The translations under genes were made by a program, and so were the position numbers. A DNA stretch of 35,927 nt from a virus. This document shows positions 1-35,927 of this stretch, in pieces (positions within the stretch are counted from its first letter, which is position 1; the number at the start of each line of letters is the position of its first letter). The notes under the pieces are model-generated. The model was not told the DNA's origin, did no database searches, and saw only the letters and a list, made by a program, of their open reading frames with translations. The stretch is from the IMG/VR virus record IMGVR_UViG_3300022911_000012, positions 1 through 35,927 of that record, one strand, 5' to 3'.

Positions 1-345
1 CGACGCGGTCATGCTCGGCCGAGAGCCACGGAAGATGCGCTCGTCCTCGCCGCGATACCAGCCCACGCTGACCTCCGTGGCGACGTGGAAGTCATTGCCC
101 TCAGGGTCGCTGGCCGTGGTGACCAGGTAGGAGTCCATCTCCGGCGGGATCTCGGCGAGCATCTCCCGGAGCATTCCGATCGTCAGGCCGTTCGGCTCGC
201 CGATGGTCTCGACGCGATCCGCCGGGGCCGGCGAAGCGTCCTTGTGCGACAGGACGGCGCCGGCCCCGCGGTCGATCCAGAACAGCACCTCGCCGCAGCC
301 CTGGCAGCGGTAGCCGGACGTGGTGATCACGGTCTTGTCCATCAT
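1..345 (-). CDS. Hypothetical protein with CxxC motif (partial)
   Basis: The frame is open from ATG at 345 leftward to the window edge, so 115 N-terminal codons are visible and the C-terminus is missing. Near the N-terminus it has a CxxC pair (residues 14-17, CQGC) in a zinc-ribbon-like setting; a second pair is not seen. The rest is acidic and unfamiliar. Its ATG overlaps the stop of the upstream gene (ATGA), so translation is probably coupled. Function unknown. Confidence 0.75.
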   Translation of the reverse strand, partial: MMDKTVITTSGYRCQGCGEVLFWIDRGAGAVLSHKDASPAPADRVETIGEPNGLTIGMLREMLAEIPPEMDSYLVTTASDPEGNDFHVATEVSVGWYRGEDERIFRGSRPSMTAS

Positions 346-620
346 GCGGTCACGACCCCCAGCGTCGAGATCCAGACCCGGTCACGGTCGGCCAGGTCGT
401 AGAACAACGGCAGGTACTCCACGAACTCTTCGTAGGACTCGGCCGCGGCCAGATCCTCCGTGACGAGCACCAGCTCGTCCAGGTCGCCGGCTTCAGCCGA
501 CTCGCGATACCAGTCGCTGTCCTTGATACGTCGGACGATCTCGTCTCGTCTTTCGATCGAGAAGGAGTTCGAGCGCACCCACACGCCGGCGAACTCCAGG
601 ACTCTGGGCCATTCGGCCAT
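342..620 (-). CDS. Hypothetical acidic protein, 92 aa
   Basis: Starts at ATG 620 behind AAGGAGATGGC, a clear ribosome binding site; longer versions of this frame lack one. The product is acidic with a helical middle (IERRDEIVRRIKDSDW) and no membrane segment or Cys motif. It ends in an ATGA overlap with the next leftward gene. I do not recognise the family. Confidence 0.8.
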   Translation of the reverse strand: MAEWPRVLEFAGVWVRSNSFSIERRDEIVRRIKDSDWYRESAEAGDLDELVLVTEDLAAAESYEEFVEYLPLFYDLADRDRVWISTLGVVTA

Positions 621-634
621 GCCATCTCCTTTTC

Positions 635-1000
635 TCAGTAGGCCTCGGCCCGGGGGATCCACGGGCCGTCTTCGTCGAGCTGGCCGGCCGCATACTCGCC
701 GGCCGCGATCCGGCAGGCACGCCGGGCAGCCAGTCGGTCGCGTCGGCGCGCCAGTCGGCGGCTGGGCTGGCCGGTGCACATCGAGCAGCCGCAGATGTTC
801 GGGCCTCCCCACCACTGGACGTAGCACCGAGTCCGAGCCCAGTCGCCGGCGTAAAAGGCGGCCAGGAAGCGATCCAGATCGCAGGCCGGCCGCCCAGCGC
901 TGTCGCGAGTCGGGTGGTGGTGGAAGGCCTTCCAGTTGTTCTTGGTCAGCGGGTCCTGTGCCTGGACCCACGCGGGGCGATGAATGTCGGTGCGGGACAT
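635..1000 (-). CDS. MSRTD-family small protein, 121 aa
   Basis: Begins MSRTDIHRPAWV, matching in position the MSRTDKDLPFWV start of the next upstream gene (1078-1467), so the two look like paralogues that diverged after the first dozen residues. Short proteins with this start are, from memory, frequent in actinophages and uncharacterised. Residues around 70-75 hold CGCSMC, a possible metal site; the C-terminal half is Arg/Ala-rich. GGGAAGG lies about 8 nt before ATG. Confidence 0.85.
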   Translation of the reverse strand: MSRTDIHRPAWVQAQDPLTKNNWKAFHHHPTRDSAGRPACDLDRFLAAFYAGDWARTRCYVQWWGGPNICGCSMCTGQPSRRLARRRDRLAARRACRIAAGEYAAGQLDEDGPWIPRAEAY

Positions 1001-1022
1001 GTGACGACCTTCCCTTCGGCCG

Positions 1023-1041
1023 CCGGCAGGACTCCTGCCGG
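1023..1041 (-). terminator. Intergenic GC hairpin
   Basis: CCGGCAGG and CCTGCCGG form an 8-bp stem with a 3-nt loop between two leftward genes. There is no T-tract, so it may act as a weak terminator or an mRNA-stabilising hairpin. Confidence 0.4.
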
Positions 1042-1077
1042 ACTAACGCCTGTCGCCCATCGCGACCACCTCCTCGC

Positions 1078-1467
1078 TCACCAGTAGCTCCAGCGCGCCA
1101 TGTGGCGGTGCTGGGTCGTTGCCGGGATCGTGTCCACCTTGCCGTTGGCGTTGAACTCCTTCAGGGCCTCGCGGCATTCGTCGCGCACGCGGGCGCGCTC
1201 GGGGCCGGTGAACTCCAGGCGCACGTACCAGGGCGGAACGCCGATCGGGCCGTAGGGCCGGTAGTAGTGATCCCAGGTCGGGCGCCAGCTGCAGCCCTCG
1301 GCGCGGGTCCGCCAGGTCGTGTTGACGGGCCGGGTCCGTACGGGGTCGGTCGGCAGGTCGCACTTGCGGCGCCCAGTCTGCCAGCTCGCGTATTCGCAGG
1401 CGCGGTGGTCGGGTTCCCAGTATTCAGAGAGCACCCAGAACGGCAGGTCTTTGTCGGTGCGGGACAT
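1078..1467 (-). CDS. MSRTD-family small protein, 129 aa
   Basis: Starts MSRTDKDLPFWV behind AAGGAGGACGAG, a strong ribosome binding site. Rich in Trp, Tyr and Arg with scattered Cys (RRKC, EGCSW). It shares its N-terminal signature with the gene at 635-1000. It is the first gene after an 80-bp gap holding a promoter-like TATGCT and a dyad, so it may begin a transcript. Function unknown. Confidence 0.85.
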   Translation of the reverse strand: MSRTDKDLPFWVLSEYWEPDHRACEYASWQTGRRKCDLPTDPVRTRPVNTTWRTRAEGCSWRPTWDHYYRPYGPIGVPPWYVRLEFTGPERARVRDECREALKEFNANGKVDTIPATTQHRHMARWSYW

Positions 1468-1516
1468 CTCGTCCTCCTTAGAGGACCACGCGGTGTGGCC
1501 CTACTAAGGCGGATGC

Positions 1517-1543
1517 GCTGTCATACTCATGTGGGACAGCATA
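1517..1543 (-). promoter_or_regulatory. Possible leftward promoter with dyad
   Basis: On the minus strand TATGCT (1543 to 1538) could be a -10 box for the gene at 1467, although no -35 box is seen. An inverted repeat GCTGTC (1517-1522) / GACAGC (1535-1540) overlaps the expected start site and could be an operator. Confidence 0.3.
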
Positions 1544-1546
1544 CCA

Positions 1547-1783
1547 CTAGTGCCCGACATTTTTCCGGCGGATCGCATCGGCGCGCAGACGGCGCAGACG
1601 ATGAATCAGGACGGGCTCGGCGGCTTCCGCCTCGGGCCGGTCGATCAGCCTGTTCAGCAAGCCGTAGTAGCGGGTCGGCGTGAGCCCGAACTCGTCGCGC
1701 ATAGCGGAGTCCTTCTCGCCGCGCAGCCTCCACTCACGGTGCTCGAAGGCCAGAAAGGCGAGATCCCGCTCCGAGAGCGTCAC
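1547..1783 (-). CDS. DUF3263 protein
   Basis: 78 aa, close to full DUF3263 length. Diagnostic features are an N-terminal LSERDLAFLAFEHREW segment, a Gly-Glu-Lys turn, FGLTPTRYYGLLNRLIDRPE near residues 32-51, and a basic LIHRLRRLRADAIRR tail. The family is small, actinobacterial and predicted to be an HTH-like DNA-binding protein; its role is unproven. The GTG start at 1783 overlaps the previous stop by four bases (GTGA), so it is coupled to the DUF4031 gene. Confidence 0.9.
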   Translation of the reverse strand: MTLSERDLAFLAFEHREWRLRGEKDSAMRDEFGLTPTRYYGLLNRLIDRPEAEAAEPVLIHRLRRLRADAIRRKNVGH

Positions 1784-2100
1784 GCGGTCTCGCCGCGGAA
1801 GTACGGCCGGCGCGCAGACACCAGCTGGCCCATGTCGCGGAGCGGAATCGCGACGGCGCCGGCGGCGATGGCGGCCGTGCGGCGGGCGTCGACCACGTCG
1901 TAGTGGAAGTGGGCGCAGACGCCGTCGATGCTCGGGCAGGGGCCGTACTTGCAGTGCCCCTGGAACCAGCTGCGTCGCATCCCGATCCGCTCGGCGAACT
2001 GGTGCAGCTCCTCGACGCTGGTGGCGGTCAGGTGCGACCAGCGTGCGGTGATTCCCCCGACGCGCGCCTTGGCGCGAAAGTCGTCAACGTAGACGGTCAC
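1780..2100 (-). CDS. DUF4031 protein
   Basis: 106 aa beginning MTVYVDDFRAKARV, with WSHLTATSVEELHQFAERIGM and a HYDVVDARRTAAIAAGAV segment, which is the DUF4031 pattern. A Cys/His-bearing insertion (HCKYGPCPS...CAHFHYD, about residues 49-67) separates the two conserved halves. The family is common in phages and actinobacteria and has no established activity. It is encoded just upstream of, and coupled to, the DUF3263 gene. Confidence 0.9.
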   Translation of the reverse strand: MTVYVDDFRAKARVGGITARWSHLTATSVEELHQFAERIGMRRSWFQGHCKYGPCPSIDGVCAHFHYDVVDARRTAAIAAGAVAIPLRDMGQLVSARRPYFRGETA

Positions 2101-2104
2101 TGGA

Positions 2105-2299
2105 TCACTCCTTTTCCTGAGGGCAGGGCTGCCATCCGCCCTCGCACTGGTCGCATTGGTTCAGGAACTGCACGCCGTGCTCACACATGTCTCCGAAGGG
2201 GTGCGGGGAGTAGTGCCGCGGGAGTGCGGATTCGCCTGGCTGGACGAACGGGGCGTTGCCGGACCGGGTGAGCCGGTTCAGCCAGGACGCGATGCTCAT
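2105..2299 (-). CDS. Small Cys-rich protein, 64 aa
   Basis: ATG at 2299 follows GAGGAGGAGCGACC. The C-terminal half has C39, H41, C49, C52 and C59 (CEHG...CDQCEGGWQPC), a likely zinc site of the kind found in short phage zinc-finger proteins. It overlaps the upstream gene's stop (ATGA) and ends five bases before the DUF4031 start. Function unknown. Confidence 0.8.
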   Translation of the reverse strand: MSIASWLNRLTRSGNAPFVQPGESALPRHYSPHPFGDMCEHGVQFLNQCDQCEGGWQPCPQEKE

Positions 2300-2481
2300 G
2301 GTCGCTCCTCCTCTTGCGGGAACGGGACCACCAGGAAGGCGCGGTCGCAGTTGGCGTAGGGGCAGTGCAGGACGTCGTCCCAGGCGTGGCGCGGCGGCGG
2401 AACCCAGACGAGCCGGACGCGGGCCGGCACCTGGCACTCGTTCTCGCAGTCCATCACCGCGGGGCCGTCGATGACAGTCAC
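2296..2481 (-). CDS. Small protein with Cys pairs, 61 aa
   Basis: I chose GTG 2481, which overlaps the previous stop as GTGA; a much longer in-frame extension would run through the neighbouring gene. The product has C12/C16 and C40/C45 (CENEC and CPYANC), a plausible zinc ribbon, around a VRLVWVPPPRHAW core. Coupled at both ends. Function unknown. Confidence 0.7.
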   Translation of the reverse strand: MTVIDGPAVMDCENECQVPARVRLVWVPPPRHAWDDVLHCPYANCDRAFLVVPFPQEEERP

Positions 2482-2951
2482 TTCACCAGCCCGCACTTGT
2501 AGGAGGGCCGGCAGAAGCCGCCCGGCAGTCGGCCGCAGCACTGAAACATCACAGCCGGCTCCGCGCTCGTGTCTTCCGTCTTCCCGGGGCCGGCCTCCGC
2601 CGGGCGCGGGAGGGCCGGCAGCTCGACGCCCCACTCGTTGCCCACGAGATCCTCCGCGTCGATCTGGACTGATCCATCCGGATGGAACTCGATCTCTGTC
2701 CAGCCGCCGTCTGTGGTGTCCCATTCCAGCTGCACGCCGCCGGTGACCAACGGGACGATGCGCGGCTGCGGCAGCCTGGGCACCGCGGGGACGATCAGCG
2801 CCAGGCAGGTCAGAAACCGGCGCGCTGCTTCGATCGCGGCGCTGCTGATCGGCCTGGCGCCGTACGAATCCCAGCCCCGCCGCAACTGGGAGAACTCCGA
2901 GAGCTGCCTGTCCACGTACAGCGACCAGGGGAGCTGCTTGGGCTTAGGCAC
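2478..2951 (-). CDS. Conserved hypothetical protein, 157 aa
   Basis: The pattern RRGWDSYGARPIS, a helix, then PRIVPLVTGGVQLEWDTTDG and IEFHPDGS is, from memory, a recurrent small-protein pattern in phages and bacteria with no assigned function. A Cys-rich tail (CCGRLPGGFCRPSYKC, about residues 137-153) is added here. GTG start at 2951, overlapping the preceding gene by eight bases. Confidence 0.8.
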   Translation of the reverse strand: MPKPKQLPWSLYVDRQLSEFSQLRRGWDSYGARPISSAAIEAARRFLTCLALIVPAVPRLPQPRIVPLVTGGVQLEWDTTDGGWTEIEFHPDGSVQIDAEDLVGNEWGVELPALPRPAEAGPGKTEDTSAEPAVMFQCCGRLPGGFCRPSYKCGLVK

Positions 2952-3363
2952 GCTGGCTCAGCTCGTCGACCTGCTGACGCGCCGCCAGTACCGCGTTGCC
3001 TACGCCCTCCCTGAGTGCCTTCGCGCCGCGGTACTGGTCGAGCAGTTCGGATATGACCGCCAGCGCCTTTCCGTAGATGCTGGCCTCGGCGACCGCCATC
3101 GCCAGCGGGGAGGAGGCCAGGCTGGCGAGCGCAGCGGCGCGCGGGCCTTCGCAGTCAGGGTGGCAGTAGTCCAGGTTGTTGGCCTGCTCCCAGGTGGGGA
3201 TCCGGTCGCCGGAGACCATCTCCACGGTCCTGAAGGTTCCGCTCCGGGTGAGCACCCAGTCGGCGCCGACTGCCTCGACGCGGCGGCACGCGTACGAGTC
3301 CCGCCCGAACGAGCCGGCCGCGAAGCCGTGGATGACGTCGCCGGTAGTGAATCCGTGGGTCAT
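2944..3363 (-). CDS. Hypothetical phage protein, 139 aa
   Basis: The N-terminal half (GDVIHGFAAGSFGRDSYACRRVEAVGADWVLTR) resembles a small beta-rich module I recall from actinophage genomes without known function. The C-terminal half is Ala-rich and helical. It starts two bases after the preceding stop and overlaps the following gene by eight bases, in keeping with a single operon. Confidence 0.8.
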   Translation of the reverse strand: MTHGFTTGDVIHGFAAGSFGRDSYACRRVEAVGADWVLTRSGTFRTVEMVSGDRIPTWEQANNLDYCHPDCEGPRAAALASLASSPLAMAVAEASIYGKALAVISELLDQYRGAKALREGVGNAVLAARQQVDELSQRA

Positions 3364-3365
3364 TG

Positions 3366-3788
3366 TCAGCCGCCGATCTTCCAGTGATAGCTGTCGGGGC
3401 GCACCTTGGGCATCGGCAGGCCGTTCTCCTCGGCGATCTGCTCGATCTCCGCAGTCCGCCGGTCGAAGGCCTCGGCCTTCTTGCGGTCCAGCTCACGCGC
3501 CTCCGTCGGGGACGTCAGGCCGCGCATGAAGACGCCGACGACGAGAGCGACCGGCCACACCATCCCGATCACGGCGCCGAGAACGATGTCCATCCCCCGG
3601 TTCTCGGAGGAGACCAGAGGCTGGCCGTGGTCCTCGTGCGGCTTCTTGAAGCGCTGCTCCCAGCTTTCCCGAACAGACAGCTCGCGCTGGGCTTCCTGGT
3701 CGATCAGGTACAGCGCGGCGCTACGCGCGGTCCACAGCCAGCCGAGCCCGTAGCCGGTGCAGGCCACGATCCAGTCGATCGGCATCAC
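3366..3788 (-). CDS. Predicted membrane protein, 140 aa
   Basis: A hydrophobic stretch around residues 66-90 (IVLGAVIGMVWPVALVVGVFMRG) is a clear transmembrane segment, and residues 4-18 are also apolar. The flanks are charged, with a Lys/Glu-rich helical tail. The start is GTG 3788 (GTGA overlap with the previous stop) or ATG 3785; GGAGG lies just upstream and fits either. Function unknown. Confidence 0.8.
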   Translation of the reverse strand: MMPIDWIVACTGYGLGWLWTARSAALYLIDQEAQRELSVRESWEQRFKKPHEDHGQPLVSSENRGMDIVLGAVIGMVWPVALVVGVFMRGLTSPTEARELDRKKAEAFDRRTAEIEQIAEENGLPMPKVRPDSYHWKIGG

Positions 3789-4264
3789 AGAACCTCCGTC
3801 TTCGCGTCTGCGTCCAGGACGATGGCGGCGGCTTCCGCGCCGGAGCAGCAGGTGTCGCAGCCGTGGTCCTTGAACGGATCCTTGTCGTCAGGATCCACGT
3901 GGCCGATGCCGTGCGGGCAGTACCGCTCGATCACGCCGCGGTCGGCGCGCCAGTGCTGCGGCCAGCCCAGCATGTGGTGCCGGGTCGGCCAGTGGATGGC
4001 GCAGGGGCGCACGCAGACCGCTGCCCCGTGCGCCCACATCAGCTCGCCGCCGTTCAGCCTGACGTAGCCCCTGACGGCTGTGCGGTGCTCCGGCGTCGGC
4101 AGAGCCCTCCGCTCGACCCACTCGGAGAACTCCGGCCAGGTCAATCCGAGGTACTCGTGCAGCTGCAGACCAGAGGCCCGGTCGTCGTGCCAGCGATCGA
4201 TCCAGTCGTCAATGTCGCCGGCCAGTGCCCTGCCGTCGAAGTAGTCGTCGAGAAAGGTGATCAT
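3785..4264 (-). CDS. Hypothetical protein, Cys/His-rich C-terminus
   Basis: 159 aa. The first 60 residues (DDWIDRWHDD...LHEYLGLTWPEFSEWVERRALP) resemble a short helical module I recall from actinophage proteins. The C-terminal half carries CVRPC, CPHG and CDTCC groups that may bind metal. ATGA overlap with the preceding gene and coupling to the following membrane protein. Function unknown. Confidence 0.8.
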   Translation of the reverse strand: MITFLDDYFDGRALAGDIDDWIDRWHDDRASGLQLHEYLGLTWPEFSEWVERRALPTPEHRTAVRGYVRLNGGELMWAHGAAVCVRPCAIHWPTRHHMLGWPQHWRADRGVIERYCPHGIGHVDPDDKDPFKDHGCDTCCSGAEAAAIVLDADAKTEVL

Positions 4265-4590
4265 CGTACGACCGCGCCTACCTCATCGACGCGGAGACGG
4301 ACGATACGGCCGCGGCCCTCGGTCTCGTCGTTGGAGATGTCGTCGGCCGGCACGCCGGCCCGGTAGGCCTGCTCCAGCGCGGCGAAGGTGCCGCTGATGT
4401 AGACCGGCCGCTGGCCACCGTTGTCGAGCCAGCCCCAGTACGAGCCGTGCTCGTCCTCGACGACGTCGATCTCGGCGACACCGACACCATCGCCAAGCGC
4501 AGCCCAGCCGCGGGGGCCGAAGTGGAAGAACTCTCTGCCCTCGGCGCCGGCGTGCCGGCGCTGGGCGAACATCCGCCAGGTCTCACTCAT
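4261..4590 (-). CDS. Hypothetical protein, 109 aa
   Basis: Soluble, with aromatic and Gly-rich stretches (FFHFGPRGWAALGDG, YWGWLDNGG) and acidic patches. Overlaps the preceding gene by eight bases and the following gene by four. A second open frame on the same DNA (4278-4586) is low-complexity Ser/Arg and is a shadow. Family not recognised. Confidence 0.8.
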   Translation of the reverse strand: MSETWRMFAQRRHAGAEGREFFHFGPRGWAALGDGVGVAEIDVVEDEHGSYWGWLDNGGQRPVYISGTFAALEQAYRAGVPADDISNDETEGRGRIVRLRVDEVGAVVR

Positions 4591-4837
4591 GGGTGGGCTC
4601 CTTGGTCTCGCGGCCGAGCATGTGATCGATGGCGGCCCGGCGGTCCACCACGCGGATGGCGTTCGTGTCGCCGTAGCGCAGGAACCATTCCCTGGATCCG
4701 TCCCCGGCCGGCCCCCATGCCACAGCCGAAGGGCTCTTGGACAGCCCCTGGCTCAGGTAGAGCGCACCGCCGACCGCTTCGTAGACAGTCCGGTCGTCGG
4801 TCTGGTCGACAACCCAGACGCTGATCGTCTCAGCCAC
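4583..4837 (-). CDS. Hypothetical protein, 84 aa
   Basis: Short beta-rich protein (ISVWVVDQTDDRTVYEAVGGALYLSQGLS...WFLRYGDTNAIRVVDRRAAIDHML). It overlaps the upstream gene by eight bases and the next by eight, so it depends on operon translation. Family not recognised. Confidence 0.8.
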   Translation of the reverse strand: MAETISVWVVDQTDDRTVYEAVGGALYLSQGLSKSPSAVAWGPAGDGSREWFLRYGDTNAIRVVDRRAAIDHMLGRETKEPTHE

Positions 4838-5075
4838 TGATGTCCGCCTCGTGGGCGCCCGCCTGCAGCGCTGTGCGGCTGAGCATCCGGCTGAGCATCC
4901 GGATCCCGTCCGCCAGATCCTCCTCGTCGTACTCGATGATCCCGTTCCCGTCCTTGGTCACCGACAGCTTGATCAGCGGTCGACCGGAGCCCGGGTCGCC
5001 GATCATCACGAACACCTCGTCGTGCGCTTTGGCGTCCTCGACCCGAAGGCCGTCCACCTCGCTGGTGATACGCAT
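4830..5075 (-). CDS. Hypothetical protein, first gene of leftward operon
   Basis: 81 aa, acidic; ATG 5075 sits behind GGGAGTAAAT. It is the promoter-proximal gene of the leftward block, preceded by a TACGCT box on the minus strand and then the repeat-rich gene-free region. Function unknown. Confidence 0.85.
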   Translation of the reverse strand: MRITSEVDGLRVEDAKAHDEVFVMIGDPGSGRPLIKLSVTKDGNGIIEYDEEDLADGIRMLSRMLSRTALQAGAHEADISG

Positions 5076-5098
5076 ATTTACTCCCTTCCTGTGGGTTC

Positions 5099-5104
5099 AG
5101 CGTA
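5099..5104 (-). promoter_or_regulatory. -10-like TACGCT for leftward operon
   Basis: On the minus strand TGTACGCTG places a TACGCT -10 box about 24 bases before the start codon at 5075. No TTGACA-like box lies 16-18 bases upstream. The same TACGNT box precedes the starts at 7882, 9504, 11171 and 11537. Confidence 0.45.
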
Positions 5105-5352
5105 CAGCATCGCATACCACATGGGGAGAGTCGAACGGTACAAGGTTGCCCTGCTCAGCGGCCCGTCACGATGGGCGCCTGAGGGCCAGGCGCAGTGGGC
5201 GGCGCGGAGTGGGCGTTGGCAGCGACCTGGGCGGCCGGCAGTGTCAGCAGGGACAGGACGACGACCACAGCGACGCGTCGGAGATAGCGAGCACGAACAG
5301 CAGACATGGGAAGGCCTCTCGCAAATTCGGGTGGGTCGAACGTACCGCGAGC

Positions 5353-5602
5353 CTTGCGACCCCGCTGAAACGCCTGAAAATCCTAAGGTTTGGGACGATG
5401 TCCAATCTGCGTAGTATGCGGCCACCTTGCGACCCCCTATAGCAAACTTGGTTTGCCATAGATTTGCTATACGAATTTGATCTTGCGACCCAGTGATCTT
5501 GTAATACATCTGCAGGTCATCTGGGTTGTGACCCCCTTGCGACCCCCTTGCGACCCAGGGTCCAAGCCCGAGGCCCGCGCAGCAGACATGATCTTGCGAC
5601 CC
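5353..5602. repeat. CTTGCGACCC decamer array
   Basis: Exact direct copies at 5353, 5426, 5482, 5536, 5547 and 5593; an inverted GTCGCAAG lies at 6059. Spacing is irregular (56-73, 54, 11, 46 bases), which fits dispersed protein-binding sites better than a tandem repeat. Confidence 0.75.
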
Positions 5603-5824
5603 TGGCCTCACACACGCATAGCAATTGCCATCATGGGGTGTGACCATCGACGGTGCCAAAACGTGGGCTGACCTGCGTTTTGTCCATCAAGGAGATCGAC
5701 TCCGGCCCGCTGGCCCAGATAGATCCAGATCGATGTCATAGCAAATGCCATGGCAAATGCTATGGCAAAACACATAGCAAACCCGGTTTTACGTAGTTTG
5801 CCATTCGGTTGAATACATGATCAC

Positions 5825-5854
5825 TGAACGCTCGTTCACCTGAACGTGCGTTCA
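5825..5854. promoter_or_regulatory. Twin palindromic operator-like sites
   Basis: TGAACGCTCGTTCA (5825-5838) and TGAACGTGCGTTCA (5841-5854) are two palindromic 14-mers, each with 6-bp arms, separated by two bases. Their centres are 16 bp apart. This is the layout of a double operator for a dimeric regulator; TGAACG...CGTTCA arms are often seen for TetR-family proteins. No TetR gene was recognised in the window. Confidence 0.6.
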
Positions 5855-6024
5855 GGAAGCCGCGCGATAGCAAGTGCCATCAAAGTGCCCCTGACCTGGT
5901 GTTCCACTCACAGACCGTATAGCAAAACATGGCAAAACTGATGGCAAATGCCATGGCAAATGCTATGGCAAGTGTTATGGCAAACGGATAGCAAACGCAT
6001 GGCAAATCGATAGCAGAAGTAAGA

Positions 6025-6047
6025 AGTTACTAGCAGAGCTAGTAACT
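6025..6047. other. AT-rich perfect hairpin
   Basis: AGTTACTAGC / GCTAGTAACT is a perfect 10-bp inverted repeat with a 3-nt AGA loop, unusually AT-rich for this genome. It closes the repeat region just before the first rightward gene. Confidence 0.5.
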
Positions 6048-6132
6048 AAAGACCTCTTGTCGCAAGCTTCGCTGGCGACTGGCAAATGCCATCACCGATG
6101 AGGCGTCGGCGGAGATCGCTGTCGGGGTGTGG

Positions 6133-6138
6133 TACGTT
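6133..6138 (+). promoter_or_regulatory. -10-like TACGTT, leaderless arrangement
   Basis: TACGTT ends seven bases before ATG 6146, so a start site at the usual distance falls at or next to the A of ATG. No -35 and no ribosome binding site are visible. The same arrangement occurs before 8008 and 8524. Confidence 0.4.
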
Positions 6139-6145
6139 CTTCGGC

Positions 6146-6388
6146 ATGACGCCCCGGACCTTCATCGCCGCCACCGCCGACACCCTGCTCGGTGCCGCCG
6201 AGCGGCTCGACTGGGCCGAGGCCGACACCACCGCCGAGCAGGGCCGGAGCATGATCCTCGGCAACCTGCTGCGGCTGAGTTCGCTGAGCCTGGCGCTGAC
6301 CGCCGTCCCGTTCATCGTCATCGACGTGATCTTCGGCGAGATGGACCGAGCGACAGCCGGCGAGCCGCTGACCCCGGAACTCCGTTAG
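6146..6388 (+). CDS. Small predicted membrane protein, 80 aa
   Basis: The charged N-terminal half (FIAATADTLLGAAERLDWAEADTTAEQ) is followed by an apolar segment at about residues 45-68 (LSLALTAVPFIVIDVIFG), a likely single transmembrane helix. I chose ATG 6146, which has a TACGTT box right upstream, over ATG 6086 inside the repeat region. A strong bidirectional terminator follows. Function unknown. Confidence 0.65.
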   Translation: MTPRTFIAATADTLLGAAERLDWAEADTTAEQGRSMILGNLLRLSSLSLALTAVPFIVIDVIFGEMDRATAGEPLTPELR

Positions 6389-6439
6389 CGACTTCCACAC
6401 CAGGCTGTCTCACCAGCCAGGCCGTGTCACCGGCCAGAT

Positions 6440-6485
6440 ACGAAGAAGCCCCAGCCGTTTGCGGATCCAGCTGGGGCTTCTTCGT
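6440..6485. terminator. Bidirectional terminator
   Basis: ACGAAGAAGCCCCAGC pairs with GCTGGGGCTTCTTCGT in a perfect 16-bp stem with a 14-nt loop. It lies between converging genes (6388 rightward, 6495 leftward). The GAAGAAGCCC arm resembles the terminator at 10445. Confidence 0.85.
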
Positions 6486-6494
6486 GTCCGTTGA

Positions 6495-7571
6495 CTACCG
6501 GAACGGCGGCGTCCCGAATGCCACTCGCAGGGCTTCGATCCCGGCTGCCTTCGGGTCCAGGGTCCCCCACTGCGGAGTGTTCGAGCTGAAGTAGTTCGTC
6601 GCCACGATCTGGCCTTCACCCCGGAGCAGCTGCTCAGCGTTGATGCGTTGCACGGCCGCCGGCCAGGCCCGGATGTAGGGCGCCTGACCGTTCACGTGGT
6701 CCTTGTTGGTGCCCCACTCGGCGATGATGATCGGCTTCTTACGGGCGTTCGGGCCGAGCAGGCGATAGCTGGTGATCATCTCCGACAGCCGGTCGTACGG
6801 CGCGAGGTTGCCGGATCGGTTGTAGACGTTCCACTGCATCACGTCGGTCGGCATGCTCTCGCCGTGCAGGCGCTTGAAGGAGTCGAAGCCGGACCAGGCG
6901 CCGGCCCATCCGGTAGAGAACGTGACGCCGCGGCCCAGGCGCGCGATGCCGACCGGCGGGTTCTTCAGCCAGCCGATCATGTACGAGTAGGCGGCGGCGG
7001 CCTTGGCGTCGGAGGTGATCCGGTCGAACACGGCGGACCCGGCGGAGGTGCCGAACTCGTTGTCGGTGTCGACCTCGCTGGCGAACTGGATGTTCACCCA
7101 GCCGGTCACCGGGACCTTGCGCAGCTCCACGAGCAGCCGGTGCAGCAGGCCGTCGATCGCACCCTTGGTCACCTGGTCGTACGAGTACGCCACCGGGTAC
7201 GTGGTGTTCGCGCGCCGCTGGATCGTGCCGTTCGGCGCCGGCACCGAGTAGCTCTTGCCCTCGACGGTGAAGTTCTGGGCGGACGCCGGCGCGCCGTAGA
7301 CCTTCAGCTCGACGACCAGGTTGTAGAGCAGGCCGGCGGCGACAAGCTGGGAGCGCCAGGTCTGCCCGGGGTAGATGGCCGGCCCGGTCTCGGCCAGCGA
7401 GTGGTAGCCGGTGAAGGAGCGCATGTTGACGTTGGCGAAGTCCGTTCGCCAGTCGCCGTTGCTGGCCACGTAGATGCCGCCGCGGACGCGTTCCGTGACG
7501 GCGTATTGGCTGCGCTGCAGAACCTCGTCTTGCCCGACCCCGACATCGGTGATCGTGGTGACGGTTGCCAT
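6495..7571 (-). CDS. Glycoside-hydrolase-like protein
   Basis: 358 aa without signal peptide. The body reads like a (beta/alpha)8 glycosidase of the GH5/GH26/GH39 type: a strand with a Glu (VNIQFASEVD, E166), further TIM-barrel-like strands (GRGVTFSTGW, DVMQWNVYN), and a late strand IIIAEWG (E285) typical of a catalytic nucleophile. E166 and E285 are the acid/base and nucleophile candidates. In a phage it could act on host-surface or wall polysaccharide, or be a decoration protein. Its start overlaps the previous stop by one base (TGATG), coupling it to the small beta-rich protein upstream. The fold assignment is inferred by eye; substrate unknown. Confidence 0.65.
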   Translation of the reverse strand: MATVTTITDVGVGQDEVLQRSQYAVTERVRGGIYVASNGDWRTDFANVNMRSFTGYHSLAETGPAIYPGQTWRSQLVAAGLLYNLVVELKVYGAPASAQNFTVEGKSYSVPAPNGTIQRRANTTYPVAYSYDQVTKGAIDGLLHRLLVELRKVPVTGWVNIQFASEVDTDNEFGTSAGSAVFDRITSDAKAAAAYSYMIGWLKNPPVGIARLGRGVTFSTGWAGAWSGFDSFKRLHGESMPTDVMQWNVYNRSGNLAPYDRLSEMITSYRLLGPNARKKPIIIAEWGTNKDHVNGQAPYIRAWPAAVQRINAEQLLRGEGQIVATNYFSSNTPQWGTLDPKAAGIEALRVAFGTPPFR

Positions 7572-7882
7572 CAGGCGACCGTCTTCCAGATGTACTCGGT
7601 GTTGTCCTGGTTGACGCTGAGCATGGTCCAGACTCGGCCCGCGCTGTCCTCGGGTGCACCGGTCACGACGCGGTCGGCCGGCGCATCGACCACGTACTCG
7701 GATTCGGTGACCACCGGGTCCGAGGTGGTGCCGTCGGGCATGAAGACCACGGTCGTCGTACGGATCATGCCGCGCACCTCATCGGGGTCTCTGGGCACGA
7801 TCGTGACGGTCAGCGTGATCTCCTCGCCCGGGGCGTAGACGGGCGGCGTGCGGTCGTACGAGTGCGAGACGGTGGTGAGCAT
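7571..7882 (-). CDS. Small beta-rich (Ig-like) protein
   Basis: 103 aa with alternating hydrophobic strands (YAPGEEITLTVTIVPRD, TTVVFMPDGTTSDPVVTESEYVVD, GRVWTMLSVNQDNTEYIWKTVA), resembling an immunoglobulin-like or minor-tail beta-sandwich module. RBS GAGAGGACC precedes ATG 7882. Its stop overlaps the start of the glycosidase-like gene, so the two products are probably made together and may be virion or surface-binding partners. Confidence 0.75.
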   Translation of the reverse strand: MLTTVSHSYDRTPPVYAPGEEITLTVTIVPRDPDEVRGMIRTTTVVFMPDGTTSDPVVTESEYVVDAPADRVVTGAPEDSAGRVWTMLSVNQDNTEYIWKTVA

Positions 7883-7927
7883 GCTGGTCCTCTCGATTAG
7901 CTACTCCATTGAGGAGGGTAATTACCT

Positions 7928-7933
7928 ACCGTA
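7928..7933 (-). promoter_or_regulatory. -10-like TACGGT for the glycosidase pair
   Basis: Minus-strand CGCTACGGTAGG provides a TACGGT box about 46 bases before ATG 7882, without a good -35. A GGTAATTACC palindrome (7919-7928) overlaps its edge and could be an operator. Confidence 0.4.
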
Positions 7934-7995
7934 GCGTGCTGACCTGCTGGCCAAGAGATCTGCGCGTCGCTCCGCAGAAGTCGGTCGTGATGGCT

Positions 7996-8001
7996 TACGC
8001 T
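7996..8001 (+). promoter_or_regulatory. -10-like TACGCT, leaderless arrangement
   Basis: TACGCT ends six bases before ATG 8008, so transcription would start at or beside the start codon. No ribosome binding site is visible, which fits leaderless translation, common in actinobacteria. Confidence 0.45.
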
Positions 8002-8007
8002 GTCGCC

Positions 8008-8436
8008 ATGACCTATGACGCAGGGCTCGACCACATGCTGGTGAAGTGGGGCATGAGCCTGGCCCATATCGCCCGCGTGACCAAGCTCCCGATCAGCCGC
8101 GTGCGGCACTGGCGCACCGGCGGCGAGCCGGCCGCGCCGCCGATCGAGACCCGCAACCGGCTGGACGAGTTCGACCGGCTGCTGCGCTCGCTGCAGGACG
8201 CCGGCGCCGAAGAGCCGATCTACCAGCTGGAGCGCAGGCTCGTCGCCGGCTATACCGTGGTCGGCTGGGATCTCTATGACGAGGGCGAGTTCGAGGCGCT
8301 CGGCCAGATCGCCGCCGGCACGAACCCCGTGCATGTTCTGGACCTGGCCATCCGGGACTGGCGGGATCGCTTCGGCACCCAGTTCGAGGTCTTCGAGGAC
8401 ACCGACGGGATCCCGTCGATCAGGTTCAAACAGTGA
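8008..8436 (+). CDS. Putative HTH regulator
   Basis: 142 aa. Residues about 15-40 (GMSLAHIARVTKLPISRVRHWRTGG) have helix-turn-helix spacing of the Xre type, followed by a helical stretch and an antitoxin-like GYTVVGWDLYDEGEFEALGQIAAG segment. The remainder could bind a partner. It is a lone rightward gene with its own leaderless-type promoter and a downstream terminator, a layout typical of a phage regulator. It is a candidate for the protein that reads the TGTCAAG operators; that link is inference. ATG 8008 was preferred to upstream starts because of the TACGCT box. Confidence 0.75.
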   Translation: MTYDAGLDHMLVKWGMSLAHIARVTKLPISRVRHWRTGGEPAAPPIETRNRLDEFDRLLRSLQDAGAEEPIYQLERRLVAGYTVVGWDLYDEGEFEALGQIAAGTNPVHVLDLAIRDWRDRFGTQFEVFEDTDGIPSIRFKQ

Positions 8437-8512
8437 GTCCGGAACCTCGACGGTGAACTGGTCCGGGTCCACATCCAGTAATCGATGTCGCTGTAGGCCC
8501 GAGGATTTGTTT

Positions 8513-8562
8513 TACGCTGCTCCATGACGAAGGCCCCGCACCAGACGGTGCGGGGCCTTCGT
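8513..8562 (+). ncRNA. Tiny transcription unit: TACGCT, ATG, terminator
   Basis: TACGCT (8513-8518) lies five bases before ATGACG (8524), the same arrangement as the leaderless-type starts at 6146 and 8008. The terminator stem starts three bases after this ATG. Any RNA would be only about 40 nt. It may be a decayed gene start, a decoy RNA, or chance. Confidence 0.3.
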
Positions 8563-8564
8563 TT
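8527..8564. terminator. Strong intrinsic terminator
   Basis: ACGAAGGCCCCGCACC pairs with GGTGCGGGGCCTTCGT in a perfect 16-bp stem with loop AGAC, followed by TT. It separates the rightward HTH gene from the leftward 8577-9504 pair. Confidence 0.85.
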
Positions 8565-8576
8565 ATCCAGGTCAGA

Positions 8577-8828
8577 TCAGGTCCGAATGACCGGCGGTGC
8601 CTTCAGCACCCCGAGCACCTCGTCCGCCAGGTCCTCAGCCCACGCCATGCAGCTGGGGTCTTCTCGGCCCGCCTCGGCGGCCTGCTCGACCTCGTCCAGG
8701 CCATAGTTGCTCCACGAGAACTCGGTAATCGCTTCGATCACCCGCTGCCGGCGCTCGAACCGGGCCTTCGTGAACACCTCGTCGACCGTGGGCAGGAGGT
8801 CGCCTTCGGAACCCGGCACGTCAGGCAC
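8577..8828 (-). CDS. Hypothetical acidic protein, 83 aa
   Basis: GTG start at 8828, overlapping the vWA gene's stop by eight bases. The product is helical and acidic (DEVFTKARFERRQRVIEAITEFSW...DEVEQAAEAGRED). Coupling to the vWA gene suggests the two act together, perhaps as partner or regulator. Family not recognised. Confidence 0.75.
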   Translation of the reverse strand: MPDVPGSEGDLLPTVDEVFTKARFERRQRVIEAITEFSWSNYGLDEVEQAAEAGREDPSCMAWAEDLADEVLGVLKAPPVIRT

Positions 8829-9504
8829 CCTTCTCCACCTCGGTACGCAGCGCCGCGGCGACCGCCTCCGGGGTGGCGCCCTTCGAGTAGGACCGGGTCG
8901 ACGCCGTCATGCCGGCGTAGCTGGACCGCGTCCCGGCGGCCGTGTTCGCCGTCTGGATGACGTTGTGGTCCCGGAATCCGAGCGACCGCCCCTGCTGCCA
9001 CGCCGACGGGCCGGCCCCCAGGAACACGGCCTGCCAGCGGCCGGTGCCCTCGCGCTCCTCGATCATCTTGCTGATCTGCTCCGTGGTGAACCGGTGCGAG
9101 GAGTTCTCCTGGCCGTCGGTCTGCACCACCAGCAGAACCTTGTCCTCCGGCCCGAGTTCGGTCTCCCGCTCGAAGTCCACGATCATCCGTCCGACCGCGT
9201 CCAGCAGCGCGGTCCCGCCCTGCTTCGCGTGGTAGTTCCGGTTGTCCAGCCGCGGCATCGCCGACAGCTTCGAGGCGTTCGACAGCAGGTGGTACTCGGT
9301 CCCGAAGATGGCCGTGGTCACCCGGTACTTGGACCCCTTGTCCTTGCGCAGGCTGTCGATGTACTCGTTGAACCCGCTGATGGTGGCCTGCGCCAGGCCG
9401 TGCATGCTCGCGCTGTCGTCGACCGTCATCAGCACGTGCGTGATGGGCTTGCCGGGCTTCGCGGCACTCGGCTCGGACTTCTGGGCCTTCAGGGCTTCGC
9501 TCAT
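8821..9504 (-). CDS. von Willebrand factor A domain protein
   Basis: 227 aa. The MIDAS metal site is complete: DDSASM (D29, S31, S33), T98 in KQGGTALLDAVG, and D130 in LVVQTDGQENSS, on a Rossmann-like fold (ITHVLMTVDD, YRVTTAIFGTE, KVLLVVQTD, WQAVFLGAG). vWA proteins bind partners through a metal-bridged contact and often work beside AAA ATPases; no ATPase is nearby. ATG 9504 follows GGAAGGAGAGTC; a longer upstream extension has no support. The Ser/Thr/Tyr-rich C-terminus (TRSSYAGMTASTRSYSKG) is likely flexible. Confidence 0.9.
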   Translation of the reverse strand: MSEALKAQKSEPSAAKPGKPITHVLMTVDDSASMHGLAQATISGFNEYIDSLRKDKGSKYRVTTAIFGTEYHLLSNASKLSAMPRLDNRNYHAKQGGTALLDAVGRMIVDFERETELGPEDKVLLVVQTDGQENSSHRFTTEQISKMIEEREGTGRWQAVFLGAGPSAWQQGRSLGFRDHNVIQTANTAAGTRSSYAGMTASTRSYSKGATPEAVAAALRTEVEKGA

Positions 9505-9542
9505 GACTCTCCTTCCGGGCGCTGGCTGCGCCTCGAACTCGC

Positions 9543-9548
9543 AGCGTA
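9543..9548 (-). promoter_or_regulatory. -10-like TACGCT for the vWA gene
   Basis: Minus-strand CGGTACGCTGCG places TACGCT 38 bases before ATG 9504; no -35 box is seen. It belongs to the TACGNT-only promoter group. Confidence 0.4.
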
Positions 9549-9639
9549 CCGGGCCGGTCCGACATGTGACTAGCGTGATCAAAACCCATGTGGTAAAGAC
9601 CCTGATACCCTGTGCTGACTTCCCGAGAAAGGACCCCCA

Positions 9640-10443
9640 ATGGGCCAGCTCAGCGAGGACGCCAAGACCGACGCACTGCACTTCGCGCTGCGCGTCGCCG
9701 ACGCGGCCGACTCGATCATCCTGTTCCACGCCGGCAACGTGCGCTCCGAGATGAAGCCCGACGGAACCCCGGTCTCCGACGTCGACCGTGCGATCGAGCG
9801 CATGGTCCACGCCGCCGTGAAGCGCGACCGCCGCGGCGAGGAGGTGCTGGGCGAGGAGAACGTCACCGGCTACAGGCCCGACGGTTCCCGGATCTGGGTC
9901 GTCGACCCGATCGACGGGACCGAGCTGCTCGTCAACGGCGACCCCGGTTACGTCTTCAGCATGGCCCTCGTGATCGACGGCCACCCCGAGGTCGCCGTCG
10001 TGCGCGACCCGCGGACCGGACGCAGCTGGTACGCCACGCTGGGCGGCGGCGCCTGGCTGAACGGCACGACCAGGCTCCGGGTCTCCGACCACACCCAGAT
10101 CATCAGGCAGGCCGGCTGGGAGCCGGCGCGGCCGGCCGGCAACATGTTCCTCTGGCCCGACGTCGTCAGCCTGGTCGACGGGGCCGGAGTCACCCCGCTC
10201 GAATACGGGTCCGTCATCCGGTCGGCGATGGACGTCGCGATGGGTCGCCTCGACGGGTTGGTGTTCGGCCGATCCGGGCCGTGGGACATGGCCACCGCCG
10301 CGCTCATCGTGCCCGAGGCCGGCGGCCGGTTCACCGACCTGCTGGGCTTCAACCAGCGCGTCGACCAGCCTGTCAACGGCGGCCTGCTCTCCAACCTCTG
10401 GATCCACGAAGACCTGGTCCAGCTGGTCGACCACCAGCGCTAG
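9640..10443 (+). CDS. Inositol-monophosphatase-family phosphatase
   Basis: 267 aa, the usual size of the family. Metal-binding motifs are present: GEEN (E72/E73), WVVDPIDGT (D89, D92, G93, T94) and the C-terminal WDMATAALIVPEAGG (D216). Members remove phosphate from inositol phosphate, 3'-phosphoadenosine 5'-phosphate, histidinol phosphate or fructose bisphosphate with Mg2+; the sequence does not fix the substrate. RBS GAAAGGA precedes ATG. It sits alone with a strong terminator behind it, as an auxiliary metabolic gene would. Confidence 0.9.
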   Translation: MGQLSEDAKTDALHFALRVADAADSIILFHAGNVRSEMKPDGTPVSDVDRAIERMVHAAVKRDRRGEEVLGEENVTGYRPDGSRIWVVDPIDGTELLVNGDPGYVFSMALVIDGHPEVAVVRDPRTGRSWYATLGGGAWLNGTTRLRVSDHTQIIRQAGWEPARPAGNMFLWPDVVSLVDGAGVTPLEYGSVIRSAMDVAMGRLDGLVFGRSGPWDMATAALIVPEAGGRFTDLLGFNQRVDQPVNGGLLSNLWIHEDLVQLVDHQR

Positions 10444-10444
10444 T

Positions 10445-10499
10445 CTGAACGCGAAGAAGCCCGGACCGTGTGGAGAGGTCCGGGCTTCTTCGCGTTCAG
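10445..10499. terminator. Long bidirectional terminator
   Basis: A perfect 23-bp inverted repeat (10445-10467 / 10477-10499) with a 9-nt loop, between the converging phosphatase gene and the gene at 10506. Its GAAGAAGCCC arm repeats that of the 6440 terminator. Confidence 0.9.
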
Positions 10500-10505
10500 G
10501 GCACG

Positions 10506-11171
10506 TCAGCCCTCGGCGAGGATCTCACGCGCCTCGTAGGCCGACAGCGGCGTGGCGTTCTCGATCTCCTGCCAGGAGATGTAGACCAGCAGGTTCGGCG
10601 GCAGCTCCATGTACTGCTTGGCGGGCTGCTCCACCCCCGGCGTGGTCCGCTCGAACAGCACCCGGTTCCTGCGCCGGTCGTAGTCGGCCAGCGCCCGGTA
10701 GACCAGCAGCAGCCTGTCGTCGTTGCGGTCGACGATCATGAACAGGTCGTCCTTGCGGATCACCCGGGCTACCGTCGTGTACCTGGCCATGTACCCGTGC
10801 TCGCAGGGGCTGTTGGTCCCGTCGACCGTGTTCAGCCGGATCGCCCCGATGCCGTTCATGTCGAGATCGCGGACCGGAACCGGGTGCGCCCACGGCGACG
10901 TCCCGTCCCAGCCGGAGGCGGCGTCGATCATCTGCAGGTCGTCGTCGTCGACCAGGATCAGCAGGACCGGGACGTCCTGGGTGTTCTGGAACATCCGAGC
11001 CTCGTCGAGCGCGGCCGACAGCTCGACGCCGGGGCCGGCCAGCACGAAGGTGACCTCGTGATGCACGGCCCGCAGGGTCTTGCCCTTGCTCAGGTCCAGG
11101 TAGGGCTGCTCGGCCAGGTCGATCCAGAGCCGGTCGAGCAGCTCGCGCGTCGGGGTCTTGGTGGCGGTCAT
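10506..11171 (-). CDS. Hypothetical protein, 221 aa
   Basis: ATG 11171 follows GAGGAGGAAGC; an earlier in-frame start at 11249 has no ribosome binding site. The protein is soluble and mixed alpha/beta, with an acidic loop after a strand (VPVLLILVDDDDLQMID) and a later FMIVDRNDDRLLLVYRALADYDRRRNRVLF segment. No catalytic signature recognised. Monocistronic, with a TACGGT box upstream. Confidence 0.8.
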   Translation of the reverse strand: MTATKTPTRELLDRLWIDLAEQPYLDLSKGKTLRAVHHEVTFVLAGPGVELSAALDEARMFQNTQDVPVLLILVDDDDLQMIDAASGWDGTSPWAHPVPVRDLDMNGIGAIRLNTVDGTNSPCEHGYMARYTTVARVIRKDDLFMIVDRNDDRLLLVYRALADYDRRRNRVLFERTTPGVEQPAKQYMELPPNLLVYISWQEIENATPLSAYEAREILAEG

Positions 11172-11214
11172 GCTTCCTCCTCGTTCTGGCGACCGGACGG
11201 CCGCACCTCCAAGC

Positions 11215-11220
11215 ACCGTA
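11215..11220 (-). promoter_or_regulatory. -10-like TACGGT for 10506-11171
   Basis: Minus-strand CGCTACGGTGC places TACGGT 43 bases before ATG 11171, with no clear -35 box. The same CGCTACGGT string occurs before 7882. Confidence 0.4.
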
Positions 11221-11297
11221 GCGCAGAAGCGAGACATGGAATATGCCAAATCACCTGGTGGAGATCGCCGGCAAAGGCCACTTCGGGCCGGCTCGAT

Positions 11298-11537
11298 TCA
11301 CCCATCGGTCGTTTCCACCTCCAGCCCGTGCCGGGCCGGGTCGCACACCCACCCCCACCCCAGTCCCAGCGTGGTCGGGACCTGGCGCATATACGTCCAG
11401 GCGGTGCCGGCGAAGTACTCGCGCAGGTCTGCGCTCGTCGCGGGGTATGCCACCCACACGCCGCGCCGGCACTCCGGGATCAGGCAGTGGTACGGCCGCC
11501 GACTGGCGATCAGCGACGGGCGGGCGAGCATGGCCAT
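11298..11537 (-). CDS. Hypothetical protein, 79 aa
   Basis: I take ATG 11537, behind GATGGAGCGCCC; the frame continues far upstream but that part is Arg/Ser-rich and unlike a protein. The product has YHCLIPECRRGVWVAYPATSADLREYF and WGWVCDP segments with three Cys. A TACGCT box lies upstream. Family unknown; moderately sure it is real. Confidence 0.55.
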   Translation of the reverse strand: MAMLARPSLIASRRPYHCLIPECRRGVWVAYPATSADLREYFAGTAWTYMRQVPTTLGLGWGWVCDPARHGLEVETTDG

Positions 11538-11584
11538 GGGCGCTCCATCTGGATGCGGGCACCGCGGTAGTGCCCGATTCGAGC

Positions 11585-11590
11585 AGCGTA
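11585..11590 (-). promoter_or_regulatory. -10-like TACGCT for 11298-11537
   Basis: Minus-strand GGTATACGCTGC gives TACGCT 47 bases before ATG 11537 without a clear -35. Confidence 0.35.
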
Positions 11591-11866
11591 TACCAGTATG
11601 TGGACGCCAGACAGCCCTCCAGATAGGCCCCTGAGAGCCAAAACCAGGCCTCCGTAGGCCAGTTCCCGCGCCGAGGGGCGTTAGGCCGGCAGCGGCCCGC
11701 TGAGCGGGCGCACGAGCCTGTTCTGCTCGAAGGCCGGCCTGGCCAAAGCAGCGCAGCAAAGTTTTGCGACTCATCGACACCGCGAGGCCCAGAACGCTCC
11801 GGGCGCGCCCGCGAGGCGGGGGCAGGGGGTCCCCACCCCCTCTGACCAGCCAAAACACGGTCCAAC
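11591..11866. other. Intergenic, no gene seen
   Basis: GC-rich sequence with local inverted repeats, such as GGGGG-TCCC-CACCCCC near 11826-11840. Open frames on both strands have Arg/Pro/Ser-rich translations without ribosome binding sites, so I call no gene. Confidence 0.5.
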
Positions 11867-11895
11867 TTGACACGTCGGCCCGGGTGTGGTTGTCT
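11867..11895 (+). promoter_or_regulatory. Rightward promoter 1 (weak)
   Basis: TTGACA (11867-11872), 17-bp spacer, TTGTCT (11890-11895). The -35 flank ACTTGACAC matches the other rightward promoters, but the upstream TGTCA half-site is missing and the -10 is poor. Confidence 0.45.
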
Positions 11896-11993
11896 GTAGT
11901 GGCTTCACCGGAGCGACGCAGCGAGCGAGGCGGGCACAGCCCCCCGACACTGCGTAACCACAGAGGCAGGCACGGCACGACGCAACACAGCAC

Positions 11994-12034
11994 GTCAAGC
12001 TCGACTTGACAGGCACGGCACGACACGCTAGGTT
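11994..12034 (+). promoter_or_regulatory. Rightward promoter 2 with dyad operator
   Basis: TTGACA (12006-12011), 17-bp spacer, TAGGTT (12029-12034). The -35 lies in the perfect dyad GTCAAG-N5-CTTGAC (11994-12010). Confidence 0.8.
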
Positions 12035-12156
12035 GATGGGGCACGGCAGGGAACGGGCAGGGCACAGGTAGCGCTAGACGGACGCACAGGGACATCACCT
12101 GCCTCCGCTACTGACCCCCGCACATACGCCCTGCACAACGTGCACAGCAAGCAAGC

Positions 12157-12197
12157 GTCAAGCCGCACTTGACAAGCGGGGCGCAGCACGGTACGGT
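12157..12197 (+). promoter_or_regulatory. Rightward promoter 3 with dyad operator
   Basis: TTGACA (12169-12174), 17-bp spacer, TACGGT (12192-12197). Perfect dyad GTCAAG-N5-CTTGAC at 12157-12173. Confidence 0.85.
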
Positions 12198-12294
12198 TAC
12201 ACCGCAACACCCCGGCCCACCTGGGCAGGGCGCACGGAAGCGGGCCACACGGTGGCAAGACGGCAAGCGCACGAATCAAGACCCGCAGTGTGAG

Positions 12295-12336
12295 TGTCAA
12301 GCGGGACTTGACAAGTAGGGCCGAGAGCGGTAACGT
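12295..12336 (+). promoter_or_regulatory. Rightward promoter 4 with dyad operator
   Basis: TTGACA (12308-12313), 17-bp spacer, TAACGT (12331-12336). It has the most complete dyad, TGTCAAG-N5-CTTGACA (12295-12313). It is the last of the tandem set and directly precedes the boxA-type leader. Confidence 0.88.
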
Positions 12337-12451
12337 TCTCCCCAGCAACACGGACGGTACGGAAGCGGGACGCGGCGAGCGTCAAGACGAACCCCTGGTG
12401 GGAAGGCGGGCCTGAGGTCCGCACGCCATAACAGCACTGGCGACAACCGGT

Positions 12452-12493
12452 GCACCTCGGGGTGGCTTGTCCTTTGAGAACTCCATAGCGTGG
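12452..12493 (+). promoter_or_regulatory. rRNA-operon-like boxB/boxA antitermination site
   Basis: TTTGAGAACTC (12473-12483), then AGCGTGG, matches the conserved TTGAGAACTCAA...AGTGTG box of actinobacterial rRNA leaders. There it includes boxA, the site loaded by Nus factors. A small CACC-TCGG-GGTG hairpin just upstream could be boxB. Placed between the tandem promoters and a very long small-gene transcript, it is expected to make polymerase termination-resistant. The match is seen; the role is inferred. Confidence 0.7.
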
Positions 12494-12967
12494 ACGTTGA
12501 TGGGCCGGAGTGTGCGGACCCATGGGTGAGCGTCGAATCCAGGTGGGCGGTACCGACCCGCTCGCAAAAACCTGGGCAAAAAAAAGGCCGACATTGGCCC
12601 CGTGCAGATCCACTTCTGGTGGGCGACGGATACAGCTACTCCGGTTCACGCCGGACTGCCGTCACGGGATTCCTCTCGGGAGGTTTGGAAACCTCCCCGA
12701 TCTGGCCGGATCACCTCGGCGTACCTGCCGAGCACACAAAAACAGCACCGCGAGGTGTTGGTGACCCTACGTGGCGACATTGTGGAGGCTCCCTGGACGG
12801 GTTGAGCTGTAGCGATGGGCGTCAGGAAACACCACAGATTGCGCTTGACGTGGTGCTCGGGGACCTTCCGGGCTGGTGAGGCTGCATATAGCGGCAACCT
12901 CCCAGCTAGTGGGTGTCCGAGCACTGCTCTGGCCCAATCAGGGCAGGGAATCGAGCGAGGAGCGATC
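12494..12967 (+). ncRNA. Structured leader RNA
   Basis: About 470 nt with no convincing gene between boxA and the first small gene. Hairpins include GGGAGGTTT/AAACCTCCC (12678-12697), CTCGGC/GCCGAG (12715-12732), and CAGCACC/GGTGTTG closed by a GCGA (GNRA-type) tetraloop (12743-12760). It also has two A-runs near 12565 and 12577, unusual for this genome. It could be a leader that assembles antitermination factors or an abundant independent ncRNA. No known family recognised. Confidence 0.5.
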
Positions 12968-13090
12968 ATGCAGCAGACGATCGAGCGCAAGGCTACCGAC
13001 AAGAACGCTGGCCGGGAGACCGTGGTCAACGACCCGGCTCACGAGCTGACCTGGGAGCGGGCCGTGGAAATGGCCATCGCTGGCTACTGA
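12968..13090 (+). CDS. Small protein, 40 aa, first gene of array
   Basis: ATG 12968 behind GAGCGAGGAGCGATC. MQQTIERKATDKNAG... is charged at its start and ends with an amphipathic WERAVEMAIAGY helix. It is the first gene after the leader and is followed at once by RNA repeat E1. Function unknown. Confidence 0.75.
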   Translation: MQQTIERKATDKNAGRETVVNDPAHELTWERAVEMAIAGY

Positions 13091-13091
13091 T

Positions 13092-13150
13092 CCTGTGGTT
13101 GAGGTCGAGGCGCGGCGTAAGCCGTGCTTGGACTCCGGCACAGGGCCGGT
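13092..13150 (+). repeat. RNA repeat E1 (class I)
   Basis: P1 strands CCTGTG (13092-13097) and CACAGG (13139-13144); hairpin A arms GCGCGGC/GCCGTGC; hairpin B TCCGGC/GCCGGT, whose loop carries the P1 3' strand. Confidence 0.85.
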
Positions 13151-13168
13151 TTGGCAAGGGAGCGCGGC

Positions 13169-13387
13169 ATGGAAACCGAGACGTCGATGAACTTCGACCA
13201 GATGTACGACGAGCACGTGATCGAGTTCGCCGACCAGATCCTCGGGGTCAAGGAGTGGATGCGGATGTTCGGCAACAAAGATCACCCGCACTTCGGCCCG
13301 GTGACCGATCTCTGGGACCAGGCCGCCGCCGAGCTGGAGGATCGCGGCCTTCTCGCTGAGTTCAAGTACGAGCGGGGCATGGACTGA
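13169..13387 (+). CDS. Hypothetical acidic protein, 72 aa
   Basis: METETSMNFDQMYDEHVIEFADQILGVKEWM... is acidic and helical. ATG 13169 follows AAGGGAGCGCGGC; ATG 13187 (MNFDQ) is an alternative. Only 13 bases separate it from the next gene, with no RNA repeat between. Function unknown. Confidence 0.8.
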   Translation: METETSMNFDQMYDEHVIEFADQILGVKEWMRMFGNKDHPHFGPVTDLWDQAAAELEDRGLLAEFKYERGMD

Positions 13388-13400
13388 GAGGCGGGGACGC

Positions 13401-13592
13401 ATGAAGGTTTACCTGGTTGAGGGCGGTTTCAACTACGAGAACTCGACCGTGTTCGGGGTGAAGTCCACTCCGGATAAGGCCGAACGGATGCGAGCCGAGA
13501 TCGAGGCCGAGTCGACCTACGACTGGGTCAGCGTGAGCGAGTTCGAGGTGGACGAGGACGAGCCTGAGGTCAAGTTTGCGGGTGTCACCTGA
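13401..13592 (+). CDS. Hypothetical small protein, 63 aa
   Basis: MKVYLVEGGFNYENSTVFGVKSTPDKAERM... with an acidic C-terminal stretch (SEFEVDEDEPEVKF). The strand-helix-strand pattern (KVYLVEGG, then KAERMRAEIEAE) recalls the short phage family that reports itself as a beta-alpha-beta fold. RBS GAGGCGGGGACGC. RNA repeat E2 follows. Confidence 0.85.
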   Translation: MKVYLVEGGFNYENSTVFGVKSTPDKAERMRAEIEAESTYDWVSVSEFEVDEDEPEVKFAGVT

Positions 13593-13593
13593 T

Positions 13594-13652
13594 CCTGCGG
13601 TTGAGGTCGAGGCGCGGTGCGAACCGTGCCTGGACTCCGGCGCAGGGCCGGA
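13594..13652 (+). repeat. RNA repeat E2 (class I)
   Basis: P1 CCTGCG (13594-13599) / CGCAGG (13641-13646). Hairpin A arms GCGCGGT/ACCGTGC show a compensated T-A in place of the C-G pair of E1. Hairpin B TCCGGC/GCCGGA. Confidence 0.9.
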
Positions 13653-13671
13653 TGTAGGCGAGGAGTGCGCA

Positions 13672-13938
13672 ATGCCCGAGTTCAGCTACAACCTGTACGA
13701 CATCCACTCGATCCGGTCGATGTTCCGGGTGGCTCGCCTGGTCACTCCGAATGGCGACCAGGAGCGATGGATCGCCACCATGGATAACCGCACCTGGCGG
13801 ATGGACAACGGTCGCTGGCACGGAACCGGGGGCTGGGACGTCGCCCGCTACCTGGAGGGTGACATGCGTGAGCACCTGACGGAGCAGCTGTTCGAGTACG
13901 GCGTCACGCCGGATTCGGCGCTCTGGGAATCGTTCTGA
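13672..13938 (+). CDS. Hypothetical protein, 88 aa
   Basis: ATG 13672 behind GGCGAGGAGTGCGCA; the in-frame extension through E2 is an artefact. MPEFSYNLYDIHSIRSMFRVARLV... has aromatic-rich, Trp-containing repeats (RWIATMDNRTWRMDNGRWHGTGGW) suggestive of beta strands, then an amphipathic tail. Function unknown. Confidence 0.8.
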   Translation: MPEFSYNLYDIHSIRSMFRVARLVTPNGDQERWIATMDNRTWRMDNGRWHGTGGWDVARYLEGDMREHLTEQLFEYGVTPDSALWESF

Positions 13939-13939
13939 T

Positions 13940-13998
13940 CCTGCGGTTGAGGTCGAGGCGCGGCGCTGGCCGTGCCTGGACTCCGGCGCAGGGCCGGA
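13940..13998 (+). repeat. RNA repeat E3 (class I)
   Basis: P1 CCTGCG (13940-13945) / CGCAGG (13987-13992); hairpin A GCGCGGC-GCTG-GCCGTGC; hairpin B TCCGGC/GCCGGA. Followed by ACGGAACGAGGGAGACATC and ATG, an RBS string shared with other cassettes. Confidence 0.9.
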
Positions 13999-14016
13999 CG
14001 GAACGAGGGAGACATC

Positions 14017-14337
14017 ATGGGCGACGCCACGGCGGTCGAGATCATCACGGCGGCGGAACTGATCACGCCGGATGACTACACGACCGAACTGGGCAAGCGC
14101 TGGGCGGCGCACCGCAACGAGTGGGTGACCGTGACCGAGATCCGGCTGGCGCACACCGGCGGCCAGCTGGCGGGCTACATCGTGGCCGGTGACGACAACC
14201 ACGTGTTCGGCATGGCGGAGTGCACCGACGGATCCTCCAAGTCGGTGGCGCACTGCATCCTGGACACGGCGTCGGGCAGGGAGCACATGATCGCCAGTGT
14301 GATCGCTGTCTGGGCTGACAGCTGGGGCGGTAACTGA
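14017..14337 (+). CDS. Hypothetical protein, 106 aa
   Basis: ATG 14017 behind ACGAGGGAGACATC. MGDATAVEIITAAELITPDDY... has a helical start, then alternating strands (EWVTVTEIRLAHTGGQLAGYIVAGDDNHVFGMAEC) and two Cys. Soluble and acidic. Family unknown. Confidence 0.8.
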   Translation: MGDATAVEIITAAELITPDDYTTELGKRWAAHRNEWVTVTEIRLAHTGGQLAGYIVAGDDNHVFGMAECTDGSSKSVAHCILDTASGREHMIASVIAVWADSWGGN

Positions 14338-14338
14338 T

Positions 14339-14397
14339 CCTGCGGGTGAGGTCGAGGCGCGGCGTAGGCCGTGCCTGGACTCCGGCGCAGGGCCGGA
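14339..14397 (+). repeat. RNA repeat E4 (class I)
   Basis: P1 CCTGCG (14339-14344) / CGCAGG (14386-14391); hairpin A GCGCGGC-GTAG-GCCGTGC; hairpin B TCCGGC/GCCGGA. Confidence 0.9.
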
Positions 14398-14414
14398 TGG
14401 AGCAAGGGGGCGTC

Positions 14415-14660
14415 ATGCCGAAGTTCGAGATCCACGCCAACGGGGACCGTCAGGAAACCATCGAGCTGGAGATGCCCAAGATCGGGCTGCTGATCGAGGT
14501 GGTCAGCGCGTTCTGGACGCACGATGTGTTCCGCAACGAGGGTGGCTGCCCGTTCACGGTTGCGGTGGTCAAGCACGACGGCCGAACCGTGGCGTATGGG
14601 TGGCTGGAGCCTGCGGGTTGGATGTGGGACGACATCGACGAGGCTTACGACGAGAGCTGA
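14415..14660 (+). CDS. Hypothetical protein, 81 aa
   Basis: ATG 14415 behind AAGGGGGCGTC. MPKFEIHANGDRQETIELEM... is strand-rich at first, then ends WLEPAGWMWDDIDEAYDES, acidic with three Trp. Soluble. Function unknown. Confidence 0.8.
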   Translation: MPKFEIHANGDRQETIELEMPKIGLLIEVVSAFWTHDVFRNEGGCPFTVAVVKHDGRTVAYGWLEPAGWMWDDIDEAYDES

Positions 14661-14661
14661 T

Positions 14662-14720
14662 CCTGCGGTTGAGGTCGAGGCGCGGCGCTGGCCGTGCCTG
14701 GACTCCGGCGCAGGGCCGGA
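14662..14720 (+). repeat. RNA repeat E5 (class I)
   Basis: P1 CCTGCG (14662-14667) / CGCAGG (14709-14714); hairpin A GCGCGGC-GCTG-GCCGTGC; hairpin B TCCGGC/GCCGGA. Nearly identical to E3. Confidence 0.9.
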
Positions 14721-14738
14721 CGTACGGAAGGTGTGAGC

Positions 14739-14978
14739 ATGAGCTACCGCGTCGAGGTGCTGGAGCCGTTCACGGAGGCGCCGCTGGGCTTCCTGATGAC
14801 TGAGGACGACACCCAGGTCGCTACCTTCGGCACCCTGGATGATGTCCGGCAGGCCATCGGCGAGTCGATTGCCGCTGGCCGCCCGATGGACTACCTGGTC
14901 GAGGACGAGAGCGGCGAGCATGTCGGCGTGGCCTACGCCGATGGGGAGGTGTGGCACTACGAACTGCCCGAGGACTGA
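14739..14978 (+). CDS. Hypothetical acidic protein, 79 aa
   Basis: ATG 14739 behind GGAAGGTGTGAGC. MSYRVEVLEPFTEAPLGFLMTEDDTQVATFGTLDDVRQAIGES... has the strand-helix layout of small single-domain phage proteins and a strongly acidic tail. Function unknown. Confidence 0.8.
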   Translation: MSYRVEVLEPFTEAPLGFLMTEDDTQVATFGTLDDVRQAIGESIAAGRPMDYLVEDESGEHVGVAYADGEVWHYELPED

Positions 14979-14979
14979 T

Positions 14980-15037
14980 CCTGTGGTTGAGGGTGCGGGC
15001 CGCTACGGCGGCTCGTCGCCTCCGGCACAGGGCCGGA
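14980..15037 (+). repeat. RNA repeat E6 (class I)
   Basis: P1 CCTGTG (14980-14985) / CACAGG (15026-15031); hairpin A changed to GGGCCGC/GCGGCTC with a GAGG/CCTC outer stem; hairpin B TCCGGC/GCCGGA. Confidence 0.9.
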
Positions 15038-15053
15038 TGAGAGCGAGGGCACG

Positions 15054-15308
15054 ATGACCTTCCGAATGATGATCCGTGAGGCTGTCAAGGGTGGCGGCAT
15101 CGAGGAGTATCACCCCGAGGTCAGCGCCAAAGAGATCGACTACTTCGTCACGGTCACGGAGAAGTTCTACGGGGCCTGCCCGCAGTTCTTCGCGGTGACG
15201 ATCATTGACGAGGACACCGACGAACCGGTGCTGTACGGGGCTCGCCAGGAGGGCGACGTGTGGCGCTGGAGCGGGGCGTACTACGCACCACGGCCGAAAG
15301 GCTACTGA
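15054..15308 (+). CDS. Hypothetical protein, 84 aa
   Basis: MTFRMMIREAVKGGGIEEYHPEVSAKEIDYFVTVTEKFYGACPQFFAVTIIDEDTDEPV... is mixed alpha/beta with an aromatic C-terminus (WRWSGAYYAPRPKGY). RBS GAGAGCGAGGGCACG. Function unknown. Confidence 0.8.
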   Translation: MTFRMMIREAVKGGGIEEYHPEVSAKEIDYFVTVTEKFYGACPQFFAVTIIDEDTDEPVLYGARQEGDVWRWSGAYYAPRPKGY

Positions 15309-15309
15309 T

Positions 15310-15368
15310 CCTGCGGTTGAGGTCGAGGCGCGGCGTAGGCCGTGCCTGGACTCCGGCGCAGGGCCGGA
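15310..15368 (+). repeat. RNA repeat E7 (class I)
   Basis: P1 CCTGCG (15310-15315) / CGCAGG (15357-15362); hairpin A GCGCGGC-GTAG-GCCGTGC; hairpin B TCCGGC/GCCGGA. Confidence 0.9.
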
Positions 15369-15384
15369 CGGAAGTGAGGGCATC

Positions 15385-15876
15385 ATGACCAGGATCATCG
15401 ACCAGCGGGTCCGGGACTTCGTCGCCGAGACCGGGCTGGATCTCGTGGCGGTCAGCGAGTACGTCGAGGACGTCGTGACCGGCTACATCGGCACCCTGCT
15501 GTGGAGCGAGTCGTGCAACGGCACGGCGCCGTTGCACGTCTGCGACCACCTCAGTAGGCAAGGTGACGAGGCGGCCGACTGCGACACGAGCTTGGACTCG
15601 CTGGGCTACGCCGAGAACGATCTCGCCGGGGAGGCTTACGACTCGATCCGGGAGGACGTCGCGGACTTCGTCTGCGCCAACTGGGCGGACCTGTACGGCT
15701 CCGACATGGACGCCGGGCAGGCCGGTCACGACTTCCTGCTCACCCGCAACCACCACGGTGCGGGTTTCTGGGACCGGGGGCTCGGCGAGCGTGGCGACAG
15801 GCTCACGGCCAACGCTCACCCGTACGGCGCAACCGACGCCTACGTGGGAGACGACGAGCTGGTCTACGTGAGCTGA
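15385..15876 (+). CDS. Conserved phage protein, 163 aa
   Basis: The C-terminal part (AGHDFLLTRNHHGAGFWDRGLGERGDRLTANAHPYG, about residues 113-148) matches a motif I recall in many actinophage and other phage proteins of unknown role (HDFW.TRNGHGAGFWDR). The His/Asp/Arg residues of this motif look catalytic or nucleotide-binding. The N-terminus is acidic with three Cys. ATG 15385 follows AGTGAGGGCATC. Confidence 0.85.
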   Translation: MTRIIDQRVRDFVAETGLDLVAVSEYVEDVVTGYIGTLLWSESCNGTAPLHVCDHLSRQGDEAADCDTSLDSLGYAENDLAGEAYDSIREDVADFVCANWADLYGSDMDAGQAGHDFLLTRNHHGAGFWDRGLGERGDRLTANAHPYGATDAYVGDDELVYVS

Positions 15877-15878
15877 TC

Positions 15879-15937
15879 GTCCAGATGAGGGTGAGCGCCG
15901 GTTACGCCCGGCGCTTCGCCTCCGGTGGATGGCCGGC
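15879..15937 (+). repeat. RNA repeat E8 (class I, diverged)
   Basis: P1 GTCCA (15879-15883) pairs with TGGAT (15926-15930), a covarying replacement of the usual pair. Hairpin A GCGCCGG/CCGGCGC; hairpin B is shorter (CCGG/CCGG). Confidence 0.75.
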
Positions 15938-15957
15938 CGATTTCCAGGAGGAATCTC

Positions 15958-16227
15958 ATGATCGCCAACCTGATCGACAAGACTCACGCCATCGGCGGTA
16001 TCCGGGTGGCCGAGCGTCCCCGCCGTGCTGTGCGGCGCGGTGGCCCTGTGGTCATCGTGTCGCTGGCTGACGGTTCCGAGAAGGTCTACCCGGTCGGCCG
16101 TGATGTCGAGGTCACGGGCTGGACGGAGCCGTTCCAAGCGGGTCCGGTCAAGGCCCTTGTCGGTGGTCAGCGCATCGACTACGCCGAGCGTACGGCCAAC
16201 TTCACCGTGAGCCGTAACCCTCGCTGA
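15958..16227 (+). CDS. Hypothetical basic protein, 89 aa
   Basis: ATG 15958 behind CCAGGAGGAATCTC, one of the best RBSs here. Unlike its neighbours it is basic, with Arg-rich stretches (RVAERPRRAVRRGG) and small beta strands (PVVIVSLADGSEKVYPVGRDVEVTGW), so it may bind nucleic acid. It ends just before a promoter, so it may close a transcription unit. Confidence 0.8.
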   Translation: MIANLIDKTHAIGGIRVAERPRRAVRRGGPVVIVSLADGSEKVYPVGRDVEVTGWTEPFQAGPVKALVGGQRIDYAERTANFTVSRNPR

Positions 16228-16233
16228 GCCGAG

Positions 16234-16276
16234 TGTCACGGCCAACTTGACAGGGTAGGGTGAGGGCCGCTACTGT
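16234..16276 (+). promoter_or_regulatory. Rightward promoter 5 with operator half-sites
   Basis: TTGACA (16247-16252), 18-bp spacer, TACTGT (16271-16276). TGTCA (16234-16238) and TTGACA form the dyad in its relaxed form. Serves 16313 onward. Confidence 0.85.
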
Positions 16277-16312
16277 GGTCCTCAGCAAGGCAACGAGCGA
16301 GAGGAACGGGAC

Positions 16313-16510
16313 ATGGCAATCACACAGGACGTACTGGCGGGCAGTGCCGCATACGACGCGGTAGCCCAGACGGAGAGCGTCGAGGAGAAGCGACACCTGC
16401 TCCGGGCGTTCCGGCCGGGCGTGCTGCACTACCTCGCCGATGCGGTCTACGTGGAATGGGAGGGGCTGCGCGAGGAGACCGTGATCAACAACATCCTGAC
16501 CGAACTCTGA
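16313..16510 (+). CDS. Hypothetical protein, 65 aa
   Basis: First gene after promoter 5. MAITQDVLAGSAAYDAVAQTESVEEKRHLLRAF... is helical and soluble, with a C-terminal EETVINNILTEL helix. RBS GAGAGGAACGGGAC. Function unknown. Confidence 0.8.
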   Translation: MAITQDVLAGSAAYDAVAQTESVEEKRHLLRAFRPGVLHYLADAVYVEWEGLREETVINNILTEL

Positions 16511-16511
16511 T

Positions 16512-16569
16512 CCTGTGGTTGAGGGTGCGGGCCGCTACGGCGGCCCGATGCCTCCGGCACAGGGCCGGA
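16512..16569 (+). repeat. RNA repeat E9 (class I)
   Basis: P1 CCTGTG (16512-16517) / CACAGG (16558-16563); hairpin A GGGCCGC/GCGGCCC, a full Watson-Crick version of the G-T pair seen in E6; hairpin B TCCGGC/GCCGGA. Confidence 0.9.
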
Positions 16570-16589
16570 AGTGAGCACGAGGAGCGACT

Positions 16590-16949
16590 GTGAAGCTGCA
16601 CACCGACATCCTGACGTCGATGAACATCGACGAGGCGCTGAACCGAGCCAAGGAGGCGGGCAAGGTCACTCGGGACATCTACTTCGTCCAGAAGAACGGC
16701 GCCGGATCTCGGTCCCGCCGGGCCGGGTACGAGATCCAGCTGGGCACCGACGACAAGACGTCGGGACCGACCAACTCCCGGCGCTTCAAGAACAGCGGCT
16801 GGACCGGCGCCGACACGGTGTACGCGGCGACCTACGACGAGTGGGGATGGTTCATCGCCCAGCTCTTCGAGGTGGACCCCGACGCCATCTTCGGCAACTA
16901 CAAGGGCGTGGAGGACTTCCACGAGCAGACCAAGAACGCGTATCGCTGA
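16590..16949 (+). CDS. Hypothetical protein, 119 aa
   Basis: GTG 16590 behind ACGAGGAGCGACT. MKLHTDILTSMNIDEALNRAKEAGKVTRDIYFVQK... is followed by a strand-rich Gly/Ser section (GYEIQLGTDDKTSGPTNSRRFKNSG) and a YDEWGWFIAQLFEVDPDAIFG segment, a layout I recall from uncharacterised actinophage proteins. Function unknown. Confidence 0.82.
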   Translation: MKLHTDILTSMNIDEALNRAKEAGKVTRDIYFVQKNGAGSRSRRAGYEIQLGTDDKTSGPTNSRRFKNSGWTGADTVYAATYDEWGWFIAQLFEVDPDAIFGNYKGVEDFHEQTKNAYR

Positions 16950-16950
16950 T

Positions 16951-17008
16951 CCTGCGGTTGAGGGTGGGCGCCGGGCAACCGGCGCCATGCCTCCGGCGCA
17001 GGGCCGGA
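16951..17008 (+). repeat. RNA repeat E10 (class I)
   Basis: P1 CCTGCG (16951-16956) / CGCAGG (16997-17002); hairpin A changed to GGCGCCGG/CCGGCGCC; hairpin B TCCGGC/GCCGGA. Confidence 0.9.
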
Positions 17009-17026
17009 CAGAATGAGGGAGACATC

Positions 17027-17407
17027 ATGGGCAGCGTCCTGGACTACTTCGTCCGTCACATCACGCTGGTGCTCGACAACGACGAGGCGACCTACAACCG
17101 GATGACACGGACGGCGATCCGCATCGTCCGCAACAGCGGGGTCACGGTCTCCGAGTGGAAGAAGATGGACAGCGAGGACCGCCGCGACGAGTACGCCATG
17201 AAGATCGGCGAGCGTCTGGTGGAGATCATCGAGGACGAGTACCTCGCCGAGGCGGTCAGTGACGGCACGGTCGGCGCACAGCTGATCAGCGAGGTCATGA
17301 TCACCGGTGACAACGCGTTCGTCTACGAGATCGGCAGTCACTACATCCCCGAAGACGCCGACGTCGTCGACCTGCTTGACGACGAGGACGACGACGACAT
17401 CTTCTGA
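17027..17407 (+). CDS. Hypothetical acidic protein, 126 aa
   Basis: ATG 17027 behind ATGAGGGAGACATC. Helical N-terminus (DYFVRHITLVLDNDEATYNRMTRTAIRIVRNSG), a charged middle, and a strongly acidic tail (VVDLLDDEDDDDIF). The acidic tail could mimic DNA or bind a basic partner; that is speculation. Family unknown. Confidence 0.82.
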   Translation: MGSVLDYFVRHITLVLDNDEATYNRMTRTAIRIVRNSGVTVSEWKKMDSEDRRDEYAMKIGERLVEIIEDEYLAEAVSDGTVGAQLISEVMITGDNAFVYEIGSHYIPEDADVVDLLDDEDDDDIF

Positions 17408-17408
17408 T

Positions 17409-17466
17409 CCTGCGAATGAGGGTGCGGGCCGCTACGGCGGCTCGTCGCCTCCGGCGCAGGGCCGGA
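17409..17466 (+). repeat. RNA repeat E11 (class I)
   Basis: P1 CCTGCG (17409-17414) / CGCAGG (17455-17460); core GAATGAGG; hairpin A GGGCCGC/GCGGCTC; hairpin B TCCGGC/GCCGGA. Confidence 0.9.
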
Positions 17467-17484
17467 TGGAACGAGGGAGTGGCG

Positions 17485-17769
17485 ATGGCAACCCTTTACG
17501 GCGTGATTTACACGGCCGACGACGAGAGCACCACCGAGCACTCGGCCCACATCACCAAAGATGACGCGGCACGGGCTGGCGCTGAGCTGGTCAAAGCCGA
17601 GGTCGAGCGGATCAGGTCGTGGGACCCGTCAGCGCCTGACCTGCCCGAGGTGTGGGCGGGCGACTGGGACCTGATCGACTGGATGCGTTCGCACTACGAG
17701 GTGCGGCTGGAGATCGAGCCGGTCGAGGTCTCCGAAGATGTGATCCGGGCGCTGATTGCCCGGCGCTGA
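17485..17769 (+). CDS. Hypothetical protein, 94 aa
   Basis: ATG 17485 behind ACGAGGGAGTGGCG. MATLYGVIYTADDESTTEHSAHITKDDAARAGAELVKAEVERIRSW... is acidic, with a beta-alpha start and a Trp-rich middle (EVWAGDWDLIDWM). Function unknown. Confidence 0.8.
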   Translation: MATLYGVIYTADDESTTEHSAHITKDDAARAGAELVKAEVERIRSWDPSAPDLPEVWAGDWDLIDWMRSHYEVRLEIEPVEVSEDVIRALIARR

Positions 17770-17770
17770 T

Positions 17771-17828
17771 CCTGCGGATGAGGGTGCGGGCCGCTACGGC
17801 GGCTCGTCGCCTCCGGCGCAGGGCCGGA
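17771..17828 (+). repeat. RNA repeat E12 (class I)
   Basis: P1 CCTGCG (17771-17776) / CGCAGG (17817-17822); core GGATGAGG; hairpins as in E11. Confidence 0.9.
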
Positions 17829-17846
17829 TGGAACGAGGGAGACACC

Positions 17847-18215
17847 ATGACCATGCCCCACATCAAGGTCTACCGCGAGTGGACCATCTGGGAGAACGAG
17901 GGCGACGACGAGCCCACCGTGGTCAAGCAGGAGGAAGACACCTACCCCTGCTTCCCCGATGCGATCGACCACCAGGACGGCCTGACGGTCGTCGACCTGG
18001 CGGTGGCGGTCCTGGAGGGCAAGCTCTACGTGACCGAGACCAGCAACCACCCGTGGTCGCTGGGGAGCTGGTACAGCGCCACTCCTGGCCCCGATCACAG
18101 CTGGGGCATGAACGGCGCTGACGAGAGCCTGACGGCGCACCTGGAGGGCTTCACGCCGGAAGAGGAGACGACGATCTTCGAGACGGTGAGCAAGCACGTG
18201 CCGTCGATGCGCTGA
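17847..18215 (+). CDS. Hypothetical protein, 122 aa
   Basis: ATG 17847 behind ACGAGGGAGACACC. MTMPHIKVYREWTIWENEGDDEPTVVKQEED..., an acidic protein with an aromatic loop (NHPWSLGSWYSATPGPDHSWG) and a helical C-terminus. Family unknown. Confidence 0.82.
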   Translation: MTMPHIKVYREWTIWENEGDDEPTVVKQEEDTYPCFPDAIDHQDGLTVVDLAVAVLEGKLYVTETSNHPWSLGSWYSATPGPDHSWGMNGADESLTAHLEGFTPEEETTIFETVSKHVPSMR

Positions 18216-18275
18216 CCGTACGGATGAGGGTGGCTGCCAGCACGCTGGCAGCTCGCCTCCGGCGTACGGGCCGGA
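18216..18275 (+). repeat. RNA repeat E13 (class I, CGTACG type)
   Basis: P1 CCGTAC (18216-18221) / GTACGG (18264-18269); hairpin A GCTGCCAGC/GCTGGCAGC, 9 bp and unrelated in sequence to earlier copies; hairpin B TCCGGC/GCCGGA. Confidence 0.92.
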
Positions 18276-18293
18276 CTGACGAAGGGAAACACC

Positions 18294-18629
18294 ATGAGCC
18301 TGGACTGGGACACCACCGAGTGCGTCGAGGACGTCACCGGCGAGGAGCACTGGAAGATCACCGAGGCCATCATCTGGGGCACGATGGCCGTGGACATGGG
18401 CCGGATCACCGAGGCGAACTACAAGAAGTTCGCCAAGCGGATCGACATGGTGCAGGGCCTGTACGGCGCCCTGTGCCAGGTCTTCGAGGACGGGAAGATC
18501 GTGGACCGCCCGGTCACCGAGGAAGACATCCGCCGGCGCATCGGTCTGAGGACCAATGTGACCACGACCAGCGACACCAAGTTCAACAAGCGGATGGCCG
18601 ATGCGCTTCAGCGCAGGGGCCGGGCCTGA
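18294..18629 (+). CDS. Hypothetical protein, 111 aa
   Basis: ATG 18294 behind GACGAAGGGAAACACC. MSLDWDTTECVEDVTGEEHWKITEAIIWGTMAVDMGRITEANYKKFAKRID... has a long amphipathic helical middle (TEAIIWGTMAVDMGRI) and a basic C-terminus, close to families I recall from actinophages as unknowns. Soluble. Confidence 0.83.
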   Translation: MSLDWDTTECVEDVTGEEHWKITEAIIWGTMAVDMGRITEANYKKFAKRIDMVQGLYGALCQVFEDGKIVDRPVTEEDIRRRIGLRTNVTTTSDTKFNKRMADALQRRGRA

Positions 18630-18689
18630 CCGTACGGATGAGGGTGGGCGCCAGCACGCTGGCGCCGCGCCTCCGGCGTACGGGCCGGA
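18630..18689 (+). repeat. RNA repeat E14 (class I, CGTACG type)
   Basis: P1 CCGTAC (18630-18635) / GTACGG (18678-18683); hairpin A GGCGCCAGC/GCTGGCGCC, compensated relative to E13; hairpin B TCCGGC/GCCGGA. Confidence 0.92.
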
Positions 18690-18707
18690 ACGACGAAAGG
18701 AAGCAAG

Positions 18708-18995
18708 ATGCAGCGAGACAACCTGGCCATCGCGGTGTCCTACGAGGGCGAGCGGGAGGTTGACAGCGGCGGTGTGAGCAAGCTGGCCGAGCTGTACCGC
18801 CAGATGCAGTACGGCGCGGACATCCGGATACTGAGCGTGGCCGCGCTGGACGAGGGCGGGGTGCTGGTGCCGGTGAAGCACGAGATGCTGCCCTACACCT
18901 TCGACGACAACTCGATGGCCTACCCGGTCGTCAAGGTGACCATGCCGGACGGCCTGGCCGAGTGGGCGACCTTTTCGCTGGACGGCCGCGCCTAA
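18708..18995 (+). CDS. Hypothetical protein, 95 aa
   Basis: ATG 18708 behind AAAGGAAGCAAG. MQRDNLAIAVSYEGEREVDSGGVSKLAELYRQMQYGADIRILSVAALDEGGVLV... is mixed alpha/beta, then strands up to a TFSLDGRA end. It is the last gene before promoter 6. Function unknown. Confidence 0.8.
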   Translation: MQRDNLAIAVSYEGEREVDSGGVSKLAELYRQMQYGADIRILSVAALDEGGVLVPVKHEMLPYTFDDNSMAYPVVKVTMPDGLAEWATFSLDGRA

Positions 18996-18996
18996 T

Positions 18997-19052
18997 CGTG
19001 CGCTGATGGTGGCGCCCGGCTTCGGCCGGGCGTTGCCACCGTCGCATGACGG
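18997..19052 (+). repeat. RNA repeat E15 (class II)
   Basis: P1 CGTGC / GCATG (loop 19044-19047, one G-T pair); hairpin A GGTGGC...GCCACC enclosing GCCCGGC/GCCGGGC; hairpin B CCGTC/GACGG. It lies directly before a promoter, so here it ends a transcription unit. Confidence 0.9.
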
Positions 19053-19058
19053 ACACAC

Positions 19059-19100
19059 TGTCACGACCAACTTGACAGTGGGGTTGAGATGCACTACGTT
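19059..19100 (+). promoter_or_regulatory. Rightward promoter 6 with operator half-sites
   Basis: TTGACA (19072-19077), 17-bp spacer, TACGTT (19095-19100); TGTCA at 19059. The start-region string TCTCAGCAGGGAAAAC is shared with promoter 7. Confidence 0.88.
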
Positions 19101-19136
19101 GGGTCTCAGCAGGGAAAACGACACACGGAGGTCACC

Positions 19137-19550
19137 ATGGGGAAGCTGCTCGCATCCAAGTTCCTGGAGCAGGTCATTCACCAGATGCCGGAGGACGTAC
19201 TGGCCAACTACGGCAACTGCAGCGTGCCGGAGTCACACGAAAGCCCTGGTGCTCGGTTCCTCAACGGAGCACGTCAGGGCTTCCTGCAGATCCTGGATCA
19301 GTACAACGGCGAGAGCCGGCAGGAGACCCAGGACAAGGTCTGGGGCGTGGCCGCGGAATGCCCGGCTGGAGTCATCAGCCTGCTTTGGGAGCAGTTCGCC
19401 GACCTGCACGCCTACCGCGAGGACATCGAAATGGAGATGCGCTCGCTGAACGACATGGCGCACATCGCGTTGCAGCAGATCGCCGAGCGCGTCATCCAGG
19501 AACTGCTCAACGAGTGGTTCGACCAGCTGGAAGCGCCCGAATACTACTGA
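19137..19550 (+). CDS. Hypothetical protein, 137 aa
   Basis: ATG 19137 behind ACGGAGGTCACC. Largely helical (LLASKFLEQVIHQMPEDVLANY; EQFADLHAYREDIEMEM; IALQQIAERVIQELLNEWFDQLE), probably a small helical bundle. First gene after promoter 6. Function unknown. Confidence 0.83.
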   Translation: MGKLLASKFLEQVIHQMPEDVLANYGNCSVPESHESPGARFLNGARQGFLQILDQYNGESRQETQDKVWGVAAECPAGVISLLWEQFADLHAYREDIEMEMRSLNDMAHIALQQIAERVIQELLNEWFDQLEAPEYY

Positions 19551-19606
19551 CGTACGGATGATGGTGCGGCCCGGGTGACCGGGCCGATGCCACCGCTGTA
19601 CGGCGG
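19551..19606 (+). repeat. RNA repeat E16 (class II, CGTAC type)
   Basis: P1 CGTAC (19551-19555) / GTACG (19598-19602); hairpin A CGGCCCGG/CCGGGCCG; hairpin B CCGCT/GGCGG with one G-T pair. Confidence 0.88.
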
Positions 19607-19628
19607 AACGATCGAGAGTGAGGCAGGC

Positions 19629-19922
19629 ATGACAACCTCTTACGTGCTGACGGTTCGGCACCCCGACTACGGCAACGAGTACACGGTCGACGGCGACGTG
19701 CATGTCGTCGACATCGACCTGGGCAACGGGTTCTTCGTGCGACCCGGTGACTACGAGACCGCAATGGATTTCGCGCTCTCTGTCGACAGGCTGTCGGACG
19801 TGCCGATCACCTCCCCGGTCTTCTCGGCCGGTCTGGCCATTTTCAGGGAGGCGCTGAGGGACTGGGACAACGTGCTGCCGATCATCGACGAGTACGAGCA
19901 GGAGCGCCGCCGCGTCGCCTGA
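19629..19922 (+). CDS. Hypothetical protein, 97 aa
   Basis: ATG 19629 behind GAGTGAGGCAGGC. MTTSYVLTVRHPDYGNEYTVDGDVHVVDIDLGNGFFVRPGDYETAM... is strand-rich then helical, acidic, with a charged tail (DEYEQERRRVA). Function unknown. Confidence 0.8.
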   Translation: MTTSYVLTVRHPDYGNEYTVDGDVHVVDIDLGNGFFVRPGDYETAMDFALSVDRLSDVPITSPVFSAGLAIFREALRDWDNVLPIIDEYEQERRRVA

Positions 19923-19923
19923 T

Positions 19924-19979
19924 CCGTGCGCTGATGGTGCGGCCCGGTCATCCGGGCCGCCGCCACCGCCGCACGGCGG
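19924..19979 (+). repeat. RNA repeat E17 (class II)
   Basis: P1 CCGTGC (19924-19929) / GCACGG (19971-19976), fully Watson-Crick; hairpin A GCGGCCCGG/CCGGGCCGC; hairpin B CCGCC/GGCGG. Confidence 0.92.
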
Positions 19980-19998
19980 AATGATCGAGGGAGCAACC

Positions 19999-20448
19999 AT
20001 GGTCAGGTACTGCGAGGACAAGCTGGTCGACGAGCACGGTGACAAGCAGGAGGACATCACCTGCCCCGGCCACCTCAGCAAGTTCGACGACTGCGTCCAG
20101 GAGGCGCTGTGGGAGCTGGTGCTGGACAACGGCGGCGAGCTGCAGACGGGGACCGACGACTTCGAGGGCACCTTCACGCTCTTCAACTTCGCCGACGAAG
20201 AGGCGGTGGAGATCAACCCGGATGGTGTCGATGCCCGCTGGGTGATGGTGCCGGAGGGCTACTACATCCTGCAGACCACCAGCGGCGGGTTCGTCTACAC
20301 GCTGAAGTACGAGACCTACCGCGAGGCGCGGGAGGCGTACGAGGTGGCCGACGACCGCTACAGCCGCTGGGAGAAGGGGTGCGAGCAGACCGGGCACGAG
20401 GTCTGCGAGACCGAAGACGAATGCCAGCTGGGTGGAATCCCCGCCTGA
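19999..20448 (+). CDS. Hypothetical protein, 149 aa
   Basis: I chose ATG 19999 behind GAGGGAGCAACC; the earlier ATG 19981 lies before that RBS. Acidic, strand-rich (TFTLFNFADEEAVEINPDGV, WVMVPEGYYILQTTSGGFVYTLKY), with Cys near both ends (C5, C22, C32; CEQTGHEVCETEDEC). May bind metal. Family unknown. Confidence 0.83.
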   Translation: MVRYCEDKLVDEHGDKQEDITCPGHLSKFDDCVQEALWELVLDNGGELQTGTDDFEGTFTLFNFADEEAVEINPDGVDARWVMVPEGYYILQTTSGGFVYTLKYETYREAREAYEVADDRYSRWEKGCEQTGHEVCETEDECQLGGIPA

Positions 20449-20478
20449 CGCCGGCAAGGATGCGAGGAGGAGAACGCG

Positions 20479-20667
20479 ATGCCTGAGGATCACTACGACC
20501 TGCTGCACCGCACGCTGGGCGGCGGGCTGAACGATCGCCAGCACGGCGCGGTGTACGGGCTGGCCTACCAGTTCGGCCACAGCGCCGGGGAGGACGAGGT
20601 CAGGGTCTACTACGAGGACCTGGCGGACATGGCCCGAGCGGTCATCGACGCCAGCGACGAGCGCTGA
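20479..20667 (+). CDS. Hypothetical acidic protein, 62 aa
   Basis: ATG 20479 behind GAGGAGGAGAACGCG; no RNA repeat separates it from the previous gene. MPEDHYDLLHRTLGGGLNDRQHGAVYGLAYQFGHSAGEDEV... is helical. Its last codons (GAG CGC) form the 5' strand of E18, so the gene and the RNA element overlap. Confidence 0.8.
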   Translation: MPEDHYDLLHRTLGGGLNDRQHGAVYGLAYQFGHSAGEDEVRVYYEDLADMARAVIDASDER

Positions 20668-20713
20668 TGGTGCGGCCCGGCATGTCCGGGCCGACGCCAC
20701 CGCCGCTCGGCGG
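20658..20713 (+). repeat. RNA repeat E18 (class II, CGAGC type)
   Basis: P1 CGAGC (20658-20662, inside the preceding coding end) / GCTCG (20705-20709); hairpin A CGGCCCGG/CCGGGCCG; hairpin B CCGCC/GGCGG. Confidence 0.92.
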
Positions 20714-20735
20714 AACGAGACACAGGGAGCACCGA

Positions 20736-21311
20736 ATGCGGACTGTCACGGCAGATGATTTCGACGTCTACACCCTGGACGAGCTGGAGCCGGAAGCACG
20801 GCGCCGGGCCATCGGCGAGGTCGCTGAGAAGCTGGGCAGCACCTGGTGGGACAGCAACGACAACGACGACATCAGCGACGTCATGCGCTACACCCTGGCC
20901 AACAAGTTCGGCACGCCTGGTCACGGTGACTTCGGCGTCGGCGACTTCCCCGGCATCACAGGGGTCACGCTGCAGAGCTGGGACCTGGACCGGGGCAACT
21001 ACATCGGGCTGACGGGTGTCCTGACCCGCCAGAACGCCCCCGCCCTGCCCTGGACGGACGGCGTCGAGCAAGTGGCACTGCGAGAGGGCAACGAGTACAC
21101 GTCGATCGACGTCGAGTTCGACGACACGCTGGCCGAGCCGGACATGGAGCTGGTCAACGACCAGATGACCGAGGCGATCACCGACGCGATGCACGAGGCG
21201 CTGCGCGACGGCCGGGCCGAGATGGAATACAAGACCGGTGAGGAGTACGCCGCCGGTTTCATCGAGGGCAACGGCCTGGAGTTCCTGGAGGACGGCACGC
21301 AGTACCCCTGA
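20736..21311 (+). CDS. Hypothetical phage protein, 191 aa
   Basis: The start resembles a widespread phage family with the motif Y.FDELS.EA...A (here YTLDELEPEARRRAI) followed by WWDS..., then a Gly-rich strand region (FGTPGHGDFGVGDFPGITGVTLQSW) and an acidic C-terminal helix. ATG 20736 has CAGGGAGCACCGA upstream. Members have no proven function. Confidence 0.85.
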   Translation: MRTVTADDFDVYTLDELEPEARRRAIGEVAEKLGSTWWDSNDNDDISDVMRYTLANKFGTPGHGDFGVGDFPGITGVTLQSWDLDRGNYIGLTGVLTRQNAPALPWTDGVEQVALREGNEYTSIDVEFDDTLAEPDMELVNDQMTEAITDAMHEALRDGRAEMEYKTGEEYAAGFIEGNGLEFLEDGTQYP

Positions 21312-21312
21312 T

Positions 21313-21368
21313 CGAGCACTGATGGTGGCGCCCGGCTCCGGCCGGGCGTTGCCACCGCCGCTCGGCGG
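21313..21368 (+). repeat. RNA repeat E19 (class II, CGAGC type)
   Basis: P1 CGAGC (21313-21317) / GCTCG (21360-21364); hairpin A GGTGGC...GCCACC with GCCCGGC/GCCGGGC; hairpin B CCGCC/GGCGG. Confidence 0.92.
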
Positions 21369-21389
21369 AACGGGACACAAGGAGTGGAC

Positions 21390-21683
21390 ATGGCAGGCAT
21401 GAAGCAGCTGATGACGGCGATCGAGGAGATGGCGGAGACGCTGGCCAACAGCGACACCGCGCTGGCACATCTGACGTGCCGCGAGGTGGGCTCAATCGTG
21501 GACGTGCTGGTGTTGTCGGGCCTGGAGCAGCACGTCGGTGGTGTCCTCATGGGGCACGCCTACGGCGACAGCGGCACGGGCGACACGCACCACGATCTGT
21601 ACCAGTCAGACGAGCGAGGTAACGAGGACGAGCTGGTGGACGGTTACATCGAGGCCGCGAAGCAGCGACTCGGCGTGCGCTGA
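21390..21683 (+). CDS. Hypothetical protein, 97 aa
   Basis: ATG 21390 sits five bases after AAGGAG; GTG 21384 overlaps that RBS and is less likely. Helical N-terminus (KQLMTAIEEMAETLANSDTALAHL), then VGSIVDVLVLSGLEQHVGGVLMGHAYGDSGTGD. I recall similar helical proteins as actinophage unknowns. Its last codons enter E20. Confidence 0.83.
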   Translation: MAGMKQLMTAIEEMAETLANSDTALAHLTCREVGSIVDVLVLSGLEQHVGGVLMGHAYGDSGTGDTHHDLYQSDERGNEDELVDGYIEAAKQRLGVR

Positions 21684-21729
21684 TGGTGCGGCCCGGCATG
21701 TCCGGGCCGACGCCACCGCCGCACGGCGG
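21674..21729 (+). repeat. RNA repeat E20 (class II)
   Basis: P1 CGTGC (21674-21678, within the coding end) / GCACG (21721-21725); hairpin A CGGCCCGG/CCGGGCCG; hairpin B CCGCC/GGCGG. Confidence 0.92.
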
Positions 21730-21755
21730 AATCCCGAGCAGGAAGTGAGACCACC

Positions 21756-22118
21756 ATGAAGCAGGAACTCAAAGGTCAGGCCCGCCTGGACCCGAACGCT
21801 GCCGAGTACGAAGAGGCCATCGGGGGCGGGCTCAGCGCCGAGAGCACCGTGGCGCTGGGATGGCCCACGGAGGACATCGACCCCAGCGACACCCTGGCCG
21901 AGGCGATCGAGCGGTTGTGCAACTACAAGGCCGGGATCGCAGCGCGGGCGCTGGCCGAGTACGCCCGGCTCACCGGCGGGCAGGGCGATTCCGTCCGGAC
22001 CAACGCGGGTGACTTCGTCACGGACTTGATGCACCTGCTCGACGCCCTGGAGGTCGAGTTCTACGAGATCGCCGACTACGGCTACGACAACCACGCGGCA
22101 GAGCAGACCGAGCAGTGA
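21756..22118 (+). CDS. Hypothetical protein, 120 aa
   Basis: ATG 21756 behind AGGAAGTGAGACCACC. Acidic and helical with LAEAIERLCNYKAGIAARALAEYARLTG and TDLMHLLDALEVEFYEIA helices. Family unknown. The 3' end overlaps the first strand of E21. Confidence 0.83.
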   Translation: MKQELKGQARLDPNAAEYEEAIGGGLSAESTVALGWPTEDIDPSDTLAEAIERLCNYKAGIAARALAEYARLTGGQGDSVRTNAGDFVTDLMHLLDALEVEFYEIADYGYDNHAAEQTEQ

Positions 22119-22164
22119 TGGTGGCGGCCGGGCTCCCCGGCCGCACGCCACCGCCGCTCGGCGG
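22109..22164 (+). repeat. RNA repeat E21 (class II, CGAGC type)
   Basis: P1 CGAGC (22109-22113, within the coding end) / GCTCG (22156-22160); hairpin A GCGGCCGGG/CCCGGCCGC; hairpin B CCGCC/GGCGG. Confidence 0.92.
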
Positions 22165-22188
22165 AACGAACGCTACGAACGGAGCGAC

Positions 22189-22575
22189 ATGGACATCAAG
22201 ACCCTGAGCGACAGCGACCTCTACGCCCTGATGACCGACATCCAGAACGAGCTGCGGCACCGGACCGAGGCGCAGGCCGCAACCTCCCTGATCGGCGTGC
22301 TGCAGGCCCACCAGTACACGGCTGCCTTCGCCCCGCTGGCCAAGGCGATCAGCTTCGGCGTCAAGGAGTACGACAACGGGTTCTTCTACGACTCGGCGCA
22401 GGCCGAGCTGACGCTCGGCAGCGGAACGAGGGTGCAGGTCGACCTGTCGGACATCAGCGAAGTCGAAGAGCTGCTCACCGACCTGAGCGACTCCGAACGG
22501 CGCGAGTACGGCTCGCTGTTCGAGACAAACAGCGTTCGGGTCGACCTGCGTACCGGCGAGGTCGTGCACCGCTGA
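22189..22575 (+). CDS. Hypothetical protein, 128 aa
   Basis: ATG 22189 behind ACGGAGCGAC. Starts MDIKTLSDSDLYALMTDIQNELRHRTEAQAA, an amphipathic helix of coiled-coil type, then strands (FFYDSAQAELTLGSGTRVQVDLSDI) and a charged helix. Function unknown. Confidence 0.83.
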   Translation: MDIKTLSDSDLYALMTDIQNELRHRTEAQAATSLIGVLQAHQYTAAFAPLAKAISFGVKEYDNGFFYDSAQAELTLGSGTRVQVDLSDISEVEELLTDLSDSERREYGSLFETNSVRVDLRTGEVVHR

Positions 22576-22632
22576 CGTGCACCGATGGTGCGGCCCGGCT
22601 CCGGCCGGGCCGCCGCCACCGCTGCATGGCGG
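22576..22632 (+). repeat. RNA repeat E22 (class II)
   Basis: P1 CGTGC (22576-22580) / GCATG (loop 22624-22627), one G-T pair; hairpin A GCGGCCCGGC/GCCGGGCCGC; hairpin B CCGCT/GGCGG. Confidence 0.88.
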
Positions 22633-22652
22633 AAGAGACCAGGGAGAATGCG

Positions 22653-23000
22653 ATGACCAGCCAGATCGAGACCTACTACTTCTTCGCGGCCAACGGCGTG
22701 GAGTTCGCGGCCCTTGCAGTGCCCGCCAGCATCGAGGGACCCAACAAGCTTCGAGCGCCGGCCGGCCGAAACCATGCCATCGTCGAGTTCTACGACCTGC
22801 GCTTCCCTGGCCGAGCCCACGGCAGCGAGCCGGGCCAGTTCGTGTCGTACTACCGGGCGAACGACATCATGGGGCAATACGACGGATCCGTGGGCTTGGA
22901 TCTTCAGGGCGGCGTGGACGCGTGGACGGTCGACGCGCTGAACATGCTCGACGTCTCGACGTGGCTTGCCACGATCGAGGGAAATGGCTGGCTGGAATAG
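22653..23000 (+). CDS. Hypothetical protein, 115 aa
   Basis: ATG 22653 behind CAGGGAGAATGCG. Strand-rich start (QIETYYFFAANGVEFAALAVP), then FYDLRFPG and a Gly-rich loop. It is followed by a short plain spacer, not an RNA repeat. Function unknown. Confidence 0.8.
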   Translation: MTSQIETYYFFAANGVEFAALAVPASIEGPNKLRAPAGRNHAIVEFYDLRFPGRAHGSEPGQFVSYYRANDIMGQYDGSVGLDLQGGVDAWTVDALNMLDVSTWLATIEGNGWLE

Positions 23001-23030
23001 ACCCAGCCAGACTGACGATAGGAGCCAGGC

Positions 23031-23441
23031 ATGAGCACTCCCCCTGCGGAGCCGGAGCCGGAACGCACGATCAGCGAGATCGTGTACGGCAAGGTCGAAG
23101 GCATCGACGCCACCGAGGATGAGCAGGAGCGCCTGAAGGACTTCCTGCGCACCAACCCGACGCTGCGCCTGTCGAACCTGATCCGGGTGTGGTTCCCCGA
23201 CCTGGCCGCCGAGGTGGCTGCTGAGGCGGACAACTACGACACCAGCGGCGACCCGAACTACACGGTTCGCGGCGAGGCCGTAGGCGAGACTCAGCAGGCG
23301 GAGGGACTGAACCGGGGTGACGCCTGGGTCGCCCGGTTCGTCGGCGACTACATCGGCCAGGCACTGCGCGAGGTGGATGCGCGAGAACTGGCGAACGAGC
23401 ACTATCGCCTGCGGATGCAGGAAGGGCAGCTGCAGGGCTGA
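23031..23441 (+). CDS. Hypothetical protein, 136 aa
   Basis: ATG 23031 behind ATAGGAGCCAGGC. Pro/Glu-rich start, then helices (EDEQERLKDFLRTNPTLRLSNLIRVWFPDLAAEVAAEA) and QALREVDARELANEHYRLRMQ. Acidic. It ends the unit before E23 and promoter 7. Function unknown. Confidence 0.8.
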   Translation: MSTPPAEPEPERTISEIVYGKVEGIDATEDEQERLKDFLRTNPTLRLSNLIRVWFPDLAAEVAAEADNYDTSGDPNYTVRGEAVGETQQAEGLNRGDAWVARFVGDYIGQALREVDARELANEHYRLRMQEGQLQG

Positions 23442-23499
23442 CGTGCGCTGACGGGACCGCCCAGCGAGGGGGCTGGGCGGTCCCACCGTCGCACGACGG
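23442..23499 (+). repeat. RNA repeat E23 (class II)
   Basis: P1 CGTGC (23442-23446) / GCACG (23491-23495); hairpin A a 13-bp perfect stem, GGGACCGCCCAGC/GCTGGGCGGTCCC; hairpin B CCGTC/GACGG. Lies directly before promoter 7. Confidence 0.92.
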
Positions 23500-23505
23500 A
23501 CCTAG

Positions 23506-23547
23506 TGTCACGGTCTACTTGACACTGGGGTTGAGGTGCACTACGGT
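23506..23547 (+). promoter_or_regulatory. Rightward promoter 7 with operator half-sites
   Basis: TTGACA (23519-23524), 17-bp spacer, TACGGT (23542-23547); TGTCA at 23506. Spacer and start region nearly repeat promoter 6. Confidence 0.88.
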
Positions 23548-23581
23548 GTGTCTCAGCAGGGAAAACAACAAGGAGGAACAA

Positions 23582-23758
23582 ATGATCTACAACGTGCAGC
23601 ACAGCGTCGTGCACCTCGTCGAGGCAGAGTCGGCAGAGGCGGCCATCGCGGCATTGCGAGACAGCTTGCTGCGAGCCGGGTTCGAGCCCTTCACCGACGA
23701 AACCACCGACGCCTTCGAGTCCGTCGACCAGGACGCCACCGCCGATTCGCTGCCCTGA
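23582..23758 (+). CDS. Hypothetical acidic protein, 58 aa
   Basis: ATG 23582 behind CAAGGAGGAACAA. MIYNVQHSVVHLVEAESAEAAIAALRDSLLRAG... is a small beta-alpha protein ending in Asp/Thr-rich residues. First gene after promoter 7. Function unknown. Confidence 0.82.
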   Translation: MIYNVQHSVVHLVEAESAEAAIAALRDSLLRAGFEPFTDETTDAFESVDQDATADSLP

Positions 23759-23759
23759 C

Positions 23760-23815
23760 CGAGCACCGATGGTGCGGCCCGGCACGTCCGGGCCGACGCC
23801 ACCGCCGCTCGGCGG
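23760..23815 (+). repeat. RNA repeat E24 (class II, CGAGC type)
   Basis: P1 CGAGC (23760-23764) / GCTCG (23807-23811); hairpin A CGGCCCGG/CCGGGCCG; hairpin B CCGCC/GGCGG. Confidence 0.92.
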
Positions 23816-23837
23816 AACCCCAAACGAACGGAGCAAC

Positions 23838-24290
23838 ATGAACGACATCGACACCCGGCCCGGCCTGTGGCTGTTGACCAGCCAGCGCCGCCCGCACATC
23901 GTCATCGACACCAGGACCGGCCAGCCGGTCAGCAAGGGCGACGAGATCACATCGTTCCGTGGCGAGAAGAGCACACTGCAGTCCGTCTCCCGCGGCCCGC
24001 AGTACAACGGCACCTCGAAAGTCACCAACGCCAAGGGCTGGGAGTATTACGACTCGGTGTACGAGCTGCTCGTCCTGCCCCTGATCGAGGCCGGCGAGCT
24101 GTACCGTCTCGACATCTACAACCGGGAAGACATGATCCGGAAGTACCACTTCGTCCAGATCACCGACATCGCCGAGGACCGTACGGTCACGGCGTACGAG
24201 GTGGACGACGACGGCGGGCCGACGTCCAACGAGATCACCTTCCGCTGGGACGACGTCTACATCGCGGACCTGTACGCAGACGTGTGCTGA
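23838..24290 (+). CDS. Hypothetical protein, 150 aa
   Basis: ATG 23838 behind ACGGAGCAAC; an in-frame extension through E24 is an artefact. Strand-rich throughout, with GDEITSFRGEKSTLQSVSRGPQYNGTSKV, a pattern I recall from small actinophage beta proteins with SRGP.YNGT. Function unknown. Last codons enter E25. Confidence 0.85.
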   Translation: MNDIDTRPGLWLLTSQRRPHIVIDTRTGQPVSKGDEITSFRGEKSTLQSVSRGPQYNGTSKVTNAKGWEYYDSVYELLVLPLIEAGELYRLDIYNREDMIRKYHFVQITDIAEDRTVTAYEVDDDGGPTSNEITFRWDDVYIADLYADVC

Positions 24291-24336
24291 TGGTGGCGGC
24301 CGGGCTCCCCGGCCGCACGCCACCGCCACACGGCGG
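24281..24336 (+). repeat. RNA repeat E25 (class II, ACACG type)
   Basis: P1 CGTGT (24281-24285) / ACACG (24328-24332), a further covarying pair; hairpin A GCGGCCGGG/CCCGGCCGC; hairpin B CCGCC/GGCGG. Confidence 0.92.
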
Positions 24337-24363
24337 AACCTACGAGCGAGAGTGAGACCCCCT

Positions 24364-24543
24364 ATGAGCACCCCGAAGCAGACCAAGACGATCGGTTCGG
24401 TCGTGGCCAGCCTCATCGCTGGCAAGCCGGCCGGGCCGGGCGCCCCGGACCGCTACAACGGCAAGCACCGCCGGACCCGCAAGCTGCTCCCGGGCACCTC
24501 TGGCCGGCCGACGGACAACCCGCCGCCGCCGGCCGCGGCCTGA
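24364..24543 (+). CDS. Small basic protein, 59 aa
   Basis: ATG 24364 behind GCGAGAGTGAGACCCCCT. Basic and Pro-rich (KHRRTRKLLPGTSGRPTDNPPPPAAA), unlike its acidic neighbours; may bind nucleic acid. It is the last gene before promoter 8. Confidence 0.7.
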   Translation: MSTPKQTKTIGSVVASLIAGKPAGPGAPDRYNGKHRRTRKLLPGTSGRPTDNPPPPAAA

Positions 24544-24551
24544 CGACGCAC

Positions 24552-24573
24552 CGGCCAGCCTTCTGGTTGGCCA
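24552..24573 (+). terminator. Hairpin before promoter 8
   Basis: GGCCAGCC/GGTTGGCC stem with a 4-nt loop between the gene at 24364 and promoter 8. It occupies the place that an RNA repeat takes elsewhere. Confidence 0.45.
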
Positions 24574-24590
24574 CGTGCTACTGACCCGCA

Positions 24591-24632
24591 CGTCAAGTAC
24601 GGCTTGACGCAGTCAGTGTCAACTGCTACCTT
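24591..24632 (+). promoter_or_regulatory. Rightward promoter 8 with perfect dyad
   Basis: TTGACG (24604-24609), 17-bp spacer, TACCTT (24627-24632); perfect dyad CGTCAAG-N5-CTTGACG at 24591-24609. Confidence 0.85.
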
Positions 24633-24650
24633 GAGTTCACCGCAAGGGAG

Positions 24651-24698
24651 ATGGTGGCCGCCGGTTACGACCGGCGGCGCGCCACCGCCGTGCGGCGG
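24651..24698 (+). repeat. RNA repeat E26 (class II, in 5' leader)
   Basis: Hairpin A GGTGGC...GCCACC with GCCGGT/ACCGGC and hairpin B CCGCC-GTGC-GGCGG are intact, but the P1 5' strand is degenerate. It lies in the leader just after promoter 8, not after a gene. Confidence 0.7.
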
Positions 24699-24730
24699 AG
24701 GGAAAACCCCTTAAACGAAGGAGATCCACC

Positions 24731-24940
24731 ATGAACGTCTACGCCGTGAGCTTCAAGGGCCGCTCGACCCGCCGCGCCGATGGTGCACAGGGCCGCGAGA
24801 CCCGCACCATCGAGGCCCTGGACATCCACGACGCCCGCTCACTGGCCAGCGAGCTGGCCGCCGCCGGCCTGAAGCTGGACGGGGTGGTGTGCGACGAGGT
24901 GAACGTGGCCAACGTCGTCAAGGTCAAGGTCAAGTACTGA
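24731..24940 (+). CDS. Small basic protein, 69 aa
   Basis: ATG 24731 behind CGAAGGAGATCCACC. MNVYAVSFKGRSTRRADGAQGRETRTIEALDIHDARSLASELAAAGLKLDGVV... is basic early, with a beta-alpha-beta layout. First gene of promoter 8. Family not recognised. Confidence 0.8.
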   Translation: MNVYAVSFKGRSTRRADGAQGRETRTIEALDIHDARSLASELAAAGLKLDGVVCDEVNVANVVKVKVKY

Positions 24941-24941
24941 T

Positions 24942-24997
24942 CGTGCGCTGATGGTGGCGCCCGGCCCCGGCCGGGCGTTGCCACCGCCGCACGGCGG
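24942..24997 (+). repeat. RNA repeat E27 (class II)
   Basis: P1 CGTGC (24942-24946) / GCACG (24989-24993); hairpin A GGTGGC...GCCACC with GCCCGGC/GCCGGGC; hairpin B CCGCC/GGCGG. Confidence 0.92.
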
Positions 24998-25016
24998 AGA
25001 AAACACAGGAGGAGCG

Positions 25017-25418
25017 ATGCCCGACATCACTAACGAAGGATTCATGGCCCGGCCGGCGGCCGAGCGGCAGGAGGTGCTCCGGCTTCTGATGGCCGGCCAG
25101 CGCGGCGCCAACCTGGCCCTGGCTCGATTCCTGGCAGCCGACGCGGCGGCCCGGGTCCGCGAGATCCATGCGACGGCCACCGAGCTGCTCTTCGACATGA
25201 CCGAGGTCACGGAGCAGGGCAACGAGGGGCTCCTGGCTGACACCGCCCTGGTCCTGGACCGGGACGGAAGGGTGCTGTTCGACGGAGCTACGGCGCCGGC
25301 GCACAGCTGCGAGGAGCTGTTCGAGGTGGAGTACCTGATCGCCGAAGCGGCCGACAACGGGCATCTGTTCGGCCAGAGCGGGTCGCGCTGGCGCCTGGAC
25401 ATCGAGGCGGGCGAATGA
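25017..25418 (+). CDS. Hypothetical protein, 133 aa
   Basis: ATG 25017 behind AGGAGGAGCG; the in-frame extension through E27 is an artefact. Long helical region (RQEVLRLLMAGQRGANLALARFLAADAAARVREIHATATELLFDM), then a compact strand region (ALVLDRDGRVLFDGA). Stop overlaps the next ATG (ATGA). Function unknown. Confidence 0.83.
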   Translation: MPDITNEGFMARPAAERQEVLRLLMAGQRGANLALARFLAADAAARVREIHATATELLFDMTEVTEQGNEGLLADTALVLDRDGRVLFDGATAPAHSCEELFEVEYLIAEAADNGHLFGQSGSRWRLDIEAGE

Positions 25419-26002
25419 ACAAGGTCGCCATCACCGACCCGTCCGTGACCGTGATCTACGGGGTCACGGAGGACGACAACCCGCTCGACGCAGCGATGCG
25501 CATGATCGACGAGGCCAAGGTTCGCCCGGCGCACGACCGGCCCGGCTACTTTCACAACCAAGACCCCGGCGAGCACATCAACGTGCACACCCATCACGCG
25601 GACTCGCTGCCCGAGCAGTGGATGGAGATGGCCCCGCTCGGCGTGCAGAAGGCCGGCGACGTGGGCGGCGACGCACAGGTCAGCGAGGCGTTCAGTCGGC
25701 GCTGGGTGATGCGCCGGCGCATCGGCGACTGGGCGGTCTTCACGGCCACCTTCTACGTCGCGCTGGTGCCCCCGAGCGCCGGGGCTGACCAGCCTCGCGT
25801 GGTCGAGGTCATGGAGGACTACGAGGTCGCCGAAGACCTGCACGACCTGGACGGCTCGCAGACCTTCGCCGAGACGCGATACCGCGGCCTGGTGGGCGAG
25901 CCGACCGAGGAGAACGCCCGGCTGCTCGCAGAGCAGATGAACGCAGGGAGCGTCCAGTGGACGGGCTCCGAGTTCTACGGGCACTTCATCCCCCTGCGCT
26001 GA
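25415..26002 (+). CDS. Hypothetical protein, 195 aa
   Basis: ATGA-coupled to the previous gene. Acidic, strand-rich, His-containing (HINVHTHHADSLPEQW around residues 54-70), with WVMRRRIGDWAVFTATFYVALVP. The His cluster could bind metal. Family unknown. Confidence 0.83.
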   Translation: MNKVAITDPSVTVIYGVTEDDNPLDAAMRMIDEAKVRPAHDRPGYFHNQDPGEHINVHTHHADSLPEQWMEMAPLGVQKAGDVGGDAQVSEAFSRRWVMRRRIGDWAVFTATFYVALVPPSAGADQPRVVEVMEDYEVAEDLHDLDGSQTFAETRYRGLVGEPTEENARLLAEQMNAGSVQWTGSEFYGHFIPLR

Positions 26003-26049
26003 TGGTGCGGCCCGGCTCCGGCCGGGCCGTCGCCACCGTCGCATGACGG
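25994..26049 (+). repeat. RNA repeat E28 (class II, weak P1)
   Basis: CTGC (25994-25997, in the coding end) against loop GCAT gives only three good P1 pairs; hairpin A CGGCCCGGC/GCCGGGCCG and hairpin B CCGTC/GACGG are intact. Confidence 0.75.
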
Positions 26050-26066
26050 ATACCGATGGGAGAAAG

Positions 26067-26489
26067 ATGGACGCCGAAATCCGGGACGCCTACGGCAGGA
26101 TGCTGTGGCTGGAACCCAAAGACCTGGCCGAGATCGCAACCCGGCACAGGAGCCGGAGCGGCGGGCTGGTCGCGCCGACCGACCCGAGCAGCCCTGCGGG
26201 CCTGTTCCTCGTGGACGCCAAGATGACCCTGCTCGGATACCTGGACGACAAGAACAAGCTGCCGGCGACCGGCTGGGGAGGCCAGGAGTTCCTGTTCCAC
26301 TTCGTCGAGTCGGCCGCATCGGACGACGTCTGGCAGGCATTCACGGAGCTGCGGGCCTGGCAGACGGGCCACGCCAAGGACTACTACGGCCTGGGCGCCA
26401 GCATGCCCTTCGAGCTGCTCAACAACATCGCGTGGGATATCTGCCGGAACCTGGTCACCGACTTCTGCGCGAAGGGGTCGCAGCGCTGA
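26067..26489 (+). CDS. Hypothetical protein, 140 aa
   Basis: ATG 26067 behind GGGAGAAAG. Mixed alpha/beta with LYRM-like early helix (DAYGRMLWLEPKDLAEI), GLFLVDAKMTLLGYL and FELLNNIAWDICRNLVTDF. TGATG overlap with the next gene. Function unknown. Confidence 0.82.
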   Translation: MDAEIRDAYGRMLWLEPKDLAEIATRHRSRSGGLVAPTDPSSPAGLFLVDAKMTLLGYLDDKNKLPATGWGGQEFLFHFVESAASDDVWQAFTELRAWQTGHAKDYYGLGASMPFELLNNIAWDICRNLVTDFCAKGSQR

Positions 26490-26731
26490 TGGCTGGCTAC
26501 GGCAAGGTGAAGTACCGGATCCTGGTCGAGGTCGAGGTTGACCTGGACGCATGGGTCAAGGCTCGCCAGCTCAGCAACAAGAGCGAGACGAACGTCAAGG
26601 CGAACGTGCAGCACGAGACCGAGTTGGCCTGCCAGGACGAGGCATTTATTGGCCTGGTCAGCGACCACTTCCAGGCCCACGGCGGGGCTGTGCGCATCCT
26701 CGCCCCGACACGACCGGCCTACACCGACTGA
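26489..26731 (+). CDS. Hypothetical protein, 80 aa
   Basis: Starts in the TGATG overlap with the previous stop. MAGYGKVKYRILVEVEVDLDAWVKARQLSNKSETNVKANVQHETELACQDEAFI... is strand then helix. The core resembles small actinophage unknowns. Function unknown. Confidence 0.8.
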   Translation: MAGYGKVKYRILVEVEVDLDAWVKARQLSNKSETNVKANVQHETELACQDEAFIGLVSDHFQAHGGAVRILAPTRPAYTD

Positions 26732-26741
26732 CGTCTTCTGT

Positions 26742-26792
26742 GCCGGCCGGGCTCCCCGGCCGGCGCGGTGGTCGCCAGACCAGGACCACCGC
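26742..26792 (+). repeat. RNA repeat E29 (variant without P1)
   Basis: Hairpin GCCGGCCGGG/CCCGGCCGGC (26742-26764) followed directly by GCGGTGGTC/GACCACCGC (26765-26792). The two-hairpin order is kept, but no P1 match to the second loop is seen. Confidence 0.6.
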
Positions 26793-26812
26793 GAGCAGAG
26801 GAGCAACCCCAC

Positions 26813-27121
26813 GTGACCCGACTGCAGCGACTCGTCGCCGAGGCGCGAATCGCCAATCAGAACGAGCGGACCATCACCCACGAGACAGCACGCAGCATCG
26901 CCGAGTTCTTCAATCTGGACCTGGCGGACCCGCGCGACGACCCGTTCGTCGTACTCGGGTGGCTGCCGAACCGGATGCGCACCGTCATGGAGATCCACCA
27001 GGCACTGACCTTCGGCCACGTCGAACCGGACATGGCGATGGCACTGGCCCGCTACATGCGCAAACGCGTCGACCAAGGCCTGACCGGAGAGTTCTTCGGC
27101 TGGCAACAACTGATCCACTAG
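26813..27121 (+). CDS. Hypothetical protein, 102 aa
   Basis: GTG 26813 behind GAGGAGCAACCCCAC. Helical, Arg/Asn-rich start (RLVAEARIANQNERTITHETARSIAEFFNLD), then VLGWLPNRMRTVMEIHQALTFGHVEPDMAMALARYM. May be a small DNA-binding or structural helix bundle; not recognised. Confidence 0.8.
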   Translation: MTRLQRLVAEARIANQNERTITHETARSIAEFFNLDLADPRDDPFVVLGWLPNRMRTVMEIHQALTFGHVEPDMAMALARYMRKRVDQGLTGEFFGWQQLIH

Positions 27122-27132
27122 CAGGAGGAATC

Positions 27133-27414
27133 ATGACCCAGCAGAACGCCCCGTACTTCCCCTCCAACAAGCGTGGCGGGCACGCCACCGCGACCGTCGA
27201 AGAGATGTCCCAGTGGGTCCTCGACGCGGTCAGCAACGACAACGTCATCCGGTTCGTCACCGACCACGACCTGGACCTCAGGTCCATCGAGGAAATCGGC
27301 GAGCTGCAGGACGACCCGGACAACTGGACGCCGGGGCACGCCGAGATGGCGCGCTGCACGCTGCTCACGCTTTCGAGCGGGCAGCAGTTCAAGGTCACCA
27401 TCCAGGAACTCTGA
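27133..27414 (+). CDS. Hypothetical protein, 93 aa
   Basis: ATG 27133 behind GCAGGAGGAATC. Acidic, with WVLDAVSNDNVIRFVTDHDLDLRSIEEIGELQDD and TLLTLSSGQQFKVTIQEL. Last gene before E30 and promoter 9. Function unknown. Confidence 0.83.
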   Translation: MTQQNAPYFPSNKRGGHATATVEEMSQWVLDAVSNDNVIRFVTDHDLDLRSIEEIGELQDDPDNWTPGHAEMARCTLLTLSSGQQFKVTIQEL

Positions 27415-27416
27415 CC

Positions 27417-27477
27417 CCGTACGGATGAGGGTGCGGGCCGCCTCGTGCGGCCCGTCGCCCGCGGCGTACGGCCGTGG
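27417..27477 (+). repeat. RNA repeat E30 (class I, CGTACG type)
   Basis: P1 CCGTAC (27417-27422) / GTACGG (27466-27471); hairpin A GGGCCGC/GCGGCCC; hairpin B CCGCGGC/GCCGTGG, a 7-bp stem with a compensating G-T. Directly precedes promoter 9. Confidence 0.9.
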
Positions 27478-27483
27478 TCAGCA

Positions 27484-27525
27484 TGTCATAGTCAACTTGA
27501 CACGTAGTACCTAGGGCGCTACGCT
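27484..27525 (+). promoter_or_regulatory. Rightward promoter 9 with operator half-sites
   Basis: TTGACA (27497-27502), 17-bp spacer, TACGCT (27520-27525); TGTCA at 27484. Serves 27547 onward. Confidence 0.88.
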
Positions 27526-27546
27526 ACTGAAAACCAAGGAGGAACC

Positions 27547-28242
27547 ATGATTCACCTGGGTAAGTGGCCCACCCTGCGCGTCGTCGGAGAGCCGGTGACC
27601 GAGGCAGAAGCAAGTCGGATCCTGATCAGCACGTTCTCGTGGTGGGGCGCCTTCGCCAACGACAAGGACTGGCTGGGCCAGGTGCGCGCCATCGCAGGCG
27701 AGTTCGGGATGCCGGTAGAGCCGCTGCGCGACGACTTCGGCTCTCACGACGAGTACGTCAAGCATGCGTTCCGGGTCTGGCTGCCGGCGTTCACCACGTG
27801 GACCGAGGAGCACGGGGTGCTCACCACGATCAGCCCGGACAGCATCGGTAACGACCGCATCACCGGCACCTACCGGGCCTGGTGTCACTGGGACGGCCTG
27901 ATCGAGGGCCAGTACGGGGTCGGCAAGGACCCCGGCGAGGACGAAATTCTGGATGAGTGGGAGCAGATCGCCCAGCTGCACCCCGGCCTGGTGCTGACCG
28001 CCGATCTCATCTCGGAGCACGACGACTGCCGGGGCGACACCAGCAACCCGGAGGGCTACACCGCCGCGTATCGCTACCACGTGGCCAACGGCATGGTCCG
28101 GATGGAGCAGAGCCTCAGCTTCGAGCCTCTGGTGCTCAGCGACGAGTACATGCACCGGGCGCACAACGAAGACCGGATGAGCAGCCGCGGGACGACCCCC
28201 GAGCGCCTGCGCCAGGCCTTCCGAGACCTGGTGGGTGCCTGA
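27547..28242 (+). CDS. Hypothetical protein, 231 aa
   Basis: ATG 27547 behind CAAGGAGGAACC. Begins MIHLGKWPTLRVVGEPVTEAEASRILISTF, with a Trp-rich WWGAFANDKDWLGQVRAI, then conserved-looking RAWCHWDGLIEGQYGVGKDPGEDEI and an acidic helical end. Layout similar to large uncharacterised actinophage proteins. First gene after promoter 9; the stop overlaps the next ATG. Confidence 0.83.
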   Translation: MIHLGKWPTLRVVGEPVTEAEASRILISTFSWWGAFANDKDWLGQVRAIAGEFGMPVEPLRDDFGSHDEYVKHAFRVWLPAFTTWTEEHGVLTTISPDSIGNDRITGTYRAWCHWDGLIEGQYGVGKDPGEDEILDEWEQIAQLHPGLVLTADLISEHDDCRGDTSNPEGYTAAYRYHVANGMVRMEQSLSFEPLVLSDEYMHRAHNEDRMSSRGTTPERLRQAFRDLVGA

Positions 28243-28364
28243 TGAAGGTCTTCCTGCTCTGCCGCGTCCTGGGCCGGCACAAGCCGGTCCCGTCCTGGGT
28301 GTCCAACAAATGGCGCCACTCCTACTGCGAGCGCTGCAAGCTCGACCTGTGCTCGCCCGCCTGA
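28242..28364 (+). CDS. Small Cys-containing protein, 40 aa
   Basis: ATG 28242 overlaps the previous stop (TGATG). The basic sequence includes LCRVLGRHKP and CERCKLDLC, a four-Cys small zinc site. Function unknown. Confidence 0.7.
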   Translation: MKVFLLCRVLGRHKPVPSWVSNKWRHSYCERCKLDLCSPA

Positions 28365-28381
28365 CCACGAAAGGACCAGCC

Positions 28382-28558
28382 GTGACCTACGACGACCTGC
28401 TCGCCGCCGTCGAGCTGCACCGACCGCAGCTGATGGACAAGCACGCCCACCCCACCACCGACCCGGCCAAGATCGTCCATCGGCGCTGTGGGGAGTGCCG
28501 GATCAACATCCCCGTGCAGGGGTGCCCCACCTGGGAGCGGAGCAAGATCGATGCGTGA
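28382..28558 (+). CDS. Small zinc-finger-like protein, 58 aa
   Basis: GTG 28382 behind AAAGGACCAGCC. CGECR (C36, C39) and C48, with His residues nearby, look like a metal site. Overlaps the next gene by eight bases. Function unknown. Confidence 0.75.
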   Translation: MTYDDLLAAVELHRPQLMDKHAHPTTDPAKIVHRRCGECRINIPVQGCPTWERSKIDA

Positions 28559-28721
28559 CATCGACCGGCTGATCGAGTTCATCCAGGAGTACGACCGGAT
28601 CCCTCCGGTGCACAAGCGCGTGCTCATCAACCGGATCGAACCGCCCCCGACCCGGGAGGAGCTGGACCGGGCGGCGGCCGAGGTGCGCGCCGAGGGCGCG
28701 CCGGCGGGAGGCGATGCCTGA
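28551..28721 (+). CDS. Hypothetical protein, 56 aa
   Basis: ATG 28551 overlaps the previous stop by eight bases; its RBS (GGAGCGGAGC) lies in the previous gene. MRDIDRLIEFIQEYDRIPPVHKRVLINRIEPPPTREELDRAAAE... is helical and charged. Stop overlaps the next start. Confidence 0.72.
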   Translation: MRDIDRLIEFIQEYDRIPPVHKRVLINRIEPPPTREELDRAAAEVRAEGAPAGGDA

Positions 28722-28957
28722 TGGCGGGCTCGTACTGCCAGTACTGCGACCGTCGCTGCTTCGTCTCGCGTCAGGTCATCGTGGCCGGCCAGCTGGTCTG
28801 GGCCGGCCACATGGCCACGTGCGAGCGCGGCAAGGAGCACGACCGGAACGCGATCGGCATGGACTCCACCACCGCGCACAACCCGGTCTGGGACGAATGC
28901 CCCTGCGCGCTCTGTAAGCCGGCCGCGGTCGGCTCGGGGAGCCCCGATGCCCAGTAA
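28721..28957 (+). CDS. Cys-rich zinc-binding-like protein, 78 aa
   Basis: Starts in a TGATGG overlap. CQYCDRRC (C6, C9, C13), C35, and a C-terminal CPCALC give seven cysteines, a strong hint of one or two zinc sites. Such proteins in phages are commonly of unknown function. Confidence 0.8.
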   Translation: MAGSYCQYCDRRCFVSRQVIVAGQLVWAGHMATCERGKEHDRNAIGMDSTTAHNPVWDECPCALCKPAAVGSGSPDAQ

Positions 28958-29159
28958 CCGCCTCTCGGGGCACACGCTTCCGCTGGAAGGGCGCGTGCAG
29001 CTCGCCGGCCGGCTGATCGGGGACGGCAACGGAGAAGGACGAGCGGTCTGCTCGTGTACCGACTACTCGCCCCTGCTGCCGTCCACGCGCGCCCGCCAGC
29101 AGTGGCACCGCGAGCACAAGGACCAGATCCGCTCCCGACGAAGCCCGGAGGACTCGTGA
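28947..29159 (+). CDS. Small phage protein, CSCT...WHREHK motif
   Basis: 70 aa. VCSCTDYSPLLPSTRARQQWHREHKDQIRS near the C-terminus matches a short zinc-ribbon-like module I recall in many actinophage genomes (C.C...S......R..WH..HK). It overlaps the previous gene by 11 bases and the next by one. Function unknown. Confidence 0.82.
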   Translation: MPSNRLSGHTLPLEGRVQLAGRLIGDGNGEGRAVCSCTDYSPLLPSTRARQQWHREHKDQIRSRRSPEDS

Positions 29160-29356
29160 TGCACAGGACTCAGTTCGAGGTGCACAACACGGACGGCACC
29201 CTGCTGGACGTGGGCGACTTCATCAACTGCCCGGACCTCGCGGACACCCGCATCGACCGGTGCCTGAAGCACTACCCGGAGGCCACCGTTATCCGCACCG
29301 ACGACCCGGACTGGTATCAGGGGAAACCGGCGCCCGCGGGCACGGAGGGAGAGTGA
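29159..29356 (+). CDS. Hypothetical protein, 65 aa
   Basis: ATG 29159 in a TGATG overlap, RBS GGAGGAC upstream. Acidic: MHRTQFEVHNTDGTLLDVGDFINCPDLADTRIDRCLKHYPEATVIRTDDPDWYQ... with C24 and C35. Function unknown. Confidence 0.78.
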   Translation: MHRTQFEVHNTDGTLLDVGDFINCPDLADTRIDRCLKHYPEATVIRTDDPDWYQGKPAPAGTEGE

Positions 29357-29358
29357 CC

Positions 29359-29907
29359 ATGGGCGTCTCCGAGAGCGGGTACATCCACCCACTGGTCCAC
29401 GTCAATCGAAGCTCTCCGGACCCCTCGATCCCGCCGTGTTACGACTGCGGCGCCCAGGTCGACGACTACTACACGGAACCGAACCGGTGCGGTCCCTGCC
29501 ACGCCAAGCATGTCAAGTGTGGGGACGCACCCCTGAAGCCGTCCGGCGTGCCCTGCGATTACCACGACTTCCCGCACGGGGAAGCGTGTCCGGGCGCCCC
29601 GGCGTGCTCGCTGGGCAGGCCCGGTAGCCCGCCGAATCCGGGAGCGGATCATGCCGGCATGTCCCCGTCGGGTACCCGCTACTCCCTTATCGCCGCAGGC
29701 AGCGCATATGCCGCCCTGGCGCGTAAGGGAGAGAGCAGCTTGACCGAGGCGATGTTGACCAAGAACGCCACCGAGGCGGTGGAGCGGCACGCCGCCGAGG
29801 CCGGCCTGACCCTGATGGACGCGATGAAGGAAGCCTCCACCTGGGCCATGAAGAACCTGCTGGCAAGCGATATCCGTCCGAAGGAAACGGGGGCGGACCG
29901 TGTCTGA
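29359..29907 (+). CDS. Hypothetical zinc-binding-like protein, 182 aa
   Basis: ATG 29359 behind GAGGGAGAGTGACC. The first half has cysteine pairs CYDC, CGPC, and a C-H-C group (VPCDYHDF, EACPGAPAC), a likely double zinc ribbon. The Ala-rich second half (SLTEAMLTKNATEAVERHAAEAGLTLMDAMKEASTWAMKNL) is helical. Could be a nucleic-acid binder. Overlaps the next gene by eight bases. Confidence 0.82.
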   Translation: MGVSESGYIHPLVHVNRSSPDPSIPPCYDCGAQVDDYYTEPNRCGPCHAKHVKCGDAPLKPSGVPCDYHDFPHGEACPGAPACSLGRPGSPPNPGADHAGMSPSGTRYSLIAAGSAYAALARKGESSLTEAMLTKNATEAVERHAAEAGLTLMDAMKEASTWAMKNLLASDIRPKETGADRV

Positions 29908-30211
29908 CGACCCGATGCACATCGACAACGTACGGGCGCGACAAGCGGCGGACAGCGCAGAGCGGGACATGTTCCGGGACCTCGCCCGGGAGATTGACGG
30001 CCCGCCGCCGCCCGGTATCGGTGCCCTGCTGAGGCGAGCGCTCAGCCAGCCCGCAGCAGGTACCGCGCCCAATCCGCCGACGCGGTGCTGCGATCGGTAC
30101 GGCATCGGAGACCACGACAGCGCAGACCACGCCGATCCCGATCTGATGCGCATGCAAAGTTGGGACGCCCACGAGAACGCCGAGCGGGTCGAGGACGATA
30201 CCGGTTCGTAG
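29900..30211 (+). CDS. Hypothetical protein, 103 aa
   Basis: GTG 29900, overlapping the previous gene by eight bases. Helical N-terminus (VRARQAADSAERDMFRDLAREI), then a Pro/Ala linker and a CC pair (CCDRYGIGDHDSADHADPD). Function unknown. Confidence 0.75.
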   Translation: MSDDPMHIDNVRARQAADSAERDMFRDLAREIDGPPPPGIGALLRRALSQPAAGTAPNPPTRCCDRYGIGDHDSADHADPDLMRMQSWDAHENAERVEDDTGS

Positions 30212-30227
30212 CACTGAGGGCTTCTGT

Positions 30228-30251
30228 CGCCGCCGGCCAGGGCCGGCGGCG
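30228..30251. terminator. GC-rich hairpin
   Basis: CGCCGCCGGCC/GGCCGGCGGCG, an 11-bp stem with loop AG, between genes. No T-tract; it could terminate, stabilise, or be a degenerate relative of the RNA repeats. Confidence 0.55.
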
Positions 30252-30283
30252 TGCAGTGGACGTCAGTTCAAGAGGGGAGATCG

Positions 30284-30622
30284 ATGGAAATCACACACAA
30301 GAAGCAGGTCCGGGTCGCGTTTCTCGACGAGGAGACACAGGGCATCGGGCCGAACGGCCGTGGCACTCGGGTCGCGCCCGGTGCCTACATCATCGCTGAC
30401 CTGGACGGCATGGAGCCGGGGATGCTGATGCTGCAGGTCGCCGGCAGCATCCTGCTGCTGGCGATCGTGCAGGAGAGCGACGCCAACCACATCCAGGAGG
30501 TCCTGGATGGTCCGCACGCCCGTGATTGGGCCGCCTACTACCGCGCCCACCCGAACACCGTGGCCAGCTGGGGCGAGCAGAACGGCCGGCGGCCGGGTGC
30601 GCCCTATAACCAGGAGGACTGA
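30284..30622 (+). CDS. Hypothetical protein, 112 aa
   Basis: ATG 30284 behind AGAGGGGAGATCG. Short beta-rich N-terminus (KQVRVAFLDEETQGIG), then an apolar run (GMLMLQVAGSILLLAIVQE) that may be buried or membrane-associated, and a helical end. Function unknown. Confidence 0.8.
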   Translation: MEITHKKQVRVAFLDEETQGIGPNGRGTRVAPGAYIIADLDGMEPGMLMLQVAGSILLLAIVQESDANHIQEVLDGPHARDWAAYYRAHPNTVASWGEQNGRRPGAPYNQED

Positions 30623-30624
30623 TC

Positions 30625-31227
30625 ATGGACTACAGCGTTGACATCGTCCCGATCGAGACGATCGTCGGGCGCGTCGCCCGGGACCAGATCTTCCCGCTGG
30701 GCCGCTACACCCACATCGGCGCCGACCTGCCCGAGATCACCGAGCAGTACGCCGACGACTTCCTGACCTCCATCGCCCAGGAGCAGGCGCCGCCGCTGAC
30801 CATCACCCTGGACTCCAGCGGGGTGGTCGTCTCCGGCCAGCACCACCTGAGCATCCTGGTCGGCGCCCTGCTGCACCCGGATGAGCGCCGCAACTGGGTG
30901 GAGCTGCCGAAGTTCCTCGACACGATGGTGGTCACCGACATCGGCGAGCCCAGCGGACCGACTGTCTGGTCGTCCTACGAGCCCGCCGGCCACGCCGTGA
31001 CCTGGCTGCCGGTGAACTACATCCTCCGCACGGCGGCCTGGACCAGCTGGTGCGGGACGCTCGGGAACTCGCAGCTGATCACGGCCGGGGAGGCCCGCAA
31101 GGTTCTGTCCGAGGCGAACCGGATTGCTCGGATGTTCATGGACTACCGGGTGGTTTTGATTCGCGCTGGCCGAAACGTCAGCGGCTCGCGGCTCGCTGAG
31201 CTGATGGCGGCCCGCGGCCAGCACTGA
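30625..31227 (+). CDS. Hypothetical protein with ParB/DUF262-like segment
   Basis: 200 aa, starting two bases after the previous stop. Segment PLTITLDSSGVVVSGQHHLSILVGAL (about residues 52-77) recalls the GQ/H-R-L turn of ParB/Srx-type or DUF262 nuclease-like N-domains, but the usual Arg is His here. The rest has WVELPKFLDTMVVTDIG and a basic helix end. If right it could act on DNA; weak inference. Otherwise unknown. Confidence 0.78.
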   Translation: MDYSVDIVPIETIVGRVARDQIFPLGRYTHIGADLPEITEQYADDFLTSIAQEQAPPLTITLDSSGVVVSGQHHLSILVGALLHPDERRNWVELPKFLDTMVVTDIGEPSGPTVWSSYEPAGHAVTWLPVNYILRTAAWTSWCGTLGNSQLITAGEARKVLSEANRIARMFMDYRVVLIRAGRNVSGSRLAELMAARGQH

Positions 31228-31235
31228 TCGCAGGC

Positions 31236-31292
31236 GGCGCCAGGATGCACGATGATGGAGCGTACGCATCTACCGACGTCCATCCTGGCGCC
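31236..31292 (+). promoter_or_regulatory. Long hairpin before DUF1353 gene
   Basis: GGCGCCAGGATG (31236-31247) and CATCCTGGCGCC (31281-31292) form a perfect 12-bp stem around a 33-nt region that can itself fold (GATG/CATC; palindrome GCGTACGC). It lies 23 bases before the next start, so it could modulate it. Confidence 0.55.
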
Positions 31293-31314
31293 ACACCCGC
31301 ACTGAGGAGATCGA

Positions 31315-31797
31315 ATGCCGTTCACCAACAGCCTGCAGGTCGTCGAGCACGACATCCGCTCGTGGAAGCTGCTCAACGACCTGCACTATCAAGGCGACAC
31401 GGACCACTTCACCGTGCCGGCTGGCTACGTCACCGACTTCGCCAGCGTGCCCGACTCGCTCGTGTGGCTGCTCAACAAGACCGGCCCCTACACCCGGGCC
31501 GCGGTCGTGCACGACTGGCTGATCACCGACGAGATCCCCGCCAAGCGGGTCACCTCGCGCGACACCGACGGACTGTTCCGCCGGATTATGCGCGAGGAGG
31601 GCGTCCCGTTCCCGAAGCGCTGGGTGATGTGGGCCGCCGTACGCATGGGTGCCCTGTTCTCCCCCGGCCGGGCATACGGCCGGCAGTTCTACCGCGACGC
31701 GCCGCTGATCACCCTGATCGCCGTGCTGTCGCTTCCCATCGTGCCGGCGACCCTGCTGGTGCTGATCACCCGGACGCTGTTGCGCCCCCTGCGGTAG
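31315..31797 (+). CDS. DUF1353 family protein
   Basis: 160 aa. Diagnostic pattern: strands with FTVPAGYVTDFASVPDSLVWL (residues 33-54), then VVHDWLITDEIPAKRVTSRDTDGLFRRIMREEGVP, with the conserved His-Asp-Trp and Asp. The C-terminus has an apolar LITLIAVLSLPIVPATLLVLI segment, a likely membrane anchor. DUF1353 is common in phages and has been linked to lysis-cassette or tail regions by context only. RBS TGAGGAGATCGA. Confidence 0.9.
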   Translation: MPFTNSLQVVEHDIRSWKLLNDLHYQGDTDHFTVPAGYVTDFASVPDSLVWLLNKTGPYTRAAVVHDWLITDEIPAKRVTSRDTDGLFRRIMREEGVPFPKRWVMWAAVRMGALFSPGRAYGRQFYRDAPLITLIAVLSLPIVPATLLVLITRTLLRPLR

Positions 31798-31803
31798 AGA
31801 GGG

Positions 31804-32145
31804 ATGACCATGCTGGACCCGAGCGAAGCCTGGGCGCTGGACGTCGAGGACGGCTCGCCGCCGACCATCGAGCACCCCGAGATCTTCACACAGGGAATGA
31901 CCTGCCTCGGGTGCCCCGAGGTGCACGAAGGCATGCTGACCAGCGGCCTGCTGTTCTTCTTCCGCTACCGGCGAGGCCTGGCCTTCCTGGGCGTCGCGCC
32001 GACCGAGGACGGCGCGCTGATGGGCACCGAGTCGCAGGGAACCGGCGCATCGATGGCGGTCGGGGATGACCTGCAGGGGGTATTCAGCAACGACCGGCAG
32101 CGCAACGACACGTTCGCCACGCTGCTGGACCGGATCTACCACTGA
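31804..32145 (+). CDS. Hypothetical protein, 113 aa
   Basis: ATG 31804 (or 31810), RBS GAGAGGGATGACC. Cys pair CLGC (about residues 34-37), then SGLLFFFRYRRGLAFLGVAPTEDG. Family unknown. Followed by RNA repeat E31. Confidence 0.8.
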   Translation: MTMLDPSEAWALDVEDGSPPTIEHPEIFTQGMTCLGCPEVHEGMLTSGLLFFFRYRRGLAFLGVAPTEDGALMGTESQGTGASMAVGDDLQGVFSNDRQRNDTFATLLDRIYH

Positions 32146-32201
32146 CGTGCGCTGATGGTCGCAGCCGGGCCTGCCGGCTGCGTGCCACCGTCGCATGGCG
32201 G
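32146..32201 (+). repeat. RNA repeat E31 (class II, isolated)
   Basis: P1 CGTGC (32146-32150) / GCATG (loop 32193-32196), one G-T pair; hairpin A GCAGCCGG/CCGGCTGC; hairpin B CCGTC/GGCGG. Lies about 4.7 kb from the main array. Confidence 0.88.
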
Positions 32202-32215
32202 AGAGATGAGGAGTC

Positions 32216-32416
32216 ATGGAGAGCAGCAAACGAACCGAGAAGTGGCTGGTGCTGAACAGCTCGCTCGGCTGGCCGATCGAATGCAAGGACGCCGACCAGG
32301 CGGCCGACATGGTCCGCGAGTTCCGAACGGACAACACGCTGGTCGAGCGGATCGTCACCGTGACCACCACGACCACCAGCCAGGTGACCGTGGCTGAGTT
32401 CCTGGGAGAGCCCTAG
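32216..32416 (+). CDS. Hypothetical protein, 66 aa
   Basis: ATG 32216 behind ATGAGGAGTC. MESSKRTEKWLVLNSSLGWPIECKDADQAADMVREFRTDNTLVERIVTVTTTTTSQ... is a beta-alpha protein with a Thr run. Coupled by one base to the next gene. Function unknown. Confidence 0.78.
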   Translation: MESSKRTEKWLVLNSSLGWPIECKDADQAADMVREFRTDNTLVERIVTVTTTTTSQVTVAEFLGEP

Positions 32417-32685
32417 TGGTCTGGCAACGTGGCCGGCTCCGCGCCGGCGGAACCGGCTTCGTCGGCGAGTCGGCCGGAGCGGGCCTGCGCGCCGACGACA
32501 GCAAGCGGATCGCCTGCCCGAAGTGCGGCGCAGGGATCCGGATGCGCTGCCGCGGCAAGGACGGTCACTACCTGCAGCGGCTGCACACGGAACGACAGGC
32601 CGCGTTCAAAGAGGTCAGACAGCCTTCGCTCACGGCCCGCCGCCGGCCCGCGCAGCGCCCGCAAGCAGAAGAGGGAGAGGAGTGA
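32416..32685 (+). CDS. Phage zinc-finger-like protein, 89 aa
   Basis: GTG 32416 overlapping the previous TAG. Core CPKCGAGIRMRCRGKDGHYLQRLHTERQAA: Cys pair (C34, C37), a further Cys (C44) and His (H56), the spacing of short phage zinc-binding domains (C..C......C...H..R). The tail is Arg/Pro/Glu-rich. Probably binds nucleic acid; inferred. Confidence 0.82.
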   Translation: MVWQRGRLRAGGTGFVGESAGAGLRADDSKRIACPKCGAGIRMRCRGKDGHYLQRLHTERQAAFKEVRQPSLTARRRPAQRPQAEEGEE

Positions 32686-32687
32686 CG

Positions 32688-32924
32688 ATGCGACTGTTTC
32701 TCGTAACCGACTGGGCCGCCAGCTTCAACGAGCTGGAGGCCGCGGTGGTGCTGGCCGACTCGCCCAACGAAGCCAGGGAGCTGGTCGAGGAGGCCGACCT
32801 GGCCGCCGCTGCCAGGCCGAACCGCGACGGCTCGATGCCGCCGCTGCGCAAGGGCGCGCAGCTGGTCGTCCTGGAGTTGCCGATGGAGCGTGGCATCGTG
32901 CACGGGAACGGCCGGTGGGCCTGA
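32688..32924 (+). CDS. Hypothetical protein, 78 aa
   Basis: ATG 32688 behind GAGAGGAGTGACG. Beta-alpha layout (MRLFLVTDW, EAAVVLADSPNEARELVEEADLAAAA). Stop overlaps the next ATG. Function unknown. Confidence 0.8.
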   Translation: MRLFLVTDWAASFNELEAAVVLADSPNEARELVEEADLAAAARPNRDGSMPPLRKGAQLVVLELPMERGIVHGNGRWA

Positions 32925-33280
32925 TGGTCGACCCCGTCCTGCACGGCATGTTCCTCGGCGACGTGCTGCTGACCGCCCTGATCGACACCGAGGGCTCGCT
33001 GGGCACCTGGGCCATCTGCGGATCCTGGCAGACCGAATCCTGCCTGGAGGTGGCCGTACGGCAGGCCAGCGGGGTCCGGATCCATATCAACCGGCAGGTC
33101 ATCGAGCGCGGCCTGGCGCGGGCGCTCGGCTGTGAGGGCAGCGGGCCGACGGAGCTGGATGCCGATGCGCACTCCAGGATCGTGAAGGCCGACGCCAAGC
33201 AGGATGCCAGCCACCTGACGCCGGCGGCAGCCAGCATGGTCATCCAGCTCGGGGTGTTCGGCCGGGTGCTGTACCGATGA
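32924..33280 (+). CDS. Hypothetical protein, 118 aa
   Basis: Starts in the TGATGG overlap. Has an apolar start (MFLGDVLLTALID) and TWAICGSWQTESCLEVAVRQASGVRIHINRQVIERGLARALGCEG. ATGA overlap with the next gene. Family unknown. Confidence 0.8.
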   Translation: MVDPVLHGMFLGDVLLTALIDTEGSLGTWAICGSWQTESCLEVAVRQASGVRIHINRQVIERGLARALGCEGSGPTELDADAHSRIVKADAKQDASHLTPAAASMVIQLGVFGRVLYR

Positions 33281-33708
33281 CCGTGCCGCCGCGGAAGGTC
33301 AACGGGCAGTGCCCTGAGTGCCTGCGCCACGACCTGTGGCAGGCGCCACGTAACTGCGTGCGCTGCGCCATGCAGGAGGCGGACCAGATGGGCTACAAGG
33401 CCTTCAACCTCTCCGAGATGTCGGCCTGGGACGACGACTTCTACGCCACCCTGATCAGGCACTACGAGGCCGGCTGGGTCCGGCCGGCGCACTTCTACGT
33501 CTACGTGGGCTACACCCGCGGCCGGCTCAACCTGCCCATGGAGCCGCTGATGAGCCTGGACGCGACAGGCTGGGACGCCGCCGCCGGGCGGTACGAGAGC
33601 GCGGTGGTCGCCACCATGGCGGCGATGCGCGCGACCTACCGGTACGAGGCGGTGTGGATCGTGACGAAGTCCGGTGCCTGGATGATCGCGGACACCCGGA
33701 GTTTCTAA
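33277..33708 (+). CDS. Hypothetical protein with Cys pairs, 143 aa
   Basis: ATGA overlap start. N-terminal CPEC...CVRC (C12, C15, C27, C30), a zinc ribbon, then a FYATLIRHYEAGWVRPAHFYVYVGYTRGRL module and a strand-rich end. Ends just before promoter 10. Function unknown. Confidence 0.82.
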   Translation: MTVPPRKVNGQCPECLRHDLWQAPRNCVRCAMQEADQMGYKAFNLSEMSAWDDDFYATLIRHYEAGWVRPAHFYVYVGYTRGRLNLPMEPLMSLDATGWDAAAGRYESAVVATMAAMRATYRYEAVWIVTKSGAWMIADTRSF

Positions 33709-33710
33709 TC

Positions 33711-33752
33711 CGTCAAGTGACACTGGACAATGTCGGGATGATCAGGTAACGT
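33711..33752 (+). promoter_or_regulatory. Rightward promoter 10 with dyad
   Basis: TGGACA (33724-33729), 17-bp spacer, TAACGT (33747-33752). CGTCAAG (33711-33717) and CTGGACA give a near dyad. It is followed by a strong hairpin. Confidence 0.75.
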
Positions 33753-33777
33753 ACCTGGTAGAAGCCGGACCGATCCA

Positions 33778-33807
33778 CTCAGCGCCCGCCGGTCGGCGGG
33801 CGCTGAG
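33778..33807 (+). terminator. Attenuator-like hairpin in leader
   Basis: CTCAGCGCCCGCCG/CGGCGGGCGCTGAG, a perfect 14-bp stem with a 2-base spacer, lies between promoter 10 and its gene, with TTCTGT after it. A transcript must pass it to reach the gene, so it may attenuate or be read through. Confidence 0.65.
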
Positions 33808-33847
33808 TTCTGTCGGGACGAAATCGTACGTAGCGAAGGGAGAGACC

Positions 33848-34300
33848 GTGATCAGCATCAACGACGTGATCGCCTTGAGCGAGAAGATCAAGAACGCACC
33901 CCAGTTCGCCGGCGCCGAAGGTGCGGCCACGGTGGCAGGCCTCATCGACGAGGCCCGCGTGGTCTACGGCAAGTGGCTGAACGTCACCCGGGCACGCATC
34001 CTGGCCGACGAGCACTACCTGAACGGCGCGTCGCAGCGCACCCTGGCGTCCACGCAGGGCGTCTCGGTCAACGCGGTCTCGCTGTGGCTGAAGCAGTACG
34101 GCCCGACGGAGTACGTCACCGTCCGGCAGGAGGCCGAAGCCTTCGTGATCGAGACCGTGAAGCCGCGGGCGGTCCGGGATCTGATCGGCGCCGGCCGGCG
34201 CGTGGCGCCATCCACGTGGGGTCTGTTCGACAACGACCTGGGCCTGATCTACACGGGCAAGCCCGAGAGGCTGTGGAACAACCTGGCCAGCCAGGCCTGA
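33848..34300 (+). CDS. Putative HTH DNA-binding protein
   Basis: 150 aa, GTG 33848 behind GAAGGGAGAGACC. Region NGASQRTLASTQGVSVNAVSLWLKQYG (about residues 58-84) is a clear helix-turn-helix with Q-R-TLA...GVS-AVS-WL spacing. Flanking helices could dimerise. It sits behind its own promoter with a TGTCAAG-type dyad and a leader hairpin, so autoregulation is plausible. Candidate regulator of the TGTCAAG promoters; inferred. Confidence 0.85.
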   Translation: MISINDVIALSEKIKNAPQFAGAEGAATVAGLIDEARVVYGKWLNVTRARILADEHYLNGASQRTLASTQGVSVNAVSLWLKQYGPTEYVTVRQEAEAFVIETVKPRAVRDLIGAGRRVAPSTWGLFDNDLGLIYTGKPERLWNNLASQA

Positions 34301-34302
34301 TA

Positions 34303-34335
34303 GAGGGCACGCATCCATGAGGGGCGTGCCCTCTC
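34303..34335. terminator. Intrinsic terminator-like hairpin
   Basis: AGAGGGCACGC/GCGTGCCCTCT, an 11-bp stem with an 11-nt loop, downstream of the HTH gene and before promoter 11; no long T-tract. Confidence 0.7.
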
Positions 34336-34343
34336 GATGTTGG

Positions 34344-34386
34344 TGTCACATCTGACTTGACAGCGTAGGACAGTATTAGATAGGCT
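34344..34386 (+). promoter_or_regulatory. Rightward promoter 11 with operator half-sites
   Basis: TTGACA (34357-34362), 18-bp spacer, TAGGCT (34381-34386); TGTCA at 34344. Drives 34414 onward. Confidence 0.85.
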
Positions 34387-34413
34387 GACAACATAAGCAA
34401 CGGAGGGAGAACG

Positions 34414-34593
34414 ATGGACAGAGACGCACTCACGGTGCTGATCGCGGTGTTCACGCTGTTCGCCGGCATGCTGCTGATGGGCGTCATGGACAGCCGGTTC
34501 GAGAAGGATCGCTGCAAGACCTTGGAGCGGGAGATCGGCGTCAACCTCGCCTACACCTTCAGCACCGGCTGCGTACCGGCAGACAAGCTGTGA
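34414..34593 (+). CDS. Small single-pass membrane protein, 59 aa
   Basis: ATG 34414 behind CGGAGGGAGAACG. Residues 5-25 (ALTVLIAVFTLFAGMLLMGVM) form one transmembrane helix, then a charged helix and two Cys (KDRCKTLEREIGVN...TGC). First gene of promoter 11; its stop overlaps the next GTG. Could be an accessory membrane protein; function unknown. Confidence 0.75.
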   Translation: MDRDALTVLIAVFTLFAGMLLMGVMDSRFEKDRCKTLEREIGVNLAYTFSTGCVPADKL

Positions 34594-35039
34594 GCGACGA
34601 CCAGCAGGGCACCAGCTCTGCAGACAGCGTCGGAGATGGGTTCCGGCGCATCGAACTGGCCGGCGGCACCGAGCGCGGTGAGCGCGGTGTGCAGTGGGCC
34701 GCAGCCGAAATGGTCCGCCGGCAGCAGACTCCGCTGGAAGGCGACGAGTCACGCCGGGAACGCTGGGATGAACCGCTGATCATCTACGTCGAAGAGATCG
34801 GCGGCTTCAGCGAGCAGGCCAAAGACCTGCTCGCGCGACTCGCCCATGAGGGCCGATCGGAAGGCGTCGTCGTGTCGGTCAGGCGCGACGTGAAAGGCCC
34901 GAAGCACCCGGTCACCAGGCCGGTCTCGGAGCGGTTCGACCCGCCCCTGGAGTACCGGCCGTACGAAGAAATCTACGCCCTGGTGAACAGACTGTGGGCG
35001 GACATCGAAAACCGAAGCACCACGAAGGGACGCAAATGA
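34590..35039 (+). CDS. Hypothetical protein with Walker-B-like segment, 149 aa
   Basis: GTG 34590, overlapping the previous stop by four bases. The stretch EPLIIYVEEIGGFSEQAKDLLARLAHEGRSEGVVVSVRRD (about residues 61-100) looks like the Walker-B strand, acidic pair, helix and GR.GV...R of FtsK/TraB-type ATPases. No Walker A is present, so it is at most a fragment or homologue without ATPase. Gene overlaps the DUF932 start. Function unclear. Confidence 0.78.
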   Translation: MSDDQQGTSSADSVGDGFRRIELAGGTERGERGVQWAAAEMVRRQQTPLEGDESRRERWDEPLIIYVEEIGGFSEQAKDLLARLAHEGRSEGVVVSVRRDVKGPKHPVTRPVSERFDPPLEYRPYEEIYALVNRLWADIENRSTTKGRK

Positions 35040-35927
35040 CCGACGTCAACGAGGCTTTCCGCACCGAGCGCCTCTCCCAGATCGCTTTCGCCCAGAGCGC
35101 CGGCGAGCGGGCCGCGCAGAGCAACGAGGACCGGGTCCGCGAGTTCGACAGCCGTGTCGCGGACGGCAAGCTCCGTAACCTGGGCAACAACCGGTTCCAG
35201 GTCACCGACCCCAGCTCCTGGGACGACGGCGAGGTGCTGGTCCTGCGTCAGATCGACGTGCAGGGTGTGATGCAGCGGCAGATCCTGCCGGAGCACGGCC
35301 TCGACGACAGCACCGGCACCGTGAAGGTCTACTCCCGGGCGCCGATGTGGCACGAGCTGGGCACCGTCATCCCCGAGGGCGTCAGCGACATCGACACGGT
35401 CATGGAGCTGGGCGGCCTGAACTACCAGGTCGAGAAGCGGCCGTACCTCTATCGCAACCCGGTCACCGGCGTCGAGGAGACCCTCGACGGCCAGTTCACC
35501 ACGTACCGGATGGACACCGGAAAGGCGCTCGGCACCGTCGGCAACATGTACGAGCCGGCGCAGAACCGCGACAGCTTCGAGTTCCTGGAGAAGCTGGTCG
35601 CCCGGACCGGCGTCATCTGGGAGTCGGCCGGCCCGCTGCGCAACGGCGCCAAGACCTTCGTCTCGATGCGCCTGCCGCAGGAGATCCGCATCGACCCGAA
35701 CGGCGTGAACGACGAGATCCTGCCGTTCGTGATCGCCCTGAACAGCCACGACGGCTCCGGCAAGTTCGAGGTCATGGTCAGCCCGTGGCGCCCGATCTGC
35801 GGCAACACGGAGCGGTTCGCCGTCCGGGACGCGCTGGTCCGCTGGGGCACCCGCCACACCAGCAACGGCGACGACAAGATGCGCGAGAAGATCCTCGACG
35901 CGCAGCACACGATGGCCAACTCGGTCA
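35036..35927 (+). CDS. DUF932 family protein (partial)
   Basis: ATGA overlap start at 35036; 297 codons are visible before the edge, so the C-terminus is missing. Diagnostic: APMWHELGTVIPEG, YLYRNPVTG, a long middle, and an SPWRPICGNTERFAV block followed by RWGTRHTS, typical of the DUF932/phage-plasmid TIGR03299-like family. It is widespread in phages and plasmids and its activity is unknown. Coupled with the ATPase-like gene. Confidence 0.88.
   Translation, partial: MTDVNEAFRTERLSQIAFAQSAGERAAQSNEDRVREFDSRVADGKLRNLGNNRFQVTDPSSWDDGEVLVLRQIDVQGVMQRQILPEHGLDDSTGTVKVYSRAPMWHELGTVIPEGVSDIDTVMELGGLNYQVEKRPYLYRNPVTGVEETLDGQFTTYRMDTGKALGTVGNMYEPAQNRDSFEFLEKLVARTGVIWESAGPLRNGAKTFVSMRLPQEIRIDPNGVNDEILPFVIALNSHDGSGKFEVMVSPWRPICGNTERFAVRDALVRWGTRHTSNGDDKMREKILDAQHTMANSV

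Follow-up and report, generated by a model that had tools for sequence, protein, structure and literature searches.

A free-standing array of RTNGCAAR octamers in a viral genome fragment: a candidate iteron-type replication origin

The DNA considered here is a virus record of IMG/VR (IMGVR_UViG_3300022911_000012), a linear fragment of 35,927 bases with a GC content of about 0.67, and this whole stretch is referred to below as the window. Two small divergent genes leave between them an intergenic gap that holds the entire array of short repeats described in this article (Table 1). The GC content is 0.565 at 5001-6000, as compared to about 0.67 elsewhere in the window. A 193-residue ORF with a TTG start (5078-5659, - strand) overlaps the left part of the array, but its GC3 minus GC2 value of -0.03 is not of the coding type, and six-frame translation of 5301-6130 yields no other plausible gene. 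The array stretch is essentially gene-free, and the preliminary description, made from the sequence before this analysis, was right to call it both gene-free and AT-richer.

ATRGCAAA is present in 15 exact copies in the window, where 0.33 would be expected from shuffling. All lie within 5439-6006, with 12 on the + strand and three on the - strand, in agreement with the dense cluster in both orientations noted at the outset. Counted over 5310-6145, these 15 copies compare with 0.09 expected, the largest number in 2000 shuffles being 2. A second word, CTTGCGACCC, is found six times in the window, only at 5353-5602 (six copies in 5310-6145 against 0.003 expected in shuffles). It had been listed as a separate decamer; the six copies are there, but the word is more aptly taken for the GTCGCAAG form of a common octamer. 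Indeed, since CTTGCGAC is the reverse complement of GTCGCAAG, both words fit the single octamer RTNGCAAR, which has 24 of its 27 window copies inside the gap (5310-6145; 0.66 expected, at most 5 in 2000 shuffles). The repeats are real and are not ordinary repeat noise, and, for the 36-kb window to which the comparison applies, one can dismiss the possibility that the octamers are equally dense elsewhere. The preliminary description erred in seeing frequently abutting ATGGCAAAT/ATTTGCCAT pairs, as a search for ATRGCAAATN{0,30}ATTTGCYAT gives 0 matches; the octamers instead make up a 14-bp imperfect palindrome, ATRGCAANTGCYAT, and head-to-tail copies at 11-12 bp.

Table 1. Layout of the octamer array, the gap that contains it and the flanking ORFs (positions in the window).
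Feature	Position	Strand	Basis
Small flanking ORF, 50 aa, hydrophobic N-terminal segment	5155..5307	-	sequence, by eye
Intergenic gap between divergent genes, holding the whole array	5308..6145	.	sequence, ORF list, codon-position GC, six-frame translation
Left block, six GTCGCAAG (on + = CTTGCGACCC): 5353, 5426, 5482, 5536, 5547, 5593	5353..5600	-	
Left ATRGCAAA group, mixed direction, among GTCGCAAG copies: 5439 (+), 5452 (-), 5463 (-)	5439..5470	.	
14-bp palindrome-like site ATAGCAATTGCCAT	5618..5631	.	sequence, inverted-repeat search
Four head-to-tail ATRGCAAA, 12 bp apart (12,12,12)	5738..5781	+	
Inverted ATRGCAAA copy after the four-copy block	5797-5804	-	
Two adjacent GAAC-N4-GTTC-type palindromes, operator-like	5824..5855	.	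inverted repeat I6; fold z -2.66
Single ATAGCAAG	5867..5874	+	
Main block, eight head-to-tail copies of ATRGCAAR; spacings 10,12,12,12,12,11,11	5919..6006	+	
AT-rich stretch adjoining the main block, with perfect 10-bp hairpin (6025-6047)	6007..6058	.	
Single GTCGCAAG	6059..6066	+	
Small flanking ORF of 80 aa with a single hydrophobic segment, without Pfam match	6146..6388	+	sequence, ORF list, Pfam

The array is not uniform along its length. The GTCGCAAG copies of the left block lie at irregular distances, whereas the main + strand blocks keep to the 11- or 12-bp spacing. Nine RTNGCAAR octamers fall within 5867-6006, a density above the four per 150 bp by which dense arrays are defined below. 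Sites similar to ATAGCAATTGCCAT are found at 5738, 5867, 5941 and 6079, the last of these being truncated. The paired palindromes between the two + strand blocks may resemble an SOS box or a TetR-like operator. Beside the main block lies the adjacent AT-rich region typical of iteron origins: the GC content is 0.38 at 6000-6049, and the AT content over 60 bp belongs to the top 0.2% of the window. This stretch is a candidate unwinding element. It has a fold z of -3.3 and contains a perfect hairpin (inverted repeat I16), which is terminator-like on the - strand and could alternatively be a terminator for - strand transcripts.

In viral contigs the exact pattern ATRGCAAATGCYATGGCAAA is found in 28 cases, mostly translated within a gene as MANAMANA-like repeats and usually just behind a conserved RSEAGKxGAxxRW motif. 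Three array patterns (28, 30 and 28 contigs, the third with ATCGCAAA) gave 76 loci, with repeats of a locus counted once, and the array genes provided two search models, one DUF1376-like and one for a "WFKVDD" HTH family. An initiator-like domain lies at most 100 bp from the densest octamer cluster in 65 of the 76 loci; chance placement would give about 6 of 65 domain-adjacent loci. The same is true of 64 of the 66 loci with at least three octamers per 150 bp, and of all 52 loci with at least four, where the domain is moreover on the same strand. Eleven of these 52 dense loci supplied seeds for the search models and 41 did not, and the weakest domain matches accepted were near E 0.0006 (L330, L333, L348). 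The 11 loci without an initiator near the cluster (L010, L017, L021, L268, L269, L270, L272, L275, L281, L286, L337) hold only two or three octamers each, and L021, which has three, still shows no initiator after upstream extension (L328). Arrays of the C variant (ATCGCAAA), close to the window's GTCGCAAG, are carried at the same initiator-like genes. The octamer types tend to occur apart in these other loci, a C-type site being also present in a few, such as L005, L007, L011, L012, L018 and L020.

What is conserved in these arrays is the DNA word rather than the peptide it may encode. In 36 distinct arrays, 157 of 176 intervals measure 11 or 12 bp, 107 of the 176 are not multiples of three, and the octamers start in all three reading frames (80/56/45). 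Alanine is encoded by GCA in 92 of 123 codons inside the arrays, versus 219 of 1268 outside the arrays in these ORFs (Fisher p 4e-39). Spacing, frames and GCA bias together indicate selection on the DNA word and not on the protein. Some arrays are partly or wholly non-coding and placed at the end of a short initiator ORF (L015, L016, L279, L280, L283, L254, L357), which terminates shortly ahead of the array, at it or inside it, and so the array need not be protein-coding; the share of ATAGCAAA is higher in such non-coding arrays, though not significantly (p 0.27). For 27 of the 36 arrays the 150 bp downstream have a higher AT content than the locus (p 0.001); for the 150 bp upstream this is so in 14 of 36, which is not significant. 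A hairpin behind the array was considered as a general feature and rejected, with three of 36 at the 10% level.

The association runs in one direction. Among unselected loci with a scorable domain, three or more ATRGCAAR are present in one of 15 for DUF1376 and in 0 of 12 for phrog_2447 (two and four further loci had no scorable domain, and the pattern-preselected L292, L293 and L311 were left out). An octamer array thus signals an initiator, while the presence of an initiator does not entail the octamer. Other short repeats occupy the array's place in the unselected DUF1376 genes L294, L300, L301, L305, L306 and L307, suggesting that each initiator lineage may have its own repeat word. In bacterial genomes the pattern is found in at least 117 stretches, mostly single chance matches; among the bacterial matches listed, an initiator adjoins five of the ten with at least three octamers per 150 bp and all three with at least four.

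The array-linked domains belong to DUF1376 (PF07120) or are annotated in PHROGs as "replication initiation protein" or "primosomal protein". Confident structure predictions for both families (mean pLDDT 88 and 92) give each a winged-helix-like fold in which the shared motif lies on a long C-terminal helix. The viral structural neighbours of the second (HTH) family include a DUF1376 protein and replisome organizers, and in profile comparison the two families join only over the 30-residue RSEAGKxGAxxRW end. Pfam contains no entry for the second family, sequence searches of solved structures returned no relative for either one, and Foldseek against the PDB gave weak hits, with best E values of 0.59 and 0.21. 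VIA-align retrieved many winged-helix proteins, the DnaD N-domain among them, with Z up to 7.7; scores of this middling size make the winged-helix fold class likely without naming a family.

Does the window itself encode such a protein? No match to a DUF1376/phrog_2447-type initiator was obtained at E <= 0.001 in the 36-kb record, with weak controls for these "own" searches (positive in 0 and 1 of 14 genomes), so that these negatives alone are not strong. The two models built from array genes gave best scores at E about 1 or above on the window, while the same models find distant members elsewhere, and the window lacks any RSEAGKxGAxxRW-like motif. No initiator-like gene is therefore found within 100 bp of the window array on the same strand. 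A Pfam scan of 30 window proteins showed no helicase, primase or polymerase. The scan did give DUF3263 at 1547-1783, which we take to be DNA-binding-like, and a weak HTH_23 at 33848-34300; an inositol monophosphatase family gene lies at 9640-10443 (+, Pfam E 2e-32). A GC-skew switch, which would support an origin without being essential to one, is absent from the array: cumulative skew is flat over 5-7 kb and turns near 12-13 kb, where gene direction also changes, and gene direction confounds the skew test.

Other repeats are present further to the right. Three 45-bp direct repeats (11991-12035, 12154-12198 and 12293-12337) carry TTGACA plus TACGGT/TAACGT/TAGGTT-like hexamers, with a GTCAAG...CTTGAC inverted motif over the -35, and look like tandem early promoters with a common operator. 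At about 13589-17839 and 18992-23818, many small rightward genes have near-identical 60-75-bp repeats at their starts, and these repeats form two families. Start-associated repeats are known in some actinophages, and those of the window resemble them.

Named phages were searched at the DNA level for near as well as distant relatives of the window, and nothing useful came of it. A match to FlameThrower (H1) was set aside, as its roughly 44 bases lie inside the leftward gene region and are unrelated to the array. Under a loose limit, the main block matched Arthrobacter phage 1191A, in its gene for replication initiation, as well as 24 other records, mostly Vibrio phages (21); these matches span only 22-24 bases at E 0.8-3 and were taken as chance. 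The left block gave one weak match to a Xanthomonas phage. A near-identical contig exists (L288/L329, 94-98% DNA identity in long blocks), but it spans no more than about 14.0-35.9 kb and roughly another 1.2 kb past that, and is thus uninformative on the array or the missing initiator. In viral contigs no relatives were found for the gene right of the array or at the left end, and the protein of 8821-9660 has a 33% relative in L150. Pairs of CTTGCGACC occur in at least 119 stretches of viral contigs. Three contigs with many copies (L064, L103, L137) contain 12/24-bp tandem repeats and were judged unrelated; among the matches listed, two have an initiator-like domain, L077 with a real in-gene array of the ATCGCAAA type and L141 with none. 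Tight TTGCGACCCC repeats were also seen in L047 (1983-2035) and similar viral contigs of 35-38% GC. No paper describing an RTNGCAAR octamer array was found in the open-licence PMC literature.

The array of the window is, with somewhat better than even likelihood, a replication origin of the iteron type whose initiator acts in trans. This reading is supported by the confinement of the octamer density to the gap, the tight link of the octamer to initiator-like genes, the common spacing and the AT-rich flank. It is weakened by the lack of any initiator-like gene in 36 kb, unlike all 52 dense phage arrays, and also by the absence of a skew turn at the array and of a replication enzyme among the scanned proteins, by the uneven GTCGCAAG spacing on the left, by the one-way nature of the link and by the lack of a general hairpin behind such arrays. 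We infer, from sequence comparison, that initiator-like proteins bind the octamer and that the array serves as origin in this virus with its initiator acting in trans. The initiator would be of the winged-helix type and, the record being a fragment, would be encoded elsewhere in the virus; its molecules would bind the octamers side by side on one face of the DNA, and the resulting complex would open the AT-rich stretch at about 6007-6058. Replication would then start at the opened stretch, as lambda O makes it do at ori-lambda. What is observed to be unusual in the window is that its array stands free where two genes diverge, combines two octamer types and has no detectable initiator in 36 kb.

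The main rival to the origin reading is multi-site regulation, in which a virus protein, perhaps an autorepressing initiator or a different HTH protein, would bind the octamers as operators and control the divergent gene sets. The position of the array, which fills the gap between divergent genes, speaks for it, as do the operator-like double palindrome at 5824-5855, the 14-bp palindrome-like sites formed by octamers, and the small window proteins with possible HTH-type domains (DUF3263 and the weak HTH_23). Yet regulation is rather unlikely to be the main role: elsewhere the same octamer and spacing lie mostly inside or behind initiator genes and not at promoters, 24 copies are many for an operator, and 5100-6300 offers one weak sigma-70-like site where 0.6 would be expected, whereas clear tandem promoter-like units are found near 11.99-12.34 kb. 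Chance or low-complexity repeats without function, for which one could invoke short AT-rich words in a non-coding gap, are scarcely credible given 24 copies against at most five in 2000 shuffles and the same spacing in 36 other distinct arrays.

The missing initiator could also be given another meaning. A virus without an initiator of its own might use, or titrate, those of other phages in the same cell, and the array would then be a parasitic or decoy origin, built from an iteron word common to many unrelated phages, whose two opposed blocks of two octamer types would let the initiators of different co-resident phages start replication or be titrated. By total count (24) no larger array of this kind was seen here, its two octamer types tend to be separate in other loci, its own initiator was not found within 36 kb, and a four-copy array without adjoining initiator is also seen in Bacillus plasmids; origin mimicry between phage and satellite is documented in another system, in the portion of PMC8263062 drawn on here. 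An initiator lying outside a fragmentary record is nevertheless the simpler reason, and a borrowed or decoy origin appears improbable. More improbable still is a parS centromere for partition of an extrachromosomal prophage. In favour of such a site stands actinophage RedRock, for whose parS the section of PMC7157519 consulted describes an 8-bp motif that occurs eight times in direct orientation, likewise an eight-base word in tandem copies. However, the RedRock word is of the AGTCGAGT type, recurs every 8 bp instead of every 11-12 and lies beside parA and parB, and the RedRock region has only two scattered RTNGCAAR in 14 kb and no array of them. In the window record, itself a fragment, ParB_N (PF02195) and AAA_31 (PF13614) gave 0 matches, the controls being positive in 10 and 14 of 14 genomes. 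The absence of ParA/ParB, together with a motif and a period unlike those of RedRock parS, disfavours partition. The preliminary description had proposed an origin or a partition site; its first half gains from the finding of the same octamer, at 11-12 bp, by the initiator-like genes of dozens of phages, while its second half is not supported.

RTNGCAAR at 11-12-bp spacing seems to be common to initiators of two protein families in phages of very different hosts, which suggests an octamer word kept as DNA even where it is also translated. The array may serve as a sequence rule for predicting phage origins, and it singles out DUF1376 proteins as likely origin binders; to this the window adds a case in which the array lies outside a gene altogether.

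How does this array compare with known origins? In lambdoid phages, as presented in the part of PMC7466680 used here, the middle of gene O carries the iterons of the origin together with an AT-rich tract; these iterons, bound by the phage initiator, number four in lambda and six in Stx phages. Direct repeats and an AT-rich flank are thus shared, as is, for most phage arrays studied here, the location within the initiator gene. The window differs by its 8-bp word, 11-12-bp period, about 24 copies and position outside any initiator gene. Closer to it are the DUF1376/phrog_2447-type arrays (L003-L030, L268-L287, L330-L356), with the same octamer family, spacing and AT-rich flank, although these lie within 100 bp of a domain ending in RSEAGKxGAxxRW and the window has no such gene. 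The circular Propionimicrobium phage genome NZ_CP127391 (L357/L361) offers a non-coding ATRGCAAR array, mostly at 12-bp spacing, in an actinobacterial host, but with only five ATRGCAAR and immediately after the stop codon of the ORF for an HTH initiator. The PLE satellite of Vibrio cholerae has non-coding iterons bound by a replication initiator, differing in that there are three repeats of about 30 bp and another initiator family, according to the passages of PMC8263062 that bear on its origin. Finally, Bacillus MobP2 plasmids such as pCR2 and pSX01705-1 (L358-L360) have four free-standing octamers, 11-12 bp apart, with no adjoining initiator of the two families; they are of the conjugative type, and their array (3002-3043 of the locus in L358 and L359) is upstream of a MobP2 relaxase operon. 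Such plasmid arrays without an adjoining initiator imply that free-standing arrays may be a wider, if rarer, form, and the array of the window, away from the initiator gene, is indeed arranged in the manner of the origin of a satellite or plasmid.

Follow-up and report, generated by a model that had tools for sequence, protein, structure and literature searches.

An intergenic RNA element, predicted to fold as a pseudoknot, repeated between the small genes of an actinophage

Known intergenic elements and the copy at 13590-13652

Two kinds of intergenic phage elements and two regulatory pseudoknots are the closest described relatives of the structure reported here. In cluster K mycobacteriophages, the ESAS/SAS elements are intergenic repeats near the starts of many small phage genes; each ESAS is an imperfect inverted repeat of 17 bp linked with a start sequence of 13 bp, and the authors found little support for RNA pairing by it (PMC3203893). 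By position the ESAS are the nearest known system, but the present element differs from them by its strong RNA covariation. Moreover, the 13-bp SAS (GGGATAGGAGCCC) had no match within 2 mismatches on the + strand of the window (the whole 35,927-nt stretch of DNA analysed, an actinophage-type viral record); the - strand has a single match, with 2 mismatches, at position 6541, clear of the element copies. The PeSL (Arbiol 2010; Comeau 2014, as cited in PMC4503421), found in T4-type phages, consist of a promoter plus a stem-loop terminator, and as intergenic structured cassettes bounding phage gene shuffling they are the nearest known system in that respect. The present element differs from them in that it is followed by a promoter in just 3 of 30 copies, lacks a terminator and has a pseudoknot as its predicted fold; neither ESAS nor PeSL is a pseudoknot. 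Bacterial and phage pseudoknots acting on expression are found in the timP mRNA (PMC11228461) and in the T4 gene 32 leader (PMC3014915), but these are single 5' leader elements, whereas the present one is a repeated unit placed after stop codons.

The studied copy reads, from 13590 to 13652, TGA-T-CCTGCG-GTTGA-(hairpin A)-CCGG-CGCAGG-G-CCGG-A, and its parts are as follows.

13590-13592, + strand: stop codon TGA, ending the upstream gene 13401-13592 (sequence reading and gene calls)
13594-13599, + strand: 5' strand of P1, CCTGCG (covariation); a U-G pair by T13593 is possible
13600-13604, + strand: linker GTTGA from P1 to hairpin A, its GA end nearly invariant
13605-13636, + strand: hairpin A, with a lower helix, a variable upper stem and a GCGA loop (fold and covariation)
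13637-13640, + strand: 5' arm of hairpin B, CCGG, abutting hairpin A
13641-13646, + strand: 3' strand of P1, CGCAGG, forming the B loop; P1 and B share C13641
13648-13651, + strand: 3' arm of B, CCGG; A13652 could pair with T13636
13653-13674, + strand: purine-rich spacer with the Shine-Dalgarno-like GGCGAGGAG and the ATG of the next gene at 13672

The initial annotation had proposed that P1 and hairpin B cross. This is borne out, in that the loop of B is the 3' strand of P1 and the same architecture is repeated 30 times in the window. It had also assigned the last C of the B 5' arm to both helices as a feature of class I. The base does fit either helix, as C13641 can pair with G13599 in P1 or with G13647 as a fifth B pair, but class I is not special in this, since the C faces a G on both sides in 57 of the 82 anchored copies.

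Copies in the window and in related phages

A repeat search provided the first copies, five near-identical ones around 13590-13652, and a covariance model that carries no pseudoknot later yielded 30, all on the + strand, with scores of 34-71 bits. They lie almost always between consecutive genes, at the positions listed here.

13088-13150, + strand: copy, 34 bits
13590-13652, + strand: studied copy, 45 bits
13936-13998, + strand: copy (covariance model)
14335-14397, + strand: copy (covariance model)
14658-14720, + strand: copy (covariance model)
14976-15037, + strand: copy, P1 CCTGTG/CACAGG
15306-15368, + strand: copy (covariance model)
15874-15937, + strand: copy, P1 CGTCCA/TGGATG; the shared base, T, faces A
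16508-16569, + strand: copy, P1 CCTGTG/CACAGG; bounds a cassette in relatives
16947-17008, + strand: copy (covariance model)
17405-17466, + strand: copy (covariance model)
17767-17828, + strand: copy (covariance model)
18213-18275, + strand: copy, P1 CCGTACG/CGTACGG
18627-18689, + strand: copy, P1 CCGTACG/CGTACGG
18993-19054, + strand: copy at an operon end, then promoter 19072
19548-19608, + strand: copy, P1 CGTACG/TGTACG
19921-19981, + strand: copy, P1 CGTGCG/CGCACG, B CCGC/GCGG
20655-20715, + strand: copy, P1 CGAGCG/CGCTCG, with the stop codon inside its linker; bounds a cassette in relative L009
21309-21370, + strand: copy, P1 CGAGC/GCTCG
21671-21731, + strand: copy (covariance model)
22105-22166, + strand: copy (covariance model)
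22573-22634, + strand: copy, P1 CGTGCA/TGCATG
23439-23501, + strand: copy at an operon end, then promoter 23519
23756-23817, + strand: copy (covariance model)
24278-24338, + strand: copy, P1 CGTGTG/CACACG
24637-24700, + strand: copy, P1 CCGCA/TGCGG
24938-24999, + strand: copy, cassette boundary in relatives
25989-26051, + strand: copy (covariance model)
27414-27476, + strand: copy with divergent B (CCGCGG/CCGTGG) and 7-bp P1, then promoter 27497
32143-32203, + strand: copy (covariance model)

P1 and B alone were rejected as a specific signature, as a free descriptor without hairpin A gave 114 groups on the + strand versus 77-84 in base shuffles. Elsewhere in the window, the otherwise gene-free stretch 5726-5997 holds two clusters of 12-bp near-tandem repeats of the ATGGCAAATGCT type, candidates for replication iterons or for a partition site.

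Further copies were present in three other phage-type sequences: about 40 at 43.1-64.6 kb of the 95-kb viral record IMG/VR 2930248008_000005, about 26 on a single 39.7-kb contig of Micromonospora maritima DSM 45782, and about 20 in a third, more diverged element of the Micromonosporaceae genome G334. Terminase, portal and head protease genes of the 95-kb record have relatives in the M. maritima and G334 elements and, judged by these sequences, the three are related phages. Matches were found in 2 of 160 Micromonospora genomes, in 6 of 355 from the family and in 2 of 396 phylum-wide (one of them the M. maritima genome itself), which argues that the element is rare and phage-borne. Rfam 15 gave no family above the gathering threshold in the window and, with a permissive threshold in 18150-22200, chance-level matches alone (E 0.37-0.46). 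BLAST of single elements against phage and plasmid collections likewise returned only partial, chance-level matches, and no convincing copy was seen in Streptomyces phage Samy, the nearest named phage by terminase, or in Gordonia phage Mollymur (45.0-90.7 kb). Four diverged copies at G334 locus L060 (13711-13773, 14345-14406, 14626-14687 and 14998-15059) apparently have TCGC/GCGA as B and retain the upstream pairing of the loop with ACCGC; they may represent an older branch of the family. Two other stretches of the window had likenesses of their own. Positions 15723-15838, part of a small gene, are 72-83% identical to DNA of Gordonia phages otherwise unrelated to the window phage, and 85% identical over 59 nt to a Methylobacterium aquaticum plasmid. 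A small protein encoded at 20736-21311 is common to the window, the 95-kb phage and the M. maritima element (40-45% identity) and matches PHROG 5162, a family without assigned function.

Comparison with close relatives showed three genes inserted or deleted as whole units, with both ends exactly on element copies (16507-16569, 20655-20715 and 24937-24999; compared loci L009, L013, L014, L015 and L017). The alignment blocks ended and resumed at 20713/20657, 24998/24942 and 16568/16507, as if gene plus element had been exchanged as one unit, and homologous recombination between element copies is enough to explain this pattern.

Pairing of P1, A and B

We analysed covariation in P1 with an alignment of 117 copies (116 distinct rows) built on a covariance-model structure that excludes P1. 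Of the P1 cells, 93.8% were paired versus 81.2 +/- 0.7% after shuffling, and there were 61 double changes versus 12.9 +/- 3.0, counts that come from related copies, so that the events are not independent. Sliding the P1 columns by one brought the pairing down to 8-12%. When each loop was scored against its own upstream strand the value was 5.77, more than 11 standard deviations above the 4.49 +/- 0.11 obtained with loops swapped within the same phage. The P1 types include CCTGCG/CGCAGG, CCGTACG/CGTACGG, CGTCCA/TGGATG, CGAGCG/CGCTCG, CGTGTG/CACACG, CGTCCG/CGGACG and CCGCTCG/CGAGCGG, and the arms of B also covary (CCGC/GCGG, CCGG/CCGG, CCTC/GAGG, CCCG/CGGG, CCGT/ACGG, CCAC/GTGG and CCTG/CAGG), although their pair counts in the covariance alignment are lowered by 7-nt-loop copies being out of register. 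Hairpin A has the lower helix NGGUG/YGCCN, with U-A, C-G, G-U or G-C as last pair, and since this helix stops where B starts, A and B are not competitors. The compensatory variation in P1, A and B indicates that all three helices are real, and agrees with the earlier claim that both crossing helices are conserved. A hammerhead-like reading of CUGAUGG was discarded, this sequence being missing from class I and class II copies.

The dimensions of the B loop bear on how P1 and B can coexist. After a B stem of 4-5 bp, the loop measures 6-7 nt in 84 of 93 copies (6 nt in 50, 7 nt in 34), P1 fills it exactly in 63 of the 93, and at least 5 P1 pairs plus at least 4 B pairs can form without a shared base in 83 of them. 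Extended to their maximum, P1 and B compete for 2-3 nt in 71 of 86 copies, so that one or two junction pairs are truly contested. The linker after the P1 3' strand is 0-1 nt long, and a classic H-type fold would have to bridge, by A-form geometry, a gap of about 22-30 Å on the shallow-groove face of P1 (6-7 bp), which takes about 3 nt or more for 6 bp. Thus, the proposal that a simple pseudoknot would be tight was correct, and we reject this fold because its third loop is too short, even though the crossing helices are present. On the same geometry, a 6-7 bp helix that fills a loop leaves a deep-groove closure gap of about 10 Å. Deep-groove closure of fully paired 6-7 nt loops is known from the kissing hairpins TAR/TAR* and RNA I/RNA II. 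With these kissing loops and with loop-closed pseudoknots the element shares a whole 6-7 nt loop that is paired, here throughout with P1, and the lack of a linker; the likeness is one of geometry, as the partner of the B loop is an upstream single strand of the same RNA, beyond hairpin A. The 4-5 nt of the P1-A linker must span about 28 Å or more, which is tight in A-form terms. Pairs between this linker and the B 5' arm scored 1.67 versus 1.65 +/- 0.05 when permuted, and this lack of covariation indicates that conservation is not directed at a closed rod of P1 and A.

We consider each element very probably a compact pseudoknot in which P1 forms on the whole B loop with a kissing-like closure and coexists with B, hairpin A being placed between the P1 5' strand and B. 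Loop length, exact filling by P1, compatible helices and deep-groove geometry make one pseudoknot with a breathing junction the most likely reading, over a switch in which a P1-A rod alternates with an A+B hairpin according to the order of transcription or to a ribosome at the stop codon. We regard such a switch as improbable, but several results speak for it. P1 was able to form before B in 83 of 83 copies (prefix folding, nested structures only), and B was left in 69 of 83 folds when the P1 5' strand was blocked, as by a ribosome at the stop. In nested minimum-free-energy folds, which by construction hold P1 or B but never both, the two states differ by only a few kcal/mol: in the bare element the P1 state lay about 4 kcal/mol below the B-only state, contradicting our initial expectation that B-only would be the more stable, and the split was 53 to 30 with 18 nt of flank. 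Furthermore, the maximal helices share the 2-3 nt mentioned above, a few G334 copies can extend B at the expense of P1 (e.g. CCGTCGAGCGGTTCGACGG), and the timP mRNA offers the precedent of a two-state pseudoknot (PMC11228461). Nevertheless, P1 and B free of shared bases in 83 of 93 copies, the exact loop match in 63, the linker facing B without rod-closing covariation, the lack of a terminator and a ribosome-binding site outside both helices all weigh against alternation. The tight linker had been taken to suggest alternative, attenuator-like states, which finds no support in an element that can accommodate both helices in 83 of 93 copies and has no U-tract; nor does conservation of both helices by itself imply that there are two states. 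As copies in other phages of Micromonospora-like bacteria differ in sequence and yet retain the two crossing helices, the element has the look of a novel structured RNA, a knot more than an either-or switch.

Gene context and possible roles

Using gene calls made within this analysis, we found the upstream stop codon 0-1 nt before P1 in 63 of 82 called copies and inside the linker in another 12 (75 of 82 in total), and the next start codon a median 18 nt downstream of B. Gene gaps with an element are mostly 64-85 nt long, about 77 nt, and the element fills them. This section of the window has promoter-like sites at 16247, 19072, 23519 and 27497, all sigma70-like (TTGAC-N-TANNNT); the last three overlap a palindrome, TGTCA-N8/9-TGACA, that is likely a repressor operator. 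No element lies between any of the four promoters and its first gene, and one lies directly upstream of three of them (19072, 23519 and 27497), closing the preceding operon; the gene ending at 16227, before the other promoter, has none. The presence of operon-end copies and the absence of any from promoter to first gene indicate that the element belongs to the gene end more than to the next start. No terminator U-tract follows B (T content 11.5%, longest T run 3), and no ribosome-binding site is sequestered in P1 or B, the purine-rich spacer being outside both helices. Readthrough or frameshifting was dismissed on the position of the stop codon, which abuts the knot or sits in it with no spacer.

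From the observed pairing, covariation and positions relative to stop, start and promoter, we infer a role of the element as a post-stop RNA barrier, or 3' shield, carried by each gene; we propose this role tentatively, as one possibility, and the coexisting-helix pseudoknot combined with a post-stop barrier as the best explanation at hand, if with some reserve. The terminating ribosome would cover the P1 5' strand and keep P1 open and, upon its departure, P1 would snap onto the B loop, so that the knot seals the 3' end of the cistron. The closed knot could then block 3'-to-5' exonucleases after cleavage in the open purine-rich spacer, and keep spent ribosomes from drifting to the next start site, and each gene of a long operon would become its own stable, separately translated unit. 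A plain barrier would not need as much conservation as is seen in the GA of the linker and in the lower helix GGUG/YGCC, which hint at a specific contact, and against a purely 3' function there is the fairly constant spacing to the next start codon, which such a function does not require.

Another reading is a bridge for translation, in which the knot folds away some 60 nt and brings the stop near the next start for reinitiation, or a ribosome standby site: in all the phages the stop is at P1 and some 18 nt separate B from the start, the element takes up most gaps between genes of the cluster, and initiation of timP translation requires a pseudoknot (PMC11228461). We find this unlikely, as three copies end operons and are followed by a promoter and not directly by a gene, a purine-rich ribosome-binding region of its own precedes every downstream gene, and native coupling fails beyond about 38 nt, the distance at which termination-reinitiation at native E. 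coli gene pairs was nearly abolished (PMC10666635), so that simple coupling across a gap of about 77 nt is improbable. The element could instead be the binding site of a phage or host protein exerting joint control of all the small-gene operons. The unpaired GA and the GGUG/YGCC helix are conserved in all families, dozens of copies occur within one genome section, and a pseudoknot known to be bound by protein exists in the T4 gene 32 leader (PMC3014915), but the loop, stem and P1 sequences vary freely and no shared RNA-binding protein was found among the proteins common to the phages, which makes this quite unlikely. The three gene insertions bounded exactly by copies in close relatives raise the question of whether the repeats act at the DNA level, as homology or recombination sites for gene swapping, with the RNA fold a side effect. 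Recombination between any repeats would yield an identical pattern, the integron attC core boxes GTTRRRY/RYYYAAC occurred in 0 of 30 copies, and compensation in P1, A and B needs selection on folded RNA or single-stranded DNA; we thus judge it highly unlikely. Finally, the stable GC-rich hairpins, and the three copies just before promoters, recall transcription terminators or attenuators between genes, a reading that is scarcely credible given the T content and T runs after B reported above and the fact that a terminator after nearly every operon gene would starve the distal ones.

In phage operons, numerous small genes usually lie close together. Here, several related phages spend about 77 nt on structured RNA at one junction after another, 20-40 times in each genome. 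It is conceivable, though rather doubtful, that they hold a previously unknown type of phage gene cassette, each gene having at its 3' end a pseudoknot that the terminating ribosome opens and that closes behind it, so that a long operon would be a series of units both separately protected and swappable. With well over 100 natural variants in which P1 and B have changed together, the question of one fold or a switch is directly testable and, if the post-stop barrier is true, the element would be a portable gene-separating part for actinobacterial expression constructs.
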